A stretch of 64,000 nt of DNA from Kutzneria chonburiensis (GTDB lineage: Bacteria; Actinomycetota; Actinomycetes; Mycobacteriales; Pseudonocardiaceae). Under the pieces are notes generated by a model. It was not told the DNA's origin, made no database searches, and saw only the letters and a list, made by a program, of their open reading frames with translations. Positions within the stretch are counted from its first letter, which is position 1. Every line of letters begins with the position of its first letter. The translations under genes were made by a program, and so were the position numbers. The DNA lies in NCBI RefSeq assembly GCF_028622115.1, contig NZ_CP097263.1, positions 2,728,001-2,792,000 of the forward strand. The letters run 5' to 3'. Positions 1 through 64,000 of this stretch are shown piece after piece.

Positions 1-272
1 ACGTGGTCGTGCTGTACCGCGTCCGTGACGAGCGGGATGCCGTGCTGCTGGACGAACTCCGTGCGCTGGCCCCGGTCGTCCGTGTCCTCAGTGGACCGGC
101 GGCCGGCCAGTTCAACCCGGAGAGCCTGCGCTACATGGTGCCGGACATCTGGTCCCGTGACGTGTTCGTGTGCGGGCCGGCGGCCATGACCAACGCCGTG
201 CTGGCCAGCACCCGGGCATTGCAGGTGCCGGACCGCCAGGTGCACGCCGAGAAGTTCAGCCTGGCCGGCTGA
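1..272 (+). CDS. C-terminal fragment of an FAD/NAD(P)-binding reductase
   Basis: The frame is open from the window edge (first full codon at 3) and ends at a TGA at 270-272, so only about 90 residues are visible. VFVCGPAAM near residue 55 is the CGPxxM loop of the NAD(P)-binding lobe of ferredoxin-NADP-reductase-type modules. The end, HAEKFSLAG, resembles the usual HxExF tail of that fold. In actinomycetes such a lobe commonly closes a ferric-reductase-like membrane flavoprotein or a soluble ferredoxin reductase; the missing N-terminus would decide between them. A strong hairpin follows directly. The fold is fairly sure, the substrate unknown. Confidence 0.65.
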   Translation, partial: VVVLYRVRDERDAVLLDELRALAPVVRVLSGPAAGQFNPESLRYMVPDIWSRDVFVCGPAAMTNAVLASTRALQVPDRQVHAEKFSLAG

Positions 273-278
273 TCGGCG

Positions 279-325
279 CACGACAACGCCGCCGCGTCCT
301 CTCCTGGTGCGGCGGCGTTGTCGTG
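279..325. terminator. Bidirectional intrinsic terminator
   Basis: A perfect 17-bp inverted repeat (279-295 with 309-325) encloses a 13-nt loop. It sits between the converging ends of the reductase fragment (stop at 272) and gltX (stop at 331), so it can terminate both. No T-tract follows, as is usual in high-GC actinomycetes. Confidence 0.85.
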
Positions 326-330
326 TCTGC

Positions 331-1971
331 TCAGGCGGCGACGGCGCGAATCCGGCGCAGCACCTCGTCCTCGCCCAGCGTGGTGGCCACGGCATGCAGG
401 TCGGGGCTGCGGGTGGAGCCGGTCAGCGCCACCCGGATGATCTGCGACGCCTCACGGATGGAACCCGGGTAGGCGTCCGGGTTCTTCTTGTACTCCTTGG
501 CGTTCTTGGCGTAGCCGTGCTTGGCCGCCAGGTCGCGGATCTGACCGAACCACTCCTGGCCGTCGGCCAGGTGCTGGTAGCCGTCGGCGAAGTCGGCCGC
601 GAAGGCCCGCGCCAGCTCCGGCGTCACGCCCTCGATGCGCTCGTCGCCGGCCGTGACCGGCGTGAACAGCTCCGGGAAGAAGAAGCCGTAGGCCGGGCGG
701 AAGTCGGACCACTTGCGCAGGTCCTTGCGCGGGTTCTCCACGCCCTCGCGCTCCACCGCCAGCGCGGCCAGCGCCAGCTCCTGGTTGCCGTCCAGCACCG
801 GCACCAGGTCGGCGTCGTGGGTCAGCGCCCACTCCCGGACCGCGGCCAGGATCTCCGCGCCGGGCAGGGTGGCGATGTGGTCGGCGCTGATGTCGTCCAG
901 CTTGGCCATGTCGATCAGCGGCCCGGCCAGGCCCATCTCGTCCAGCTTGATCGGCGCGTCCAGCGCCTCGGCCAGCGGCAGCTCGGCGATGCGGCCGTTG
1001 GTCAGGCCCTTGAGGTAGTACAGCACCGCCTTGGCCGGGTAGCCCTCGGCGATGTAGAAGTCGACCGAGGCCTCCGGGTCCTTGCGCTTGGACAGCTTGC
1101 GCTTGCCGCCGGAGATCTGCTTCATCAGCGGCGCGATGTGGGCGTAGGTCGGCTGCTCGAAGCCGAGCGCGGCGAACAGCTGGAGGTGGGTGGGCACCGA
1201 GGAGATCCACTCGTCGGCCCTGATCACCAGGTTCACCCGCATCAGGTGGTCGTCGACCGCGTGCGCGAAGTGGTACGTGGGCAGCCGCACGGCGTTGGCC
1301 GAGGACTTGAGGATCACCACGTCGTTGCGGTTGTCCTCGTGCTCGAGCCGGCCACGGATGGCGTCGGTGAACACGGCCCGGCCGTCGACCTGGCCCGGCG
1401 AGCGGAACCGCACCACGTACGGCGCGCCCTCGGCCAGCTTGGCCTGCACGTCCTCGTCGGGCCGGTCGCGCCAGATGGCCCAGCCGCCGTAGTAGCCGGG
1501 CGGGATCTTGCTGGCCTCCTGGCGGCGGCGGATGTCGGCCAGCTCGTCCTCGGTGGCGAAGCACAGGTACGCCTTGCCCTCGCGCAGCAGCTCGCGCGCG
1601 TAGGTCAGGTACTGCTGCTCGCGCTCGGACTGGAAGTACGGTCCGTAGTCGCCGTGCCCCTCGGCCTCGTCGGCCGGCAGGCCGAAGTAGTCGAACGCGC
1701 GGGTGAACTGCTCGACCGCGCCCTGCACCTCGCGGGCCTGGTCGGTGTCCTCGATGCGCAGCAGATAGCGGCCGCCGGTGCGGTGCGCGATGTCCCGGTT
1801 GATCGCGCCCACGTACAGCGCGCCGATGTGCAGCCAGCCGGTGGGCGACGGGCCGACGCGGGTGACCATGGCGCCGTCGGGGAGGTCCCGCTGCGGGTAG
1901 CGCTGCTCCCAGTACGCCGGCTCCGGCAGGTCCGCGGGGAACAACGCGTCGATCACGGCACGGTCAGGCAT
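331..1971 (-). CDS. gltX: Glutamyl-tRNA synthetase, Clostridium-type (546 aa)
   Basis: Class I aminoacyl-tRNA synthetase that charges tRNA-Glu with glutamate in the cytoplasm. The catalytic signatures are intact: PSPTGWLHIGA (residues 41-51, HIGH motif), LRIEDTD (71-77) and KLSKR (292-296, KMSKS equivalent). At 546 residues, with an N-terminal ~35-residue extension before the HIGH region, it is longer than the usual ~490-residue actinobacterial GluRS. The segments LFPADLPEP, GYYGGWAIWRD and the YGPYFQSER block look like the ~550-residue clostridial GluRS subgroup. This suggests an additional, transferred paralogue rather than the housekeeping copy (inference). ATG start at 1971; transcribed toward the terminator at 279-325. 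Confidence 0.93.
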   Translation of the reverse strand: MPDRAVIDALFPADLPEPAYWEQRYPQRDLPDGAMVTRVGPSPTGWLHIGALYVGAINRDIAHRTGGRYLLRIEDTDQAREVQGAVEQFTRAFDYFGLPADEAEGHGDYGPYFQSEREQQYLTYARELLREGKAYLCFATEDELADIRRRQEASKIPPGYYGGWAIWRDRPDEDVQAKLAEGAPYVVRFRSPGQVDGRAVFTDAIRGRLEHEDNRNDVVILKSSANAVRLPTYHFAHAVDDHLMRVNLVIRADEWISSVPTHLQLFAALGFEQPTYAHIAPLMKQISGGKRKLSKRKDPEASVDFYIAEGYPAKAVLYYLKGLTNGRIAELPLAEALDAPIKLDEMGLAGPLIDMAKLDDISADHIATLPGAEILAAVREWALTHDADLVPVLDGNQELALAALAVEREGVENPRKDLRKWSDFRPAYGFFFPELFTPVTAGDERIEGVTPELARAFAADFADGYQHLADGQEWFGQIRDLAAKHGYAKNAKEYKKNPDAYPGSIREASQIIRVALTGSTRSPDLHAVATTLGEDEVLRRIRAVAA

Positions 1972-2060
1972 CGGGTCTCGGTCTCCAGCACGCAGGTCAA
2001 CAGGTCTGTCCAGGTTACCGGCCGAGCCCGGCGGCGCGTGGCTGGCCTAGGCTCGGACGG

Positions 2061-2486
2061 GTGACCTGGGACCCGGACGCGGCCGGTGTGCTGCGACTGC
2101 CGTCGGGACGGCTGGTCCGTGGGCGTGGCCTGCGGCATCCGCTGCCGCCGGGGCCGACGCCGTCGTTCGGGCTCTACCTGCTCGGCTCGGACCCGGGTGC
2201 GATGGCCTGGGACCGCCGCTGGATTCGGTGGCCGGACTTCTGGCTGCCTTCGGACCGCGCCGCCTTCGGCACGGCTTTGGCGGAGTTGCACGCCCGGGCC
2301 CGTGACGAACGGGTGGAGATCGCCTGCGGCGGCGGATTCGGCCGTACGGGAACGGCCTTGGCCTGCCTGGCCGTGCTGGACGGCATGCCGAACGGCGAAG
2401 CCGTGGCCTACGTCCGCGAGCACTACTCGAAACGGGCCGTCGAGACGCCGTGGCAGCGGCGGTTCGTCGCTCGCTGGTCGGCCTGA
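2061..2486 (+). CDS. Small protein-tyrosine/dual-specificity-phosphatase-like protein
   Basis: A 141-residue protein with the cysteine-phosphatase P-loop CGGGFGRT (C89, R95: CX5R followed by T). The preceding strand (VEIAC) and the following helix (ALACLAVL) fit the PTP/DSP fold, as does the WPD-like WPDF near residue 57, a candidate general-acid loop. The family hydrolyses phosphotyrosine or other phosphate monoesters; the substrate is unknown. GTG start at 2061, divergent from gltX with about 90 bp between them. Ends 74 bp before an NTF2-like gene with a short palindrome in the gap. Confidence 0.7.
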   Translation: MTWDPDAAGVLRLPSGRLVRGRGLRHPLPPGPTPSFGLYLLGSDPGAMAWDRRWIRWPDFWLPSDRAAFGTALAELHARARDERVEIACGGGFGRTGTALACLAVLDGMPNGEAVAYVREHYSKRAVETPWQRRFVARWSA

Positions 2487-2488
2487 GG

Positions 2489-2505
2489 ATTCTCCCGGGG
2501 AGAAT
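2489..2505. promoter_or_regulatory. Palindrome between phosphatase and NTF2-like genes
   Basis: Arms ATTCTCC and GGAGAAT enclose 3 nt just after the phosphatase stop (2486). A further GATTCTC (2488-2494) can pair with GAGAATC (2515-2521). It could be a weak terminator or a regulator site upstream of the 2560 gene; the sequence alone does not decide. Confidence 0.4.
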
Positions 2506-2559
2506 TCTGCGATCGAGAATCGGCATTGGTCCACCGCAGCGAGCGATGGCTAGCCTGAC

Positions 2560-3057
2560 GTGGTGACCACAATGGAGGTTGTCGACTACCGTTTCGGCCC
2601 GCAGTCCCGGAATCGGCTGGCCGAGACCGAGAATCCAGGCCGGGACGGCGCGATCGCGGCGCTGGAATCCTTCTACTACGCGCTGAACAACCGGGACCTC
2701 GACACGTTGTCCGCGGTGTGGTCCCAGCACGAGCTGGCTCAGTTGAACAATCCGGTCGGCGGCATTCTGCGGTCGGGCACGGCCGTGACCGATCTCTACC
2801 GGCGGATCTTCGACGGCGGCCTGGGGCTGACGGTGACCTTCACCGACGCGGCCACCTACTGGTGGGCCGATTCCGTGGTGTTCGCCGGCCGGGAGCTCGG
2901 CGAGTACGGCGCGCGGGTGCCGCTGGCCATCCGCACCACCCGGGTCTTCGGCTATGACGGCCGGTGGCGGCTGGTCCACCACCACGGCAGCATCGACCGG
3001 CCGGCGGAGCTGGCCGCCTATCAGCAGGCGGCGACCGGCGGCGCCGCTCCCCGCTAG
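2560..3057 (+). CDS. NTF2-like (SnoaL/YybH-type) domain protein
   Basis: A 165-residue single-domain protein. The core DGAIAALESFYYALNNRD followed by aromatic-rich strands (TYWWADS, RWRLVHHHGS) is typical of the cone-shaped NTF2-like fold of SnoaL/YybH-type proteins, which act as small-molecule isomerases/cyclases or as binding proteins. No catalytic residue can be assigned with confidence. Starts GTG 2560, GTG 2563 and ATG 2572 are all possible; none has a clear ribosome-binding site. The LysR gene begins 10 bp after its stop, so co-transcription is likely. Confidence 0.7.
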   Translation: MVTTMEVVDYRFGPQSRNRLAETENPGRDGAIAALESFYYALNNRDLDTLSAVWSQHELAQLNNPVGGILRSGTAVTDLYRRIFDGGLGLTVTFTDAATYWWADSVVFAGRELGEYGARVPLAIRTTRVFGYDGRWRLVHHHGSIDRPAELAAYQQAATGGAAPR

Positions 3058-3066
3058 GCTGTCCAC

Positions 3067-3927
3067 GTGGAGCTGACCGACCTGCGGATCTTTCTCGCGG
3101 TGGCCCGCACCGGGGCGATCACCAAGGCAGCGCAGGAGTTGCACACCGTGCAGTCCAACGTCAGCCTGCGCATCCACGCCCTGGAGAAGGAACTCGGCGT
3201 CGCGGTGTTCCGCCGGCACGCCCGCGGTGTGACGCTGACCCAGGCCGGCGAGCAGCTCCGCTCCTACGCCGCACGGATCGTGGCGCTGGCCGACGAGGCC
3301 CGGAATCTGGCCGGCGACAACGCCGAGCCGGCCGGCCCGCTGAGCCTCGGCGCGCTGGAGATCACGGCCGGCCTCCGACTGCCCGACCTGCTGCACGCGT
3401 TCGTCGAGCTGTACCCGAAGGTCGATCTGTCGCTGGCCACCAACACCTCCGACGAGCTCACGCGGGCGGTCCTCGACGGCACGCTGGACGGGGCGTTCGT
3501 CGCCGGTCCGGTCACGCAGCCAGGTCTGGTGGCAATCCCGGCCTTCACGGAACATCTGGTGCTGGTCACGTCCACGCGAGAGTCCACTGTGGAGGACGCG
3601 TTGCATCGGCAGCCGGCGCCGAGGGCCTTGGTGTTCCGGGCCGGCTGCGCCTTCCGCGCCCGACTGGAACGGCTATTGGCCGAGCATGGCGCGGTTGCCG
3701 TCCGTCTGATGGAGTTCGGCACGCTGGAAGGCATTCTGGGCTGCGTCGCCGCCGGCATGGGATTCACACTGCTGCCGGCCGACGTCGTTGCCGCGTCCAA
3801 CCGGCACGTGCGCACCCACGACGTGCCGGACGCCCGGCTGGAGACGGTCTTCGTGCACCGCGACGAGCCCGCCGCTCCCCCGGCGCTGCGCCGTTTCCTG
3901 ACCCATCTCCCCACAAAAACGGCCTGA
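3067..3927 (+). CDS. LysR-family transcriptional regulator
   Basis: A 286-residue LTTR. The N-terminal winged helix-turn-helix (residues 1-60: LRIFLAVARTGAITKAAQ, then SNVSLRIHALEKELG) is typical, followed by a two-lobe substrate-binding domain from about residue 90. It acts as a tetrameric, ligand-responsive DNA-binding regulator. GTG start at 3067, close behind the NTF2-like gene. The GMC oxidoreductase 145 bp downstream in the same direction is a possible target (inference). Confidence 0.9.
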   Translation: MELTDLRIFLAVARTGAITKAAQELHTVQSNVSLRIHALEKELGVAVFRRHARGVTLTQAGEQLRSYAARIVALADEARNLAGDNAEPAGPLSLGALEITAGLRLPDLLHAFVELYPKVDLSLATNTSDELTRAVLDGTLDGAFVAGPVTQPGLVAIPAFTEHLVLVTSTRESTVEDALHRQPAPRALVFRAGCAFRARLERLLAEHGAVAVRLMEFGTLEGILGCVAAGMGFTLLPADVVAASNRHVRTHDVPDARLETVFVHRDEPAAPPALRRFLTHLPTKTA

Positions 3928-4071
3928 TTTCCCCGAATTGCGGTTTCACGGCCGGAAGGGCACGCGTCCTTACCGGCCCGGACGATCGCCTTTCACCGCT
4001 CGGCGGCCGCCTGCTAATTTCGCCGTACGACCGGCCGGTCGTCACCAATCGGCAGCTCATCGAGGGCGGGA

Positions 4072-5565
4072 ATGCACCCCATCGACAGCGGTTACGACTA
4101 CATCGTGCTCGGCGGCGGCACGGCCGGCTGTGTGCTCGCGGCGCGATTGAGCGAAAGCGAGCAGGCCCGCGTGCTGCTCATCGAACGCGGCCGGACGATG
4201 CCGATCGAGAGCAGGGAGCCGGCGCGCTGGCTGTCCTTGTCGGAGGGCCCGCTGACCTGGCCCGGCGGCACCGTTGTGCAGGCGAGCACCGGCACCTCCG
4301 TGCCGTGGGCGCGCGGGCTGGGCCTCGGCGGGTCGTCCGGCATCAACGGCATGGTGCACATCCGGGGCCACCGGTCCAGCTACGACGAATGGCCCGGTGC
4401 CGGCGCGAAGGGCTGGGGCTTCGACGATCTGCTGCCGTTCTTCCGCGCGTCGGAGACGGCACCGCATCGGGATCCGGCGCTGCGCGGCCAGCACGGCCCG
4501 ATGACCGTCGCGCCGGTCGCCGACCCGCATCCCGTTGCGCTGGCTACGCTTGCCGCCGCGACGGAGGTCGGGCATCCGTTGGCCGACGACATCAGCGGCG
4601 GCCTCGAGGTCGGTTTCGGATTGCCCGATCTGGCCATTGTGGACGGTCATCGGCTCGGCGCCGCGGACGCCTATCTCACGCCCGTGCTCGGCCGACCTAC
4701 ACTGAACGTGGCCACGAATGCCTTGGTGCATCGCGTGATCGTGCGGAACGGACGGGCCGTCGGGGTCGAGTTCTCCATCGGCGACGAGCTGCTCACGGTG
4801 TCGTGCTCGCAGGAGGTCGTGCTGGCCGCCGGCGCGGTGGGCTCGCCGGAGATCCTGCTCCGTTCCGGCATCGGGCCGTCCGACCACCTTCGTGAGCTGG
4901 GCATCGACACCGTGGTGGACCTGCCCGGCGTCGGCGAGGACCTGCACGACCATCCGATCAGCGCCATGGTGCACCGGGCCGCGGATCCGCTGCCGGACAG
5001 CACCGGCAACCACACCGAGGTGCTCGGGCTGCTGGCCAGCGACGGCGGCGCGGTCCCCGACCTGCACCTGCTGGTCCTGTCCCGGCCGGACGCCCCGCAA
5101 GGTCCGACGCAGGGTTTCGTGATCGCCGTCGGGCTGATGACGCCGCACAGCCGTGGCACGCTGCGACTGTCCAGTTCGGACCCGACGACCCATCCCCTGC
5201 TCGATCCCCGATACCTGGCCGACGACCGCGACCGCGCGGCGATGCTCGCCGGCCTGCGCCTGGCCCGCGAAGTCGCGGCGTCACCGGCATTCCAGCCGCT
5301 CGACACGGCCGAGATCGCGCCCGGCGAGATCCCGCTCGACCAGTACCTCAAGGCAAGTCTGGGCACCTACTACCACTACGTCGGCACGTGTCGGATCGGC
5401 ACGGACGACCTTGCCGTGGTGGACACGGATCTGACCGTGCACGGCGTCGCCGGCCTCCGGGTCGCCGACGCGTCGGTGATGCCGTCCATTCCGTCGGCCA
5501 ACACGAACGCGACCGTGCTGGCCATCGCCGAACGCGCCGCGGCACTCATCGCCGGCCGCCCGTAA
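4072..5565 (+). CDS. GMC-family FAD-dependent oxidoreductase
   Basis: A 497-residue member of the glucose-methanol-choline oxidoreductase family. The N-terminal FAD-binding motif GGGTAGCVLAARLSE (about residues 14-28) is followed by the GMC signature GLGGSSGINGMVHIRG. The C-terminal block HYVGTCRIG then DASVMPSIPSANTNATV holds the His region and the family's closing FAD-contact segment. Such enzymes oxidise primary alcohols or choline-like substrates to aldehydes. Full length, no signal peptide. The ATG at 4072 follows a GAGGGCGGGA-type ribosome-binding site. The substrate cannot be read from sequence. Confidence 0.9.
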   Translation: MHPIDSGYDYIVLGGGTAGCVLAARLSESEQARVLLIERGRTMPIESREPARWLSLSEGPLTWPGGTVVQASTGTSVPWARGLGLGGSSGINGMVHIRGHRSSYDEWPGAGAKGWGFDDLLPFFRASETAPHRDPALRGQHGPMTVAPVADPHPVALATLAAATEVGHPLADDISGGLEVGFGLPDLAIVDGHRLGAADAYLTPVLGRPTLNVATNALVHRVIVRNGRAVGVEFSIGDELLTVSCSQEVVLAAGAVGSPEILLRSGIGPSDHLRELGIDTVVDLPGVGEDLHDHPISAMVHRAADPLPDSTGNHTEVLGLLASDGGAVPDLHLLVLSRPDAPQGPTQGFVIAVGLMTPHSRGTLRLSSSDPTTHPLLDPRYLADDRDRAAMLAGLRLAREVAASPAFQPLDTAEIAPGEIPLDQYLKASLGTYYHYVGTCRIGTDDLAVVDTDLTVHGVAGLRVADASVMPSIPSANTNATVLAIAERAAALIAGRP

Positions 5566-5645
5566 CCAAAATCGGCCCCGCTTCGAGCTGAGCCGCTCAT
5601 GGCCGTGGCGCGCCGAACGCCGGCCGGGCTCGAATTCTGAGCAAG

Positions 5646-6596
5646 ATGGTGGCCATGGACATCAACCGGCTGCTGGACGGGCGCCTCAAGGTTCGGCACC
5701 TGGTGCTCGTGGTCACGATCGCGGAGCAGGGCAGCGTGGTCGGGGCGGCGGAACGCCTACGCATCACGCAGCCGGTGGTCACGCGGGGCCTTCGCGAACT
5801 GGAGCAGATCCTCGGCGTGGAGCTGTTCGACCGGGGGCCGCGCGGGGTCACGCCGAACGCGTACGGACGGGCGTTCGTCGACGACGCGCGGGCGATCATC
5901 GCGCAGATCCGGCAGGCCGGGAAGCACGTGGCCGAGCTGAGCACCGGCATGGTCGGCACGGTCGTGGTGGGCAACCACCTCAGCGGCGCGACCGTGCTGC
6001 TACCGACGGCGATCGCCCGCCTCAAGCGGCAGTTCCCGTACATCACGGTGATCGTGCGGGAGGGGACGCCGGACCGGCTGACCGAAGGCCTGCTGACCGG
6101 GGATATCGACCTGGTGGTGGGCCGCCTGACGCCGCAGGGCGAGGACCAGCGGACCCGGCGGGTGCGGCTGTACCACGAGCCGATCCGGGTGGTGGTCCGC
6201 GCCGGGCACCCGGCGACCGCGTTGGCCGAGCCGGAGCTGGCCGACCTGATCGACTACCCGTGGGTGCTGCCGGTGACGCAGACCGCGCTGCGTAGCGAGG
6301 TCGAGCAGGTGTTCTTCCGCCAGGGCCTCGGCGTGCCGACCAATCGGGTGGAGTGCACGTCGCTGCCGACGTTGCGGTCCCTGCTGGTCGACGCGGACAT
6401 GATCGCCACCCTGCCGGCGCTGCTGGCCACGCGGGACGACGCGCTGACCGTGCTGCCGATCGAACTGCCGGACGTGCATCGGCTGGTCGGGCTCACGCTG
6501 GCCGCCGACCGCAGCCAGAGTCCCAGCCTCGAGGCGTTCGTGACGCACCTGGAGCAGGTGGGGACGGAGATCCGCGACATGCTCGTACAGGCATAG
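5646..6596 (+). CDS. LysR-family regulator, likely of the 3-hydroxyanthranilate operon
   Basis: A 316-residue LTTR of the GbpR/PcaQ-like type. HTH at residues 15-75 (VLVVTIAEQGSVVGAAERL and TQPVVTRGLRELEQ) and a periplasmic-binding-protein-like effector domain follow. It ends 79 bp before the aminomuconate-semialdehyde dehydrogenase gene in the same orientation, so it may regulate that operon, perhaps in response to an aromatic acid (inference). ATG 5646 or 5655 (MDINR) can start it; neither has a strong ribosome-binding site. The gap 6597-6675 has a GGAGC/GCTCC dyad that could be its binding site, but this is weak. Confidence 0.88.
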   Translation: MVAMDINRLLDGRLKVRHLVLVVTIAEQGSVVGAAERLRITQPVVTRGLRELEQILGVELFDRGPRGVTPNAYGRAFVDDARAIIAQIRQAGKHVAELSTGMVGTVVVGNHLSGATVLLPTAIARLKRQFPYITVIVREGTPDRLTEGLLTGDIDLVVGRLTPQGEDQRTRRVRLYHEPIRVVVRAGHPATALAEPELADLIDYPWVLPVTQTALRSEVEQVFFRQGLGVPTNRVECTSLPTLRSLLVDADMIATLPALLATRDDALTVLPIELPDVHRLVGLTLAADRSQSPSLEAFVTHLEQVGTEIRDMLVQA

Positions 6597-6675
6597 CTCG
6601 GAGCGATTCAGGCATTTGTCGGACATAGCTCCCCAGCGCCACGATCGACCTGACCGAGAGCAGGGGAGCGAGTCC

Positions 6676-8117
6676 ATGAGCCGTGTGATCCAGAACTTCG
6701 TCGGCGGCCGGTACGTCGACGGCGTCGACCTGTTCGACGACGTCAACCCGGTCGACGGCTCGCTGGTCGCCCAGGTCCAGGCGGCCGACCGGTCAATCGT
6801 GGACCAGGCCGTCCGCGCGGCACGCACCGCCCTGGAGGGTGCGTGGGGCCGGTTCACCGCGGCCGAGCGGGTCGCGCTGCTGCGCCGTATCGCCGACGGC
6901 ATCGAGGCCCGGTTCGACGACCTGCTGGCCGCCGAGATCGCCGACACCGGCAAGCCGGTCGCGCTGGCCACCGAACTGGACGTCACCCGGGCCGCGGCCA
7001 ACTTCCGCGCCGCCGCCGACCTGGTCGCCGGGCTCGGCGTGGATTCCTTCCTCACCGAGAAGGCCCTGAACTATGCGGTCCGGCGGCCGCTGGGCGTGGT
7101 CGGCGTGATCGTGCCGTGGAACCTGCCGCTGCTCCTGCTGACCTGGAAGGTCGCGCCGGCGCTGGCCACCGGCAACGCCGTGGTGGTCAAGCCCTCCGAG
7201 GACACGCCGGCCAGCGCCACCCTGCTGGCCGAGATCATCACCGAGGCCGGTGCCCCGGCCGGTGCGTACAACGTCGTGCACGGCTTCGGGCCCGGCTCGG
7301 CCGGTGAGTACCTGACCACGCATCCCGATGTCGACGGCATCACCTTCACCGGCGAGTCCCGTACCGGCTCGGCGATCATGAAGGCCGTCGCGCCGCGCGT
7401 GCTGCCTGTGTCGTTCGAGCTGGGCGGCAAGAACGCGGCGGTGGTGTTCGACGACGCCGACCTGGAGCGGACCGTGGACGGCCTGGCCCGGTCGGTGTTC
7501 ACCAACACCGGCCAGGTCTGCCTGTGCACCGAGCGGATCTACGTGCAGCGGGGCGTCTTCGACGAAGTCGCCGCCGGCCTGGCCAAGCGGGCCCAGGAAC
7601 TGCGCTTCGGCAACCCCTACGACCCGTCCACCACGACCGGTCCGTTGATCTCGCAGGCGCACCGCAAGAAGGTGTTGTCGTATTACGCCATCGCCGAGCA
7701 GGAGGGCGCGCAGCTGTTGGCCGGCGGCGGGATTCCGACCGTCGGTGACGAGTTTCGCGGCGGTTCGTGGATCGAGCCGGCGCTGTGGACCGGTGTCGGC
7801 AACTCGGCGCGGATCATGCAGGAGGAGATCTTCGGCCCGGTGGCCACGCTGCTGCCGTTCGACACCGAGGAGGAGGCGGTTCGCCTGGCCAACCACACCC
7901 CGTATGGGCTGGCCGCGGCCGTGTGGACGTCGAACCTCTCGCGTGGGCACCGGGTGGCCGCCGCGATGCGGGTCGGCATGTCCTGGCTGAACACGTGGTA
8001 TCTGCGCGACCTGCGGTCCCCTTCGGCGGCTCCGGCCTGTCCGGCATCGGCCGCGAGGGCGGCGTGCACTCGCTGCACTTCTACACCGAGCCCACCAACG
8101 TCTGCGTAGCACTGTGA
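6676..8117 (+). CDS. nbaE: 2-aminomuconate 6-semialdehyde dehydrogenase, apparent frameshift near 8018-8021
   Basis: NAD-dependent aldehyde dehydrogenase that oxidises 2-aminomuconate semialdehyde to 2-aminomuconate. [13 protein letters not shown], the catalytic-glutamate segment FELGGKNA and the catalytic cysteine in [11 protein letters not shown] are intact; full length would be about 480 residues. The frame from ATG 6676 stays coding to about 8017 and then reads nonsense to a stop at 8109. The conserved C-terminus ([20 protein letters not shown]) continues in another frame to TGA 8115-8117. One extra C in the run at 8018-8021 joins them exactly. First gene of a four-gene operon whose order and content match the nba/kynurenine branch. 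Confidence 0.88.
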
Positions 8118-8125
8118 GGACGGAC

Positions 8126-8539
8126 ATGAGCAACGCCAAGACCCTGCCGGACAAGGCAACCCCGCGTGGCCGGTTCCCGCATGTCCGCGTGGCCAACGGT
8201 TTCGCCTTCGTCTCCGGCACCAGCAGCCGCCGCCCGGACAACACCATCGCCGGCGCATCGGTCGATTCGTTCGGGGCCACTTCGCTCGACATTCGGGTCC
8301 AGACCGCGGCGGTGATCGAGAACATTCGCGACATCCTCGCTTCCGTCGGAGCCGATCTCGGCGACATCGTGCAGATCACCAGCTATCTGGTCAGCATGAA
8401 CGACTTCCTCGGCTACAACGAGGTGTACGCCCGGTTCTTCGACGAGAACGGGCCCTCCCGGACCACCGTGGCCGTGCACCAGCTGCCCCACCCGCACCTG
8501 CTCATCGAGATCCAGGCCGTCGCCGTCCTGAAAGGCTGA
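8126..8539 (+). CDS. nbaF: RidA-family 2-aminomuconate deaminase
   Basis: A 137-residue YjgF/YER057c/UK114 (RidA) protein. [15 protein letters not shown], the segment around [21 protein letters not shown] and the closing [10 protein letters not shown] are family hallmarks. In this operon it should hydrolyse the enamine of 2-aminomuconate to give 4-oxalocrotonate and ammonia, the role of NbaF/AmnD. ATG 8126 is chosen because GTGAGGA (8114-8120) provides a ribosome-binding site 5 nt upstream; a GTG at 8114 is in frame but overlaps that site. Sits 8 bp after the dehydrogenase stop and 3 bp before the dioxygenase. Confidence 0.88.
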
Positions 8540-8542
8540 GCC

Positions 8543-9073
8543 ATGACCGCACTGAACCCCGCCTTCAACTTCGTGAAGTGGGTCGAGGAGAACCAGCATC
8601 TGCTCAAGCCGCCGGTCAACAACAAGCAGATGTGGGCGGCCCAGGGCGACTTCATCGTGCAGGTGGTCGGCAGTCCCAACGAGCGCACCGATTTCCACGT
8701 GGACCCGTACGAGGAGTGGTTCTACCAGTTCCGCGGCGACATGCACATCAACTTGCAGACCTCTGAGGGCATCGTCACGCAGCACGTCCGCGAGGGCGAG
8801 ATGTGGCTGCTGCCCCGCAACACCCCGCATTCGCCGCAGCGCCCCAATCCCGGCTCCGTCGGCGTGGTGATCGAGCGCATCCGCGAGGAGGGCACCCTGG
8901 AGAAGTTCCAGTGGTACTGCCTGAACTGCAACCATCTCGTGCACGAGGTCGAGCTCCAGGTCCGGGACATCGTCGTCGACCTGCCGCCCGTGTTCGAGGA
9001 GTTCTACGCCGACGAGTCCGTCCGCAAGTGCGTCAACTGCGGCTCCGCACACCCGGGCAGGTCGGCCCGATGA
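8543..9073 (+). CDS. nbaC: 3-hydroxyanthranilate 3,4-dioxygenase
   Basis: Cupin-fold non-haem iron dioxygenase (176 aa) that opens 3-hydroxyanthranilate to 2-amino-3-carboxymuconate semialdehyde. Metal ligands are visible in the block RTDFHVDPYEEWFYQFRG (H and E about residues 51-57) and in NTPHSPQRP. Substrate-binding arginines lie in the same core. The C-terminal pair CLNC and CVNC forms the rubredoxin-like second iron site found in bacterial 3-HAO enzymes and lost in animals. ATG 8543; the stop overlaps the next start (ATGA at 9070-9073), so the decarboxylase is translationally coupled. Confidence 0.95.
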   Translation: MTALNPAFNFVKWVEENQHLLKPPVNNKQMWAAQGDFIVQVVGSPNERTDFHVDPYEEWFYQFRGDMHINLQTSEGIVTQHVREGEMWLLPRNTPHSPQRPNPGSVGVVIERIREEGTLEKFQWYCLNCNHLVHEVELQVRDIVVDLPPVFEEFYADESVRKCVNCGSAHPGRSAR

Positions 9074-10065
9074 GCCTCATCGACGTGCACACCCACTACG
9101 TGCCGGCTCAGTGGCCCGCGCTGGGGTGGGACGACGCCCCGTGGCTGCGGGTGGACAGCGCCCGCGAGGCCGTGATCATGGTCGGTTCCACCGAGTTCCG
9201 GCGGATTCAGTCGAACTCATGGAACCACGCGGAACGCTTGGCCCACATGGACTCCGACGGCGTGGACACCCAGGTCGTCTCCCCCACCCCCGTGTTCTTC
9301 GGCTACGACCGGTCGGCGCGGGAGGGTGCTCGCATCGCCGAGGTGTTCAACGACGCCGCGTTGGAGATCACCGCCCCGTCCGGCGGACGGTTGATCCCGT
9401 TCTGTCAGGTTCCGTTGCAGGATCCCGATCTGGCCTGCCGGGAGCTGGACCGCTGCCTGGACAACGGTCATCGTGGCGTGGAGATCGGCAACCACGTCGG
9501 CGACCGCGACCTGGACGATCCCGGCATTGTCCAGTTCCTGCAACACTGCGCCGACCGCGGCGCGCCGGTTTTCGTGCACCCGTGGGGCATGCCGGCCTCG
9601 CCGCGGTTGAACCGCTGGATGGCCCGTTGGATCACCGGCATGCCGGCCGAGACGCACCTGTCGCTGGTCGCCATGGTTCTGGGCGGCGTCTTCGACCGCG
9701 TGTCCGACAACCTGCGCATCTGCTTCGCCCACGGCGGCGGTTCGTTCGCCTTCTGGTTGGGCCGCTTCGAGAACGCTTGGCACCAGCGGCACGATCTCCT
9801 TGGCACGTCAGAGAAGCCGCCGTCGGCGTATGTCGGTCGGTTCAGTGTGGACAGCGTCGTGTTCGAGCCGGCGGCTTTGCGTTTGTTGGTCGACACTCTT
9901 GGCGTGGACAACGTGATGGTCGGCAGCGACTACCCTTACCCGCTCGGGGAGCGCCCGGTGGGCCAGGTCGTGCGCTCGTCCGACTTCCTGACCCCGTCCG
10001 ATCGGGAGAAGATCATGAGCGGCAACGCGGAGCGGTTCCTGTCGCTTCCGGTGGCCGCTCAATGA
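9070..10065 (+). CDS. nbaD: 2-amino-3-carboxymuconate 6-semialdehyde decarboxylase
   Basis: A 331-residue amidohydrolase-superfamily zinc decarboxylase of the ACMSD family. It starts with IDVHTHYVP (HxH metal ligands). Further ligands are in VFVHPWGMP (His) and ICFAHGGGSF (His), and the final aspartate is in MVGSDYPYP. It removes CO2 from the dioxygenase product, giving 2-aminomuconate semialdehyde for the dehydrogenase at 6676. ATG 9070 overlaps the dioxygenase stop. Last gene of the operon; no clear hairpin follows before the convergent gene ending at 10133. Confidence 0.94.
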   Translation: MSLIDVHTHYVPAQWPALGWDDAPWLRVDSAREAVIMVGSTEFRRIQSNSWNHAERLAHMDSDGVDTQVVSPTPVFFGYDRSAREGARIAEVFNDAALEITAPSGGRLIPFCQVPLQDPDLACRELDRCLDNGHRGVEIGNHVGDRDLDDPGIVQFLQHCADRGAPVFVHPWGMPASPRLNRWMARWITGMPAETHLSLVAMVLGGVFDRVSDNLRICFAHGGGSFAFWLGRFENAWHQRHDLLGTSEKPPSAYVGRFSVDSVVFEPAALRLLVDTLGVDNVMVGSDYPYPLGERPVGQVVRSSDFLTPSDREKIMSGNAERFLSLPVAAQ

Positions 10066-10132
10066 CTGCCGCCTGGTAGCCGAGTACCGCGAAGCTGAGC
10101 ACTGGCACCGGGTCCGGCTGGCGGTGGCCTGA

Positions 10133-11119
10133 TCAGTCGTCGGGGATGCCGACGCCGCTGAGGGCGGGGACAGCGATCTCCCTGTTGCGCAGAGACTTTG
10201 TGGCGAGGCAGAACTGGGTCAACCGGTCGATGACGGTCTGCCCGACCGGGGTGTGACCCCAGATGCTGATGCTCTGATGGGTGGTCGGCTCCCAGGTGGA
10301 CTCGTCGACGGAGATCGGGTTCCAACCGACTTCCCACTCGAAGCCGGACGGGGTGCGGGCATAGAACGACAGCTCGCGGTCGTTGGTGTGCTGGCCGACG
10401 GACAGCGCCATGCCGAAGCCGAGTGCGCGCACCCGCTGGTAGGCGGCGAGCATGTCGTCCAACTCGGCGACCTGGATGTTGAGGTGCTGGATACGGGTGC
10501 GAATGGGGTCGATCCGTAGACCTCGAGTCGCGGCGACGGCGACGGAGTGGTGCCGGCTGTTGACCCGAAGGAACCGGATCTTGAGGCGGACGCCGCTGAT
10601 GGTCTCGTCGACGTAGTCGGAGAGCCGGGCGTCGAAGACGGTGTTGTAGTAGCCGCGCAGCTGGTGCGGCTCGGTGGTGGTGATGGCGACGTGGCCGAGC
10701 CCGCCCTCGCCGGTGACAAAACCCGTGACCGGCAAAGGATCCACGATGGGCGTGGTGAAGATCTCCTGGGCAAGGCCCTTCGGGCCGGGGAACCGCCAAA
10801 GCCGCTCGACGCCCCGCTGCGCGGCCTCGTCCGGGGTGCCCTCGGTGACCGGCACGCCACGGTCGACGACCCGGGCCAGGATGCGGTCGAAGGTCTCGTG
10901 GTCGTCGATGTGCCAGCCCAACGCGGTCGCATCCTCGGCGGGCCCGAGCTTCACCAGGAATCGGCACTGCCGGTCGTCCAGGCGAAAACGCATCGTGCCA
11001 TGGTCGAGGGTGTCGAGGTGCATGCCGATGGCGTCCACGCCGAACCGTCGCCAGTCGGCGAAGCGGCTGGTCTCGATGACGATGTACCCCAGGTGCACGG
11101 TGCCGAAGACGTCAACCAC
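10133..11119 (-). CDS. Extradiol ring-cleavage dioxygenase (VOC/BphC type)
   Basis: A 328-residue two-domain type I extradiol dioxygenase. The iron ligands appear as His in GHVAITTT (about residue 143), His in SVGQHTNDRELSFY and Glu in GFEWEVGW. It opens a catechol-like ring next to the two hydroxyls, yielding a meta-cleavage product for the hydrolase encoded directly upstream. GTG start at 11119 overlaps the hydrolase end by 8 bp, so both come from one transcript with the flavin hydroxylase at 11942-13384. The exact catechol is not identifiable; dihydroxybiphenyl- or steroid-catechol-type substrates are possible. Confidence 0.88.
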   Translation of the reverse strand: MVDVFGTVHLGYIVIETSRFADWRRFGVDAIGMHLDTLDHGTMRFRLDDRQCRFLVKLGPAEDATALGWHIDDHETFDRILARVVDRGVPVTEGTPDEAAQRGVERLWRFPGPKGLAQEIFTTPIVDPLPVTGFVTGEGGLGHVAITTTEPHQLRGYYNTVFDARLSDYVDETISGVRLKIRFLRVNSRHHSVAVAATRGLRIDPIRTRIQHLNIQVAELDDMLAAYQRVRALGFGMALSVGQHTNDRELSFYARTPSGFEWEVGWNPISVDESTWEPTTHQSISIWGHTPVGQTVIDRLTQFCLATKSLRNREIAVPALSGVGIPDD

Positions 11120-11945
11120 GGTGTCCTCCCACGAAGTCGGCGATCAACTGGTTGAACCGGGTGGCCTGCTCCCACTGCACCCAGTGCCCGGTGTTGGCGA
11201 ACAGCACGAGATCGCAGTTGGGCATCACGCGGACCAGCGCCACGCCGCCGGACGGGCGGTTCACCTTGTCCTTGGTGCCCCACAGGACAAGCGTCGGCAC
11301 GTCCAGGCGACGCAGCCGACGATCACGGGTGAGATCCATGCGCAGCAACGGTTTCAGTCCGGACGGACGGCGCAGTGGCGGGTTGGCGATCACCTCGGGG
11401 TCGAGGCTGGCCCGATAGCGCTCGTCGATCATACTGTCCGAAATGGACGATCCGTCGAACACCAGGTACGAACGGATGAACGTGGCCAGCTTCTCCCGGC
11501 TGGGCTTCGGATAGTAGCCCAGGAGATGCTGCAAACCCTTGGTGGGCAGCGACTTGGTGGTGCCGATACCACCCGGGCCCATCAGCACAAGGTTGTCCAC
11601 ACGACGGGGTGTGTCCAGGGCCAGCCGCAGCGCGGCCGAGCCGCCGTAGGAGTTGCCGACGAGCGTGGCCGACTCGATGTCCAACGCGTCCAGCACGCCA
11701 CGGACGCCGTCGGCCAGCGAGCCGAACGGGTCCGACTGGTCGATGGTCTTGCTGGACCGCCCGTAACCGGGCAGATCCGGCACGATCACCCGGTACTGCT
11801 TGGCCAAGGCGTCGATGTTGGCCCGGTAGGTGGGCACGCCGGAGGCGCCCGGCCCGCCGTCGTGCAACAGCACGACCGCCGGGCCGGTACCGGTCTCGGC
11901 CACGAAGATCTCGTGCCCGCCGGCCTTGATGGTGTGCTCGTTCAT
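11112..11945 (-). CDS. Meta-cleavage product hydrolase (alpha/beta hydrolase)
   Basis: A 277-residue alpha/beta hydrolase of the BphD/MhpC/HsaD type that breaks the C-C bond of the vinylogous keto acid made by extradiol cleavage. The oxyanion-hole segment LLHDGGPGASG, the nucleophile elbow GNSYGGSAAL (Ser about residue 100), the acid region LVLWGTKDKVN and the catalytic His in NTGHWVQWE are all present. ATG 11945 overlaps the hydroxylase stop (ATGA). Its position between hydroxylase and dioxygenase is the classic aromatic meta-pathway arrangement. Confidence 0.9.
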   Translation of the reverse strand: MNEHTIKAGGHEIFVAETGTGPAVVLLHDGGPGASGVPTYRANIDALAKQYRVIVPDLPGYGRSSKTIDQSDPFGSLADGVRGVLDALDIESATLVGNSYGGSAALRLALDTPRRVDNLVLMGPGGIGTTKSLPTKGLQHLLGYYPKPSREKLATFIRSYLVFDGSSISDSMIDERYRASLDPEVIANPPLRRPSGLKPLLRMDLTRDRRLRRLDVPTLVLWGTKDKVNRPSGGVALVRVMPNCDLVLFANTGHWVQWEQATRFNQLIADFVGGHRG

Positions 11946-13384
11946 GCCTTCCGCTTCCTGCTGGAGTGGACAAAACCGTCCGGCCGCACGGTGATCGCGT
12001 CGACCTTGTGCTGAGCGAGCCAGGCGACGAGCGCGCCGGCGATGTCGACGACACACCCTGATCGCGGTGTGGAACCGGGCGGCAGCACGGTGATCGCGCC
12101 GGGTTGCTCATGCCGGCTGAGCGTGGCCCAGCCGGGAGTCAGGTCGTCGAGCCGGCGGCGAGCGCCGGTGGAGTCGAGCACCCAAGGCTGCGGGATCTTC
12201 CGCCCGGTACCGGGGCCGCCGGTGAAAAACCCTTGTGCATAACGGGGTTCAGGGACCCAGCTCTGCCGCGTCATCAGCCGCAGCAACCACGGATTGCCGC
12301 CGAACCGCCTGAGCAGGGCGTTGCGGGCCCTGGTGACCGCCGGCCGGCGCTCGGTGATCAGCCGGCCGGCGAACACGGCCCGGCGCATGGTCGCCCGGAC
12401 ATGGGGTTTGCGCTCGGCCTCGTACGAATCGAGCACGCTGTCGGCCAGCTCGCCGCTGATCACCCCGGCCAGCTTCCAGCACAGGTTGGCCACATCCCGC
12501 ACGCCGGCGGCCATGCCCTGGCCGATCCACGGCGGCATCGCGTGCGCGGCATCGCCGGCCAGGAACACCCGGCCGATCCGCCAGCGCGCGGCGACCCGCA
12601 CATGGTGGCTGTAGACCACCGCCCGCAGCACCTCCACGTGCTCATCGGTGATGCCGTACCGGCCGAGCAGCGGCCAGACGTCGGCGGCGAGCTGCTCCGG
12701 ATCCTCCCCCGGCAGCGCCGGGAACTCCCAGCGGTGATGGTCGTGCGGGGACGGGATGTCGACCGCCGGCCGCCGCGGGTCACAGTGGAACCGCATCCGA
12801 TCACGGCCCGGCCACTCGCGCTTGACCTCGGCGTCGATGACCACCCAGCGGTCCTCGTGGGTCCGGCCGTCGAAGCTCACGCCCAGGCGCGTGCGGATCG
12901 GGCTGGACCCGCCATCGGCGGCGATGACGTACTTCGCCCGGACTGTCTCCCCGGGCAGCCGGATCTCCACACCGGCGGAATCCTGTGAGATGCCAAGGCA
13001 TTCCGCGTCGAGGCGCACGTCCACGTTCGGGAACCGCTTGACGCCCTGGCGCAGCGTGGCCTCCAGCACCGGCTGGTGGAAGAACAGCTGCGGCGGGTAG
13101 CCGTGGCCACGCGGCGTGAAGGCGGCGTCGAAGAAGGACCGGCCGTCGTGGTCGACGAAGCTGATCGGGCAGTCGCTGATCATGTCGCGGACCAGCTCGT
13201 CGGCCAGGCCGACCGACTGCCAGACGCGCAGCACCTCCTCGTCGGTGGAGATCGCCCTCGCCCGGGCGTACACCTCGGCGTCCCGCTCGACGACCAGCAC
13301 GGTCAGGCCGGCGGCGCCGAGCAGGTTGGCCGCGGTGACGCCGGTCGGGCCGTACCCGACGACGGCGACGTCGTAGTGGGACAC
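11942..13384 (-). CDS. FAD-dependent aromatic hydroxylase (MhpA-like)
   Basis: A 480-residue class A flavin monooxygenase. The N-terminal FAD motif VVGYGPTGVTAANLLG, the DG motif YVIAADGGSSPIR and the second FAD site FLAGDAAHAMPPWIGQGMA are intact. The family inserts one hydroxyl ortho to a phenolic OH using NAD(P)H, producing a catechol; MhpA acts on 3-(3-hydroxyphenyl)propionate. First gene of the minus-strand operon hydroxylase-hydrolase-dioxygenase. The 84-bp gap to the divergent TetR gene contains a long dyad that is the likely operator. Substrate is inferred only by pathway type. Confidence 0.9.
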   Translation of the reverse strand: MSHYDVAVVGYGPTGVTAANLLGAAGLTVLVVERDAEVYARARAISTDEEVLRVWQSVGLADELVRDMISDCPISFVDHDGRSFFDAAFTPRGHGYPPQLFFHQPVLEATLRQGVKRFPNVDVRLDAECLGISQDSAGVEIRLPGETVRAKYVIAADGGSSPIRTRLGVSFDGRTHEDRWVVIDAEVKREWPGRDRMRFHCDPRRPAVDIPSPHDHHRWEFPALPGEDPEQLAADVWPLLGRYGITDEHVEVLRAVVYSHHVRVAARWRIGRVFLAGDAAHAMPPWIGQGMAAGVRDVANLCWKLAGVISGELADSVLDSYEAERKPHVRATMRRAVFAGRLITERRPAVTRARNALLRRFGGNPWLLRLMTRQSWVPEPRYAQGFFTGGPGTGRKIPQPWVLDSTGARRRLDDLTPGWATLSRHEQPGAITVLPPGSTPRSGCVVDIAGALVAWLAQHKVDAITVRPDGFVHSSRKRKA

Positions 13385-13396
13385 CGGACCTCGTTC

Positions 13397-13438
13397 CTGT
13401 AGCGATCGCTCCAGTAGTTGCTGGAATGGTCGCTACAG
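13397..13438. promoter_or_regulatory. TetR operator in the hydroxylase/TetR intergenic region
   Basis: Perfect 9-bp arms CTGTAGCGA (13397-13405) and TCGCTACAG (13430-13438) flank an inner CTCCAG...CTGGA dyad. It lies between the divergent hydroxylase (start 13384) and TetR (start 13469) genes, the usual place for an autoregulating TetR site covering both promoters. Confidence 0.7.
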
Positions 13439-13468
13439 TAAGATGGTTTTGTCAAGGAGGTGGCCAGG

Positions 13469-14059
13469 ATGACCACGGAACGCAAGCGACGGGCCAACGG
13501 CGAGGAGTCGCGGCGGCGGATCCTCGACGCGGCGGCCGAGATCGCCGGCGAGCGCGGCTACGACGGCGCCAGCATCGCGCAGGTCAGCGCCCGCGCCGGG
13601 CTGCCGGCGAGCTCCATCTACTGGCACTTCAAGGACAAGGACGAGCTCATCGCGGCGGTCATCGAACGCAGCTTCGAGCAGTGGCTGCGGGCGTTCGACG
13701 AGCACGACGAGCGCGTGCCGGAGCTGGTCATGCGCATCGGCCGGGCGCTGATGCGGACTCCGGACTTCCTGCGGCTCGGACTGATGCTCACCTTGGAGAA
13801 GCGGCCGCGGGAGGCCAGCGCGCGGACGATGTTCCTCCAGGTCCGGGCGACCACCCTGGAACGAATCGCTTCGACGATCCGCGAATTCGCCCCCACGCTG
13901 GCCGACGACGCCGTGTCACTGCTGGCCACGTACGCGATGGCGGCGGTGGACGGCTTCTTCGTGGCCCACGAGATCGGCGGCGACTCGGTCGACCTGGCGG
14001 CCCTGTTCGAACTGCACGGCAAGGTGCTGGCCGACGCCGTGCGCCACGTGTCTGCCTAA
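13469..14059 (+). CDS. TetR-family regulator of the aromatic operon
   Basis: A 196-residue TetR repressor. The N-terminal HTH (RRRILDAAAEIAGERGYDG, then VSARAGLPASSIYWHFKDKDEL) occupies residues 15-65, followed by an all-helical ligand-binding domain. ATG 13469 is preferred over GTG 13460, because the AAGGAGG ribosome-binding site (13454-13460) overlaps that GTG and is correctly spaced for the ATG. Divergent from the hydroxylase operon with a shared dyad, so it probably represses it until an aromatic or acyl intermediate binds (inference). The LLM oxidoreductase follows after 1 bp. Confidence 0.9.
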   Translation: MTTERKRRANGEESRRRILDAAAEIAGERGYDGASIAQVSARAGLPASSIYWHFKDKDELIAAVIERSFEQWLRAFDEHDERVPELVMRIGRALMRTPDFLRLGLMLTLEKRPREASARTMFLQVRATTLERIASTIREFAPTLADDAVSLLATYAMAAVDGFFVAHEIGGDSVDLAALFELHGKVLADAVRHVSA

Positions 14060-14060
14060 T

Positions 14061-14993
14061 ATGGCGGCCATGGATCTGAGGATCTTCACCGAACCCCAGC
14101 AGGGCGCCACCTACGCCGACCTGCTGCGCGTGGCCAAATCCGCCGAGGCCTCGGGATTCGACGGCTTCTTCCGCTCCGACCACTACCTGACCATGGCCGG
14201 CGACGGCCAGCCAGGGCCGACCGACGCCTGGACAACGCTTTCCGCGCTGGCCGTGCAGACCGAGCGCATCCGCCTCGGCACGCTGGTCACCTCCGGCACC
14301 TTCCGCCTACCCGGCCCGCTGGCGATCGCCGTCGCCCAGGCCGACCAGATGTCCGGCGGCCGCGTCGAGCTCGGCCTCGGCGCCGGCTGGTTCGAGGCCG
14401 AGCACACCGCGTACGGCATCCCGTTCCCGCCGCTGGGCGAGCGCTTCGAGCGCCTCACCGAGCAGCTGGAGATCATCACCGGGCTGTGGTCGACGCCGTC
14501 CGGCCAGACCTTTTCCTTCGCCGGCAAGCACTACACCGTCGCCGACTCCCCTGCCCTGCCCAAGCCCGTCGCCCCGATCCCGGTGATCGTCGGCGGCACC
14601 GGCCCGCGCCGCACGCCCGCGCTGGCCGCCCGCTTCGCCACCGAGTTCAACGTGCCGTTCTCCCCCGTCGACCGGGCCGCCACCCAGTTCGACCGGGTGG
14701 CCCAGGCCTGCGTCGACGCCGGCCGCGACCCGTCGGAGATCGTCCGCTCCTGCGCCCACACCTTGGTCCTCGGCGACACCGAGGCCGAAGTCGCGCAGCG
14801 CGCGGCCGAACTGGGCCTGCGCACGGCCGATCCCAAGGACAATCCGCTGGCCGGGTCGCCGGCGCAGATCGTCGACCAGCTCGGCCGATGGCGCGAGCGC
14901 ACCGGCATCACCCGGGTTTACGTGCAGCTGCTGGACATCGTCGACCTCGACCAGCTGGACCTGGTGGCGTCGAAGATCGCTCCCCAGCTCTAG
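14061..14993 (+). CDS. LLM-class (F420-dependent) oxidoreductase
   Basis: A 310-residue TIM-barrel protein of the luciferase-like monooxygenase family. The start LRIFTEPQQGATYADLLRVAKSAE, the cofactor strand RIRLGTLVTSGTFRLPGPLA, and GGRVELGLGAGWFEAEHTAYG are typical of the F420-dependent subgroup. The family reduces or oxygenates small organic substrates with F420H2 or FMNH2. Starts ATG 14061 or ATG 14070 (MDLRIF); no ribosome-binding site separates them. It follows the TetR stop almost directly, so it is likely co-transcribed and part of the same aromatic response. Confidence 0.85.
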   Translation: MAAMDLRIFTEPQQGATYADLLRVAKSAEASGFDGFFRSDHYLTMAGDGQPGPTDAWTTLSALAVQTERIRLGTLVTSGTFRLPGPLAIAVAQADQMSGGRVELGLGAGWFEAEHTAYGIPFPPLGERFERLTEQLEIITGLWSTPSGQTFSFAGKHYTVADSPALPKPVAPIPVIVGGTGPRRTPALAARFATEFNVPFSPVDRAATQFDRVAQACVDAGRDPSEIVRSCAHTLVLGDTEAEVAQRAAELGLRTADPKDNPLAGSPAQIVDQLGRWRERTGITRVYVQLLDIVDLDQLDLVASKIAPQL

Positions 14994-15022
14994 GGGTCCG
15001 GCAACGACCGGCTCGCCGGTGG

Positions 15023-16207
15023 CTAGGTGAACACGCCTGGCCGCCGCGCGAGTACGTCACGGGCGATGTCGACCGGCCGGCGGCGGGACTGCCGGGCCAC
15101 CGTCTTCAGCAGTGCCTTGGCGTCGTGGATGGGGATTCCCCGTGCCGCGGCGAGGAATCCGACCGCCAGGTTGACGTCGTCCTCGTCGCCGGCGGCGGCG
15201 AGCTGATCGATCACGTCGTCGTCGGTGTCGGCCAGCACCAGCACGGTCGCGATGTCGGCGAACGCCTCCGCGTCGCGCGGCGGGCCGCCGGGGCTGCGGC
15301 GGTAGAGCGTCAGTGTGCCGGCGGTGAATGTGGCTGTGCGCAAGGGATACGCGAACACGCTGGCCACGCCCATGCCTTGGGCCGTCTCCGTGTACGACGG
15401 CCAGCGGTCGGCCGCGCGGCCGAGGTCCGGCAGCAACACCGGCTCGCCGGTCATGAACGCCTGCAACGCCGGCACCCGTCCAATGATCACCTGAAGTTCC
15501 TGCACCCGACGGGCCCAGCGGTCGCTGGCCGTGAGCAGGCACTGCACCGATCCCCCGCTGTACAACGTGATCGCGGCGCCGTCGATGCCGGGCAGCTCGT
15601 CGACGGCCGCCGCGCACAGCGCGTCGATGCACCGGCCCTCCCGGCCGGCGTGCAGCAGACGGTGCCAGAGTTGATCACGCCTCGACTGGGCGGCACTGGA
15701 CTGCGCGACCGCCCGCTTGTACCGGCCAGCCGCCAGCATCGCGTGCCGCACGATCGCCCCCGGCCGCCGCAAACTGCCGGCGTGGTCGAGGATCTCGTGC
15801 ACCGCGGTGACGTCCTCCACATGGTGCAACAGCCCGACCACCCGGCCGTCGTCGTCCAGCAGCGGGGAGTTCACCGGGCACCACACCTTCACCCGGAAGC
15901 CCGCCGGCTCGGCCGGGTCGGGGATGTCATAGCGCTGCACGCCCATGTCGTGCGGCACGCCGTGGCGCAGCACCCGCTCCAGGGAGGCGTTCAGCCGGCG
16001 CACCCCGTCCGCCGCCGGGTCGTTCGGGTTGTCCGGAAACGCGTCGAACAGCAACGTGTCCACCAGCTCGTCCGGATGCCGGGCCGTCGCGCGCAGATAG
16101 GCCGGATTCGCCGCCTGGATCTTCAGCTCGCAGTCCAGCAGGAGGTAGGGCGCGGTGGTCACCGCGAACACCTGACTGCCGGCCGTAGCTCTCAGCACCT
16201 CGTGCAT
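15023..16207 (-). CDS. PAS-GAF-ANTAR putative RNA-binding antiterminator
   Basis: A 394-residue regulator. It has an N-terminal PAS-like sensor (about 10-130, ending HHVEDVTAVHE) and a GAF-type domain (about 190-320, containing LPGIDGAAITLYSGGS and VASVFAYPLRTATFTAGTLTLY). A C-terminal ANTAR helix bundle follows (NLAVGFLAAARGIPIHDAKALL, then DIARDVL). ANTAR domains bind paired RNA hairpins and suppress transcription termination. ATG 16207 is used because GAGG lies 9 nt upstream; the GTG at 16213 would be too close to it. The gene stands alone, convergent with the LLM oxidoreductase, so its targets are unknown. Confidence 0.82.
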   Translation of the reverse strand: MHEVLRATAGSQVFAVTTAPYLLLDCELKIQAANPAYLRATARHPDELVDTLLFDAFPDNPNDPAADGVRRLNASLERVLRHGVPHDMGVQRYDIPDPAEPAGFRVKVWCPVNSPLLDDDGRVVGLLHHVEDVTAVHEILDHAGSLRRPGAIVRHAMLAAGRYKRAVAQSSAAQSRRDQLWHRLLHAGREGRCIDALCAAAVDELPGIDGAAITLYSGGSVQCLLTASDRWARRVQELQVIIGRVPALQAFMTGEPVLLPDLGRAADRWPSYTETAQGMGVASVFAYPLRTATFTAGTLTLYRRSPGGPPRDAEAFADIATVLVLADTDDDVIDQLAAAGDEDDVNLAVGFLAAARGIPIHDAKALLKTVARQSRRRPVDIARDVLARRPGVFT

Positions 16208-16419
16208 GGGCACCTACCTCGACGCCAGTTTGCGCTGGTCAGTATGGACCCGGCGGATGGCCTAGTCGAGCTTCGGCGGGTCCATCCACAGTGGACGTTC
16301 GGCGGCAAGTTCGATGACAGTGCTGTGAGCTGGGCGGATTGTCCGGCTATGGTGACGCCGTCGATCGAGGGGGGACCACGTTTCGGCTGCCCTCTCGTGT
16401 CCTGGAGACGAGGAGCTGC

Positions 16420-17943
16420 ATGCGCACGAGACTGAGAACGGCGGTGCTCGCCGGCATCGTGGCGGCCGGCACGGTGGCGGTGCCGGCGACCGCGCAGGCG
16501 ATCGCCGGCGGCGATCCGGTGGCCGCCGGGGCCGATCGCTACGTGGCGAAGATCAGCCTGGCCACGGCGGCGTGCACCGGTGTGCTGGTGGCCCCGCAGT
16601 GGGTGGCGACCGCCGCGTCGTGCTTCCCGGCGGCCGACATCGCGCAGGGCAAGCCCGGCTCCGCGACAACAGTTGTTGTCGGGCAGCCCGATCTGACGTC
16701 GGCCAACCACCTGATCGGTGTGACCGCCCTGGTCGGCCGGCCGGACCGGAACCTGGTGCTGGCCAAGCTGACCTATGCCGTCAACGACGTGACGCCGCTG
16801 CCGCTGGGCACGGCCGCGCCGACCGCCGCCGACACTGTCCGGATCGACGGCTTCGGGCGCACGGCTTCGGAGTGGGTGCCCAACCGGCTGTCCACCACGC
16901 CGCAGACCATCGGCGCCGTCACCGCGACGACGATGGCGCTGTCCGGCGCTCACGACCCGTGCAAGGGCGACGCGGGCGGGCCGGTGCTGCGGAGCGTCGG
17001 TGGGCGGACCGAGCTGGCCGGCCTGATCACCGCTTCGTGGGGGCATGGCTGTTTGAGCGAGACGGAGACGCGGTCCGGCTCGGTGGCGGTGCGGACGGAC
17101 GACATTGCCGGGTGGATCACCCAGCAGACCGCTCCGACGGCGCTGCGTTTCGTGAACCGGAACTCGCAGCGCTGCCTGGCGGTACAGGGCGCGAACAACG
17201 TCAACGACGCCCCGGCCTTCCAGTTCGACTGCCCGTCGGCGTACGACGACCAGGCCTGGCAGCTCCAGACGACGGCCGGCGGCACAATGATCAAGAACGC
17301 GTACACCGGGCGTTGTCTGATCGTGCACGGGGGTGGGGGCCCGCAGGTCGTGCAGTTCGACTGCCTGCCGCAGTTCGGCGACCAGTTCTGGGACATCGTG
17401 CCGCTGCTCAACGGCGTGCAGGTCCGCAACAAGGCGACCAACCTGTGCCTCTCGATCGGTGACGTGCCGAACGGGACACCGGCTACGACGGCTGCCTGCG
17501 ACGCCACGCACGCCGAGCAGACGTGGGACGAGAAGGCGGTGCCCGACCAGTTGCGGGTGGTGAACCGGGCGTCGAAGCAGTGCCTGGCCGTGCACGCCGA
17601 CAACAACGTCAACGACGCGCCGGCGTTCCAGTTCGACTGCGCGCCGCGCTACGCCGACCAGGTGTGGGAGCTGGACCCGGCCGGTGACAGCGGCTATCTG
17701 GTGCGCAACCACGCCACGAAGCGATGCCTCATCGTGCACGGGGGTGGGGGCGACCAGGCCGTGCAGTTCGACTGCCTGCCGCAGTTCGGGGACCAGTTCT
17801 GGGACACGATCACCGTCGGTGACGCCGTTCAGCTGCGCAACAAGGTGACTGGGCGGTGTTTGGGCATTGCCAGCGGGCTTGCGGTGCAGGCTCCGTGCAA
17901 TGTGACCAACGCTGACCAGGTGTGGGAGATCAGTCCGTTCTGA
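16420..17943 (+). CDS. Secreted S1-family pseudoprotease with two ricin-type beta-trefoil domains
   Basis: A 507-residue exported protein. It has a Sec signal (residues 1-27, ending ATAQA), then a chymotrypsin-fold domain starting IAGGDP. All three catalytic positions are replaced: the TAAHC His is Ser67 (ATAASCF), the Asp is Asn111 (RNLVLAKL) and the GDSGGP Ser is Ala185 (GDAGGP). From about residue 243 two beta-trefoil lectin domains follow, each with QxW-type repeats (DQAW, DQFW, EQTW; DQVW, DQFW, DQVW). It should bind carbohydrate and perhaps peptide, but not cleave. The two lectin halves repeat with a 411-bp period. GAGGAG precedes ATG 16420. It converges on the oxidoreductase ending at 17950. 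Confidence 0.9.
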   Translation: MRTRLRTAVLAGIVAAGTVAVPATAQAIAGGDPVAAGADRYVAKISLATAACTGVLVAPQWVATAASCFPAADIAQGKPGSATTVVVGQPDLTSANHLIGVTALVGRPDRNLVLAKLTYAVNDVTPLPLGTAAPTAADTVRIDGFGRTASEWVPNRLSTTPQTIGAVTATTMALSGAHDPCKGDAGGPVLRSVGGRTELAGLITASWGHGCLSETETRSGSVAVRTDDIAGWITQQTAPTALRFVNRNSQRCLAVQGANNVNDAPAFQFDCPSAYDDQAWQLQTTAGGTMIKNAYTGRCLIVHGGGGPQVVQFDCLPQFGDQFWDIVPLLNGVQVRNKATNLCLSIGDVPNGTPATTAACDATHAEQTWDEKAVPDQLRVVNRASKQCLAVHADNNVNDAPAFQFDCAPRYADQVWELDPAGDSGYLVRNHATKRCLIVHGGGGDQAVQFDCLPQFGDQFWDTITVGDAVQLRNKVTGRCLGIASGLAVQAPCNVTNADQVWEISPF

Positions 17944-17949
17944 CGGCGT

Positions 17950-20271
17950 TCAGGAGCCGGCGGAGATGAGAGCGTGCACGATCTCGGCGTCCCGCTCCGC
18001 CGTCTCCGCTTCTTCGGCGGTGGCCGGTTCCAGGCGGACCGGCATGTCCTTGTGGTGGGGCGTGCCGGCGATGGGATCCCGGTCGGTGGCGTCGGTGAGG
18101 ACGTTGATCCGCGGGCCGTTGAGGACGCGGCCGCCGTGGCCGTCCGGTACGGCCATGCCGAAGCCGTGCGGGAGGGCCAGCTGGCCCTTGCGGAGCGAGT
18201 CGTCGATCTCCGCCTTGACGACGATCCGGCCGGTGCGGCTGACGACCGCCACCCAGTCGCCCTCGTTGGCGTTGATGGCCTTCAGGTCGTCGGTGCGGAC
18301 GTGCAGTGCGCCGTCCGGGTCGGTGCGACGCCAGCTCGGCGGGCGCAGGATCTGGTTGGCGTTGTGACGGCGGCGCTGGCCGTTGATCAGCGACAGCGGG
18401 AAGTCCGGGTCGGGACGGTCGTTGGCAGGGTCGAGTTTTTCCAGCCAGGACAGGAGTTCCGGGACTGCGAGGTTGACGCGGTCGTGGCGCATGAGCTGCC
18501 AGACCTCGTCGTATTCGTGCTGGGTGAACGGGGTGCCGCTGGGGCTGGTGAGGATTCGGTCGAACAGCTCGGCGGCCAGGGCGGGGCCTTCGTTGGTGGA
18601 TTGCAGGGCGCGTTGGACGGGGATTGGCATGCGCTTGGCGAGGGTGAGGCAGCCGGGCCAGAGGACGGCGGCGGTGGCCGCGCCGTCGGGGAGGGTGCGG
18701 CCGAGGGTTCGGTACAGGAGGATCGGGGCTATGGCTGGGTTTTCCTGGAGGATCGGGGCTGCGGCCTTGAGGAGGCTTGCGCGGTCGGTGTTCGTTAGTT
18801 CGTCCAGTGTGGACTGATCCGGGAGAACGCCGAGCTTGTCGAAGAGGCGGGTGTAGATCTCGGCTTCGACGAGGGTGCCGGGGAGCGGGTCGAACAGCGG
18901 CGGGCGCAGGTGGAAGTAGTTGGTGGGGAATTCGAAGTCGAAGAAGGTGAATTCCCACTTCTCGTGCTGCGATGCTGCTGGGAGGACGTAGTCGGCGAGG
19001 GCCGCGGTTTCCGTGTAGGCGACGTCGATGACGACGGAGAGCTCGGCGGCGCGGATGGCGCGTTCGATACCGGCGGTGTCGGCAGCGGTGTTGGCGGGGT
19101 TGGAGGATTCCACCCAGAGGATGCGGGCGCGGTGGGGATGGTCGGCGAGGATCTCCTCGGCCAGCGTGTTCAGCGGGAGCATGCCGCCGATGTACTCGAA
19201 CCCGGTGATCTCCGAGCGTTCGCCACGGGACTCGGACCAGAGGGGCATCAGCCAGGAGTGCAGCGCGTTCGTGCCAGGGCGGCCGAAGTTGCCGGTGATC
19301 AGGTAGAGCAGCTTCTCCAGGTAGCTGTTGAGCGTCGAGTTGCGGCCCTGCTGGATGCCGAGCTCGACGCGGACCGTCATGGCGTTGGCTTGGAGGATGA
19401 GGTCTACGGCCTTGTCGACGTCGGCGCGGGGGACTTCGGTGTGGGCGATCCAGGCGTCGACGGGGACCTTGGCGAGAGTGGCGGCTACGTCGTCGTAGCC
19501 GATGGTGTGGTGTTCGAGGAAGTTTTCGTCTTGGCCGTTGCGCTGGATGATCAAGGCGAGGATTGCGGCCAGGAGGTAGGCGTCGGTGCCGGGGCGGAGG
19601 GGGAGGTGGACGTCGGCCACCTCGGCGGTTTCGGTGCGGCGCGGGTCTACGACGATCATCTTGCGGGCGGGGTCGTTCTTGATGTCGTTGACGGCGCTGC
19701 GGGCGCGGTTGAATCCGTTGGCCAGCCAGGGATTGCAGCCGATGACCAGGAGGAGGTCGCAGTCTTCGACGCCTTCGGCGGTGTGGTTCGTCTGGCCGCC
19801 GAACATCTTGCCGTTGACCCAGAAGTCGCCGGTCTTCTCCTGGGAGAGAGCGCCGAAGAAGCGGGTGGAGTTCATCCACTTGCGGAGGGCGAAGCCGTAG
19901 CCGCCGCCGGAGTGGTTTCCCTGGCCGCCACCGCCTACGTAGGCCATGGAGCCGGGGCGGTTGGCTGCGGAGTCTTGGTTTTTGATGGTTGTGAGCTTGG
20001 TGGCGATTTCGGTGAGCGCCTGGTCCCAGGAGATGGGCTCGTGGGTGCCGTCGGGGCGGCGGCGGAGCGGGGTGTCCAGGCGGTCGTTGTGGTTGCCGTA
20101 CCAGGTGAGACGTTGGGCTTTCTGGCACAGGTAGCCCTGGGTGCGGGGGTTGTCCTTGTCGCCTCGGACGCGGGTGATGGCGCGGGTGCCGGCGTCGGTG
20201 TCGGTGAGGACCTCGATGCCACAGTTGACGTAGCAGAGGCTGCAGGCGGTCTTGTGCCAGGTGGGGCTCAC
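17950..20271 (-). CDS. Molybdopterin-dependent oxidoreductase (bis-MGD, 4Fe-4S)
   Basis: A 773-residue member of the formate-dehydrogenase/nitrate-reductase family. The N-terminus has the 4Fe-4S ligand set CSLCYVNC and a fourth Cys in YLCQKAQR. The MGD-binding segments (DLLLVIGCNPWLANGFNRAR, KMIVVDPRRTETA) and the C-terminal cap domain (PLSLINGQRRRHNANQ and EGDWVAVVSRTGRIVVKAEI) are complete. There is no Tat signal, so it is cytoplasmic, and no partner subunit is adjacent. GTG start at 20271 without a clear ribosome-binding site; it may be leaderless. Substrate unknown. The upstream gap holds the left copy of a foldable repeat. Confidence 0.88.
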   Translation of the reverse strand: MSPTWHKTACSLCYVNCGIEVLTDTDAGTRAITRVRGDKDNPRTQGYLCQKAQRLTWYGNHNDRLDTPLRRRPDGTHEPISWDQALTEIATKLTTIKNQDSAANRPGSMAYVGGGGQGNHSGGGYGFALRKWMNSTRFFGALSQEKTGDFWVNGKMFGGQTNHTAEGVEDCDLLLVIGCNPWLANGFNRARSAVNDIKNDPARKMIVVDPRRTETAEVADVHLPLRPGTDAYLLAAILALIIQRNGQDENFLEHHTIGYDDVAATLAKVPVDAWIAHTEVPRADVDKAVDLILQANAMTVRVELGIQQGRNSTLNSYLEKLLYLITGNFGRPGTNALHSWLMPLWSESRGERSEITGFEYIGGMLPLNTLAEEILADHPHRARILWVESSNPANTAADTAGIERAIRAAELSVVIDVAYTETAALADYVLPAASQHEKWEFTFFDFEFPTNYFHLRPPLFDPLPGTLVEAEIYTRLFDKLGVLPDQSTLDELTNTDRASLLKAAAPILQENPAIAPILLYRTLGRTLPDGAATAAVLWPGCLTLAKRMPIPVQRALQSTNEGPALAAELFDRILTSPSGTPFTQHEYDEVWQLMRHDRVNLAVPELLSWLEKLDPANDRPDPDFPLSLINGQRRRHNANQILRPPSWRRTDPDGALHVRTDDLKAINANEGDWVAVVSRTGRIVVKAEIDDSLRKGQLALPHGFGMAVPDGHGGRVLNGPRINVLTDATDRDPIAGTPHHKDMPVRLEPATAEEAETAERDAEIVHALISAGS

Positions 20272-20331
20272 GGGTAGCAGGGTTGCTTAAGTAGACCCAG
20301 GTTGTCAAGGGTGGGGGTTTAATTCGGTGTG

Positions 20332-20454
20332 GTCGCGTGGATTTGGTGTGGAGCCTCTGCGCGATGGCCCAAGGGCTAAAAGCGGGCAGGACGAGCCTGC
20401 CCTTGGCCTGCCAATTGTACGCCATCGCGCCCCTCCACACAAAATCCACACGAC
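20332..20454 (+). repeat. Left copy of structured inverted repeat
   Basis: The sequence folds on itself. Outer stem 20332-20353 pairs with 20433-20454 (two mismatches). A second 10-bp helix pairs 20359-20368 with 20421-20430. A third, CCAAGGGC (20369-20376), pairs with GCCCTTGG (20399-20406) and competes with a GGGCAGG/CCTGCCC hairpin (20384-20390 with 20396-20402). It lies upstream of the HNH gene and between it and the molybdopterin gene. The inverted partner is at 21804-21922. Confidence 0.85.
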
Positions 20455-20538
20455 TAGTTCGAGTTGCCGTGTTGCGGTGTGACGGGAGGAAAGAAAAGCC
20501 TTTCTGTCGGGCGGGATTCACCCGTTAGGGATTCGTGT

Positions 20539-20554
20539 TCGATCTTGTGTTCGA
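20539..20554. promoter_or_regulatory. LexA (SOS) box-like palindrome before the DUF222-HNH gene
   Basis: TCGATCTTGTGTTCGA differs at one position from the actinobacterial SOS box TCGAAC-N4-GTTCGA and ends 14 nt before the ATG at 20569. Several M. tuberculosis 13E12-family genes are known to carry LexA boxes, so damage-inducible expression is likely. Confidence 0.7.
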
Positions 20555-20568
20555 GTATTCTCGGAAGT

Positions 20569-21711
20569 ATGGAACTCACCCGCGAGATCGAGAGCATGGA
20601 ACCCACAGGGGCCATGTTCGATCTGGTGGTGGGTGTGGATCCGGCGAGCCTGACCCAAGAGCAGTTGGTCAATTTTGTGGGAGTGGCCCGGAAGGTGCGG
20701 GCCGTGTGTGAATGGGCCGAACATGAGGCCCTCAACCACATCGAAGACCTCACCGAATTGGCGATGGCCACGAAGGTGTCAGAGCCGGCGCTGGCCCGCT
20801 CCCAGGAGATCGCCGCCGCCCTGGAGACTCATCCCGCGCTGGCGGCGCGGTTCCGTCGGGGTGAGATCGACCTGGCCCGGTTCGCGGCGGTCCACGAGCG
20901 GACCCGCCACCTCTCGGACCCGGCCCAGGTCGCCGAAGTCGACCAGGCCCTGGCCGAGGAAGCCGCTGGCATGACCCGGACGCAGGTGTGTCGCAAGGCC
21001 ACCGCCCTGGTCGCGAAGGCCGACCCGGATGGTTATGAGCAGCGCTGCCACAAAGCCAAAGACGACCGGCAGGTCGGGCTCTCGGCCTTGCCTGACGGTA
21101 TGGCCAAGCTGACCTGGATCCTCCCGGCTGCTGAGGCCCACCAGCTGTTCCAGCAGATCTGCGCCGATGCGAAGTCCCTGCCGAAGGACGAGCGCACCAC
21201 TGACCAGAAACGGTCGGATGTGCTCTGGGATCGTCTGCGGGGCAAGCACACCAACTGGAACGTGCGGACCTTCGTGACCATCTCGATGGAGACCTTGCTT
21301 GGTCTCACGAATGACCCCGGCCTGCTCGCCGGCTATGGGCCGATCGCGGCCGAGGCGGCCCGGGAGTTGGCCATGCACGGCCCGTTCCGAGGCCTGCTGC
21401 TGGATGAGTACCAGCAGATCTCCGCGATCAGCACCGACACCTACCGGCCCACGGCGCTGATGAAGGAGACGTCCGTTGCTCGGGCCGGCGGCACCTGCAC
21501 CGCCCCCGGCTGCACCCTGCCCATCCAGGAACACGACCACATCACCCCCTGGCTCACAGGCCCCACCCAAGCGACCAACCTGCAAGGGCTCTGCACCTGG
21601 CACCACCACCGCAAACACGACAACTACACAGTGACCCAGGATTCAGACGGCACCACCCACTGGATCACACCGGCCGGCCGCCACCACACCACCCGCCCCC
21701 TGCGCCACTAA
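20569..21711 (+). CDS. DUF222 and HNH-nuclease domain protein (13E12 family)
   Basis: A 380-residue protein. The helical DUF222 region spans about residues 20-290 (AELMEE-like helices; GEIDLARFAAVHERT). A C-terminal HNH nuclease follows, with CTAPGC, the HDH metal motif (QEHDHITPW), then NLQGLCTWHHHRKH. The HNH Cys and His residues needed for zinc and Mg binding are present, so it is probably an active DNA endonuclease; its biological role in actinomycetes is not established. ATG 20569 lies after the SOS-like box; CGGAAG is a weak ribosome-binding site. It is bracketed by two inverted structured repeats. Confidence 0.88.
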   Translation: MELTREIESMEPTGAMFDLVVGVDPASLTQEQLVNFVGVARKVRAVCEWAEHEALNHIEDLTELAMATKVSEPALARSQEIAAALETHPALAARFRRGEIDLARFAAVHERTRHLSDPAQVAEVDQALAEEAAGMTRTQVCRKATALVAKADPDGYEQRCHKAKDDRQVGLSALPDGMAKLTWILPAAEAHQLFQQICADAKSLPKDERTTDQKRSDVLWDRLRGKHTNWNVRTFVTISMETLLGLTNDPGLLAGYGPIAAEAARELAMHGPFRGLLLDEYQQISAISTDTYRPTALMKETSVARAGGTCTAPGCTLPIQEHDHITPWLTGPTQATNLQGLCTWHHHRKHDNYTVTQDSDGTTHWITPAGRHHTTRPLRH

Positions 21712-21803
21712 CCGGGAAACGGGCACCGGGAAAAGGGTGCACAGTGGGAGCCAAAACCCAGCCACCACCATTCCTTCACACACCGGTCGCCAACTCCCCG
21801 AAT

Positions 21804-21922
21804 TGGGTCGATTTTGTGTGGAGGGGCGCGATGGCGTACAATTGACAGGCCAAGGGCAGGCTCGTCCTGCCCGCTTTTAGCCCTTGGGCCATCGCGCAGA
21901 GGCTCCACACCAAATCGACCCA
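21804..21922 (-). repeat. Right, inverted copy of structured repeat
   Basis: Reverse complement of the left copy. Inside the palindrome the copies differ by one base in an unpaired bulge, and in the outer stem by a G-C to C-G swap that preserves pairing (GTGG/CCAC versus GTCG/CGAC). The outer arms TGGGTCGATTT and AAATCGACCCA pair perfectly for 11 bp. The rest of 21712-22017 (between the HNH stop and the DUF gene end) shows no gene. Confidence 0.85.
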
Positions 21923-22017
21923 TAAACCGAAGAACCCCGGGAAACTACACGGCACGCGCACCAAACCCAACCCCCACAAAGGGCGGGCGGGCGGGCCACC
22001 CAACCCAACACCCACAA

Positions 22018-22659
22018 CTACCCAATAATCCTCTGCGCCAACTGCTTCCGAACCCGAGACGGAATCTCAGAAGCAAACCTTCGCAAATAACTCTCAGCAT
22101 GCGCCCGATGATCCACCAAAAACGGCAAGTCATACACGACAAGCTTCCGAATAGCCAACAACGGCACCGGCGCCCGCAACGCCTTGAACTCCGGATTCCA
22201 CAACCCAGGCGCATCACACACCGGATGGAACTGCCCGATCATCAGCCCGTCCTCGACGAACTTGTCCTTCGCCACCGCCTGCACCGCATCCAACCCACTG
22301 GCATCCTCATAGTCCAACTGCGGCAACACCAGCAGGACGGTCAGCAGCTCACGATCCCCCGCCGCCATTCCCGCGCCGATCCGCTCGTACCACGCCCGCA
22401 GGCTCTCCACAGCCTCGTTGACGTCTCCCTCCCCCGACAACGCGGCCAAGTGAAACAGCCCCTTGTGCAGCGACGGCTGCGTATACGGACACACCGGCCC
22501 GTTCCGCCCGAGCTCCGGATGCGCCGACACCAGATACCGCCGCGCCCACGCCAAAATCTCACGCACGTACGGCAGATGCTGCTCGGGCACCTCCCCGGCG
22601 TCCACCTCGGCCGCCGACCAGAACAACACACGCGCGTCGACCTGCGGCGGCGTCGTCAT
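22018..22659 (-). CDS. Conserved hypothetical protein (DUF6875-like), last gene of cupin operon
   Basis: A 213-residue soluble protein without signal peptide or membrane segments. Recognisable blocks are CPYTQPSLHKGLFHLA, LLTVLLVLPQLDYEDA and a C-terminal LLAIRKLVVYDLPFLVD. These look like the family Pfam lists as DUF6875, from memory; I cannot confirm it here. No catalytic motif is evident. The ATG at 22659 overlaps the stop of the FAD oxidase (ATGA), so it is translated with the biosynthetic operon cupin/lipocalin-like/BBE/DUF and probably serves the same product. Function unknown. Confidence 0.6.
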   Translation of the reverse strand: MTTPPQVDARVLFWSAAEVDAGEVPEQHLPYVREILAWARRYLVSAHPELGRNGPVCPYTQPSLHKGLFHLAALSGEGDVNEAVESLRAWYERIGAGMAAGDRELLTVLLVLPQLDYEDASGLDAVQAVAKDKFVEDGLMIGQFHPVCDAPGLWNPEFKALRAPVPLLAIRKLVVYDLPFLVDHRAHAESYLRRFASEIPSRVRKQLAQRIIG

Positions 22660-24029
22660 GACCCGATCCCTTGGTCAAAAGCGAAGAACCCGTCCGGATC
22701 CACCCATCGCTTGATCTCCGCCAGCCGCGCGTAGTTCTCCCCGTAGTACGCACTCCGCCACGATGCCAGGTCCGGATCAGTGAAGTTCACATACGACCGA
22801 CCATCACCATACGGTGCCATCGAATCAGCCAGCTCCCCCAGCCACCCGAGATTCGCATCCACCACCGCCGGCGAGTCATCCTCCGCCCACGACGTGTCCA
22901 TCGCCAGCAGGAACCGAGCATCCCGATGCGGAAAAGCCGTGTCCCCCAGTCCAACCCGGTTCACCGCCCCACCCCACGAGAACAGTGCCGCCCCTCCCCC
23001 ATCGGAATTCCCACTCCCCGGCCAGCGACGAACCTGCGCCAGCATCGACTCGACAGCCTCATCAGGCAACGCACGCGTCAGCACACTCGTCCGAGCCGCG
23101 AAAGCCCCGGCCGAGGTGTCGTGCAGCAGATCATCCTTCGCCTGCCAGTACGTCCGGTCCTCGATCATCGCCCGGAACGGCTGCGCCACCGACAGCACCG
23201 GATCAAGGATCTCCCGCAGCTCCGACGCCGGCCCCATGTACTGCCCGATGCACGACACAACAGCATCCGACCCCGTCGTACTGACCCCGACCCGTGCCGC
23301 AAACGCGTCCGGCGCGGCACCAACTGTCTGCTGCACCACCGAGAACACCTTCTCCGCGTCCTCGATCCGCCACAGCAACACATAGGTCGCACAGTCCGAC
23401 ACCGCCTGGGCCTGGAACGTGAACGACACGTTCACGCCGAAGTTCCCCCCACCCCCGCCCCGGCACGCCCAGAACAGATCAGCGTTCTCCGACGCGTCAC
23501 ACCGAAGCACTTCCCCGTCAGCCGTCACTAAAGTCGTAGCGACCAACGCATCGGCCGTGATGCCATGCACCCGCGACGTCGCACCATACCCGCCACCAAG
23601 CGTCAGCCCACCAATCCCGACCGACGCCCCGTTCCCCAGCGCGAAAGCCATCTCACACGGCTCGATCGCCGAGTACACAGTGGACATCGAAGCCCCACCG
23701 GCCGCCGTGACCAGCCCACTAGAAGCGTTGGCCGACACCGTTTTCAGCCCCGACAGATCCAGAACCAACCCCGGACACACCGAGAACCCGGCGTAACTGT
23801 GTCCGCCCCCACGCACCGAAACCCGAACGCCCACCTCCCGCGCCCACGTAATCGCCCGCTGCACGTCGACAACGTCAGCGACGGACACCACCCCACCCGG
23901 CACCACATCGGCGAAGCGTCGGTTGAACGGCGTGCTGACCGTGCCGAACCCGTTGTCCCCCGGGCGCAGCACGCGGCCGGTGACGGCCAGGTCGAGGCGT
24001 CGCCAGTCCTCTTCGGACGGAGACTTCAT
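22656..24029 (-). CDS. BBE-type FAD-linked oxidase of the hydrazine cluster
   Basis: A 457-residue berberine-bridge-enzyme/6-hydroxynicotine-oxidase-type flavoprotein. The FAD-binding PCMH domain contains RGGGHSYAG, whose His77 is the usual 8-alpha covalent FAD ligand. GIGGLTLGGGYG follows but lacks the Cys used for a second covalent bond. The BBE C-terminus (YYGENYARLAEIKRWVDP) is complete. Such enzymes use O2 to oxidise alcohols, amines or C-C bonds; here dehydrogenation of an N-N intermediate (hydrazine to hydrazone or azo) is possible but unproven. ATG 24029 is set by the GAGGTGAGGG ribosome-binding site and ATGA overlap with the preceding gene; a longer upstream reading is only the other frame. 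Confidence 0.88.
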   Translation of the reverse strand: MKSPSEEDWRRLDLAVTGRVLRPGDNGFGTVSTPFNRRFADVVPGGVVSVADVVDVQRAITWAREVGVRVSVRGGGHSYAGFSVCPGLVLDLSGLKTVSANASSGLVTAAGGASMSTVYSAIEPCEMAFALGNGASVGIGGLTLGGGYGATSRVHGITADALVATTLVTADGEVLRCDASENADLFWACRGGGGGNFGVNVSFTFQAQAVSDCATYVLLWRIEDAEKVFSVVQQTVGAAPDAFAARVGVSTTGSDAVVSCIGQYMGPASELREILDPVLSVAQPFRAMIEDRTYWQAKDDLLHDTSAGAFAARTSVLTRALPDEAVESMLAQVRRWPGSGNSDGGGAALFSWGGAVNRVGLGDTAFPHRDARFLLAMDTSWAEDDSPAVVDANLGWLGELADSMAPYGDGRSYVNFTDPDLASWRSAYYGENYARLAEIKRWVDPDGFFAFDQGIGS

Positions 24030-24358
24030 CGGAGATCCCTCACCTCTTCGAGGTACGACGTGCCGGTGGCGGCATGCGGGCCGTACCGTTCCCACTGCTC
24101 GCACAACCGGATCCGGCCGTCGTCGGCCACCTCCGGCGTGTTCACGGTGTGGCCGCAGATCACGTCCCCGGAGTCGAGCACGATCGTGTATCCCATGTGG
24201 AGGGTGTCGGCGGAGTCCCGCAGCCCGGTGACCGAACAGCGCAGCACCGGGCCGCCGGAGACCTCCGTCCACACGACATCGCCGCGCTGCCGGTACACCG
24301 CGACCGGCGCGTCGCCGACACCCTCCTTGCGGAACCGGCGGCCGTCATAGTCGATCAC
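24026..24358 (-). CDS. Small lipocalin-like protein (often mis-named N-acetylglutamate synthase)
   Basis: A 110-residue protein starting MIDYDGRRFRKE, with alternating strands DVVWTEVSGGPVL, YTIVLDSGDVICG and RIRLCEQWER, ending GTSYLEEV. This pattern matches a small beta-barrel family widely annotated as n-acetylglutamate synthase, although it has no acetyltransferase fold. Function unknown; a ligand-binding or chaperone-like role for a pathway intermediate is conceivable. Both ends overlap neighbours by ATGA (24355-24358 and 24026-24029), showing tight coupling to cupin and oxidase. Confidence 0.65.
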   Translation of the reverse strand: MIDYDGRRFRKEGVGDAPVAVYRQRGDVVWTEVSGGPVLRCSVTGLRDSADTLHMGYTIVLDSGDVICGHTVNTPEVADDGRIRLCEQWERYGPHAATGTSYLEEVRDLR

Positions 24359-24762
24359 CGATCACCACCGGCGACGGCTCGTTCCTCTTCCTGCTTCACG
24401 AAACCCTCGGACATCGCCCGGTCCCACCAGATCGCGTAGTAGGCGAAGTCCTCGTCGTGCGTGTTGGTCAGATGGTGCTCGATGCCGGGGCGCAGGAAGG
24501 CGACGTCGCCGGCGTTGAACTCATAGGTCCGATCGGGCGTCACCACCTCGGCGCGGCCCGTCATGCCGATGAAGATCTCGTGCTCGTGGTGGGCGTGCGT
24601 CACCGACGTGTCCCCCGGCCGCAGCACGCACCACGCGCCCTCGAACGGGGCCGTCAGGCCGTCCCACGGGTACAGCAGCTTCATTTCCAGTCCGTAGGCC
24701 TGGACCAGGTTCTCGTGGTCCTCACGGCGGATGTCCACGGCCACGGGCTCTTGGTCGGTCAC
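24355..24762 (-). CDS. Stand-alone cupin, putative hydrazine-synthetase cupin subunit
   Basis: A 135-residue single cupin. Motif 1 is G50-x5-HAHHEHE (H56, H58 and E62 as metal ligands) and motif 2 is PGIEHHLTN (H96). In Spb40, Tri28 and similar enzymes a cupin is fused to a methionyl-tRNA-synthetase-like domain and catalyses the N-N bond rearrangement of an aminoacyl-O-N-hydroxylysine ester. The cluster here encodes a MetRS-like protein without a cupin (27197-28735), so this gene is the best candidate for the missing half (inference). It heads a four-gene ATGA-coupled operon; a putative promoter with paired operators lies at 24803-24858. Confidence 0.75.
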   Translation of the reverse strand: MTDQEPVAVDIRREDHENLVQAYGLEMKLLYPWDGLTAPFEGAWCVLRPGDTSVTHAHHEHEIFIGMTGRAEVVTPDRTYEFNAGDVAFLRPGIEHHLTNTHDEDFAYYAIWWDRAMSEGFVKQEEERAVAGGDR

Positions 24763-24820
24763 GTCCCCACTCCGATCAGCCGGATCCTGTTGACGCTGAC
24801 CGAGGCTAGTGTCGAACGTT

Positions 24821-24858
24821 TCCCTCCCGGTAGGGGAAGTTATCCCTGCCGACAGGGA
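24821..24858 (-). promoter_or_regulatory. Tandem operators upstream of the cupin operon
   Basis: Two inverted-repeat sites lie 22 bp apart: TCCCT-N6-AGGGG at 24821-24836 and TCCCT-N6-AGGGA at 24843-24858. On the minus strand, 12 nt after the proximal site, comes TAGCCT (24808-24803), a plausible -10 box. The same layout precedes the N-hydroxylase gene at 25768-25823. The proximal site would overlap the -35 region, as expected for a class II activator. Confidence 0.65.
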
Positions 24859-24880
24859 AATCCCTTGCCCGCCAAAGGGG

Positions 24881-25600
24881 TCAGCCCCGGCCGAGGCCGG
24901 CGTCGCGGGCCAGCACGATGGCCTGGGCCCGGTCGGTCACGCCGAGCTTGCCCAGCACCGAGGAGACCCGGTTGCTGATCGTCTTGGACGCCAGCGCCAG
25001 CTCGCGGGCGATGGCCAGGTTGGACTTGCCGGCCGCGATCCGTTCCAGCACCTGCTGTTCCCGCGCGGTCAGCTGTGGGAAGGGGTACGGCGCCTGTCCG
25101 CCGAGCGGGGTGAACAGCGCCGGCAGCCGGCCGGCCACCGAGCGACCGACGATCACTTCGCCGTTGGCCACCACCTGAACGCCGCGCAGCACCTGGTCCG
25201 CATCGGCGTCCGCGGCGACCAGATAGCCCCGGGCGCCAGCGTGCAGCGCGGCCCGCACGGCCACGTCGTCGTCGACCGAGGTGACGATCAGAACCCTTGT
25301 GCCAGGGGCGATCCGGGCCACATGACCGATCATGTCGGCCACGTCCATGGCGCCGAACTGGTGCGGGTCCACGACGAGCACGTCCGGGCGGTGCCACGCG
25401 GTCTCGGCGAACGCCTCGGCCGCGGTGGTGGCCTCGCCGAGCACGACGCAGCCGCCGGCCCGCTCGAGGGTGGATCTGATTCGTCTGCGCGCCACCGGAT
25501 GCGCGTCGGCCAGCAGCACCGTCACGCGAGATCCGGTCTCAAGGGTCACGTTCTGCCGGCCACCGGCGTACAGGCCTTCGATCTGTGCCGGGTGAGTCAT
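24881..25600 (-). CDS. LuxR/NarL-family cluster regulator with atypical receiver
   Basis: A 239-residue protein with an N-terminal receiver-like domain (about 20-140) and a C-terminal LuxR HTH (LTAREQQVLERIAAGKSN, then SKTISNRVSSVLGKLGV). The acidic pocket (LLADAHP) and candidate phospho-acceptor (VLVVDPHQ) are present, but the conserved receiver lysine is replaced (GYLVAAD rather than GYLxKDA-like). Classical phosphorylation is therefore doubtful, and no kinase is adjacent. ATG 25600 follows GGGGGA at good spacing; an upstream in-frame start at 25645 is less likely. It lies between the two biosynthetic operons and is the obvious candidate to bind their shared sites. Confidence 0.88.
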   Translation of the reverse strand: MTHPAQIEGLYAGGRQNVTLETGSRVTVLLADAHPVARRRIRSTLERAGGCVVLGEATTAAEAFAETAWHRPDVLVVDPHQFGAMDVADMIGHVARIAPGTRVLIVTSVDDDVAVRAALHAGARGYLVAADADADQVLRGVQVVANGEVIVGRSVAGRLPALFTPLGGQAPYPFPQLTAREQQVLERIAAGKSNLAIARELALASKTISNRVSSVLGKLGVTDRAQAIVLARDAGLGRG

Positions 25601-25767
25601 GTAGTCCCCCAAATAGGTCCTCAGGCTCCCCCAGTGCCCGCCCATCTCGGGTTGTCAAGCTAGCGAACCGCCAGACGACATCGTTAGCTGCGACACGAAG
25701 ACCAGGGGTGCGACACGCCCGAAGCGCCTATTCCATACCGCTGAAAGCACGCCGAGCCCACCAGGAT

Positions 25768-25823
25768 TCCCCGCCATACGGGCAAAGCTTCCCTAGGAAC
25801 GGGGAACAACCCGCCCATAGCAT
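25768..25823 (+). promoter_or_regulatory. Tandem operators and -10 box before the N-hydroxylase operon
   Basis: A degenerate TCCCC-N6-CGGGC site (25768-25783) and a good TCCCT-N6-GGGGA site (25790-25805) are again 22 bp apart. They are followed after 12 nt by TAGCAT (25818-25823). Spacing and order copy the cupin promoter. The rest of the 25601-25922 intergenic region holds no gene; CGAGG about 10 nt before GTG 25923 is the ribosome-binding site. Confidence 0.62.
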
Positions 25824-25922
25824 CGGGTCACGAGCTGGTCACTCGCTCGACACACCCTCTCACCCATCACCGCCCGTGGCGACGGCCGGGCGCGAATCCA
25901 CCACGATGAACGAGGTGCATCT

Positions 25923-27197
25923 GTGACTGACCAAGAGGTGGGCTTGCTCGCGATCGGCGCGGGGCCGGCGAACCTGGCCCTCGCGGTGGCCATCGAGGAG
26001 TCCGGTTCGGACGCGCTGGCTGCCGAGACGCTGCTGCTGGACCAGAGCCCCGACATCAAGTGGCAGCGCGACCTGCTGATGCCGTGGGCCCGCAGCCAGG
26101 TGTCCTTCCTCAAGGACCTGGTGACCCTGCGCAACCCGCGCAGCAAGTTCTCCTTCCTCAACTTCCTGCACGACTCGGGCCGGCTGGACGAGTTCGTGAA
26201 CCTGGGCACCTTCAACCCGTTCCGCTGGGAGATCTCCGACTATCTCCAGTGGGTGGCCCGCTCGCTGGAGCAGGTGGACATCCGGTTCAACGCCAAGGCG
26301 CAGTGCATCGAGCCGACCCGGGACGGGGACGGATCGATCACGGGCTGGCGGGTCACGCTGCACGGCGGCGACACGATTCGCTGCCGGGACCTGGTCGTCG
26401 GCGGGGGCCGGGACCGACACGTCCCGGCGGTGTTCGCCGACCTGCCGGCCGACCGGATCATCCACAGCGCACAGTACCGGACCAGAATCGCTGAGTTACC
26501 GGCCGACGCGCCGCTGCGGGCGGTGGTGGTCGGCGGGGCGCAGTCCGCGGCCGAGATGTTCATGGCCCTGCACCAGAACCTGCCCAACAGCGAGCTGACC
26601 ATGGTGGTGCGGTCGATCGGCCTGCAGAACTACCAGACCAGCAAGTTCGTCAACGAGCTGTTCTATCCGTCCTTTGTGGACGTCTTCTACGACAGCCCGC
26701 CCGAGGTCCGCGCCCAGATCCTGGACGAGATGCACCTGACCAACTACGCCGGCCTGGCCCCGCCGATGCTGGAGCAGATCTACACCATGCTGTACCAGCA
26801 GCGCGGCGTCGGGCAGGAGCGGTCACGCGTGCGGCCGCTGACCGAGGTGGTCGGGGCGCGGGTCGAGGACGACGAGGTGGTGCTGGACCTGCGCGACCGG
26901 ACCTCCGGCAAGGTGGAGGAGTTGCGCTGCGACGTGGTGCTGGTCGGCACCGGTTTCGACAAGCGCATGCCGGCGATGGTCCGTGATCTGGCCGACAAGG
27001 TCGGGCTGGACGAGATCTCGGTCAGCCGCTGCTACCGGGTCGATCTCGGCGACTCGGCCTGGGGCGCGATGTACCTGCAGGGCGTCAACGAGGCCACGCA
27101 CGGCATCGCCGACTCGCTGATCAGCGTGCTGGCCCGGCGGTCCCAGGACATCGTCAACGACCTGCTGGCCCGTCGCGGCGAGCTGAGGAGCGCCTGA
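25923..27197 (+). CDS. Lysine/ornithine-type N-hydroxylating flavin monooxygenase
   Basis: A 424-residue class B flavoprotein of the SidA/IucD/PvdA/KtzI family. The FAD motif IGAGPANL (11-18), the substrate block WARSQVSFLKDLVTLRNPRS, the NADPH motif GGAQSAAEM and the C-terminal GTGFDKRMP and NEATHGIADSL segments are intact. It N-hydroxylates the side-chain amine of lysine or ornithine using FAD, NADPH and O2. Next to the MetRS-like and glycine-oxidase-like genes it corresponds to Spb38/Tri26/ForJ, which make N6-hydroxylysine for N-N bond formation. GTG start; stop and next ATG overlap (TGATG at 27195-27199). First gene of an eight-gene operon running to 36039. Confidence 0.93.
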   Translation: MTDQEVGLLAIGAGPANLALAVAIEESGSDALAAETLLLDQSPDIKWQRDLLMPWARSQVSFLKDLVTLRNPRSKFSFLNFLHDSGRLDEFVNLGTFNPFRWEISDYLQWVARSLEQVDIRFNAKAQCIEPTRDGDGSITGWRVTLHGGDTIRCRDLVVGGGRDRHVPAVFADLPADRIIHSAQYRTRIAELPADAPLRAVVVGGAQSAAEMFMALHQNLPNSELTMVVRSIGLQNYQTSKFVNELFYPSFVDVFYDSPPEVRAQILDEMHLTNYAGLAPPMLEQIYTMLYQQRGVGQERSRVRPLTEVVGARVEDDEVVLDLRDRTSGKVEELRCDVVLVGTGFDKRMPAMVRDLADKVGLDEISVSRCYRVDLGDSAWGAMYLQGVNEATHGIADSLISVLARRSQDIVNDLLARRGELRSA

Positions 27198-28735
27198 TGA
27201 CCGAGCGATTGGTGATCATCTCGCCCGCGCCGACGGCCAACGGCGACCTGCACGTCGGCCACCTGGCCGGCCCGTTCCTGGCCGCCGACGTGTGCACCCG
27301 GTACACCCGGGCCACCGGCGGGGAGGCGTTGTACGGCACCGGGATGCACTTCACCCAGAACTATGTGGTCACCGCCGCCCGCAAGCTCGGGGTGTCGCCG
27401 GAGCACCTGCGGGTCCGGTCGGCCGAGCAGGTGGAGCGCACGCTGGCCGCGATGGGGATCGAGGTGGACGGGTTCGGCTGTATCGGCGACCGGTTCACCA
27501 AGATGGTGCTGGACTTCTACGACCGGCTGCACAGCCTGGGCAAGCTGAAGCTGCGCACCTGGCGCTTCCCGTACCTGCCGAGCACCGGCGAGTACCTGAT
27601 GGACGCGTACGTGATCGGCGGCTGCCCGTTCTGCCTGGCCACCGGCTATGCCGGCATCTGCGAGAGCTGCGGCCTTCCGGTCGCGCCCGGCGATCTGCTC
27701 GACCCGCGGTCGACGCTGTACCCGGACGAGCCGCTGGAGACCCGCGAGGCCGAGATCCTGGTGTTCCCGGTCGAGGAGTACCGGGCCGAACTCACCGCCT
27801 ACTTCGCCAAGACGACCATGCGCCCGCACATGGCCCAGATGATCGAGGACGTGCTGGCCGGGCCGCTGCCCGACTTCCCGATCACGCAGCCGACGTCGTG
27901 GGGCATCCCGGCGCCGTTCCCCGAGGTGCCGGGCCAGGTGATCTACCCGCACATGGAGGGCATGCCGTGGAGCATGTTCACCACGGCGCTGGCCGCCGAG
28001 CGTCGGGGCGCGGTGCTCAAGTCCGACGACGAGTTCTGGCGCAAGGATTCCGGGACGACGGTCGTCTACTTCACCGGCCTTGACGCCACCTACCCGTTCG
28101 CCGTGGTCGGGACGGCGATGTTGACCGCGCTCGGTGAGTACGTGGTGCCGGCGCAGTACATCACCAACGACTTCTACGAGCTGGCCAACGAGAAGTTCTC
28201 CACCAGCCGCGGACATGTGGTGTCGGGGCGGGAGCTGGCGGCCGAGGTGCCGCGGGACCTGATCCGGTTCCACCTGTCGGCGACGAGCCCGGAGTTCCAG
28301 CGCACGGACTTCACCCGCGAGGCACTGGTTCGCGTGACCGACACGCGGCTCGTGCGGCCGTGGAACCGGGTCGCGGCGGCGGTCGACGCGTGGGTGGGGC
28401 GCGGGGCGCTGCCGGTGTCCGAGCGGTCGCGGCGGTCCGCGCAGCGGATGGTCGACCGCTTCGCCGCCGGCTACAACGTGCGGCGCTTCAGCCTGACGGC
28501 CGTGGCGTCGACCATGGCTGAGCAGTTGGGGCGGTTGGACCAGATGGCCGCAGGGGTGACCAAGGAGACCGCCGGCGATCTCTGCCACGAGGTGGACGTC
28601 TTCCTCCGCTGCGCCGCGCCGGTGCTCATCGACCTCGCGGCGGCGGCCTTGGCCGACACCACGATCCCGGCCCGCCAGGACGCTGTGACGATCACGCCCA
28701 CTCCCCTGCCGCGGTTGACCGGGGCCGGCGGCTGA
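27197..28735 (+). CDS. Methionyl-tRNA-synthetase-like enzyme of hydrazine synthetase, without fused cupin
   Basis: A 512-residue class I MetRS-like protein. It keeps HVGH (19-22), a zinc knuckle C143-x2-C146 and C155-x2-C158, and KFSTS (333-337, KMSKS equivalent). In the s56-p1, triacsin and formycin systems such a domain activates glycine with ATP and esterifies it to N6-hydroxylysine, and a fused cupin then moves the bond to N-N. Here the protein ends after the helical anticodon-like region, with no cupin, which matches a separately encoded cupin at 24355-24762. Coupled at both ends by TGATG overlaps. As a housekeeping MetRS it would be a poor fit in this context. Confidence 0.9.
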   Translation: MTERLVIISPAPTANGDLHVGHLAGPFLAADVCTRYTRATGGEALYGTGMHFTQNYVVTAARKLGVSPEHLRVRSAEQVERTLAAMGIEVDGFGCIGDRFTKMVLDFYDRLHSLGKLKLRTWRFPYLPSTGEYLMDAYVIGGCPFCLATGYAGICESCGLPVAPGDLLDPRSTLYPDEPLETREAEILVFPVEEYRAELTAYFAKTTMRPHMAQMIEDVLAGPLPDFPITQPTSWGIPAPFPEVPGQVIYPHMEGMPWSMFTTALAAERRGAVLKSDDEFWRKDSGTTVVYFTGLDATYPFAVVGTAMLTALGEYVVPAQYITNDFYELANEKFSTSRGHVVSGRELAAEVPRDLIRFHLSATSPEFQRTDFTREALVRVTDTRLVRPWNRVAAAVDAWVGRGALPVSERSRRSAQRMVDRFAAGYNVRRFSLTAVASTMAEQLGRLDQMAAGVTKETAGDLCHEVDVFLRCAAPVLIDLAAAALADTTIPARQDAVTITPTPLPRLTGAGG

Positions 28736-29733
28736 TGTCCAGCATCGTTGTCGTCGGCGCCGGGGTCACGGGGATGGTGACGGCGATCGAGTGCGCGCGG
28801 GCGGGACACCGCGTGACGCTGCTCGATCGCGGCCCCATCCCCAACCCGGCCGCCACGTCGGCCGACCAGCACCGGGCGCTGCGCGTGCAGCGGCCCGGGG
28901 ATCCGGTCATGACGGCCCAGATGGCCGACGCCCGGCGACGCTGGCTGGCGCTGGAGTCGTTGCTGGGTACGCGGTTCTTCCGGCAGGTCGGGATAGTAAC
29001 GGCCTGGCCGTTACCCGAGACCGGCTCGCTGACCGTGGTCGATCCGGAGAAGTTGCCGCACGTCCGGTTTCCGGCCGGCACGGTCGGTGTGCTGGATGCC
29101 GACGCGGGAGTGCTGCTGGCCGACCGGTTCCTGGACGCCGCGGCGGCGTGGCTGAAGAGTCACCCGATGGTCACGGTCAGGCCGGAGAGCACGGTGAAGT
29201 TCGTCGCCGAGCACTGGGTGTCCCTTGTGGACGGCACGGCGCTCGGCGCGGACGTCGTGGTGGTGGCGGCCGGGCCGTGGAGCCGTGAGCTGGTCGACGT
29301 TCCGGTGACGCTGTACCGGCAGACCATGGTCTATCTGCGGCCGCCGGCCGATCTGGCGGCGTGGTGGGAGCACGCGCCCGGGGTCGGCGGGCTGGGCGCG
29401 GACTGCCGGGCCTGGCTGCTGCCGCCGGGCGACGGCACGCTGCTCAAGATCAGCTCCGACCTGGTCTGCCGGCACGTGGAATCGACGGTCGCCGGCGACA
29501 GCAAGCACTGGATCGACCGGCTGCTCACCGAGCCGATTCTGTCCGAAATGGAGCGCTACCAGGTGGTGGCGGCCAAGGAATGCCACTACGCCGCCGATCC
29601 CGACACCGGCGGGGCACTGCTCAACCACGTCGGGCCGGGCCTGTGGGTCCGTCCCGCCTGCGGCGGCTCGGGATTCGCCGCCGCACCACTCGTAGTACAC
29701 ACGATCGTCGAAGCCATGGAGGCGACAGGATGA
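28735..29733 (+). CDS. FAD-dependent amine oxidase (glycine/sarcosine-oxidase-like), ForL/PyrL type
   Basis: A 332-residue DAO-family flavoprotein. It has an N-terminal Rossmann motif VVGAGVTGMVTAIECARAG and the C-terminal GPGLWVRPACGGSGFAAAPL segment that closes the FAD site. In formycin, pyrazomycin and triacsin pathways the homologous oxidase cleaves N6-(carboxymethylamino)lysine, releasing hydrazinoacetate. The gene position directly after the MetRS-like gene supports the same role (inference from synteny). ATG 28735 shares a base with the previous stop; its own stop overlaps the MFS start (ATGA 29730-29733). Confidence 0.85.
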   Translation: MSSIVVVGAGVTGMVTAIECARAGHRVTLLDRGPIPNPAATSADQHRALRVQRPGDPVMTAQMADARRRWLALESLLGTRFFRQVGIVTAWPLPETGSLTVVDPEKLPHVRFPAGTVGVLDADAGVLLADRFLDAAAAWLKSHPMVTVRPESTVKFVAEHWVSLVDGTALGADVVVVAAGPWSRELVDVPVTLYRQTMVYLRPPADLAAWWEHAPGVGGLGADCRAWLLPPGDGTLLKISSDLVCRHVESTVAGDSKHWIDRLLTEPILSEMERYQVVAAKECHYAADPDTGGALLNHVGPGLWVRPACGGSGFAAAPLVVHTIVEAMEATG

Positions 29734-30977
29734 ACGACAGGGCGTCCGACGGCGTGCTCGCCGCGATCAGGGCGACGCCGGCGTCGATCCGGTACCTGCT
29801 CGGCGGCATGCTGCTCAACCAGCTGGGCGCGTTCGTCCAGTCCTTCCTGCTGCTGTATCTGGTGCACCGCGGCGTGTCGGCCGAGCTGGCCGGTGTCGGC
29901 CTGGTCGCCTACGCGGTCGGCGCGATCATCGGCAGCACGCTCGGCGGCGAGCTCGCGCACCGGCTCGGCACCCGGTTCACCATCGGGCTGGCCATGGCCG
30001 CGTCCGGGCCGCTGGTGGCGTTGATCCCACTGCTGTCAGGACCGGGCACGTTCTGGCTGGTCATCCTGGACGTCGGCCTGGCCGGGCTGGTCACGCAGGC
30101 TTACCGGCCGGCGGCCTCGGTGATGCTGGCCGAGCTGATGCCGGAGAAGTTCCAGGTCATGTCCTTCTCCATGATGCGCATCGCGCTCAACGCGGGCGCG
30201 GCCGGCGCGGCCCTGCTGGCCACCGTGTTCATCGCGGTGAACTGGGACCTGCTGTTCTATGTGGACGGTGCGACGGCGCTGCTGTACTCGCTGCTGGCCT
30301 TCGCGCTGCTGCCCAACGTGGTCGCGCCCGAGGAGGAGAAGCCGGCGCCGGGCGAGAACGCGTCTCGCGGGTCGGCCTACAGCGTGCTGGCCCGGGACGG
30401 CCGGTTCCTGATGTACCTGGCCGCGGTGTTCATCGGCACCGTGGTGTACGCCCAGTACACGGTGGCGCTGCCGTTGAAGATCGTCGCCGACGGGCTGTCC
30501 ACCGACCTGTACAGCTTCGTGCTGGCCACCTCGGGCATCGTGCTGATCACCTGCGAGCTGAAGGTCACCTCGTACATCGTGAAATGGCCGCCGTCGCTGG
30601 CGGTGTTCCTCGGCCACGTGGTGTTCGGGCTGGCCTTCCTCGGCTGGGGGCTGTCCGCCGGCAACGCGGCGGTCGTGATCATCAGCGCCGCGATGTTCAC
30701 CGGCGGGCTGATGATGTCCGGCCCGACCATGTTCGCCCGGCCGGCCAAGGTGCCGGCCCGCTACCGGGCCCGCTACCTGGGCGTCACCAGCTCGGTCATG
30801 GGTCTGGCCCAGGCGCTCGGGCCGATTCTCGGTGTGCTGGCCTGGACCGCGCTGGGCAGCGTGTGGTTCCCGGTGCTGACCGTGCTTGCCGTCATCACCG
30901 GCGCGCTGGCCTGGGGCGGCATCAAGGTCAAGGAGGACAAGCCGGAAACGGTGATCGCGGAGGAGGCGGTCGCATGA
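29730..30977 (+). CDS. MFS transporter, probable product exporter
   Basis: A 415-residue integral membrane protein with about 12 hydrophobic segments. The cytoplasmic loop after helix 2 carries GGELAHRLGTRFT, the MFS motif-A region. The family uses proton antiport; in a biosynthetic operon it most likely exports the product and confers self-protection (inference). True start ATG 29730, overlapping the oxidase stop; the stop overlaps the next gene (ATGA 30974-30977). Confidence 0.9.
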   Translation: MNDRASDGVLAAIRATPASIRYLLGGMLLNQLGAFVQSFLLLYLVHRGVSAELAGVGLVAYAVGAIIGSTLGGELAHRLGTRFTIGLAMAASGPLVALIPLLSGPGTFWLVILDVGLAGLVTQAYRPAASVMLAELMPEKFQVMSFSMMRIALNAGAAGAALLATVFIAVNWDLLFYVDGATALLYSLLAFALLPNVVAPEEEKPAPGENASRGSAYSVLARDGRFLMYLAAVFIGTVVYAQYTVALPLKIVADGLSTDLYSFVLATSGIVLITCELKVTSYIVKWPPSLAVFLGHVVFGLAFLGWGLSAGNAAVVIISAAMFTGGLMMSGPTMFARPAKVPARYRARYLGVTSSVMGLAQALGPILGVLAWTALGSVWFPVLTVLAVITGALAWGGIKVKEDKPETVIAEEAVA

Positions 30978-32260
30978 GCACCCTGTTGGTGATCGGCAGC
31001 GGACTGCGCTACTACCGCGAGTACCTGGTCGAGTCCGTCCACCGCCGGGCCCGGGCCGCCGGGCTGCGGCTGGTGCTGCTCAACAATCTCAAGCCGACCT
31101 GGCAGCAGCAGTACTTCGACGAGATCGTGCTGGCCGACGTGTTCGACCCGGCGGTGATGATCGCCGAGGCCCGCAAGGTCGCCGCGCGCGAAAAGATCGT
31201 CGGGCTGATGTGCTGGGACGAGCCGCTCGTGCTGACGGCCGGCGAGCTGGCGGCCGAGTTCGGCGTGCCGGGACTGGGATTGGCCGGCGTGCACGGTTGC
31301 CGGGACAAGCACCGCACCCGCGACCTGCTGACCGCCGCCGGTCTGCCGCAGCCTGGGTACACCATGACCGCCGATCCGGTCGAGGCGAGGAAAGCCGCTG
31401 AGGCTATTGGCTTTCCGGTCGTCGTGAAGCCGCGGGCGTTGGGTGCGAGCATCGGCGTGGTGCTGGCTCGGGACGAGTCGGAGTTCGACGCCGCGTTCGC
31501 CGTGGCGCTGGCGGCCAGCGAGGTGGATCAGGGCATCTACGGCGCACAGGCCATTGTGGAGGGTTATGCCGACGGGCCGGAGGTCAGCGTCGACGGGGCC
31601 GTGCACAAGGGCGAGTACCTGCCGATGTTCCTGGCCCGCAAGGAAAGCGGCGAGCACCCGTACTTCGAGGAGATCGGGCACGTCGTCGACGCGGCCGACC
31701 CGCTGCTGGTCGACGAGACGGTGATCGACACGCTGGCCCGGGCACACCGCGCGCTGGGCATCGAGGACGGCATCACCCACAGCGAGCTGCGGCTGACCGC
31801 TGACGGCCCGGTGGTGATCGAGATCAACGGCCGGGTCGGCGGCGACCTGATCCCGCTGCTGGGCAAGATCGCCACCGGCATCGACTCCGGCGAGGTGCTG
31901 TTCGACGTGGCCACCGGGCAGCGTCCGGACATCACGCCGACCAAGCGGTCCGTGGCCGGCATCCGGTTCGGACTGCCGGCAGAAGACTGTGTGGTGCGGA
32001 AAGTGACCGTGCCGACAGAAACCGAAGGGCTGGTCACGGCGTCGCCGATGGTCGACCCGGGCACCACGCTGCGGCTGCCGCCCGGCGGCTACCTCGCGCG
32101 CCATTCGTTCGTGGTGTGCGAGGCCGCCGATGTGACGACCTGCCGCCAAAGACTGGTCGAGACCTCGGCCATGGTCGAGGTCGACGCCGAGCCGATCGGG
32201 CCGCCCAAACCCGACGCGGCCTTCGAGATGCCGGCCGGCCTGCTGGACACCGACGCGTGA
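30974..32260 (+). CDS. ATP-grasp ligase 1 of the hydrazine cluster
   Basis: A 428-residue ATP-grasp enzyme. The N-terminal pre-ATP-grasp domain begins LLVIGSGLRYYREYL; the ATP-binding core has GFPVVVKPRALGASIGV, then IVEGYADGPEVSVDG, and the Mg-binding VVIEINGRVGGDLI. The family joins a carboxylate, as acyl-phosphate, to an amine or hydrazine, typically making amide or dipeptide bonds. Two such ligases occur in this operon, suggesting that the N-N unit is built into a short peptide or amide. ATG 30974 overlaps the MFS stop; the next gene starts 12 bp downstream behind GAGGAG. Confidence 0.9.
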   Translation: MSTLLVIGSGLRYYREYLVESVHRRARAAGLRLVLLNNLKPTWQQQYFDEIVLADVFDPAVMIAEARKVAAREKIVGLMCWDEPLVLTAGELAAEFGVPGLGLAGVHGCRDKHRTRDLLTAAGLPQPGYTMTADPVEARKAAEAIGFPVVVKPRALGASIGVVLARDESEFDAAFAVALAASEVDQGIYGAQAIVEGYADGPEVSVDGAVHKGEYLPMFLARKESGEHPYFEEIGHVVDAADPLLVDETVIDTLARAHRALGIEDGITHSELRLTADGPVVIEINGRVGGDLIPLLGKIATGIDSGEVLFDVATGQRPDITPTKRSVAGIRFGLPAEDCVVRKVTVPTETEGLVTASPMVDPGTTLRLPPGGYLARHSFVVCEAADVTTCRQRLVETSAMVEVDAEPIGPPKPDAAFEMPAGLLDTDA

Positions 32261-32271
32261 GGAGCGACCTG

Positions 32272-33468
32272 ATGACCATCGCATCCGAGGCGACGCTGAC
32301 CGCCGCGGAGATACTGGCCCGGGCCAAGGCGCTGGCCCCGGAGCTGCGCGAACGGGCGGCGGAGATCGAGCGGACCCGGCACCTGCCCGAGGACCTCGTG
32401 GAGAAGCTGCGGGACACAGGGATCTACCAGGCCGGGTTCACCAACGCCTGGGGCGGGCCCGACCTGACCTCGTTGGAAGAGCTGGAGATCGTCGAGGCGC
32501 TGGCCTACGGGGACGCTTCGGCGGCCTGGACGGCCGAGGTCTGCGCGCACACCGGCCACTTCGCCCGCTACCTGGACGACGCGGTGGCCAAGGAGATGTT
32601 CCCCAGCCTGGACATGATCACCGCCGGCGCGCTGTTCCCGGTCGGCCGGGCCGAGCGGGTGCCCGGCGGCTACCGGCTGACCGGACGCTGGACCTTCGGC
32701 AGCGGCGTCACCACTTGTGACTGGGTGATCTCCGGGGCGTTCATCTACCGCGACGGGCAGCCCGATCCGAGCCCGGACGGCAAGGATCCGCACGACTCGC
32801 GGCTGTTCATGGTGCGGCGTGAGGACGTCAGCCTGATCGACAACTGGGAGACCACCGGCCTGTCCGGCACCGGCAGCTGCGACTACACGATCACCGACGT
32901 GTTCGTGCCGCAGGAGCACACGCTGGTGTTCAGCGAGCTGCGCGACCACTCCAGCCCTCGAACGGAACCCGAGACGTTCATGCGCTGTCTGCCCGGCGTG
33001 CCGCTGGGGGTCGCCCGGGCCGCACTGGACCACGTCCGCGAGCTGGCCGAGACCCGGCGCTATCCCAACGGGGACCGCTGGGCCGACAACCGCCGGGTGC
33101 AGACGATCATCGCCGAGTGCGAGGCCGACTACAATGCCACCAGGTACGGGGTTCGTGGCGCGCTGGCCCGGCTGGAGGAAGTCCTGGGCAGCGGCGGCAC
33201 ACTGGACGACCTCACCCGTACCGAGCGGGCGGCGCTGCCGCTGTCCCGGCTGCACTCGTTCCGGACCGCGCGCTCGATCGTGACCCGGATCTACGACCTG
33301 CTCCAGACCGCCTCGATCCACCGCTCGTCGCCGATGGACCGCTGGCTGCGGGACACCACGACGATGTGCCAGCACCTGTTCGCGCAGGAGCGGATCCTCC
33401 AGTCCGGCGGCGCCCACCTGCTGGGCGGCACCCCCGAATTCGGCCTGTGCCTCGGCATCGCGAAGTAG
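32272..33468 (+). CDS. Acyl-CoA-dehydrogenase-like flavoenzyme (group D monooxygenase or desaturase)
   Basis: A 398-residue protein with the acyl-CoA dehydrogenase fold. It has an N-terminal helical domain, middle strand domain (GYRLTGRWTFGSGVTTCDWV) and a C-terminal four-helix bundle ending GGTPEFGLCLG. There is no acyl-carrier partner nearby. The pattern (QAGFTNAWGGPDLTSLEELEIVEALAYGD compared with DszC/HpaB-like group D enzymes) allows either flavin-dependent N- or C-hydroxylation or dehydrogenation. In N-N clusters such flavoenzymes often oxidise the hydrazine nitrogen. ATG 32272 follows GAGGAGCGACCTG. The assignment to one reaction is open. Confidence 0.8.
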   Translation: MTIASEATLTAAEILARAKALAPELRERAAEIERTRHLPEDLVEKLRDTGIYQAGFTNAWGGPDLTSLEELEIVEALAYGDASAAWTAEVCAHTGHFARYLDDAVAKEMFPSLDMITAGALFPVGRAERVPGGYRLTGRWTFGSGVTTCDWVISGAFIYRDGQPDPSPDGKDPHDSRLFMVRREDVSLIDNWETTGLSGTGSCDYTITDVFVPQEHTLVFSELRDHSSPRTEPETFMRCLPGVPLGVARAALDHVRELAETRRYPNGDRWADNRRVQTIIAECEADYNATRYGVRGALARLEEVLGSGGTLDDLTRTERAALPLSRLHSFRTARSIVTRIYDLLQTASIHRSSPMDRWLRDTTTMCQHLFAQERILQSGGAHLLGGTPEFGLCLGIAK

Positions 33469-33481
33469 AGGAGCGCTGAAC

Positions 33482-34738
33482 GTGTCCGAACGACCGATCA
33501 TCCTGGTGGGCTTCGTGGCCGCGCTGGGCAAACTGGCCGAGTTCCTGCCCGAGCAGTCGCTGATCATCGTCGAGGAGCCCGATGTCGTGCGCAAGCGCGA
33601 CGTCCGCAAGCACATCGCCGAGTCGAAGCTGGTGCGGGAGCTCATCGAGTGGGAGTACCAGCTGCCCGGTGCGGCCGACACGCTGCTGGTCGGACGGCCC
33701 GACATCGCCGCGTCGGCGGTGGTGCCGCTGGTCGAGTACGCGACGCCGTTCGCCGCCCGGCTGGCCGAGCGGCTCGGCACGCCGGGGGCCGGTCTCGGCG
33801 CGGCCGAGCTGCTGCGGGACAAGTCCTTGCTGCGCAAGGTGACCCGGGCCGCCGGTGTGCCGAATCCCTTGTCCACCGAGGCCGGCTCGCCGGCGGAGGT
33901 CACCGCGTTCATCGAGGAGCACGGCGCTCCGGTGATCTTGAAGCCGGCCAACCGGCAGGGCGCGGTCGGCACGCAGGTCCTGCACGACGCCTCGGAGGTC
34001 GAGGCGGCGTGGGCGTCGTGTCTACAGCAGGACGAGGGCATCTTCGTGCCGGATCGCGAACGGGCCGTGCGCATGCTGGTCGAGGAGTACGTGGCCGGCC
34101 ACGAGTACAGCGTGGAGATGGTCGTCCGGGACGGCCAGTCGCTGTTCGCCAACGTGACGGACAAGGTCCTCTACCCCGGGGACCGGCCGATCGAGCTCGG
34201 GCACGTGCTGCCGGCCGATATCTCGTTGGCCTTGAGGGACAAGCTGGTCGCGAGCACGCTGGCCGTGCTGCGGGCCGTCGCGTTCGGCTCCGGGGTCGTG
34301 CACTGCGAGTGGATCGTGCGCGACGACGACACGCCGTATCTCGTGGAGTGCGCCGGCCGCTTCCCGGGCGACGGCATCATCGAAATGATCGAACGGGCCT
34401 ACGAGGACCCGATCGGCGAGCGCTACTTCTCGGTGATGCGCGGCCTCGAGCCGCCGGAGATGCCAACCGTGGCACCGCAAGCCGCCGCGGTGCGGTTCAT
34501 GCAGGTGCCGCCGGGCGAGATCATCAGCATCGACGGCCTCGACGCCGCCAGGGAACTGCCCGGCGTGGTCAGCTTCGGCATGGGGCCGGGTGTCGGCGAT
34601 CCCGTACGGGAGCTGCGCAGCTCGTGGGACCGGATCGGCTCGGTGATGGTGCTCGCGCCGACCGCCGCCGAGGCGGTCGAGCTGGCGGAGAAGGCCGTCG
34701 ACCAGGTGCACGTCGTCGTCAAGACCAAGGAGCAGTAG
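33482..34738 (+). CDS. ATP-grasp ligase 2 of the hydrazine cluster
   Basis: A 418-residue ATP-grasp protein, only distantly similar to ligase 1. It has an N-terminal domain starting IILVGFVAALGKLAEF. Its core contains GAPVILKPANRQGAVGTQVL, then EEYVAGHEYSVEMVVRDG and the ligand strand PYLVECAGRFPGDGIIEM. It resembles biotin-carboxylase-like dipeptide ligases of the BacD type. Presumably it makes the second amide or hydrazide bond of the product. GTG start at 33482, 13 bp after the flavoenzyme; its TAG overlaps the next GTG by one base. Confidence 0.88.
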   Translation: MSERPIILVGFVAALGKLAEFLPEQSLIIVEEPDVVRKRDVRKHIAESKLVRELIEWEYQLPGAADTLLVGRPDIAASAVVPLVEYATPFAARLAERLGTPGAGLGAAELLRDKSLLRKVTRAAGVPNPLSTEAGSPAEVTAFIEEHGAPVILKPANRQGAVGTQVLHDASEVEAAWASCLQQDEGIFVPDRERAVRMLVEEYVAGHEYSVEMVVRDGQSLFANVTDKVLYPGDRPIELGHVLPADISLALRDKLVASTLAVLRAVAFGSGVVHCEWIVRDDDTPYLVECAGRFPGDGIIEMIERAYEDPIGERYFSVMRGLEPPEMPTVAPQAAAVRFMQVPPGEIISIDGLDAARELPGVVSFGMGPGVGDPVRELRSSWDRIGSVMVLAPTAAEAVELAEKAVDQVHVVVKTKEQ

Positions 34739-36039
34739 TGGAATTCGTGGTGGTCGGGGCGGGCATGGCCGGGGCGTTCCTGGCGCTCGCCCTCGGCCGG
34801 CAGGGCCACACGGTGACCGTGTACGAGCGGCGGCCCGATCCCCGGGTCAACGCCGTGCACACCACCTCGATGAACCTCGGGCTGTCCGAACGTGGGCTGA
34901 AAGCCTTGGAGCGCCTGGGGTTGCGGCAGGAGATCACCCGGCACGTGTCGCCGATGCGCGGCCGCCTGGTGCACAACCAGGACAAGTCGCTGCGCTTCTC
35001 CACGTACGGCGACGGCGGCATCCTGGCCATCCAGCGCCATGATCTCGGCGTGCAGCTCATCGAGGCCGCCACCCGGTCGGCCAACGTGCGGTTCGTGTTC
35101 GACACCCGGTGCGTCGGCATCGACAAGGACCTGCCGGCCGCCGACTTCGTCTCCGAGTCGGGTAACGCCTTCACCGTTACTCCGGATGTCATCGTCGGGG
35201 CCGACGGGGCGTTCTCGGTGGTGCGCAAGCACATGCAGCGGGACGAGCGGGCCGACTTCCACCAGGAGTTCCTCGACTGGGGCTGGCGGGAGCTGCACAT
35301 CCCGGCCGCGGCCGACGGCAGTCACCGGATGGCCGACGACGTCTTCCACCTGTGGCCGCGGGGCGAGACCATGATGTTCGCCCACCCCAACCTCGACGGT
35401 TCCTTCACCTGTTCCTGCGTGCTGCCGTTCGAGGGGCCGCGCAGCTTCGACGCGCTCCGCACCTCGGACGACGTCGAGTCGCTGTTCCGGGAGCTCTTCC
35501 CGGACGTGCTGGACCTGGTGCCCGATGTCGGCAAGGTCTTCCTCGACCAGCCGACGTTCAAGCTGGTCACCACGCGGACCTCGCCCTGGCACCACGACGG
35601 CAAGGTCGTGCTCATCGGCGACGCCTGCCATGCCGTGTACCCGTTCCTGGCCCAGGGCATGAACGCCGCCTTCGAGGACGGTCTCGAGCTGGCCGACTCC
35701 TTCGCCGCGCGGCCGGATTCGCCTCGGGCCGCCGTCGAGCGGTTCTACCAGCGCCGCAAGCCGCACACCGACGCGCTGGCCGAGATGTCCCGGCAGAACT
35801 TCGCCGAGCTCCGCGACACCGTGCGCTCCCCCGGCGTGCGGCTGGAGAAGGCGTGCGACGTCGTGCTGGAGAAGGTGTTGCGGCACCGGTGGATGCCGCT
35901 GCACGCCATGATCACCAACACCACCATGCCGTACGCCGACGCCCGGGCGAAGGCCCACCGCCAGCGTCGCATCTTGCAGGGCGCGGCGGCCGCCATCGGC
36001 GCGGTGGCACTCGGGGGTCTCATTCGACGGTTTCGCTGA
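34738..36039 (+). CDS. KMO-like FAD monooxygenase with C-terminal hydrophobic tail
   Basis: A 433-residue class A flavin monooxygenase close in layout to kynurenine 3-monooxygenase. The FAD motif VVGAGMAGAFLALAL, the KMO-like NLGLSERGLKAL block, the DG motif VIVGADGAFSVVRK and the second FAD site GDACHAVYPFLAQGMNAAFEDG are intact. The end IGAVALGGLIRRFR is a short hydrophobic tail, as in KMO enzymes that touch the membrane. In the operon it may hydroxylate an aromatic or amino-acid building block, or oxidise the N-N group; substrate unknown. GTG 34738 overlaps the previous stop. Last gene of the operon; a strong hairpin follows. Confidence 0.87.
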   Translation: MEFVVVGAGMAGAFLALALGRQGHTVTVYERRPDPRVNAVHTTSMNLGLSERGLKALERLGLRQEITRHVSPMRGRLVHNQDKSLRFSTYGDGGILAIQRHDLGVQLIEAATRSANVRFVFDTRCVGIDKDLPAADFVSESGNAFTVTPDVIVGADGAFSVVRKHMQRDERADFHQEFLDWGWRELHIPAAADGSHRMADDVFHLWPRGETMMFAHPNLDGSFTCSCVLPFEGPRSFDALRTSDDVESLFRELFPDVLDLVPDVGKVFLDQPTFKLVTTRTSPWHHDGKVVLIGDACHAVYPFLAQGMNAAFEDGLELADSFAARPDSPRAAVERFYQRRKPHTDALAEMSRQNFAELRDTVRSPGVRLEKACDVVLEKVLRHRWMPLHAMITNTTMPYADARAKAHRQRRILQGAAAAIGAVALGGLIRRFR

Positions 36040-36044
36040 CCTCC

Positions 36045-36074
36045 GGCCGCCCCGGGCGCACGCCCGGGGCGGCC
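36045..36074 (+). terminator. Terminator of the biosynthetic operon
   Basis: A perfect 13-bp GC-rich stem (36045-36057 with 36062-36074) with a 4-nt loop lies 6 bp after the KMO-like stop codon. Confidence 0.85.
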
Positions 36075-36125
36075 TTCAGCGGAGCAATCCTCACCTCTTC
36101 AAGGTCACGACGATCGCGGGTTGAC

Positions 36126-36674
36126 TTACGGGGCGATCACCGCTCCGACGGTGTGCAGCAACGTCTCCCGCACGGTCGCGGGATCGTCCAGTTCGGCCGC
36201 GGACATCGCGCCGTCGCGCAGCAGCACCAGCGTGGCGGCGGCCTGATCCGGCGCGGGGTGTCCGGTTTCCGTCAGCAGGGAACGAAAAGTCTCGCGCAGC
36301 CAGGCCCGGTGCGCGGCGATCAGCCGCCGCGGCGGGCTGTCCCGGTCGGCGTGCTCGGCGGCGGCGTTGAGGAAGTTGCAGCCGCGGAAGTCCTCGCCGG
36401 TGGCGAACTCGCCGTAGAACTCGAAGATCCCGAACAGCGCCTCGGCTGGCGGCCGCTCGGCGATGATCACCGCGACCGCCTCCCGGATGAGCCGGTCGAC
36501 CGAGTCCAGATAGGCCAGCACCAGGTCGTCCTTGCCGGCGAAGTGGCGGTAGCAGGTGGACCGGGTGACGCCGGCCTCGGCGACCAGGCGGTCCATGCCG
36601 ACCGCCCGGATCCCTTCGGCGTAGAACAGCCGGGCCGCGGTGCGCAGCAGCCGGTCGCGTGGGGCCTCGCTCAT
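36126..36674 (-). CDS. TetR-family repressor of the adjacent hydrolase
   Basis: A 182-residue TetR regulator. HTH region: LLRTAARLFYAEGIRAVGMD, then EAGVTRSTCYRHFAGKDDL (residues 8-52). The C-terminal domain is of the AcrR_C/TetR_C type, with FRGCNFLNAAAEHAD. It is divergent from the alpha/beta hydrolase at 36800; the shared region has two near-identical palindromes, giving it an obvious local target and autoregulation. Confidence 0.9.
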   Translation of the reverse strand: MSEAPRDRLLRTAARLFYAEGIRAVGMDRLVAEAGVTRSTCYRHFAGKDDLVLAYLDSVDRLIREAVAVIIAERPPAEALFGIFEFYGEFATGEDFRGCNFLNAAAEHADRDSPPRRLIAAHRAWLRETFRSLLTETGHPAPDQAAATLVLLRDGAMSAAELDDPATVRETLLHTVGAVIAP

Positions 36675-36688
36675 GGGAATCAGCCTAC

Positions 36689-36770
36689 AGAACGACCGTT
36701 CTTTCTGCTCAACCCTTGACGGCGCACATCACCCACCCCTACCGTGCGTCACCAGCAGAACGAACGTTCT
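36689..36770. promoter_or_regulatory. Two TetR operators between divergent genes
   Basis: AGAACG-AC-CGTTCT (36689-36702) and AGAACG-AA-CGTTCT (36757-36770) have the same 6-bp arms and flank the hydrolase promoter. The first is 15 nt upstream of the TetR start, the second in the hydrolase 5' region, 68 bp apart center to center. Confidence 0.8.
36716..36745 (+). promoter_or_regulatory. Sigma-70-like promoter of the alpha/beta hydrolase
   Basis: TTGACG (36716-36721) is followed after 18 bp by TACCGT (36740-36745). It sits between the two TetR operators and 55 bp before the hydrolase ATG. Confidence 0.6.
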
Positions 36771-36799
36771 TTCTCTCGCTGATCCCGGAGGACCAGAAG

Positions 36800-37483
36800 A
36801 TGAACCCCACCGCGGTGCTGGTGCACGGCGCCTTCACCGACACGAGCAGCTGGGCCGGCGTGATCCGGCGGCTGCGCGCCGCCGACGTGCCCGCGCAGGC
36901 CGTCGCCACTCCCCTGCGCGGCCTGGCCACCGACGCCGCCTTCGTCGCCGCGACGGTCGCCGCCATCCCCGGCCCGGTCGTATTGGTCGGCAATTCCTAC
37001 GCCGGCGCGGTGATCGGCGCCGCCGCCCCGACAACGTCAAATGTCAAAGCCCTGGTGCACATCGCCGCATTCGTGCCCGACGAAGGCGAAAGCGTCTTGG
37101 AGATGGCCGCACAGTTCCCTGATTCCGAGCTCGGCCCGCACCTGCGCCCGGTCGGCGAGGACTTCTATCTCAGCCCGGAGGGTTTCCGGCACGTGCTCGC
37201 CGCCGACCTGCCCGAGGACGTGACCGACGTGCTCGCGGTGAGCCAGCGGCCGATCGCCGCCGCCGCGCTCGGCGAGAAGTCCGGGCCGGTCGGCTGGAAG
37301 ACGCTGCCGTCATGGCACGCCGTGGCAAGCGCCGACCGGGCGATACATCCGACCGTCCAACGTTTCGGCGCGCAGCGGGCCGGCTCGACCGTTGTCGAGA
37401 TCGACGGCTCGCACCTGCTCGCGTTGTCGCGGGCCGACACCGTGACCGAGCTGATCCTCGACGCGGTAGCCAAGTCGGCCTAG
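36800..37483 (+). CDS. Alpha/beta hydrolase (salicylate-esterase-like)
   Basis: A 227-residue hydrolase starting TAVLVHGAFTDTSSW, with the elbow LVGNSYAGAVIG (nucleophile Ser about residue 62) and a C-terminal His in IDGSHLLALSRAD. It resembles the EstC/methyl-salicylate-esterase-like group common next to TetR regulators in actinomycetes. Role probably detoxification of a small ester or lactone. ATG 36800 is set by GGAGGA (36787-36792); longer in-frame readings lack a ribosome-binding site and run through the second operator. Regulated by the divergent TetR (inference from operators). Confidence 0.87.
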   Translation: MNPTAVLVHGAFTDTSSWAGVIRRLRAADVPAQAVATPLRGLATDAAFVAATVAAIPGPVVLVGNSYAGAVIGAAAPTTSNVKALVHIAAFVPDEGESVLEMAAQFPDSELGPHLRPVGEDFYLSPEGFRHVLAADLPEDVTDVLAVSQRPIAAAALGEKSGPVGWKTLPSWHAVASADRAIHPTVQRFGAQRAGSTVVEIDGSHLLALSRADTVTELILDAVAKSA

Positions 37484-37523
37484 AAAAGGGTTTTGTTCTA
37501 CACAGTAATAAACTGAGAGTCAC

Positions 37524-37574
37524 ATCGCCTGAGCGGCCGATACCCGTACGTCGCAATAAGGCCGTTCAGGCGAT
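37524..37574 (+). terminator. Hairpin after the alpha/beta hydrolase
   Basis: A 15-bp stem with one G-U wobble (37524-37538 with 37560-37574) and a 21-nt loop lies 40 bp after the hydrolase stop. A second 8-bp hairpin at 37664-37684 lies in the leader of the M4 peptidase. Nothing else is seen in 37484-37713. Confidence 0.6.
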
Positions 37575-37713
37575 TCATGCAAAGTTCACTACCTTCGTCG
37601 GTTGCTCCCGCTTGCCCGAGCCCTGATCCTGGTCCGCGGTCGACACCTTCCACCTCTGCGAAAGCGGTCCGCGACCCGGACCGCGACAGCCCCTGCTCGG
37701 AGGAGAACTGCCG

Positions 37714-39992
37714 ATGTTCCTGAGACGTTCCACCGTTGTCGTCGCGGCCGGCCTGCTGGTCGCCGCGGTCACCACCAGCACAGCCGCCCAGGCGCAGCCG
37801 ACCACGGCGCCGATGGCGAACCCGCTCACCGCCGACGCGATGGCCGTCAACGCGGCCCAGAGTCTCGTCGCCTCCCGGCCCGCCGCGCTGCACGCCAGCG
37901 CCGACGACGCCTTCGTCCAGCAGAGCACCATCTCCTCGACCAACGGGCTGAAGTACGTGCCCTACCAGCGCACGTACAAGGGCCTGCCGGTGGTCGGCGG
38001 CGACTTCGTGGTCGCCACCAACTCCACCGGCCAGGTCGTGGCCACCACGGTGGCCCAGGACTCGACCATCAACCTCGCCTCGACCTCGCCGAAGCTGACC
38101 GCCAAGCAGGCCGAGAGCATCGCCCGCGGCGAGATGTCCAAGGTGGACAGTGTCGGCGCCGCGCAACTCGTGACCTTCGCGCTGGGCACCCTGCCCTTGC
38201 GTGGCAGAGCACGGTGACCGGCACCCGTGACGGCGAGGCCAGCAAGCTGGACGTCGTCGTCGACGCAGCCAGCGGCAAGGTGCTGCACACCCAGGAGCAC
38301 GTGCTGCACGGCGACGGAACGGCCGCCTGGAACGGCCCGAACCCGATCCACCTGGACACCACCCACTCCGGCAGCAACTTCTCGCTCAAGGACCCGGTGC
38401 TGACCAACGTCAGCTGCCAGGACGCGGCCAACAACACCACCTTCACCAAGACCTCGGACACCTGGGGCAACGGCAACGCGACCAGCCGTGAGACCGGCTG
38501 TGTCGACGCGCTGTTCGCCGCGCAGACCGAGAACAAGATGCTGTCCCAGTGGCTGGGCCGCAACAGCTTCGACGGCGCCGGCGGCGGCTGGCCGATCCGC
38601 GTCGGCCTGGCCGACGAGAACGCCTTCTACGACGGCAGCCAGGTCCAGATCGGCCACAACTCGAACAACCAGTGGATCGGCTCGATCGACGTGGTGGCCC
38701 ACGAGCACGGCCACGGCATCGACGACCACACCCCGGGTGGCATCTCCGGCAACGGCACCCAGGAGTTCGTGGCCGACGTGTTCGGCGCGTCCACCGAGTG
38801 GTTCGCCAACGAGCCCTCGCCCTACGACGTGCCCGACTTCCTGGTCGGCGAGCAGATCAACCTGGTCGGCACCGGCCCGATCCGCAACATGTACAACCCG
38901 TCGGCGCTCGGCGACAAGAACTGCTACGACAGCTCCATCCCGAGCACCGAGGTGCACGCGGCCGCCGGCCCCGGCAACCACTGGTTCTACCTGCTGGCCG
39001 AGGGCACGAACCCGACCAACGGCCAGCCGACCAGCACCACGTGCAACAGCTCCACGGTCACCGGCCTCGGCGTGCAGAACGCGGTGAAGATCTTCTACAA
39101 CGCGATGCTGCTCAAGACGACCGGCAGCTCCTACCTGAAGTACCGGACCTGGACGCTGACCGCGGCCAAGAACCTGTTCCCGGGTAGCTGCACCGAGTTC
39201 AACACCGTCAAGGCGGCGTGGGACGCGATCTCCGTGCCGGCGCAGTCGGGCGACCCGACGTGCAGCGCCACCGGCCAGGTCACCGTGTCCAACCCGGGCA
39301 ACCAGTCCACCACGACCGGTGCCGCGGTCAACCTCCCGCTGTCGGCCAGTGGCGGCAACGCGCCGTACACCTGGTCCGCCACGGGCCTGCCGGCCGGCCT
39401 GAGCATCAACGCCTCCACGGGCGTCATCTCCGGCACCGCGACCACCGCCGGCAACAGCAACGTCACGGTGACCGCCACGGACAGCGCCAGCCACAGCGGC
39501 TCGGCCTCGTTCTCGTGGACGGTCGGCACCACCGGCGGGTGCAGCGGGCAGAAGCTCGGCAACCCCGGCTTCGAGTCCGGCGCCACGGTCTGGGCCTCGA
39601 CGGCCGGCGTGATCGGGCAGAACGCGCCGTCCCAGCCCACCCACGGTGGCACCTGGAACGCGTGGATGGACGGCTACGGCACCACCCACACCGACACGCT
39701 GTCCCAGTCGGTGGCCATCCCGGCCGGCTGCAAGGCCACGCTGACGTTCTGGCTGCACATCGACTCGGCCGAGACCACCACGACGACCCAGTTCGACAAG
39801 CTCACCGTCACCGGCGGCACGACCACGCTGGCGACCTACTCCAACCTCAACAAGGCCAGCGGCTACGTCCTGAAGACGATCGACGTCTCGTCGTTCGCCG
39901 GCTCGACCCTCGCGCTGAAGTTCAGCGCGTCGGAGGACAGCTCGCTGCAGACCTCGTTCGTCGTCGACGACACGGCGGTCACGCTGAGCTAG
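37714..39992 (+). CDS. Secreted M4 (thermolysin-family) metallopeptidase, apparent frameshift at 38189-38191
   Basis: Zinc endopeptidase with signal peptide (MFLRRSTVVVAAGLLVAA...AQA) and a FTP/PepSY-type propeptide. The catalytic domain has VVAHEHGHGIDDH (HExxH) and QEFVADVFG (third ligand Glu), followed by VHAAAGPGNHWFYLL. After it come a He_PIG/Ig-like domain (PYTWSATGLPAGLSINA) and a C-terminal jelly-roll-like binding domain starting NPGFESG. From ATG 37714 the frame breaks at 38217. One extra C in the CCC at 38189-38191 joins it to the long downstream frame, restoring ...TFALGTPALAWQSTV.... The ribosome-binding site GGAGGA is at 37699-37704. Either a sequencing indel or a recent mutation. 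Confidence 0.88.
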
Positions 39993-40011
39993 TGTGAATG
40001 CGCGCGGTACT

Positions 40012-40047
40012 GGGCGGGGAGGACGGCAGGTGACGTCCTCCCCGCCC
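40012..40047. terminator. Bidirectional terminator between M4 peptidase and S9/beta-lactamase gene
   Basis: A perfect 13-bp stem (40012-40024 with 40035-40047) and 10-nt loop lies between converging genes ending at 39992 and 40058. Confidence 0.88.
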
Positions 40048-40057
40048 ACTGCGTTGC

Positions 40058-43000
40058 TCAGTCCACCTTCGGATAGGTCCGCACGCTGATCTGCATGTAC
40101 GGCTCACCGGTCGGCAGGCTGAAGAACACGATCGGCGTCCACCACTGCCTGCCGTCGGAACGGGCGACGAACAGGGTGTCGGTGACCGGGATCAGGTCGT
40201 GCTCGGTGACCGGCTCGGGCATGATCTCAGCCATGGTCCCGGTGACGGTGTTGCGGATCCGCGGGCCGTGGTCGCCGGCGAAGATCTCGATGCGGCTGCC
40301 GGCCCGTTCGTACGTCCCGAAGTACGGGCCGGCATCGACATCGACGGGCACGGCCGGCGGTTCGACGACCGGCGGCAGGGAAATGCCGGCGATTTCGGCG
40401 AAAAGCTCCCGGAACAGCTCCTGGTAGAGGTCCATGGCGTTGTCGCCGTTGGTGAGCAGCGTGACGGCCAGGCCGAGTTCGGGCACGATCCGCAGGTAGG
40501 CGGACTGTCCGCGGGTGCCGCCGTCGTGCCCGACGGCGAGGTGGCCGTCCCAGTCGAAGCGCATCCAGCCCAGGCCCCACGAGTCGCCGAAAACGTACTT
40601 GTTGGGCAGCTCGGCGTGCCGCTCGGTCATGACGGCAGCCGAGGACTCGCTGAGCAGGGGCTCGCCGTTCGGCGCGAGGCCGCCGGTCAGGTGCAGCTTG
40701 GCGAAGGCCAGCACATCGGCCGCGGAGGCGGTGATCAAGCCGGCCGGGCCGAGCGATCGCGGCAGCAGGAAAGTGTCCACCGGCTGGGGTTCCTGGCCGG
40801 CCGGGGCCTCGTGCCCGATGGCCGCGCTGAGCAGGATCGCCTCCTCGGGCAGGGTGACGGTGCGCTTCAACCCGAGCCGGTCGATCAGTCGTTCCCTGAG
40901 CGCGCCATCCCAGGTCTTCCCGGTGAGCTCCTCGATCATCCGGCCGGCGAGCACGAAACCCGAGTTGCAGTACGACAAAGTCGCGCCGAGCGGGTGCACC
41001 TGCGCGGCTTCGTCGAGCCGGTCGACGTATTTCGCCACGCAGTCGTCGCCACGGCCGGTGTCGGTGAACACGTCGCCGTCGATGCCGCTGGTGTGGGTCA
41101 ACAGATGCCGCAGCGTCACCTGCTTGCCAACGTCCGAATCGGACAGTCGAAGCTCCGGCAGCACGTCGACGACCGGAGCGTCCAGGTCGAGCCGGCCCTC
41201 GTCGACGAGCTGCATGGCCAGCGTGGCGGTCCAGGTTTTGGTGATGGAGCCGATCTGGAACACCGAGTCGTCCGTGACCGGCACGCCGGTGGCCTTGCTC
41301 AACACGCCGGCGCTGACCGTCACGACCTCGTCACCGCGCAGAATGCCCAGTGCCGCACCGGGAATGCTGTGTTTGACGGCCAGCTCGGCCAGTCGCCGCC
41401 GCCAGTGGTCGGCGCGGATCGGGGCCCGCTGCTCCAGCCAGTCGACGACCCGCCGGTTGTAGTCGATGTGGTGGGACGGCTTGCCGATGAACACGGATCC
41501 GTGCGATGCGCCCGGATAGAGCACCATTTGTGTTGGCACGCCACGGGTCCGCAGCGCCGAGAACCATTGCTCGGCCTGTCCGACCGGGCAGCGCTCGTCG
41601 GCCGTGCCGTGCAGGATCAGCGTGGGCGTACGGACATTGTCGACGTAGGTCAGCGGCGAGGATTCCACGCCGGCCCGTTCGAGCGCGGTCAGCCAGTGCC
41701 CGGAATCGGAGGTGCCGGCCATGCTGATCGTGTCGGCCACGACCCCGCCGGCGACGGCCACCGCGAAGCGGTTGTCACGGCTGGTCAGATAGCATGTCAT
41801 GTAGCCGCCGTAGCTGTAGCCGGTGACGGCCAGCCGGTCGGGGTCGGCGATGCCTTCGGAGACCAGTTGGTCCAGCGGCTCAAGGAAATCCTTGCCGTCA
41901 GCCGTTCCCCAGGCGCCGAGGGCCGCGGTCACGAACTCCTCGCCGTAGCCATCGCTGCCACGCACGTTGAGCAGCAGCACAGCCCAGCCGCGCGCGGCCA
42001 GCACCTGCTGATATCCGCGGATGTAGTCGGCCGCGCCGGTCCAGGCGTTGTGTGGGCCGCCGTGGATGTCCAGCAACAGTGGCAGCGGGCCTTTCCGCGA
42101 CGGGTCGCGCAGCAGCATACCGTGCACGACCGTGCCGTCGGAAATGGTGAATTCCCGGTGCTCGTGGGCAAAGAACTCGATGTCGTTGGCGCCGTGGGCG
42201 GTCAGCTTGTCGACGTCGCCGCTCTCGAGGTCGACCACCACGACCTCGCCGTACGACGTCGGCGTGGTCAGCACGACGGCGGCTTTGCCGCCGACCGCGT
42301 TCATCTCGAACACCACGGTTCCGGCGCTGCCCAGGATCTTTCGGATCTCGCCGTCTCGTAGGGCGTACAGATGGGTGCAGCCGCGGTCCCGGGCGGTGAA
42401 GTACACGGTGTCGCCGATGGACTGCGGCAGCCCACCCGGATAGCCGGGCTCACCGGTCAACACGGTGCGGTCCAAGGGTTCCGTGAGGTCGACGGTCTCG
42501 CCGTCCAGCGAAACGCGGAGCAGCCGCGCAGTGCCGATCTCGGTGTTCGTCCGACCGACGACCAGCAGCGCGGTGCCGTCGGCGGTCCAGCCGACGGTCG
42601 AGCAGGAGCCCTCGGCCGTGCCGACCAGCCGGGGTTCGCCGCCGATCTTGACAACGTAGGCGGCGGAACGGAAATTCAGGTCCAAGTTGTCGTCACGGGC
42701 GGCAGCGAAGGCCAGCTGCGTGCCGTCGGGCGACCAGGCCGGGGCACTGGCATGCCAGTCGCCGAAGGTGACCTGGCGGACGTCGCCGGATTCGACGTCC
42801 AGCACGTGCACGTGCCGGCGCTTCTCCCCGAAAAGGCCGATACCGTCGAACTTGTAGTCCAGGCGGTTCACCACGATCGGCGCGGTCGACTCCGCCGGGC
42901 CCACGACGGCGGTGAACGCGATCTTCGTGCCGTCCGGGCTCCACCTCGGTGCGCCCGCGCCCAGCGGCAACGTCGTCAGCTGCCGGGGCTCGCCGGTCTC

Positions 43001-43264
43001 CAGCAGCCACACCTGGTCGTCGCGCAGGAAGGCGATCTTCGTGCCGTCCGGCGACCACGCGGGCGAGGAGTCCTTGGGGCCCTGGGTGATCCGCCGTGGC
43101 TCGCCGCCGCTGGTGTCGACCTCCCACAGCTGCCGGACGAGCTGGTCCTCCTCACGGTCGGTGGTGCGCAGCACGTACACGATCCTGCTGCCGTCCGGCG
43201 ACAGCACCGACTGCGCCGGGATCGTCACGTCGTACAGGTCGTCGATCTGCGAACGTCGCGTCAT
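40058..43264 (-). CDS. Fusion of S9 prolyl-oligopeptidase-type peptidase and serine beta-lactamase/DD-peptidase-type domain
   Basis: A 1068-residue cytoplasmic protein. Residues 1-380 form a WD40-like (PD40) propeller with repeated SPDGTKIAF motifs. Residues about 385-620 are an S9 hydrolase with GYSYGGY (Ser484), HGTADERCP (Asp) and GASHG (His). Residues about 625-1000 are a class C beta-lactamase-like domain with GSITKTW (Ser673, SxxK), YCNSG (YxN) and HDGG (third box), plus a C-terminal beta segment. Both triads are complete. The two halves normally occur as separate enzymes: one removes peptides from N-termini, the other is a DD-peptidase or D-amino-acid esterase/aminopeptidase. Last gene of the D-amino-acid operon; ATG overlaps the PucR stop (ATGA). 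Confidence 0.9.
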   Translation of the reverse strand: MTRRSQIDDLYDVTIPAQSVLSPDGSRIVYVLRTTDREEDQLVRQLWEVDTSGGEPRRITQGPKDSSPAWSPDGTKIAFLRDDQVWLLETGEPRQLTTLPLGAGAPRWSPDGTKIAFTAVVGPAESTAPIVVNRLDYKFDGIGLFGEKRRHVHVLDVESGDVRQVTFGDWHASAPAWSPDGTQLAFAAARDDNLDLNFRSAAYVVKIGGEPRLVGTAEGSCSTVGWTADGTALLVVGRTNTEIGTARLLRVSLDGETVDLTEPLDRTVLTGEPGYPGGLPQSIGDTVYFTARDRGCTHLYALRDGEIRKILGSAGTVVFEMNAVGGKAAVVLTTPTSYGEVVVVDLESGDVDKLTAHGANDIEFFAHEHREFTISDGTVVHGMLLRDPSRKGPLPLLLDIHGGPHNAWTGAADYIRGYQQVLAARGWAVLLLNVRGSDGYGEEFVTAALGAWGTADGKDFLEPLDQLVSEGIADPDRLAVTGYSYGGYMTCYLTSRDNRFAVAVAGGVVADTISMAGTSDSGHWLTALERAGVESSPLTYVDNVRTPTLILHGTADERCPVGQAEQWFSALRTRGVPTQMVLYPGASHGSVFIGKPSHHIDYNRRVVDWLEQRAPIRADHWRRRLAELAVKHSIPGAALGILRGDEVVTVSAGVLSKATGVPVTDDSVFQIGSITKTWTATLAMQLVDEGRLDLDAPVVDVLPELRLSDSDVGKQVTLRHLLTHTSGIDGDVFTDTGRGDDCVAKYVDRLDEAAQVHPLGATLSYCNSGFVLAGRMIEELTGKTWDGALRERLIDRLGLKRTVTLPEEAILLSAAIGHEAPAGQEPQPVDTFLLPRSLGPAGLITASAADVLAFAKLHLTGGLAPNGEPLLSESSAAVMTERHAELPNKYVFGDSWGLGWMRFDWDGHLAVGHDGGTRGQSAYLRIVPELGLAVTLLTNGDNAMDLYQELFRELFAEIAGISLPPVVEPPAVPVDVDAGPYFGTYERAGSRIEIFAGDHGPRIRNTVTGTMAEIMPEPVTEHDLIPVTDTLFVARSDGRQWWTPIVFFSLPTGEPYMQISVRTYPKVD

Positions 43265-44835
43265 TCCACGCCTTCCCCTAGGTGTGTCAAACGAAGCTGG
43301 AGCATGGCCGCGAACCGCTGCCCGCTGTCGTCGAGGTCGATCTCGCCGACCTCGGTGACCCGCTTGAGCCGGTAGCGGAAGGTGTTGACGTGCACGTAGG
43401 CCGCGGCGGCCGCGGCGGTGACGTCGCCGAACGCGTCCAGCCAGCAGCGCAGCGTCCGAACCAGTTCGGCATTGTGACGGGCGTCGTAGGCCTGCAATCG
43501 GGCGATCGGCCCGGCGACGGTGTCGCCGCGCGCGGCCATGAGGTCGTTGAGCTCCAACAACAACGCATCGATGTGCACATCGTCCACAGTGGCCACTCGA
43601 CGACAGCCGCCCTCGGTCAGCAGGACCCGCAGCGCACGATCGGCCCCGTCGCGAGAACGCCGGAGCCCGAACGCATCCAGCGCCGGCGGCCCGATGCCGA
43701 TCACCGCGGCGACCCGTTCGCCCATGCGGGCCAGGAATCCCTCCGCGAGGCGGATCGATCGCTCCCGAGAGTTCTCCTCTACGGGCACGATGGCGTACGC
43801 CACCTCACCCAGCAGCGCGACCGCCGATCTTGGCTGGACTGCCGCCAGGTGCACTGCCAGTGCGTCGGCGAACCGCTGGCCGTCCGCGGTCCGGCCGGCA
43901 TCGTCGTCCTCGCCGGACACGAGTCCCATGGCCAGCACCACCGCGGGCCGGCCGAGCAAACCCAGTCGTACCACCGCTTCCGGCGCGGCGGCCCCGCCCT
44001 CCAGCGCGGTGCTGACGAGATCGGTGCGCAGCCGGCGTTCGACGTCCGCCCCGGCGCGCAGCCGCAGCAGGTGCAGCGCAACGACTTTCGTCGCATCGAC
44101 CAGGGCCCGCGTGCGCTCCTCGCTCAGCGGCTCACGCACGGCCGCCCAGATCGAGCCCAAGACCTCGGTGCCCGCCCGGACGGCAACGGCCACCCGCGGC
44201 AGACCCGCCGCGGCCTCCTGAGCAGCAAGATCGATGTAGACGGGCTCACGCTCGCGGTGCAGCCGGTCGAACACGCCGTTGCGCTTCAACGCCAGAGTGA
44301 AACGAGCCGGCACCTGACGGCCGAGGATGGTCTCCACCCGGGACTCGTCGGCCTCGTCCTGCCGGCCCGAGAAGGCCAGCACGCGCGAGGCGGGGTCCTC
44401 GATCGTCACCGGCGCGTCCAGCAGCGCCGCGATCGCGTTGGCCACGGCGAACAGGTCCTCGGCCGGCTCCGGCGCGCCGATCTCGCCCTCGGCCAGCAGC
44501 GTCCGGAGCAGCGCGGCGAGCTGCGCCCAGGACGCGCCGTCAGCCAGCCCCAGCAGCGCGACCCCGGACTCCTCGGCGGCCCGCCGGACCGCCGGCGTCG
44601 CCTCGACCGGCCCCCTGATCACCAGGGCCTGGACACCGCGGCGACCGTGCGCGACCAGCAGTTCGGCGACGTCCTGGACACCGACGCCGAGCACGATCGC
44701 CTGCTCGGGAAAGTCCGAGCTGTCCTGCGGGTCGTGGATGACCACGCCGCCGAGCTGCTGCCGCCGCACCCCGGCGATCGGCTCCAGCAGCACGTCACCC
44801 AGGTCGTCGAGCACGCGCGCGATGCTGGTCGGCAT
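43261..44835 (-). CDS. PucR-family transcriptional regulator
   Basis: A 524-residue regulator. It has an N-terminal PucR purine-catabolism-type sensor domain (about 10-120), a central GGDEF-like degenerate domain and a C-terminal helix-turn-helix (GDVTAAAAAAYVHVNTFRYRLKRVTEV, of HTH_30 type). PucR proteins control nitrogen or amino-acid catabolism in response to metabolites. It is embedded within the operon rather than divergent, overlapping the fusion-peptidase start by 4 bp, so it probably regulates the operon it belongs to. Confidence 0.9.
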   Translation of the reverse strand: MPTSIARVLDDLGDVLLEPIAGVRRQQLGGVVIHDPQDSSDFPEQAIVLGVGVQDVAELLVAHGRRGVQALVIRGPVEATPAVRRAAEESGVALLGLADGASWAQLAALLRTLLAEGEIGAPEPAEDLFAVANAIAALLDAPVTIEDPASRVLAFSGRQDEADESRVETILGRQVPARFTLALKRNGVFDRLHREREPVYIDLAAQEAAAGLPRVAVAVRAGTEVLGSIWAAVREPLSEERTRALVDATKVVALHLLRLRAGADVERRLRTDLVSTALEGGAAAPEAVVRLGLLGRPAVVLAMGLVSGEDDDAGRTADGQRFADALAVHLAAVQPRSAVALLGEVAYAIVPVEENSRERSIRLAEGFLARMGERVAAVIGIGPPALDAFGLRRSRDGADRALRVLLTEGGCRRVATVDDVHIDALLLELNDLMAARGDTVAGPIARLQAYDARHNAELVRTLRCWLDAFGDVTAAAAAAYVHVNTFRYRLKRVTEVGEIDLDDSGQRFAAMLQLRLTHLGEGVE

Positions 44836-44888
44836 CGTCCGACCGTAACCCTCCGGTCCGCCGGCCCGTTAGTGCCGATCGACGGGAT

Positions 44889-46010
44889 TCACCCGGCAAA
44901 TTCGTCGGCTCGGACGAACTCACGGGCCGTCGTGACCTCGGCCAACCGCTCCGGGATCGGCGTCACGCCGATGCCGGGCCCGGCCGGCACCGGCAACTGG
45001 CCGTTGACCAGCACAAACGGCTCGGTGATGTCGGTGCGGTAGTAGCGGCTGGAGCCCGAGGTGTCGCCGGGCAGGGTGAAGCCCGGTAGCGCTGCCAGCG
45101 CCACGTTGGCCGCCCGCCCGATGCCGGTCTCGAGCATGCCGCCGCACCACACCGGAACACCGTTCGCCTCGCAGACGTCGTGGATACGCCGAGCCTCCAG
45201 GTAGCCGCCGACCCGCGACGGCTTGATGTTGACGATCCGGCACGCGCCGACCTTGATCGCCGCCGCGGCCGACTGCGCGGAGACGATGGACTCGTCCAGG
45301 CAGATCGGGGTCCGGATGTGCCGGGCCAGCTCGGCGTGTCCGAGCACGTCCTCCTCGTCCAGCGGCTGCTCGATCAGCAGCAGGTTGAACGGGTCGAGCT
45401 GGGCCAGCCGCTGGGTGTCGGCCAGGGTGTAGGCGGTGTTGGCGTCGACCTGGAGCAGCACGTCGTCGTCGAAGCGCTCCCGCACCGCGCGGACCGGCTC
45501 GACGTCCCAGCCGGGCTCGATCTTGAGCTTGATCCGGACGTAGCCCTCGTCGAGGTAGCCGGCGACCGCGTCGAGCAGCTGCGGCACGGAATCCATGATG
45601 CCGACCGACACCCCGCAGTCCACAGAGTCCTTTGTGGACCCGAGCGCGACCGAAAGGGGCATGTCGTGCGCGCGGAGTTCCGCGTCGAGGACGGCGGTTT
45701 CCAGGGCGGCCTTGGCCATCCGGTGGCCCTTGAACTTCGCCAGCAGCGGCGCGACCTGATGCGCGGAGATGTCGCCCGCGCGCAGCAAAGTCGGGACGAG
45801 GTAGGTCCGCAGCACGTCCGCCACGCCGTTGACATATTCGGAGGAGTAGACCGGGTCGAGCAGCGCGCCGCATTCGCCCCAGCCCTCGGCCGTCGGCGTG
45901 ATCACGCGCAGCACGAGGATCTCCCGTGCTTCCTGCGTGCCGAAGGACGTGCGGAACGGCGACACCAGCGGCATCCGCAGCCGCAGCAGCTCAACGCCAC
46001 TGATCTTCAC
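44889..46010 (-). CDS. N-succinylamino-acid racemase (enolase superfamily, MenC/NSAR type)
   Basis: A 373-residue muconate-lactonising-subgroup enzyme. A capping domain (1-120) precedes the barrel, which has IKLKIEPG (KxK, first catalytic Lys), the Mg ligands LLQVDAN (Asp), LIEQPL (Glu) and CLDESI (Asp), and NIKPSRVGG (second catalytic Lys). This subgroup interconverts N-succinyl-D- and L-amino acids, or makes o-succinylbenzoate. No menaquinone genes are near, whereas a GNAT transferase and M20 hydrolase are directly upstream, as in the Geobacillus D-to-L amino-acid pathway. ATG 46010 overlaps the GNAT stop (ATGA). Confidence 0.9.
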   Translation of the reverse strand: MKISGVELLRLRMPLVSPFRTSFGTQEAREILVLRVITPTAEGWGECGALLDPVYSSEYVNGVADVLRTYLVPTLLRAGDISAHQVAPLLAKFKGHRMAKAALETAVLDAELRAHDMPLSVALGSTKDSVDCGVSVGIMDSVPQLLDAVAGYLDEGYVRIKLKIEPGWDVEPVRAVRERFDDDVLLQVDANTAYTLADTQRLAQLDPFNLLLIEQPLDEEDVLGHAELARHIRTPICLDESIVSAQSAAAAIKVGACRIVNIKPSRVGGYLEARRIHDVCEANGVPVWCGGMLETGIGRAANVALAALPGFTLPGDTSGSSRYYRTDITEPFVLVNGQLPVPAGPGIGVTPIPERLAEVTTAREFVRADEFAG

Positions 46011-46750
46011 TGTTGCTCCCTCACGATCACGTACGCGCCTTGTTCAAAGCCGACCACCTCGGCGCCGTCGTCCAGCAGGCCGCCCAGAATCTGGCGGGAC
46101 GCGGACCGCCAGGACCGGGCCAGTGCCGGGTCCGTCCGACGCAGCGCCTCGATGTCGGGCGGGGTCGCGATGAGCAAAACCGGCCCGTCGGCCTTGCCCT
46201 CCAAAGGTTCCCCATCGTCCCCTATGGACAGTGCCGGCACACCCGGGCCAGGTTCAGTCCACTGGGGACCACCCACGAGATCCCAGTGCACCATCAACCG
46301 GTCCGACTTGTCGGCCCCGTTGATGGCGTCGGGCATCGCGCCGTAGAAGTCGGGCAGGTAGCTCACCGGCCGAGCGCCGAGCTTGGCCAGGTTGAAGTGC
46401 GCGTTGCGGCGCACCAGCGGGTCGAACGTCCAGGAGATCGTCTTCAGCCCGTGGCGCAGCGCCCACTCCCGCTGGTGCTGCTTCAACGCGTACCCGATGC
46501 CCTGGCCGGCCCCGATCACGCCGGTGATGTGGCTGTGCAGGCCGTCGTGCCCGAGAAACCCGAAGCTCGCGCCTGTGAGCACGCCGTCCTCGCTCGCGGC
46601 GGCCACGTAGTTGCCGGTCACGGCCATGGCCCGCAGCAGTTCCGGCGCGACCGGCCGGTCCGCTCGTCCCCAGATCGACGCGAAGAGGTCGGCCACCGCC
46701 ACCAGGTCGGCCACCTCGGTCACTTCACGGATCACCGTCACGGCGACCAT
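46007..46750 (-). CDS. GNAT acyltransferase, probable D-amino-acid N-succinyltransferase
   Basis: A 247-residue GNAT-fold protein of the COG3375 type. The segment VIGAGQGIGYALKQHQREWALRHGL is the acyl-CoA binding loop, followed by TISWTFDPLVRRNAHFNLAKLGA, typical of this subgroup. In Geobacillus kaustophilus the orthologous gene beside NSAR transfers succinyl from succinyl-CoA to D-amino acids. The same adjacency and ATGA coupling here make this the best prediction. Start at 46750, 61 bp downstream of the M20 gene end. Confidence 0.82.
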   Translation of the reverse strand: MVAVTVIREVTEVADLVAVADLFASIWGRADRPVAPELLRAMAVTGNYVAAASEDGVLTGASFGFLGHDGLHSHITGVIGAGQGIGYALKQHQREWALRHGLKTISWTFDPLVRRNAHFNLAKLGARPVSYLPDFYGAMPDAINGADKSDRLMVHWDLVGGPQWTEPGPGVPALSIGDDGEPLEGKADGPVLLIATPPDIEALRRTDPALARSWRSASRQILGGLLDDGAEVVGFEQGAYVIVREQQ

Positions 46751-46811
46751 CCTCGGCCGCCGGCCGGCGCGTGTGTTCGTCGTGCCGCACGAAAACGCGC
46801 CGGCCGATTCG

Positions 46812-47900
46812 TCAACGCGAACCTAGGACGGCCTTGAGCAGGGCGACGAGCAGCGCCGTCCGCTTCGGGATCTCCTCCACGATCACGTGCTCGTGGTCGG
46901 CATGCGCGCCGTCGCCGACCGCGCCGAGGCCGTCGAGCGTCGGAATGCCCACCCCGGCGGTGAAGTTGCCGTCCGAAGCGCCGCCGACGGCCGTCTCCGG
47001 CAGCTCGCCGAGCCCGAGCTCGGTGGCCAAGCCAGACGCCAGCCGGAACAGCTCGGCCGACGACGCCGTGTCCAGCGGCGGCCGGTTGATGCCGCCCTCG
47101 ATGCGAACCTCAGCCCCGTCGAGCACGGGCGTCAGCCGCCGGATGGCCTCGTCCACCCGAACCTGCTCGTCCCGATCCCAGGCCCGGACGTCCACCGAGA
47201 CCACGGCTTCCGCCGGCACGGTGTTCGACGTGGTGCCGGCGCTGAGCACCGTCGGCACGACCGTGGTGCCGCGGCCGGCATCGCCCAGCTTGGACACCGC
47301 GAGGATCTGGTGGGCGATCTCGATCCCCGCGTTGATCCCCTTCTCCGGCTCCAGCCCGGCGTGGGAAGCCTTGCCCGCCACCACGATCCGGTAGATCGAC
47401 GTGCCCTTGCGGCGGGTCTTCAACGCCCCGCCCGGCCCGGACGCCTCCAGCACGAACGCCGCCGCGCAGCCCCGCGCCTCTTCCTCGATCAACGCGCGGG
47501 ACCGCAGCGAGCCGAGCTCCTCGTCACCGGTGATCAGGATCGACACGCCGTCCCGGTCCTCCAGCGCCGCGACGGCGTGCAGGGCCATCACCAGGCCGGT
47601 CTTCATGTCGAAGCAGCCCGGCCCGCGCAACACCCCGTCCTTGATGGAGAACGGGTGCGTGGCAAGGGATCCATGCGGCCAGACCGTGTCGTGGTGGCCG
47701 AGCAGCAGCACCTTCGGCGTGTCGCCGAACCGCCAGCGCAGGTGCGTGCAGCCGTCGGTCACGATGCGCTCCGGCTCGGCGTCGAGCAGCCGCCGGCCGA
47801 CCGCCGCCACCAGGTCGGCGCTGCGCGCCACCGCATCGTGATCCGACGACGGTGACTCGAACCGCACCAGTTCCTCGATGTCCGCCAGCAGATCCGTCAT
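46812..47900 (-). CDS. M20-family metallohydrolase, probable N-succinyl-L-amino-acid hydrolase
   Basis: A 362-residue zinc carboxypeptidase/deacylase of the M20 (glutamate carboxypeptidase/ArgE) family. Metal sites are in LLGHHDTVWP (His, Asp), GPGCFDMKTG (bridging Asp), ITGDEELGS (catalytic Glu plus ligand) and the final His in DHEHVIVEE. It would remove succinate from the L-isomer made by the racemase, making the conversion irreversible. ATG 47900 overlaps the D-aminoacylase stop (ATGA 47897-47900). Confidence 0.88.
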   Translation of the reverse strand: MTDLLADIEELVRFESPSSDHDAVARSADLVAAVGRRLLDAEPERIVTDGCTHLRWRFGDTPKVLLLGHHDTVWPHGSLATHPFSIKDGVLRGPGCFDMKTGLVMALHAVAALEDRDGVSILITGDEELGSLRSRALIEEEARGCAAAFVLEASGPGGALKTRRKGTSIYRIVVAGKASHAGLEPEKGINAGIEIAHQILAVSKLGDAGRGTTVVPTVLSAGTTSNTVPAEAVVSVDVRAWDRDEQVRVDEAIRRLTPVLDGAEVRIEGGINRPPLDTASSAELFRLASGLATELGLGELPETAVGGASDGNFTAGVGIPTLDGLGAVGDGAHADHEHVIVEEIPKRTALLVALLKAVLGSR

Positions 47901-49372
47901 CGTGCCTCCCCACGCAGCGGCTGCCCCGGCAGCGCGTCCACTTGCAATTCCCCTTGCCGGACAACGGAAGTCCCGGCCACGAACAGGTGCCGCACGCCGA
48001 CCGACGGCCGCAGCGGGTCGGTGTAGGTGGCGGCGTCGGTGATGCGCTCCGGGTCGAGCACGACGATGTCGGCGTCGGCCCCGACCCCGAGATGCCCCTT
48101 GGCCCTGGCCCCCGGCGCGCAGTCGTCCAGCAGCCGCGCCGGCAGGTAGGAGCAGCGCCGGAACGCCTCCAGCCAGGTCCAGGCCCCGCTCTCCCGGACC
48201 ATCAGCCGTAGCGTCTTGGCGAACGTGCCCGACGCGCGCGGATGGGTCGACCCGCCCGGCGGCAGCGGCCACTCGGTGCTGTCGTAGCTGCCGTCCGGCC
48301 AGAACAGCGGCATCGCGTCGCTGGCCACGATCGAGTCCGGGAAGCCCAGCGTGCGGCGCAGCATCGCCTGGTCGGCCTCTTGGCTTTCGTCGAGGAACTC
48401 CATCAGGCAGGGCGCACTCGGGTTGTCCGCGCGCAGCTGGAGCAGCCGCTTCTCGTCCGCGACCCGCTCCCCCGTCTCGACCACGATGATGTTGGACGGG
48501 CGCAGGCCCCTCATCCGGAGGCGTTCCGGGGCGATGAACGCCGCACCGATCGCCGTGCTGCCCGCGCCGTAGGGATAGGCCTCGAGGGTGACGCGGGAGC
48601 CCAGTTTCCGCGCTCTCTCCATCGTGCCCAGCACACGGTCGACGTGACGGCCCGAGGTGCTGTTGACGTGGCAGTGGTGCATCGCCGCGCCGGTCTCCCC
48701 GGCCGCCCGGGCGATCTCCTCCGAGCCGTCGATCGGCGTCGCCGGATCAACCTCGGTCAGCTCGCGGACATGCGTGTACGTCGGCACGCCGGCTTTCGCC
48801 GCCAGCTCCGCCACCGCGAGGAATTCCGCCGGGTCGGACATCGGGGCGTACCCCAGCAGCACCCCGATGCCCAGCGCCCCGGCCGCGATCTCGTTCTCCA
48901 GCACCGACAACCACGCCGTCAGCTCCGCCGGCGACGACGACCGCCGCCACGCTTCGTTACCCAGCATCGCCAGGCTGCTGCTGACCCTCGCGTCCGTTTT
49001 CACCCCGAGCAGCACCTGCGCCCGCGCCCCGCTCCACGACGCCGAGAACCCGTAGTGCAGCGGCCGGCCCGCCTGCGCCGCCTCCGCGTATCCCCGCTCG
49101 ATCGGGCTGACGCCGGCCTCCAGGTCCAGGGCCGTCGTCACCCCGTCCATCGCCTGCATGCGGTGGCCGGCGATGGAGTGCACGTGACTGTGCACGTCGA
49201 CGAAGCCCGGTCCCACCACCAGCCCGGTCACGTCCACCACCGCCGCACCCGGTGGCGCGTCCAGCCCGGGGCCGACCGCCGCGATCTTGCCGTCGGTGAT
49301 CAGCACGTCCGCCGGCCCGTCGAACCCGGCGCCCGGATCGATCACCCGGCCGCCCCGCAGCAGTGTGTCCAT
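47897..49372 (-). CDS. N-acyl-D-amino-acid deacylase (amidohydrolase superfamily)
   Basis: A 491-residue amidohydrolase of the D-aminoacylase family. It has an N-terminal beta-sandwich (VIDPGAGFDGPADVLITDGK), metal-binding GFVDVHSHVHS, further ligand His in PTYTHVRE and AAMHHCHVN, and the C-terminal LGVGADADIVVLD. It releases D-amino acids from N-acyl-D-amino acids, supplying the transferase-racemase-hydrolase chain encoded downstream. Start at 49372, 18 bp after the MarR stop; it is the first metabolic gene of the minus-strand operon. Confidence 0.88.
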   Translation of the reverse strand: MDTLLRGGRVIDPGAGFDGPADVLITDGKIAAVGPGLDAPPGAAVVDVTGLVVGPGFVDVHSHVHSIAGHRMQAMDGVTTALDLEAGVSPIERGYAEAAQAGRPLHYGFSASWSGARAQVLLGVKTDARVSSSLAMLGNEAWRRSSSPAELTAWLSVLENEIAAGALGIGVLLGYAPMSDPAEFLAVAELAAKAGVPTYTHVRELTEVDPATPIDGSEEIARAAGETGAAMHHCHVNSTSGRHVDRVLGTMERARKLGSRVTLEAYPYGAGSTAIGAAFIAPERLRMRGLRPSNIIVVETGERVADEKRLLQLRADNPSAPCLMEFLDESQEADQAMLRRTLGFPDSIVASDAMPLFWPDGSYDSTEWPLPPGGSTHPRASGTFAKTLRLMVRESGAWTWLEAFRRCSYLPARLLDDCAPGARAKGHLGVGADADIVVLDPERITDAATYTDPLRPSVGVRHLFVAGTSVVRQGELQVDALPGQPLRGEAR

Positions 49373-49390
49373 GCCTCGACCCTAAACGTC

Positions 49391-49828
49391 CTACCCCTGC
49401 GACCTCGAGGCCCGCACGATCGTCTCCAGCGCCGCACGGAGCTGATCACCGGCGGCCACGGCCACCGGCTCCAGGAACTCCTGCTCCGCCGCCAGCGCCG
49501 CGACACGGGCCTTGCGCCTGGTCTCCATGCCGTGCTCGGTCAGCTCGACCACGTTGCGGCGGCGGTCGTCGACATGCGGGTGACGCGAGACCAGGTCCTT
49601 GCGCTCCAACGAGTCCAGCAGCGCGACCATGGTGCTGCGGTCGATGCCCAGCCGCTGCGCCGCCTGCTGCTGCGAACCCAGCTCAAGCGCGGAGAGCACG
49701 TTCAGCACCGCCAACTCCTTGCCGGACAGGTCGTAGGGCAGCAGCGCCGCCTCGGTCAGCTCGGAGATCCGCTGGTTGGCGTGCTTGAGCAGGTACGCGA
49801 GCCGGGGGCTCGCCTGGTCGCTGGACAC
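49391..49828 (-). CDS. MarR-family regulator heading the D-amino-acid operon
   Basis: A 145-residue MarR protein with a winged helix: LGSQQQAAQRLGIDRSTMVALLDSLERKDLVSRHPHVDDRRRNVV. Dimerisation helices lie at both ends. It is divergent from the SDR gene (49917); the 88-bp gap carries two copies of CTGATKGTCAGC. It likely represses both directions, and its own gene is first in the operon running to 40058. Confidence 0.9.
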   Translation of the reverse strand: MSSDQASPRLAYLLKHANQRISELTEAALLPYDLSGKELAVLNVLSALELGSQQQAAQRLGIDRSTMVALLDSLERKDLVSRHPHVDDRRRNVVELTEHGMETRRKARVAALAAEQEFLEPVAVAAGDQLRAALETIVRASRSQG

Positions 49829-49848
49829 CCGGATGATCCTATCGCTAC

Positions 49849-49893
49849 GCTGATTGTCAGCTCTACTGATGATTTTAGAACCTGATGGTCAGC
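49849..49893. promoter_or_regulatory. Two MarR operators in the MarR/SDR intergenic region
   Basis: GCTGA-TTG-TCAGC (49849-49861) and CTGA-TGG-TCAGC (49882-49893) repeat with 32-bp spacing (three turns). The first is a perfect palindrome. They lie between the divergent MarR (start 49828) and SDR (start 49917) genes. Confidence 0.75.
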
Positions 49894-49916
49894 ACAGAAA
49901 ACCGTGAGGAGCCCTG

Positions 49917-50831
49917 ATGATCCTGGTGACCGGCGGACTCGGCTTCATCGGCACCCACACCGCCCGCGCCCTGCTCGACCTGGGCCAACCCTGCGTGCTC
50001 GCGCAGCGCCGGCCGGTCGAACAGCCACCCGTGCCGGCGGAAGTCGCGCGGGTCGACATCAACGACCTCGACTCGTTACGAGCGGTCGGCGACCGCCACA
50101 AGATCACCGGCATCGTGCACCTCGCCGGGTCGATGCCCTGGCCGGTCACCGACGAACAGCCGGTCGAGGCCGCCCGTCGGGCCGTCGGCAGCCTGTTCAA
50201 CGTGCTCCGGGTGGCGGCCGACTGGGGCGTCGACCGGGTCGGCATCGCCAGCACCATCGGCGTGTACGGCGGCGTCACCGCGGACCCGTTCACCGAGGAC
50301 CTGCCGCTGCCGATGACCTCAGGCCACGTCATCCCGGCGTTCAAGAAGATCGGCGAGCTGCTGTCCGGCCATCTCGCCGACGCGGCCGGCCTCGACATCG
50401 TGACGTATCGCATCGGCGCCGTCTGGGGTCCCCGCGGCCGCCCCGTCGACCCCTTCTCCGCCGCGTCGCAGCTCGTGCACGCCGCCGCCCGTAGCACCGT
50501 TCCCGACACCAAGGCGCGGGCCGGCGACGCCTTGGACCTCTGCTACGCCCCGGACTGCGGCCGAGCCATCGCCCTGCTCCAGACCGCCGAGCGACTCAAC
50601 CACCGCACGTACAACGTCGCCTCGGGCCGCGCCACCACCAACGCCGAGATCACCGCCGCCATCCGCAAGGTCGCCCCCGACGCCGCGGTCGATCTCCCCG
50701 CCGGTGGCATCGCCTACCCGCGGCTCGACATCACCCGCGTCCACCAGGACACCGGCTACCTCCCCGAATACGACACCGAGCGCGCCGTCGCCGACTACCT
50801 CTCCTGGCTGCGCGCCGGCAATCCGCGCTGA
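49917..50831 (+). CDS. NAD-dependent epimerase/dehydratase (extended SDR)
   Basis: A 304-residue Rossmann-fold SDR. GGLGFIGTHTA is the NAD-binding glycine motif; VHLAGSMPW fits the substrate strand; in VIPAFKKIGELL a Lys stands at the active-site position, but the usual Tyr of YxxxK is replaced (HVIPAFKKI). An atypical extended SDR, so activity may be reductive, isomerising or lost. GTGAGGAGCCCTG gives a good ribosome-binding site before ATG 49917. Under MarR control by position. Confidence 0.8.
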   Translation: MILVTGGLGFIGTHTARALLDLGQPCVLAQRRPVEQPPVPAEVARVDINDLDSLRAVGDRHKITGIVHLAGSMPWPVTDEQPVEAARRAVGSLFNVLRVAADWGVDRVGIASTIGVYGGVTADPFTEDLPLPMTSGHVIPAFKKIGELLSGHLADAAGLDIVTYRIGAVWGPRGRPVDPFSAASQLVHAAARSTVPDTKARAGDALDLCYAPDCGRAIALLQTAERLNHRTYNVASGRATTNAEITAAIRKVAPDAAVDLPAGGIAYPRLDITRVHQDTGYLPEYDTERAVADYLSWLRAGNPR

Positions 50832-50845
50832 TCGGTGCGAACCAA

Positions 50846-50911
50846 CTCCCAGCACCACCCCACCCACCGCCACCCTTCCCGGCACATGCGGTCCGGATGT
50901 GCCGCTGGGAG
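50846..50911. terminator. Two-stem terminator between SDR and secreted protein genes
   Basis: CTCCCAGC (50846-50853) pairs with GCTGGGAG (50904-50911). An inner CGGCACAT/ATGTGCCG stem (50880-50887 with 50897-50904) shares one base with it. It lies in the gap between converging genes ending at 50831 and 50942. Confidence 0.65.
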
Positions 50912-50941
50912 GCAACAACGACGCGCATGTGACATTTCGGG

Positions 50942-51850
50942 TCAGGCGTGGCAGGCCCAGGTCGTGGCGACACCGGCCGATGAGCCGAGCACGGTGCCGT
51001 CGTCGGCCACCGAGCCGAGATCCGTGCCGGACCCGAGCTGGTGCACGGAGCCGTCGGCGGTGACGACCGCGGCCTGGCCGGCGTAGGTGCCGGCCACCAG
51101 GCCGCTGCGGTTGACCGACACGGCGTCGAAGCCGGAAGGCAGCAAGCGTGGGGTGCCGGTGGCGTCCCACAGGACGGAACGGTGGTCAGCGCCGGCGGTG
51201 CCGATGATCCAGCTGCCGGCAGCGGCGGTGGTCCACGAATCCGTGGTGCCGGTCGGCAGCGTCAGCACCGTGGCGGAGCCGCCGAGGAAGGTGGCGGCGC
51301 GGGTGTGGCCGTCGGTGGTGGCCCAGTCGAGCACGAGCCGGCGGTCGTCGGTGATGCCGGAGAGAGTCCGGAACTGGTCGGCGTGGACAAGGACCTCGGT
51401 GGGCTTGCCGGTGGAGCCGTCGGTCCACACGAGGTAGCGCCGCTGCCCGGCATTGGGACCGGTGGCGAAGCCGGCGACGTCGCCGCGCTGGTTGACGCCA
51501 CGAACGTCGCCGTTGGTGGCCCCGATCGGCAGCGTGTACGAGGTGAACTGCCCGTTCCTAACGGTGATCGCCTGCTGCGGCGACGAGACGGTGCCGGCAG
51601 CCCGGCCCGAACCGTCGGCGCCGCGCAGGTGGAGTTGGGTGGCGGTGCCGGGCAGGGCGGTCGACGTGAAGGTGCCGTTCTGCCAACGCAAAAGCTGGCC
51701 GTCCCCGAAACCGAGGATGTCACCGGGAGCGGCGAGCACCTGGGCGGTGCCGGAGTGCGACAACGACGTTGCGGTCCACGTGCACTCGCCGGCCGACGCC
51801 GTACCGGTGGTCAAGGTCGAAGCCAACAACGCCAACGCAAGTACCCGCAT
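50942..51850 (-). CDS. Secreted repeat-rich protein of unknown function
   Basis: A 302-residue exported protein with signal peptide VLALALLASTLTTGTASA. The body is made of repeating short strands with G-D-x-x-G turns (NQRGDVAGFATG, VNRSGLVAGTYAG, ADDGTVLGSSAG), typical of HAF-type/beta-propeller extracellular proteins. Two cysteines, one near each end (ECTW, TWACHA), may form a disulfide. No enzyme motif. ATG 51850 is preferred because a GGGGGGA ribosome-binding site lies just upstream; an ATG at 51865 would lie ahead of it. Confidence 0.7.
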   Translation of the reverse strand: MRVLALALLASTLTTGTASAGECTWTATSLSHSGTAQVLAAPGDILGFGDGQLLRWQNGTFTSTALPGTATQLHLRGADGSGRAAGTVSSPQQAITVRNGQFTSYTLPIGATNGDVRGVNQRGDVAGFATGPNAGQRRYLVWTDGSTGKPTEVLVHADQFRTLSGITDDRRLVLDWATTDGHTRAATFLGGSATVLTLPTGTTDSWTTAAAGSWIIGTAGADHRSVLWDATGTPRLLPSGFDAVSVNRSGLVAGTYAGQAAVVTADGSVHQLGSGTDLGSVADDGTVLGSSAGVATTWACHA

Positions 51851-51889
51851 GCGGTCCCCCCACACAGTGATCTTCGGCTGCGCGGGACC

Positions 51890-52741
51890 TTATCGGCTCA
51901 CGACCGTCCGACGAAACAGACGCGCCCGGTCGAGCCCGGCCAGCGTCGCCACCCCGGCCCCGACCAGCACGGCCCCACCGGCCGCGGCGATGACGGTGCC
52001 GGTCAACGGCCCGTTCACGGGATCACTACCGAGGAACGACTCCACCACGATCGTGCCGGCACAGACCAGGTAGCCGGCACAGCCGACAACGGTGACCCGG
52101 GTGCGGGTGGACGACGGCCAGGTGGTGAAACCGGTCAGCCAGGCCAGGATCGGCAGCACGAGAATGCCCTGCATGGCGGCGGCATGGGCCGGCACCAGCA
52201 CCACCGCGGCGTTGTACGCGGCGTCGAGGGAGACGCGAGCCTCGGGCGTGCCGATGGCGATCATCACCGCGCCGACGGCCAGCCCGACCAGCAGGCTGCC
52301 CAGGCCGATCTGGCCGGCGATGCGCTGCCCGGGCGACGCCGCCGACGGCCGGAAAGCCGCCCGGAACAGGGCCAACGTGGTCACGATGAGCACCGCGCCG
52401 CCGGCCGCCGCGCTGAACGCGAACGCGGCGTTCAACGGCGTGGTGGTGTTGAAGTGCGACGGGACCCCGCGCCACGCCTGCACGGAGATCACCACCACCT
52501 CGACCACCGAGGCCGCCGCGAACGCGCCGAGCACCGTGCGACGGGCCCGCAGGTCGATGAAGGTGCTGGTCCAGGTCACGGCGAACAACGTGAGGCCGAA
52601 CGCCAGCCCGAAGTCGGCCGGCTTGCGCCAGGACACCGGGCCGTCCCACGGCCCGCCGAGCACCGCCTGCACGCCCAGATGCGCCAGGCCGCCGGCGAAC
52701 AGGACGGCCGCGACGACGTAACACGCACGTTCGATCCTCAT
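51890..52741 (-). CDS. Multi-pass membrane protein of unknown function
   Basis: A 283-residue protein with about eight hydrophobic segments (for example YVVAAVLFAGGLAHLG, FGLAFGLTLFAVTW, GVPSHFNTT between helices 3 and 4). SHFNTTTPLNA and VPAHAAAMQGI, each with a His, sit at helix boundaries and recall haem-copper-free integral membrane proteins of actinomycetes. No transporter signature recognised. ATG 52741 is chosen over the in-frame 52783 because the latter adds a non-hydrophobic Gly/Pro leader. Ends 40 bp before the secreted protein start; likely its operon partner. Confidence 0.7.
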   Translation of the reverse strand: MRIERACYVVAAVLFAGGLAHLGVQAVLGGPWDGPVSWRKPADFGLAFGLTLFAVTWTSTFIDLRARRTVLGAFAAASVVEVVVISVQAWRGVPSHFNTTTPLNAAFAFSAAAGGAVLIVTTLALFRAAFRPSAASPGQRIAGQIGLGSLLVGLAVGAVMIAIGTPEARVSLDAAYNAAVVLVPAHAAAMQGILVLPILAWLTGFTTWPSSTRTRVTVVGCAGYLVCAGTIVVESFLGSDPVNGPLTGTVIAAAGGAVLVGAGVATLAGLDRARLFRRTVVSR

Positions 52742-52865
52742 GCCGCCGACGGTAGGGCCGTGACCGGCCGGCAGACATCGCACGCAGGACGTACCTACGA
52801 CCTACGCATCACGGCGTACGCGACTATTCTGGCCCGCGCCACGAGTACGACGGGAGCCGCACCAC

Positions 52866-53321
52866 ATGGACCGCGACGAGTTCGACGACGACGCGTTCGA
52901 GCAGCTCGATGCCTCGGACACCCTCGACGACGGGCCGGCCGACCCGCTGGACGAGGGCTTCTCCCCGGTGGAGAAACCGTGGGTGCTGGACGACTGGGGC
53001 ACCACGCCCCGTGAGCAGCTGACCGGCCAGTCCCTCGACGACCGGCTGGCCCGCGAGCTGCCCGACTTCGGCGCCGGCGACCTCGACGACGACGGCCTCG
53101 GCGACCAGGCCGGCTCCGACGGCGAGCTCCGCGACTACGACGAGGTCGGCGACGTACGGGCCGGCCGCCTGGTCAGCGAGTCCTACATCGCGTCGGACGC
53201 GGGCAGTGCCGGCGGCAGCGAGTGGGACGCCGACCTGCTCGGCGTGGACGTCGGCATCGACGGCGCCGGCGCGTCGGCCGAGGAGGCCGCTGTCCACATC
53301 ATCCGCGACGAAGACGCCTGA
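52866..53321 (+). CDS. DUF5709 acidic protein
   Basis: A 151-residue, strongly acidic, low-complexity protein (DEFDDDAFEQLDASD) containing the core GWTPPER-like WGTTPREQLTGQSLDDRLARE and the C-terminal EEAAVHIIRDEDA characteristic of DUF5709, found only in actinomycetes. Cytosolic; function unknown. Followed by a 16-bp hairpin. Confidence 0.85.
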   Translation: MDRDEFDDDAFEQLDASDTLDDGPADPLDEGFSPVEKPWVLDDWGTTPREQLTGQSLDDRLARELPDFGAGDLDDDGLGDQAGSDGELRDYDEVGDVRAGRLVSESYIASDAGSAGGSEWDADLLGVDVGIDGAGASAEEAAVHIIRDEDA

Positions 53322-53336
53322 ACACTGCCCTATCGG

Positions 53337-53392
53337 CCGGAAAATCGGCGGAAGTCCACAGTGGAGTCCGGATCCGTCCGCCGGTTTTCCGG
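53337..53392 (+). terminator. Cruciform-like terminator after DUF5709
   Basis: A 16-bp stem with one G-U pair (53337-53352 with 53377-53392) encloses a second hairpin TCCAC-A-GTGGA (53355-53365). Located between the DUF5709 stop and the lipoprotein GTG at 53410. Confidence 0.7.
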
Positions 53393-53409
53393 TGCCGCAG
53401 AATGGATCC

Positions 53410-55080
53410 GTGAACCGGAGACTTCTGACGGCGCTGGTCGCGGTGGCGCTGCTGATCGCGGGTTGTGACAGCGGAGCCGGCACCGTGCAGCCGGCCGAGC
53501 AGGCGGTGGGCCACAACGACATCAACCCGCAACCGGCTGACCGGATCGAGGACGGCGGGGTCATGCAGTGGCCGGTCGACGCGGTCAACGGCAACTGGAA
53601 CCCGAACAGCGTGGACGGTTCCAGCCAGACCGGACAGTGGGAGCTGACCAATGCCCTGCTGCCGTGGCTGTTCACGGTCAAGGCGGACAACTCGCTTGCC
53701 CTCGACCGTGACTACCTCACGTCGGCGTCGCTGATTTCGACGAATCCCCAGACTGTCGACTACAAGATCAACCCCAAGGCGCGCTGGTCCACCGGCCGGG
53801 CCATCGACTGGACGGACTTCCAGGCGGCCTGGCAGGCGTGCAACGGAAAGAACCCCGCCTACCAGTGCGCCAGCACCGCCGGACTGGAGAACATCGGCAG
53901 CGTCACGCGAGGCGCCGACGACCAGGACGTCAAGGTCACCTTCGACAAGCCGTTCGGCGAGTGGCAGAGCCTGTTCTCCCCACTGACGCCCAAGGAGCTC
54001 AACGCCACCGCGGACGAGTTCAACAAGGGCTGGGCCGACGCACCGAAGATCACCGCTGCCGCGTTCACGTTCGACAAGATCGACGCCACCGCCAAGACCG
54101 TGTCCGTGGTACGGGATCCGGCGTGGTGGGGAACGCCGGCGCACCTGGACCGGATCCTGTTCAAGGTGGTCGGCCGGACCGCCCTGCCGGACGCGTTCAC
54201 CAGCGGCGCCATCGACTTCTACCGCATCGGCTCCAGCCTCGACCTGTACCGGCGGGCCAAGAGCACCAAGGGGCTCACCGTGCGGCAGGCCACCGAGGCG
54301 TCGTACAACCTGCTGGACTTCAACGGCGCCGAGGGCAAGCCGCTGCACGACCAGGCCGTCCGGGTCGCGGTGGAGCAGGCGGTGGACAACCAGGCCATCG
54401 CCAGGGCGTTGCTCGGCCCGATGCTGCCGGACCCGCAGCCGCTGGGCAACCACTTCTTCGCCCAGGGAACCGCGCAGTACCAGGACAATTCCGGGCCGGT
54501 GAAGTTCAACCCGGATGCGGCGAAGAAGGCACTGGACTCCTTGGGCTACAAGCAGAACGGTGACTTCCGCGCGAAGGACGGCAAGGAGTTCGACCTCACG
54601 CTGGTGGTGCCGGCCGGCATCGCGCTCAGCACCGCCATCTCCACCCTGGTGCAGTCGCAGCTCAAGGCGGTCGGCGTCAACGTGAAGATCAACGCCGTGC
54701 CGCCGGACGAGCTGTTCGCCAAGTACATCAACCCAGGCGCGTTCGACGTCATCGGCTACGGCACCACGACGCCGGCGCAGCCGCTGGCCGCCGTCAAGAG
54801 CCAGTTCTACTCCACGCCCGGCACCACCGGCCTCAACTACAGCGCCATCGGCAGCGCCGCCGTCAACAAGCTGCTCGACGACGCCTCGGCCGAACTGGAC
54901 GACGGCAAGCGGACCGCCCTCATCCAGCAGGCCGACGCCGAGATCTGGCGGCAGGGCCACATCCTGCCCACGTACCAGATTCCCGGCACCTACGCCGTAC
55001 GCGACACCCTGGCCAACTTCGGCGCCCCCGGTTTCGCCCAGTTCCCGCTGGACTACGCGGCCATCGGCTTCACGCGCTAG
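53410..55080 (+). CDS. Orphan ABC-type peptide-binding lipoprotein (SBP family 5)
   Basis: A 556-residue solute-binding lipoprotein. The lipobox LLIAGC ends a short signal, so Cys20 is lipidated. The family 5 core includes [17 protein letters not shown] and [15 protein letters not shown]. The family delivers peptides or similar solutes to an oligopeptide ABC transporter; no permease or ATPase gene is adjacent, so the partner is elsewhere. GTG 53410 gives MNRRLLTAL. Its stop overlaps the convergent reductase gene by 4 bp. Confidence 0.88.
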
Positions 55081-55679
55081 TCGAAGTTCAGGCCGCCGGT
55101 CCTGGTCCGCTTGATCTCGAAGAAGTCCGGGTAGCCGGCCAGCGCCACCGCGCCGTCGAACACCTTCAGCGCGTCCGCGCCGCGTGGGACGGAGCTGAGC
55201 ACCGGACCGAAGAAGGCGACCCCGTCGATGTGGATGGTCGGCGTGCCGACGTCCATGCCGACGGGGTCCATGCCTTCGTGGTGGCTCTTCCGCACGGCTT
55301 CGTCGAATTCCGTCGAATCAGCCGCCGCCGCCAACTCCGCCGGCGCACCCATCGCCGCCAGCGCCGCCGCGATCACCGCCCGTCGGTCCTTGTTGCCCTG
55401 GTTGTGGTAGCGCAGGCCGAATTCCGTGTAGTAGTCCCGCAGCGCCGCCTCACCCCGCTCCTGCGCCAGCGCCGCCGCCACCCGCACCGCCCACCAGCCC
55501 TGCGCCAGGTTGGCCTTGTACTGCTCCGGCAGCTCGTCGCGGCCGGTGTTGAGCACCGTCAGGCTCATGATGCGAAACCGCAGGTCCAGCTCCCGCTGCC
55601 GCTCCACCTCGAGGATCCAGCGCGAGGTGATCCACGCGAACGGGCAGATCGGGTCGAAGTAGAAGTCGACCTTGGTCAT
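55077..55679 (-). CDS. DsbA-fold reductase related to mycothiol-dependent Rv2466c, single active-site Cys
   Basis: A 200-residue thioredoxin-fold protein. The active-site segment is [20 protein letters not shown]; Rv2466c of M. tuberculosis has CPWCWITSRW at the same place. Here the second Cys is Ala (CPFA), leaving a monothiol site. The rest ([28 protein letters not shown]) is collinear. The family uses mycothiol to reduce nitro-aromatics or peroxide. A monothiol mechanism with mycothiol is plausible. ATG 55679 fits a family-length N-terminus; in-frame 55718 adds an extra leader. Confidence 0.85.
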
Positions 55680-55729
55680 GCGGGCGCTCCCTGGGCCGGC
55701 CGGATCGGACGTGATCAAGCATGCCCGCT

Positions 55730-56635
55730 TCAGCGCACCAGGTCGACCAGGTCCCAGTGCTGCAGGCAGCCGCGATCACAGGTCCAGTCCAGATCCTGCT
55801 GGCCGACCACCGTGCCCCGGCCGTTGGTCAGCCAGGTCGACAGCACCCCGGAATCCGGCTCGTACCAGAGCACGTCCTGGTGTCCGTCGCCGTTGAGGTC
55901 GGCAACGCCGCGCGGACCCCAGCCCCGGCAGTCGGAACCGCAGCGCCAGTCGAGATTCTGCACCCCGATCACGTGTCCGGCCCCGTTCAGCAGCCAGCTC
56001 TCGACCTCGCCCGTGGACGTGTGCCAGAACACCAGATCCGGGTGCCCGTCGTCGTTCATGTCGCCGACGCCGATCGAGTCGTGGCTGTTCCGGCACCCGT
56101 CCGAGCCACACCCGCGGTCGAGATCCTGCTTGCCCAGCACCGTTCCCTGGCCGTTGAGCAACCACGCCGACAGCACGCCGGTGGTGTGGTTCCACCACAT
56201 GATGTCCACGTGCCCGTCACCGTTGAAGTCGGCGAAGCCGAACGGAGTCCAGTCCCAGGCGCAGTTGGACGCGTTGTCGCAGCGCCAGTCCACGGACTGG
56301 AAGCCGGTCACCGTGCCGTTGCCGTCGGTCAGCCAGGCGGACAGCTCCCCCGTCGGCTGGTTCCACCACAGCAGGTCCGGCTTGCCGTCGCCGTTGAAGT
56401 CGGCGGTGCCGAGCGGCCGCCAGGTCTGCCAGCAGTCCGCCCCACAGGTCAGGTTCAGCGCCTGCTTGCCGAGCACGGTGCCACTGCCGTTGAGCTGCCA
56501 GGTCGACAGCTCGCCGCTCTCGTGGCTGAACCACATCAGGCCCTTGGCCGGGCCGGCGGCGTGGGCAGTGCCGGTGATCGACAGCGCGGCCAGCACCGCG
56601 ACCGCCAGCGCGGAGACGATTCGTCGGATTTTCAC
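55730..56635 (-). CDS. Secreted FG-GAP/VCBS repeat protein
   Basis: A 301-residue exported protein with signal [19 protein letters not shown]...AHA. It has about five copies of a ~50-residue unit of pattern DFNGDGxxDxxWWNxxTGxLSAWLxxGxGTVxG, each with the Ca-binding DxDG-like loop (NGDGKPD, NGDGHVD, NDDGHPD, NGDGHQD). It should fold as a beta-propeller. Cys residues pair within units (CGADC, CGSDC). Carbohydrate or cell-surface binding is likely; no catalytic domain. Confidence 0.85.
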
Positions 56636-56701
56636 GCCGTGCAGTGTCGGGGCGGCATGATCCCGGTGGACAGGGGACGGATTCCCGGGTGACCCGGGAA
56701 A

Positions 56702-57463
56702 TCAGGTGGTCACGGGGATGGGCAGGCCGCGCAGCAGGCGGGCGACCTCGGAGCGGAGCTCGACGAACGTCTCGCAGCCGCGGGTGGTGATCTGGTCGCG
56801 GGTACGGGGCAGGTCGACCGGGAGGTCGGCCAGCACGCGGGCCGGTGAGCCGGAGAGCACGAGCACGCGGTCGCCGAGGTAGACGCTCTCGTCGATGTCG
56901 TGGGTGACGAGCAGCATGGTGGTGCCCTGCTCGGCGTGCACCCGAAGCAACAGATCCTCCAGCTCGAACCGGGTCTGGGCGTCCACGGAGGCGAAGGGCT
57001 CGTCGAGCAGCAGCAGCGACGGCTGGTAGGCCAAAGCCCGCGCGAGGGCAACGCGTTGCTGCATACCGCCGGAGAGCTGTTGCGGATGCTTGTGCGCGGC
57101 ACCGGCCAGCCCGACCTGGGCCAGGGCGAACCGGGCCCGGTCCTGACGAACCTTCCGGCGCATACGTCCCCGCAGCGGAAACTCCACATTGGACTGGACG
57201 GTCAACCATGGGAACAGCGAGCGGCTGTAGTCCTGGAACACCACGGCGAGGTCGTCGGGCACGCCGCGAACCGGGGAACCGTGCAGCAGCACCGATCCGC
57301 CGGTCGGCGCGAGCAGGCCGGCGATGGCGCGCAGCAGCGTTGACTTGCCGCAGCCGGACGGCCCGACGATGCAGGCCAGCTCGCCGGTGTCCACGGTGAA
57401 CGACAGCTCGGCGATCGCGGCATGATCGCCGTAGACATGGCTCAGCCGAGCCAACTCAAGCAT
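56702..57463 (-). CDS. NitT/TauT-family ABC transporter ATPase
   Basis: A 253-residue ABC ATPase: Walker A GPSGCGKST, Q-loop VFQDYSRSL, signature LSGGMQQR, Walker B LLLLDEPF and H-loop VTHDIDES are all intact. Provides energy for the importer encoded upstream (two permeases and a binding protein). ATG 57463 overlaps the permease end by 8 bp; a TTG at 57472 is better spaced from AGGAGG and may be the real start, adding three residues. Confidence 0.92.
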   Translation of the reverse strand: MLELARLSHVYGDHAAIAELSFTVDTGELACIVGPSGCGKSTLLRAIAGLLAPTGGSVLLHGSPVRGVPDDLAVVFQDYSRSLFPWLTVQSNVEFPLRGRMRRKVRQDRARFALAQVGLAGAAHKHPQQLSGGMQQRVALARALAYQPSLLLLDEPFASVDAQTRFELEDLLLRVHAEQGTTMLLVTHDIDESVYLGDRVLVLSGSPARVLADLPVDLPRTRDQITTRGCETFVELRSEVARLLRGLPIPVTT

Positions 57464-58277
57464 GGTCGACAAGGTGTCCTCCTGCTCGGGCCGGCGGGCG
57501 GCGCCCGCCCGCGACGGGATGCCAGCCCAACGCACGCCGCTCCACCGCGAGCAGCAGCGTGTTGAGGGTGTAGCCGAGCACGCCGATCAGCACGACCACG
57601 GCCCACATCTGGGCGAAGTCGAACTGGTCCTGCGCGTCGCGGAGCTCGCCGCCGAGTCCGCCGTTGGCGGCGAACAGCTCGGCGACCACCATCAGCGTCA
57701 CCGACTGCGACAGGCTCACCCGCAGCCCCGCGAAGATCTTCGGCAGCGCCGCCGGCAGCACGATGCCGAGCAGCCGCCGCACCACCGGCACGCGGAACGC
57801 CCTCGCCGTGTCCAGTTGCACACGGTCGACCGTCCGCACACCGTCCACTGTGTTCAGCAGCACCGCCCACACCGCGCCGAAGAGGATCACGGCGAGCACC
57901 ATCTGCGTGCCAAGACGGCACAGCAGCACGAAAACCGGCACCAGCGCCGGCAGCGGCAGCGAACGGAGGAAGGCGAACACCGGCCCGGTGTACTCCAGCA
58001 ACCTTCGGGACAGACCAAGCGCCGTGCCCACCACGACCCCCGCCACCACCGCCGACAACCAACCACCCACCAGCCGTCCAATGCTGGGCAGCAGCGCATC
58101 AACGGCATCCGAGCTCAGGAACAGCGTCGCCGCCGTCCCGGACAACCACATCTGCCGCCCCGCGTCCAGGATCTCCAGCGGCGTAGGGAAATACGGGTGA
58201 TCGGCAATCGTGGTGAGCACCTGCCAGCACACCACCACCGCGAGGAAGACGCCCCAGCGCACCAGGAATCGGCTCAT
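57456..58277 (-). CDS. NitT/TauT-family ABC permease 1
   Basis: A 273-residue inner-membrane permease with about six helices. The coupling-helix EAA-like loop is DTARAFRVPVVRRLLGIVLPAALPKIFAGL, then VVAELFAAN. The C-terminus (WHPVAGGRRPPARAGG) is an extra hydrophilic tail. ATG 58277 overlaps the stop of permease 2. This pair of different permeases with one ATPase suggests a heterodimeric channel. Confidence 0.9.
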   Translation of the reverse strand: MSRFLVRWGVFLAVVVCWQVLTTIADHPYFPTPLEILDAGRQMWLSGTAATLFLSSDAVDALLPSIGRLVGGWLSAVVAGVVVGTALGLSRRLLEYTGPVFAFLRSLPLPALVPVFVLLCRLGTQMVLAVILFGAVWAVLLNTVDGVRTVDRVQLDTARAFRVPVVRRLLGIVLPAALPKIFAGLRVSLSQSVTLMVVAELFAANGGLGGELRDAQDQFDFAQMWAVVVLIGVLGYTLNTLLLAVERRALGWHPVAGGRRPPARAGGHLVDHA

Positions 58278-59050
58278 GCCTGCCACCCGAACCAGCGCCG
58301 GTGCACCCGTTCCAGGCCCGCGTTGATCACGTAGCCCAGTACCCCAGCCACCACGACTCCGGCCAGCACGCGGTCCATCCGGGTCGCCCCACTCGCCGCG
58401 TCGGCGATCAGCTTGCCAATGCCGCCACTGGCCCCCGTCAGCATCTCCGCCGAGATCACCACCGCCAAGCCGATGGCCGCCGACAGCCTCACACCCGTCA
58501 GCACAAACGGCGCGACACTCGGCAGCGCAACCCGAGTCAGCACCCTGAGTCGCCCCGCCCCGAACACCCTGGCAGTGTCCACTTGCAACGGTTCGATCTC
58601 GTTGAAGGCGTAGATGGTGTTGAACAGAATCGGCCACAGCCCGGCAAACACCGCCAGCGCGATCTTCGTCGTCGGGCCACCGCCGACCGACACCACCAGC
58701 AGCGGCACCAGCGCCACCGCCGGAATCGGCCGCAGGAACTCCACCACCGTCGCGCTGGCCACCTTCAGCCACGGCACTCCCGCCAGCGCCAGTCCCGCCG
58801 GCACCGCGATCCCCACCGCCAGGCCCAGCGCGATCGCCCAGGACAGCATCGTCGCCACCACCGCCAGCAGAAACCCCGGATCTGCCAGCATCACCACCAG
58901 TTGCGGGAACACGATGGACGGCGGCGGCAGGTAGTCAGCCGGCACCATCCCCGCCCGCACCACGGTTTCCCACAGCAGCAACAGAAAGGCCACACCGACC
59001 AGGCCGCGCAGCACGGCACGGCCTCCCGCCGCCGGCACCCGCACCACCAC
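58274..59050 (-). CDS. NitT/TauT-family ABC permease 2
   Basis: A 258-residue permease, similar in plan to permease 1. Its EAA-like loop is DTARVFGAGRLRVLTRVALPSVAPFVLTGVRL, then VISAEMLTGASGGIG. A run of three GTG codons at 59050-59042 makes the exact start uncertain; GAGAGG is upstream. Ends in an ATGA overlap with permease 1. Confidence 0.9.
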   Translation of the reverse strand: MVVRVPAAGGRAVLRGLVGVAFLLLLWETVVRAGMVPADYLPPPSIVFPQLVVMLADPGFLLAVVATMLSWAIALGLAVGIAVPAGLALAGVPWLKVASATVVEFLRPIPAVALVPLLVVSVGGGPTTKIALAVFAGLWPILFNTIYAFNEIEPLQVDTARVFGAGRLRVLTRVALPSVAPFVLTGVRLSAAIGLAVVISAEMLTGASGGIGKLIADAASGATRMDRVLAGVVVAGVLGYVINAGLERVHRRWFGWQA

Positions 59051-59083
59051 CTCTCGCTCTCGTGACCTCGACGGGCCGGCCCC

Positions 59084-60127
59084 TCAGCCCAGCTGCGGCA
59101 GGATCATCGGCTTCATGTCGAACTTCTGGCCGATCAGCCCGAACTGCTGCATCAGGTCGGGCACCCGCTGCAACCGGGTCGGGTCGGCCGAGATCGGGTA
59201 GGACGGCAGGTGGATCACCGGCGCGATGTCCGGCTGCACGTTGGCGTTGTCCACCATGGTCTGCTTGACCTCGGTGTCGCCCTGCTGAGTCGCCGCCTCG
59301 GTCTGGGCCTTGCGGATCGCCCGCTGGAACGCGGCGACGGTCTTGGGCAGCTGCTTGGTGGTCTGCTCGGTGGCCATGTAGCCGCTGAGCGGAATCCCGT
59401 CCAGCGCACCGGTCAGCGGCTGGAACACGGTGGTCACGCCGGCCTGCGCCTGCGCGATGGTGACGTACGGCTCGGCGAAGAAGGCGGCGTCGATCTCGCC
59501 GCTCTCCAGCTTGGGCAGCATGTCGGCAAAGCCGATCTGCTTCCAGTCCACTGTGGACCAGTCCACTTTGGCCGCACGCAGGCCGGCCATCACGGCCAGG
59601 TCGGCCATGGTGCCACGGGCGGTGACGGCGATCTTCTTGCCCTTCAGGTCTTCCGCCCGGGTCAGTGAGGATCCCTTCTTCACCACGACCGCGGTGGTGT
59701 CGGGCTTGGCCGCGGAGGCGTCGGCCACCACCCGGAGGTTCTGCTTGCCGTTGGTCTTCAGCTGCGCCTGCACCAGCACCGGGTAGGTGGCGAAGCCGAA
59801 GTCGGCGTCCCCGCCGAACACGCTGCTGATCACGCCCGGGCCGTTGGGCTTGTTGACCAGCGTGACGTCGAGGCCTTCGGCGGCGAAGTAGCCGTTCTTC
59901 TTGGCCAGCCACAGCGGGCCGACGTCGGTGCACGGGATCAGCGAGACGTTGATCTTGGTTTTCTCCAGCGTCCGGTCGCCGGCGGCCTGGACGTTCGGGT
60001 CGGCCGGGCCGCCGAGCAGGCTGCATCCGGAGTCCACCGCGGCCACCGCGGCCGCCGCCGTCACCGACAGGAACAGCCGCCGCGACCAGGCCCTGCCCGC
60101 CGTCGGACCGGCGTGTGGATCAGTCAT
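59084..60127 (-). CDS. NMT1/SsuA-type substrate-binding protein of the ABC importer
   Basis: A 347-residue solute-binding protein. An N-terminal RR-containing leader (RAWSRRLFLSVTAAAA) with DSGCS gives a possible Tat-type lipoprotein signal (Cys35). The NMT1-like core has PLWLAKKNGYFAAEGLDVTLV and FAEPYVTIAQAQ. Substrates of this family include nitrate, taurine, sulfonates, thiamine precursors and riboflavin; this one cannot be specified. AGGAGA precedes the ATG. It heads the importer operon (binding protein, permease 2, permease 1, ATPase). Confidence 0.9.
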   Translation of the reverse strand: MTDPHAGPTAGRAWSRRLFLSVTAAAAVAAVDSGCSLLGGPADPNVQAAGDRTLEKTKINVSLIPCTDVGPLWLAKKNGYFAAEGLDVTLVNKPNGPGVISSVFGGDADFGFATYPVLVQAQLKTNGKQNLRVVADASAAKPDTTAVVVKKGSSLTRAEDLKGKKIAVTARGTMADLAVMAGLRAAKVDWSTVDWKQIGFADMLPKLESGEIDAAFFAEPYVTIAQAQAGVTTVFQPLTGALDGIPLSGYMATEQTTKQLPKTVAAFQRAIRKAQTEAATQQGDTEVKQTMVDNANVQPDIAPVIHLPSYPISADPTRLQRVPDLMQQFGLIGQKFDMKPMILPQLG

Positions 60128-60702
60128 GTCGATCTTTCTCCTGACCCTCGGGTTCGATTTTCACAATTGACGTGACGCGGATCACGGCCACGACGGACGA
60201 GACTCTAGCGACATCCGCAATACCGTCATCCGGACGGCACACACGTCCACGAAGCGGAAATCCGGCCGTCAAAGGCCGGCGCCGACCCCATTTCGACGCA
60301 CGGTTTACGCCGAAGCGCGCATGCGGCCTTCCAGTAGCTGGATCGCCCTAGCAGACACCATCGCGTCCATGCGGGTGAATTCGCCAGAAATGATCAAGAC
60401 GAGAACCGGCTGCACGAGCGTTCGAAAACAGCCGCCATGATGGCGAAACGGGCTTCTGGTTGCTTCAACAACCTTTGACAGGTCCGGCGTCCATTGGTGG
60501 GACGTCACCCCGACGCGCGTCACAGGCAGGTCCTCAGCTGTGTTAAGAAGCTCCGGTGCAATTGCATCCGGCCGGTCCGAAACGTTTCGGGTGCGCATGC
60601 GTTCAATCGTCAACTGTCGACAAAAGGGCCGCTGCATCCACCCTCGAACTCCGATTCGCCTGACGGGTCCTTGTTCGGATGACCAGGGGAGCGTGTGAGG
60701 AA
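60128..60702. other. Long intergenic region between importer and sensor kinase
   Basis: About 575 bp between divergent genes without a convincing gene. It contains a CCGGCC/GGCCGG hairpin (60262-60279), a TTGACA at 60475-60480 without a clear -10, and a perfect palindrome at 60577-60590. The minus-strand reading ending at 60305 (tail ...RMDAMVSARAIQLLEG) has no plausible start and runs antisense to the kinase, so I do not call it. Confidence 0.6.
60577..60590. promoter_or_regulatory. LacI-family-like operator CCGAAACGTTTCGG
   Basis: A perfect 14-bp palindrome with core GAAACGTTTC, typical of LacI/GalR-family operators, about 125 bp before the kinase. No LacI gene is in the window, so the regulator would be elsewhere. 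Confidence 0.45.
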
Positions 60703-63377
60703 GTGTCCGAACGTCGGGTCTCCCACGACGAGTCGAGCGACCACCACCGCCAGCCCCGTCGGCCCACGACGGGACGACGACCGGGCCCCGGGGCTCGGCC
60801 GGCGGCCGGTGGCGGCTGCGCAACTGGCGGCTGCGGACCAAGGTCGGCGCGGTGCTGCTGGTGCCGACGGTGGCCGCCCTGCTGCTGGGCGGCCTGCGGG
60901 TGCAGTCCGAGATCGACAACGCCAACAACTTCCACCGCACGGTCGCCCAGGTCGACGTGGCCCGGCAGATCACCGAGGTGGTGCACCAGCTCCAGAAGGA
61001 GCGGGTGCTGATGGTCACCGGCGCGGCCGCGACCAGCTCAGCCGCCGGAAGTCCCCTGGCCACCCAGCTGGACCGGACCAACGGCGCGATCGCCGAGCTC
61101 CGCACGGCGGTGGCCAAGCTGAACCTGCCCGACGCCGGCGCCATGGACCGGTACAACCGCGCCGTCGACGGCCTGTCCACGTTGACCACGCTGCGCGTGC
61201 TGGCCCAGCGCGGCGTCTACCCGGACAACGCGCTGTTCATCGAGTACACCTCCGTGATCGACACGTTGGTGCAGGTCGGGCGGGAGGTCACGGCCGCGGC
61301 CGGCACCCAGGAGCTGTCCCGCGCCAGCACCGCCGCCCAGACCCTGAACTCGGCCAAGGAGCAGATCGCCCAGCTCGACGCGCTGCTGCAGATCGCCGCC
61401 GCGCACAACTCGTTCCAGTCCTCGCTCAACCAGGACCGGGCCCGTTCTTCGAACGCCGCGTTCACCGCGTCGGTCACTGACTTCACCGCCGTCGCGACCA
61501 GCCAGGAACGGCAGTCGTTCAGCGACGGCTACAGCGGCGCCGACGTCGACTCCGACCACCTGATCGAGCAGTCCGCGCTGCTCACGCCCAGCCCGACCGC
61601 CCCGCTCAACATCGACATCGGCTCGTTCACCGCCGCCAGCACCAGCGCCAACGACAAGTTCCACCAGGTCGAGCTGGGCCTGATCGGGCAGCTGCGGGCG
61701 CAGGCGTCGGGGCTGGCCGGTGACGCGGCCGCCGCGGCCGGCCGGGACATCGCCGCCCTGCTCGGCACATTGATGATCGCGCTCGGGCTGATGCTGGTGA
61801 TGGCGTGGTCGCTGCTCACGCCGCTGCGCCGGCTGCGGCTGGAGGCGCTGGACATCGCCAACGTCCGCCTCCCGCAGACGCTGCGCCGCATCCTCGCAGA
61901 CCCCGAGCCGATGGAGGCGGCCAAGAACGCCGTCGACCCGGTGTCGGTGTTCAGCCGCGAGGAGATCGGGCAGCTGGCCCGGTCCTTCGACCTGGTGCAC
62001 GACCAGGCCGTGCGGATGGCCGTCGACCAGGCGGTGCTGCGCGACAACGTGAACGCGATCTTCGTCAACCTGTCCCGGCGCAGCCAGGCGCTGGTCGAGC
62101 GGCAGCTGTCCGAGCTGGACCGGCTGGAGCAGAACGAGCAGGACCCGGACCAGCTGGCCCGGTTCTTCGTGCTGGACCACCTGGCCACCCGGATGCGCCG
62201 CAACAGCGAGAACCTGATCATCCTGTCCGGCACCGGGCTGACCAAGGCCCTGGTCCGGCCGCTGCCGCTGGCCGAGCTGGTCGGCGCGGCGATCTCCGAG
62301 GTCGAGCACTACGCCCGGGTCAAGGCCAACGGCCTGCCGACCGCGCTGGTGCACGGCCGCGCGGTCAAGGACCTGATCCACCTCATCGCCGAGCTGCTGG
62401 ACAACGCCACCACGTACTCCGAGGCGTCGACCACCGTGACCATCGCGGCCCGGCAGCTGCGCGGCGGGCAGCTGGCCATGCAGATCTCCGACTCCGGCAT
62501 GGGCATGACCACCGACGAGCTGGACGCGGCCAACCACAAGCTGGCCGACCCGCCCGACTTCGACGTCACGGTGGCCCGGCGGATGGGCCTGTACGTGGTC
62601 GGGCGGCTGGCCCAGCGGCACAACATCAAGGTCCGGCTGCGCAGCGGCGACTTCATCGAGGGCGGCACCAAGGCCGTCATCACGGTGCCGGCCGACCTGC
62701 TCGCCCCGCCCCGTGAGGAGACCGACCAGCCCGACACCGCGCTGCCGGTGCGCCGGCCGGCCCGGCTCGAGGAGACCCAGCCCGACCTGGCCGCTCACGT
62801 GCCGATCCCGCAGCAGAACGGCAGCCTGTTCCGGCCGCCGGCCGAGGCCGAGCCGGAGCCCGTCCCGGTCAAGGAGCCCGAGCCCGAGCCGACCACGCGC
62901 CTGCCCATCTACGAGGAAGTCCTGTCCCGCTGGTTCCAGCCGACCGAGATGCCGGTCGAGCTGGACGAGTGGCCGGTCGACGAGCCCGACGCCCCGCCCC
63001 TGCCCGCCCTGCCGGCCGCCACGGCCGAGCCCGTCGTCGAGCCGCCGGTCAACCGGCACGAAGCGCCGGTCCGGAGCTGGATCTCGCCGGCCGACGAGGG
63101 TTGGCTGACCGTGCGGACCAAGCTCAGCGGACCGGCGTCCGACCAGGTCACGGCGGTCGGCCTGCCCAAGCGCGTGCCGAACAAGCACCTCGTGCCCGGC
63201 TCGGCGGCCCCCCGCACGGCGATCCCCGACGTGCAGGAGACGCGGCCGCCGCAGTTCCCGGAGCGCAGCCCGGAGACGACGCGCAGCCGGCTGTCCGGCT
63301 TCCAGCGCGGTCTCGGGCGGGCTCGCCGGCACGCACTGGACAGCCCGGACGACGACCTGGCCGAGACCCGTGGCTGA
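60703..63377 (+). CDS. Nitrate/nitrite-sensing-domain histidine kinase (CvnA-like), apparent frameshift near 60771
   Basis: A large membrane sensor of about 890 residues. An Arg-rich start is followed by a transmembrane helix (VGAVLLVPTVAALLLGG), an extracytoplasmic NIT domain (about 60-300), a second helix (LMIALGLMLVMAWSLL) and a HAMP-like linker. A kinase core follows with N-box ELLDNATTYSE, G1 DSGMGM and the GGTKAVITVP loop, then a long Pro/Glu-rich tail. The ATP site is intact; a phospho-accepting His is not obvious. From GTG 60703 codon bias is good to about 60770 and then moves to the next frame, in which the kinase continues. One extra G in the GGG at 60771-60773 joins them. In-frame without this, the first start is GTG 60852 and would lose the juxtamembrane segment. 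Confidence 0.85.
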
Positions 63378-63393
63378 GAGTGGAGAGGACCCG

Positions 63394-63813
63394 ATGACCA
63401 ACCAGGAACCCGGCGACTTCGCGTGGTTCATCACCGACTTCGTGCGCCGCGTGGCCGAGGTGGCGCATGCCGTCGTGGTGTCGGCCGACGGGCTGATGCT
63501 CGCTGGTTCGCACGCGTTGCCCTCGGACCGGGCTGAGCAGGTGTCCAGCGTGGCCAGCGGCCTGGTCAGCCTGGCCAAGGGCGCGGCCCGGTGCTTCGAC
63601 TACGGCGAGGTGGTGCAGACCATTGTCGAGATGCGGCAGGGCTACCTGTTCCTGATGTCGATCAGCGACGGGTCCTGCCTTGCCGTGCTGGCCGCGCCGA
63701 ACTGCCAGATGGACGTCGTCGCGTACGAGATGTCCATGCTGGTCGAGCGCATGGCCAGCCGCCTGACCCCCGAGCTGCGGGCCCAGCTGATCGCCGCGGC
63801 GGCCCAGGTGTGA
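63394..63813 (+). CDS. Roadblock/LC7-domain protein (CvnB-like)
   Basis: A 139-residue roadblock/LC7 protein with the segments HAVVVSADGLMLAGS, SLAKGAARCFDYG and CQMDVVAYEMSMLV. In actinomycete conservons (kinase-like CvnA, CvnB, CvnC/DUF742 and CvnD GTPase) this protein is the second gene and couples the sensor to the Ras-like GTPase. It begins 17 bp after the kinase. CvnC and CvnD do not follow here; a convergent gene does. Confidence 0.92.
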   Translation: MTNQEPGDFAWFITDFVRRVAEVAHAVVVSADGLMLAGSHALPSDRAEQVSSVASGLVSLAKGAARCFDYGEVVQTIVEMRQGYLFLMSISDGSCLAVLAAPNCQMDVVAYEMSMLVERMASRLTPELRAQLIAAAAQV

Positions 63814-63815
63814 GG

Positions 63816-64000
63816 TCATGAGGGCTGGGCCTGCGGTGTGGCCTGGACCGGCGTCGTTTCCCGTTTCGCCCGCTGCTTGAGCAGCACGCCGATCAGCGGG
63901 CCAAGGGTCAGCGCGATGGCCAGCGTGCCCGGGCCGACGGTGCCGGCGCGGATGGCCTGCATCGGGTCGGCCAGGATCAGACCGAGGATGAGGACGGTCA
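63816..64000 (-). CDS. C-terminal fragment of a membrane protein (YczE-like)
   Basis: The frame runs in from beyond the window and stops at a TGA (63818-63816), about 61 residues. The visible part has hydrophobic LTVLILGLILAD-like and RAGTVGPGTLAIALTLGPLI segments, then a short polar tail. This matches the last helices of the YczE/YyaS/YitT membrane-protein family (inference). Convergent with the roadblock gene, 2 bp apart, with no terminator between. Confidence 0.55.
   Translation of the reverse strand, partial: TVLILGLILADPMQAIRAGTVGPGTLAIALTLGPLIGVLLKQRAKRETTPVQATPQAQPS

Follow-up and report, generated by a model that had tools for sequence, protein, structure and literature searches.

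Few natural products contain an N-N bond, and the rules by which their synthetases choose substrates have been only poorly charted. Hydrazine synthetases with separate MetRS-like and cupin proteins are on record: for MetRS paralogs without a fusion, a stand-alone cupin gene nearby was noted in 2010 in all cases seen, and such unfused pairs were predicted (PMC2922099); a stand-alone MetRS-like protein working with the zinc cupin RHS1 of Rhodococcus jostii was shown biochemically in 2021 (PMC8664883); and the survey text of PMC11705231 names Afn8/Afn9 of albofungin and tabulates several two-gene entries. We analyzed a stretch of 64,000 nucleotides from Kutzneria chonburiensis (hereafter the window), for which an initial annotation had proposed a two-subunit hydrazine synthetase. 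The sequence supports a two-protein cupin/MetRS type accompanied by an N-hydroxylase and an amine oxidase, and the likely product of the cluster is a small molecule whose N-N bond is formed by an enzyme split in two proteins. Given the precedents cited above, the split is not new and should no longer be presented as the first of its kind.

Organization of the cluster

The locus is a conserved block (22018-36039), of which we scanned 13 proteins for domains. Its plus strand begins with a flavin N-hydroxylase for lysine or ornithine (25923..27197; PF13434, 4.6e-87), linked to a MetRS-like protein without a cupin domain, the predicted aminoacyl-adenylating subunit (27197..28735; PF09334, 1.5e-60), and, beside the latter, an FAD amine oxidase (DAO; 28735..29733; PF01266, 5e-23). 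All three matches lie above the curated cut-offs, and the three genes (25923-29733) overlap by one base at each junction. They are followed by an MFS exporter (29730..30977; PF07690, 2.6e-29), ATP-grasp ligase 1 (30974..32260; PF13535, 3.5e-18), an ACAD-like protein that is probably a group D flavin monooxygenase (32272..33468, its start taken from the translation; PF08028, 1.3e-16), ATP-grasp ligase 2 of the L-amino acid ligase type (33482..34738; PF18603 LAL_C2, 4.9e-23, and PF13535, 2.7e-16), and a kynurenine 3-monooxygenase-like (KMO-like) protein (34738..36039). The minus strand carries a LuxR-type response regulator, the probable pathway regulator (24881..25645; PF00196 and PF00072), a stand-alone cupin of 135 residues, the predicted N-N-forming subunit (24355..24762; PF07883, 5.7e-13), a conserved 110-residue protein with no Pfam or NCBIfam match (24026..24358), a BBE/EncM-type flavin oxidase (22656..24029, its start at 24029 taken from the translation; PF01565 and PF08031), and a DUF6875 protein, the last gene of the divergent operon (22018..22659; PF21780, 4e-60). 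Open frames and Pfam domains agree with the initial annotation on the overlapping N-hydroxylase, MetRS-like, and amine oxidase genes and on the separate cupin encoded on the divergent strand. It had also placed a BBE oxidase with the ATP-grasp, ACAD-like, and KMO-like genes downstream; the latter are there, with the exporter, but the BBE oxidase belongs to the operon of the cupin and is thus upstream. Similarly, the extent first given (24355-36039) covers these plus-strand genes and the cupin, but the conserved block runs further left, through the 110-residue, BBE oxidase, and DUF6875 frames. The cluster genes occur in the same arrangement in three other Kutzneria genomes (69-96% protein identity) and are therefore not a feature of chance or assembly.

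The best solved relatives of the BBE oxidase are 9p1o, 9p1p, and EncM, and those nearest to the ACAD-like protein are Rv3094c, XiaF, and a 3-HSA hydroxylase. A flavin reductase gene adjoins the homologue of the ACAD-like protein in S. scabiei (L085); the window's cluster has none. Relatives were drawn from the best 80 of at least 587 loci (hereafter the best 80), so the figures below speak for near relatives only, and 12 of the 80 stretches are short, 7 of these outside the His class defined below. Within the best 80, the DAO family was matched in 52 loci and the family of the 110-residue protein gave 41 matches.

The stand-alone cupin belongs with MetRS systems

In 59 of the best 80 relatives, the cupin gene is directly upstream of the MetRS gene on the same strand, with the N-hydroxylase gene directly before the pair in 58 of the 59; in 15 it lies elsewhere in the stretch, 14 times beside a LuxR-type regulator, and the 6 loci with no cupin within the examined stretch were left out of this count. 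No cupin-MetRS fusion was seen in the best 80. One apparently fused protein, from Frankia (L070), was rejected because the fusion is a run of N between two genes.

The solved chains nearest to the window's cupin are 4rd7 (4.1e-34) and plu4264 (2.9e-28), and RHS1 (5uqp) is reached at 0.0056. The cupin shares the RHS1 metal site and its invariant Glu, except that the first ligand differs: His56, His58, Glu62, and His96 have the spacing of RHS1 Asp63, His65, Glu69, and His103. Across 75 aligned cupins, His56, His58, and Glu62 are present in all, and His96 in 74, with one gap; the first ligand is therefore His in 75/75, as opposed to Asp63, which RHS1 requires (PMC8664883). All nine cupin matches at E<=1e-4, in seven genomes picked for carrying the cluster, fall within MetRS-like genes, next to them, or no more than 10 kb away. 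The Spearman correlation of distances with those of MetRS is lower for the cupin (0.62) than for the N-hydroxylase (0.82) and DAO (0.87). Two outcomes named beforehand as refuting the initial annotation did not arise: the cupin sides with those of MetRS systems rather than with unrelated ones, and its own genome showed no cupin-fused MetRS among cupin matches at E<=1e-4, a threshold that misses more distant cupins. Given its ligand spacing and the location of cupin matches in or near MetRS-like genes, the cupin is a real member of this family.

A His class of MetRS-like subunits

The MetRS-like protein has a class I MetRS fold with HIGH and KMSKS-type motifs (HVGH and KFSTS) and Cys143/146/155/158, and it is distinct from the housekeeping enzyme, a separate and stronger MetRS elsewhere in the genome (7.3e-144). 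Its His51 aligns with Asp52 of E. coli MetRS. Twenty of the best 80 relatives form, with the window, one clade with His at this position, whereas 36 of the 60 relatives that are not in this His class have Asp52. Further pocket changes accompany the replacement, and the His-class pocket differs from that of the Asp52/Trp253 class, a comparison in which no glycine-type enzyme of proven function figures by name; glycine, and thus hydrazinoacetate, is therefore not assured. Within the best 80, His-class genera are Kutzneria, Amycolatopsis, Saccharothrix, Lentzea, Kitasatospora, Actinacidiphila, and Streptomyces.

The nearest solved chains to the KMO-like protein are KMOs (1.7e-66). Positions aligned with KMO Arg84, Tyr98, Asn369, and Glu372, which we take to be substrate-binding residues, are conserved in 10/10 proteins (the window and nine relatives), and 5fn0 is presumably the Pseudomonas KMO. 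At E<=1e-20 the genome has no second copy of this gene; it does encode a tryptophan dioxygenase and a kynureninase at other places. Sister clusters without KMO have instead a tryptophan 2-C-methyltransferase-type protein (TIGR04428; 952 bits in L031, cut-off 500). In the best 80, 17 of the 20 His-class relatives have one or other gene, the remaining three stretches stopping at contig ends, and neither gene was seen in the examined stretches of the 60 other relatives. Further, DUF6875 is present in 10 of the 20 (the truncated L061 and the nine that have KMO) but in none of the examined stretches of the 60.

On the tree, the His class is one change (SH-aLRT 98); the tree is a quick one on which the long branches of R. 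jostii, L026, L027, and L021 are placed unsurely, and L061, L064, and L065 were left out of the KMO/methyltransferase count. Treating the tie between His51 and these genes as independent statistics was rejected for this reason: a single evolutionary event makes the link suggestive only. A link of the KMO to the product is likewise tentative, being drawn from proximity and from this one clade. The less usual part of the cluster is the His-class subfamily with its altered pocket and, in most members, a kynurenine- or tryptophan-modifying neighbor gene. Its members are naturally occurring variants of the pocket in a MetRS subunit that is separable, and for most of them the adjacent gene gives a clue to substrate or partner, so that specificity should be testable by simple subunit swaps.

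Proposed pathway and alternatives

We consider it very likely that block 22018-36039 is a biosynthetic cluster with a two-protein hydrazine synthetase, for which we predict the pathway, product, and activities as follows, drawing on the family chemistry given in PMC8664883 and PMC11705231. What the sequence establishes is the set of genes, with its order and its conservation. By close family precedent, the N-hydroxylase would form an omega-N-hydroxy diamino acid (from lysine or ornithine), the MetRS-like protein would adenylate a second amino acid and transfer it to the hydroxylamine oxygen, and the cupin would rearrange the ester to a hydrazine. C-N cleavage by the amine oxidase may then release a hydrazino acid. 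The two ATP-grasp ligases could couple this acid to at least one amino acid; a tryptophan-derived one (3-hydroxykynurenine, formed by the KMO-like enzyme) is probably among the partners. The ACAD-like flavoprotein and the BBE oxidase would perhaps adjust the oxidation state. The product is likely to be an ATP-grasp-built peptide joining a hydrazine unit and a tryptophan-derived unit. Several observations weigh against the model: the first metal ligand of the cupin is His and not the Asp of RHS1, although all 75 cupins share it; 4rd7 and plu4264 are much closer to the cupin than RHS1 is; cupin distances follow those of MetRS less well than N-hydroxylase or DAO distances do; the MetRS pocket departs from the Asp52 type; the ACAD-like protein has no flavin reductase partner in the cluster; and the KMO is tied to the product by proximity and a single clade.

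It is possible that the MetRS subunit uses glycine and that the product is a hydrazinoacetate-derived di- or tripeptide like s56-p1, the KMO-like enzyme acting on a late aromatic intermediate or not being needed; a DAO of this type accompanies the glycine branch in the s56-p1, triacsin, and azaserine systems as described, and two ATP-grasp ligases are at hand. Against glycine, the Asp52 that 36 of the 60 non-His relatives have is His here and in 20 relatives of the best 80, with more pocket changes, and the glutamate-using R. jostii MetRS has Ala at this position, so that loss of Asp52 fits a non-glycine substrate, albeit by one comparison with a very distant row. His-class enzymes might instead activate a tryptophan-pathway amino acid itself (in the window 3-hydroxykynurenine or an aminobenzoyl derivative, and in the sister clusters one derived from 2-methyltryptophan), placing the N-N bond directly on the aromatic amino acid. 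The changes of pocket pair Asp52/Trp253 to Gln/Asn, His/His, or His/Asp would then encode specificity in step with the tailoring gene; we regard this as unlikely.

The first amino acid could be ornithine rather than lysine, giving a hydrazine with an ornithine arm, a reading we hold possible with some doubt. The solved protein nearest to the N-hydroxylase is 3s5w, an L-ornithine 5-monooxygenase (2.6e-79, 270 bits), ahead of the lysine enzyme MbtG (7.5e-66, 226 bits), and 7 of the 20 His-class relatives in the best 80, all Amycolatopsis, have a dimethylargininase-family gene (L063, the one scanned, reaches 436 bits against the dimethylargininase cut-off of 300, and for arginine dihydrolase 183 bits, below the cut-off of 450). 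However, PMC11705231 calls the lysine enzyme Spb38 a homologue of KtzI, which is listed with ornithine enzymes in the same family of papers, and similarity therefore does not settle the substrate; nor was a dimethylargininase-type gene found in the stretches of Kutzneria sp. 744 and CA-103260. A reading in which the cupin has nothing to do with the pathway, being of the sugar-isomerase or regulatory kind, and in which the MetRS-like protein serves as a peptide ligase or spare tRNA synthetase, is highly improbable: the cupin does match an AraC-binding model and sits in another operon, but its homologues adjoin MetRS in 59 of the best 80 relatives, its metal spacing is RHS1-like, and the genome's strong MetRS is encoded separately.

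Comparison with known systems

We found no published description of such a cluster with two ATP-grasp ligases in the texts consulted, which include passages of PMC10445470, PMC11429834, PMC13061610, and PMC13274452. Literature matches listed for 2-methyltryptophan with hydrazine contained no 2-methyltryptophan, those listed for Kutzneria with cupin were general work, searches on KMO with hydrazine clusters gave only unrelated work, and none was found for TsrM with Kitasatospora setae. PMC13061610 reports 129 clusters with five further architectures, and the present cluster may be among them.

The R. jostii RHA1 RHS1 system resembles the window in its two separate proteins, linked N-hydroxylase, metal-site spacing, and catalytic Glu. 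Its locus on pRHL1 (L136) has the cupin at 3212-3580, the N-hydroxylase at 4661-6004, and MetRS at 6001-7476, and the cupin carries the RHS1 residues as judged by eye. The two cupins are only distantly similar (E 0.0056), the Asp52 position is Ala there and His in the window, and the R. jostii system uses glutamate and was mined by its saccharopine dehydrogenase (PMC8664883), whereas the window has a DAO; no saccharopine dehydrogenase, which marks the glutamate branch (pyrazomycin, formycin, and RHS1), is among the 13 proteins of 22018-36039. Formycin ForJ-L had initially been grouped with hydrazinoacetate pathways; in PMC11705231, however, the amino acid stated for PyrN and suggested for ForJ is glutamate.

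The s56-p1 (Spb38-40), triacsin (Tri26-28), and azaserine (AzsL-N) systems, as described, share N-hydroxylase, FAD amine oxidase, and MetRS/cupin chemistry with the window, but their cupin and MetRS are fused, whereas the window's cupin is separate. Azaserine and triacsin further rely on an acetyltransferase, an AMP-binding ligase, and a carrier protein; as none of these is among the 13 proteins, we rejected the idea of a cluster like theirs. For the MtRS-paralog operons, PMC2922099 predicts a stand-alone cupin, lysine monooxygenase, ATP-grasp ligases, and dimethylargininase around MetRS and infers a Met-Lys peptide, and its account of these operons, as consulted here, mentions no kynurenine hydroxylase or tryptophan methyltransferase. 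Albofungin Afn8/Afn9/Afn18, like the window, combines an N-hydroxylase with MetRS-like and cupin proteins from separate genes but, according to PMC11705231, supplies a hydrazine transferase whose acceptor is an aromatic polyketide, where the window has ATP-grasp ligases.

Results

A gene cluster with a separate cupin and MetRS-like protein

The window (2728001-2792000 of one 10.41 Mb contig) carries on its plus strand a nearly gapless series of genes, which runs from an N-hydroxylase (25923-27197) through a MetRS-like protein (27197-28735), a DAO-type (FAD) amine oxidase (28735-29733), an MFS protein (29730-30977), ATP-grasp 1 (30974-32260), an ACAD-like flavoprotein (32272-33468) and ATP-grasp 2 (33482-34738) to a KMO-like protein (34738-36039). 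The minus strand encodes a LuxR regulator (24881-25645), the cupin (24355-24762), a 110-aa frame (24026-24358), a BBE oxidase (22656-24029) and a DUF6875 protein (22018-22659). The initial annotation was right that the cupin is separate and that the MetRS-like protein lacks a fusion. With identities of 69-96%, the genes from DUF6875 to KMO are present again in three other genomes of the genus, G002, G003 and G006 (the queries covered all of them but the 110-aa frame), and the nearest named relatives of the window, among the matches listed, are Kutzneria sp. 744 and CA-103260. Elsewhere in the window (331-1971, minus strand), the start of a 546-residue frame resembles, by eye, glutamyl-tRNA synthetase.

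The cupin belongs with MetRS-like genes

When seven genomes picked for carrying the cluster were searched with the window cupin, nine matches were found at E<=1e-4, and 9/9 lay within or next to a MetRS-like gene or at most 10 kb from one. Together with the conserved metal-site spacing, this supports well the proposed membership in the cupin/MetRS-type hydrazine synthetase family; judged by sequence, the cupin is part of the MetRS-like system. Its residues His56, His58 and Glu62 are kept in 75/75 cupins and His96 in 74/75, the remaining one being a gap. Among solved chains, the cupin comes closest to 4rd7 and plu4264, with RHS1, the stand-alone zinc cupin of Rhodococcus jostii RHA1 (chain 5uqp), far behind.

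The MetRS-like pocket falls into three classes

In an alignment with solved MetRS chains, His51 of the window protein occupies the position of Asp52 in E. coli MetRS (chain 3h97), the residue that binds the methionine ammonium group. A profile search of genome contigs with an 18-row alignment gave at least 587 stretches that encode relatives, and the gene content of the best 80 was determined by tblastn with the window genes. Among these 80, the residue aligned with Asp52 is Asp in 36 loci, Gln in 24 and His in 20. At position 252 (E. coli Trp253), 36/36 Asp-class rows have Trp and 23/24 Gln-class rows have Asn; in the His class this residue is His in 11/11 KMO-type rows (window and L061 counted) and Asp in the 10/10 others, the labels of L061, L064 and L065 being by kinship only because these stretches end before a KMO or methyltransferase gene would appear. 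At position 297, 21/21 His-class rows have Ala and 24/24 Gln-class rows have Asn, while the Asp-class rows have either Asn (31) or Pro (5).

The R. jostii MetRS is described in PMC8664883 as used with glutamate. We took L136 as its locus because cupin, N-hydroxylase and MetRS genes are consecutive there and the cupin has the RHS1 residues (by eye). This MetRS has Ala at the Asp52 position, in a very distant row where the alignment is less sure, and loss of Asp is therefore compatible with activity. Two further MetRS-like genes had no cupin relative found nearby, namely G000:C1:1717061-1718137 (L040), among ATP-grasp ligase genes, and G000:C1:8893197-8894228 (L041), with a neighbour resembling aminodeoxychorismate synthase (by eye); these are perhaps peptide ligases or self-resistance copies.

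Most His-class loci carry tryptophan-pathway genes

The nearest relatives of the KMO-like protein are kynurenine 3-monooxygenases (KMO), and four positions that bind kynurenine in KMO are conserved in 10/10 KMO-like sequences. At E<=1e-20, the genome showed no second KMO-like copy. It does have adjacent genes for tryptophan dioxygenase and kynureninase (879128-881072), so kynurenine should be available. In L031 (genome G001), a methyltransferase gene lies between the ACAD and ATP-grasp 2 genes, followed by a dioxygenase-like gene; its product, the only methyltransferase scanned with the tryptophan 2-C-methyltransferase model, scored 952 bits (cut-off 500).

Within the stretches, tblastn detected a KMO gene in 9/20 His-class loci and a relative of the L031 methyltransferase (68-77%) in 8/20; in the other 3/20, whose stretches stop at contig ends, neither was found. 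None of the 60 non-His-class loci showed either gene within the stretches searched, 7 of which are short. DUF6875 was detected in 10/20 His-class loci vs 0/60 others, and a cupin adjoins MetRS in 0/20 His-class (14 apart, 6 not in the stretch), 23/24 Gln-class and 36/36 Asp-class loci. On a 90-row tree, the His class is one change (SH-aLRT 98), KMO/methyltransferase two (L061, L064 and L065 left out) and cupin location two; because these are single or near-single events, the ties between pocket and gene content are not independent evidence.

Gene order in relatives

By tblastn, a cupin homologue adjoins the MetRS gene upstream in 59 of the 80 best relatives (of at least 587), lies elsewhere in the stretch in 15 and was not found within it in 6; the N-hydroxylase gene is directly upstream of the adjoining cupin in 58/59 loci. 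An apparent cupin-MetRS fusion in L070 was rejected as an assembly gap. Fused proteins occur farther out, as in G003, where an 803-residue frame has a cupin match (1.3e-9) and a MetRS-like match. A Gln-class cluster of the same kind is present in Streptomyces scabiei 87.22 (L085, NC_013929.1 1331342-1352868); its ACAD-like gene has a flavin reductase gene beside it, and of its two dimethylargininase-family genes one scores below the model cut-off. Three Lentzea clusters (L066, L067 and L077) have an extra N-hydroxylase gene (78-79% to that of the window) and two ACAD-like genes each. N-hydroxylase, stand-alone cupin and MetRS-like genes are consecutive on plasmids of Pantoea ananatis from onion (L137, 8356-15033), where FAD oxidoreductase, MFS and ATP-grasp genes then follow, and of Klebsiella variicola (L138, 8364-11548).

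Discussion

By family precedent, the MetRS subunit would form an aminoacyl ester on a hydroxylamine, which the cupin would rearrange to a hydrazine; lysine and ornithine are candidates for the hydroxylated diamino acid. The DAO would then probably cleave a C-N bond, with ligation probably by the ATP-grasp enzymes and oxidation probably by the flavoproteins.

The split synthetase, taken as the main novelty in the initial annotation, is already known. A 2010 report places a stand-alone cupin near MetRS paralogs without a fused cupin in all cases, with lysine monooxygenase and often ATP-grasp ligases as neighbours (PMC2922099). PMC8664883 showed N-N formation by a stand-alone cupin and describes family members using serine, alanine and tyrosine. 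Albofungin Afn8/Afn9 is named in PMC11705231, where several two-gene entries are listed. What remains is the cluster family with an altered MetRS pocket and a tryptophan-pathway gene, of which we found no description in the literature searched.

The window cupin residues His56, His58, Glu62 and His96 have the same spacing as RHS1 Asp63, His65, Glu69 and His103, every Ala variant of which is given as inactive in PMC8664883; the first metal ligand is His in 75/75 cupins here and Asp in RHS1.
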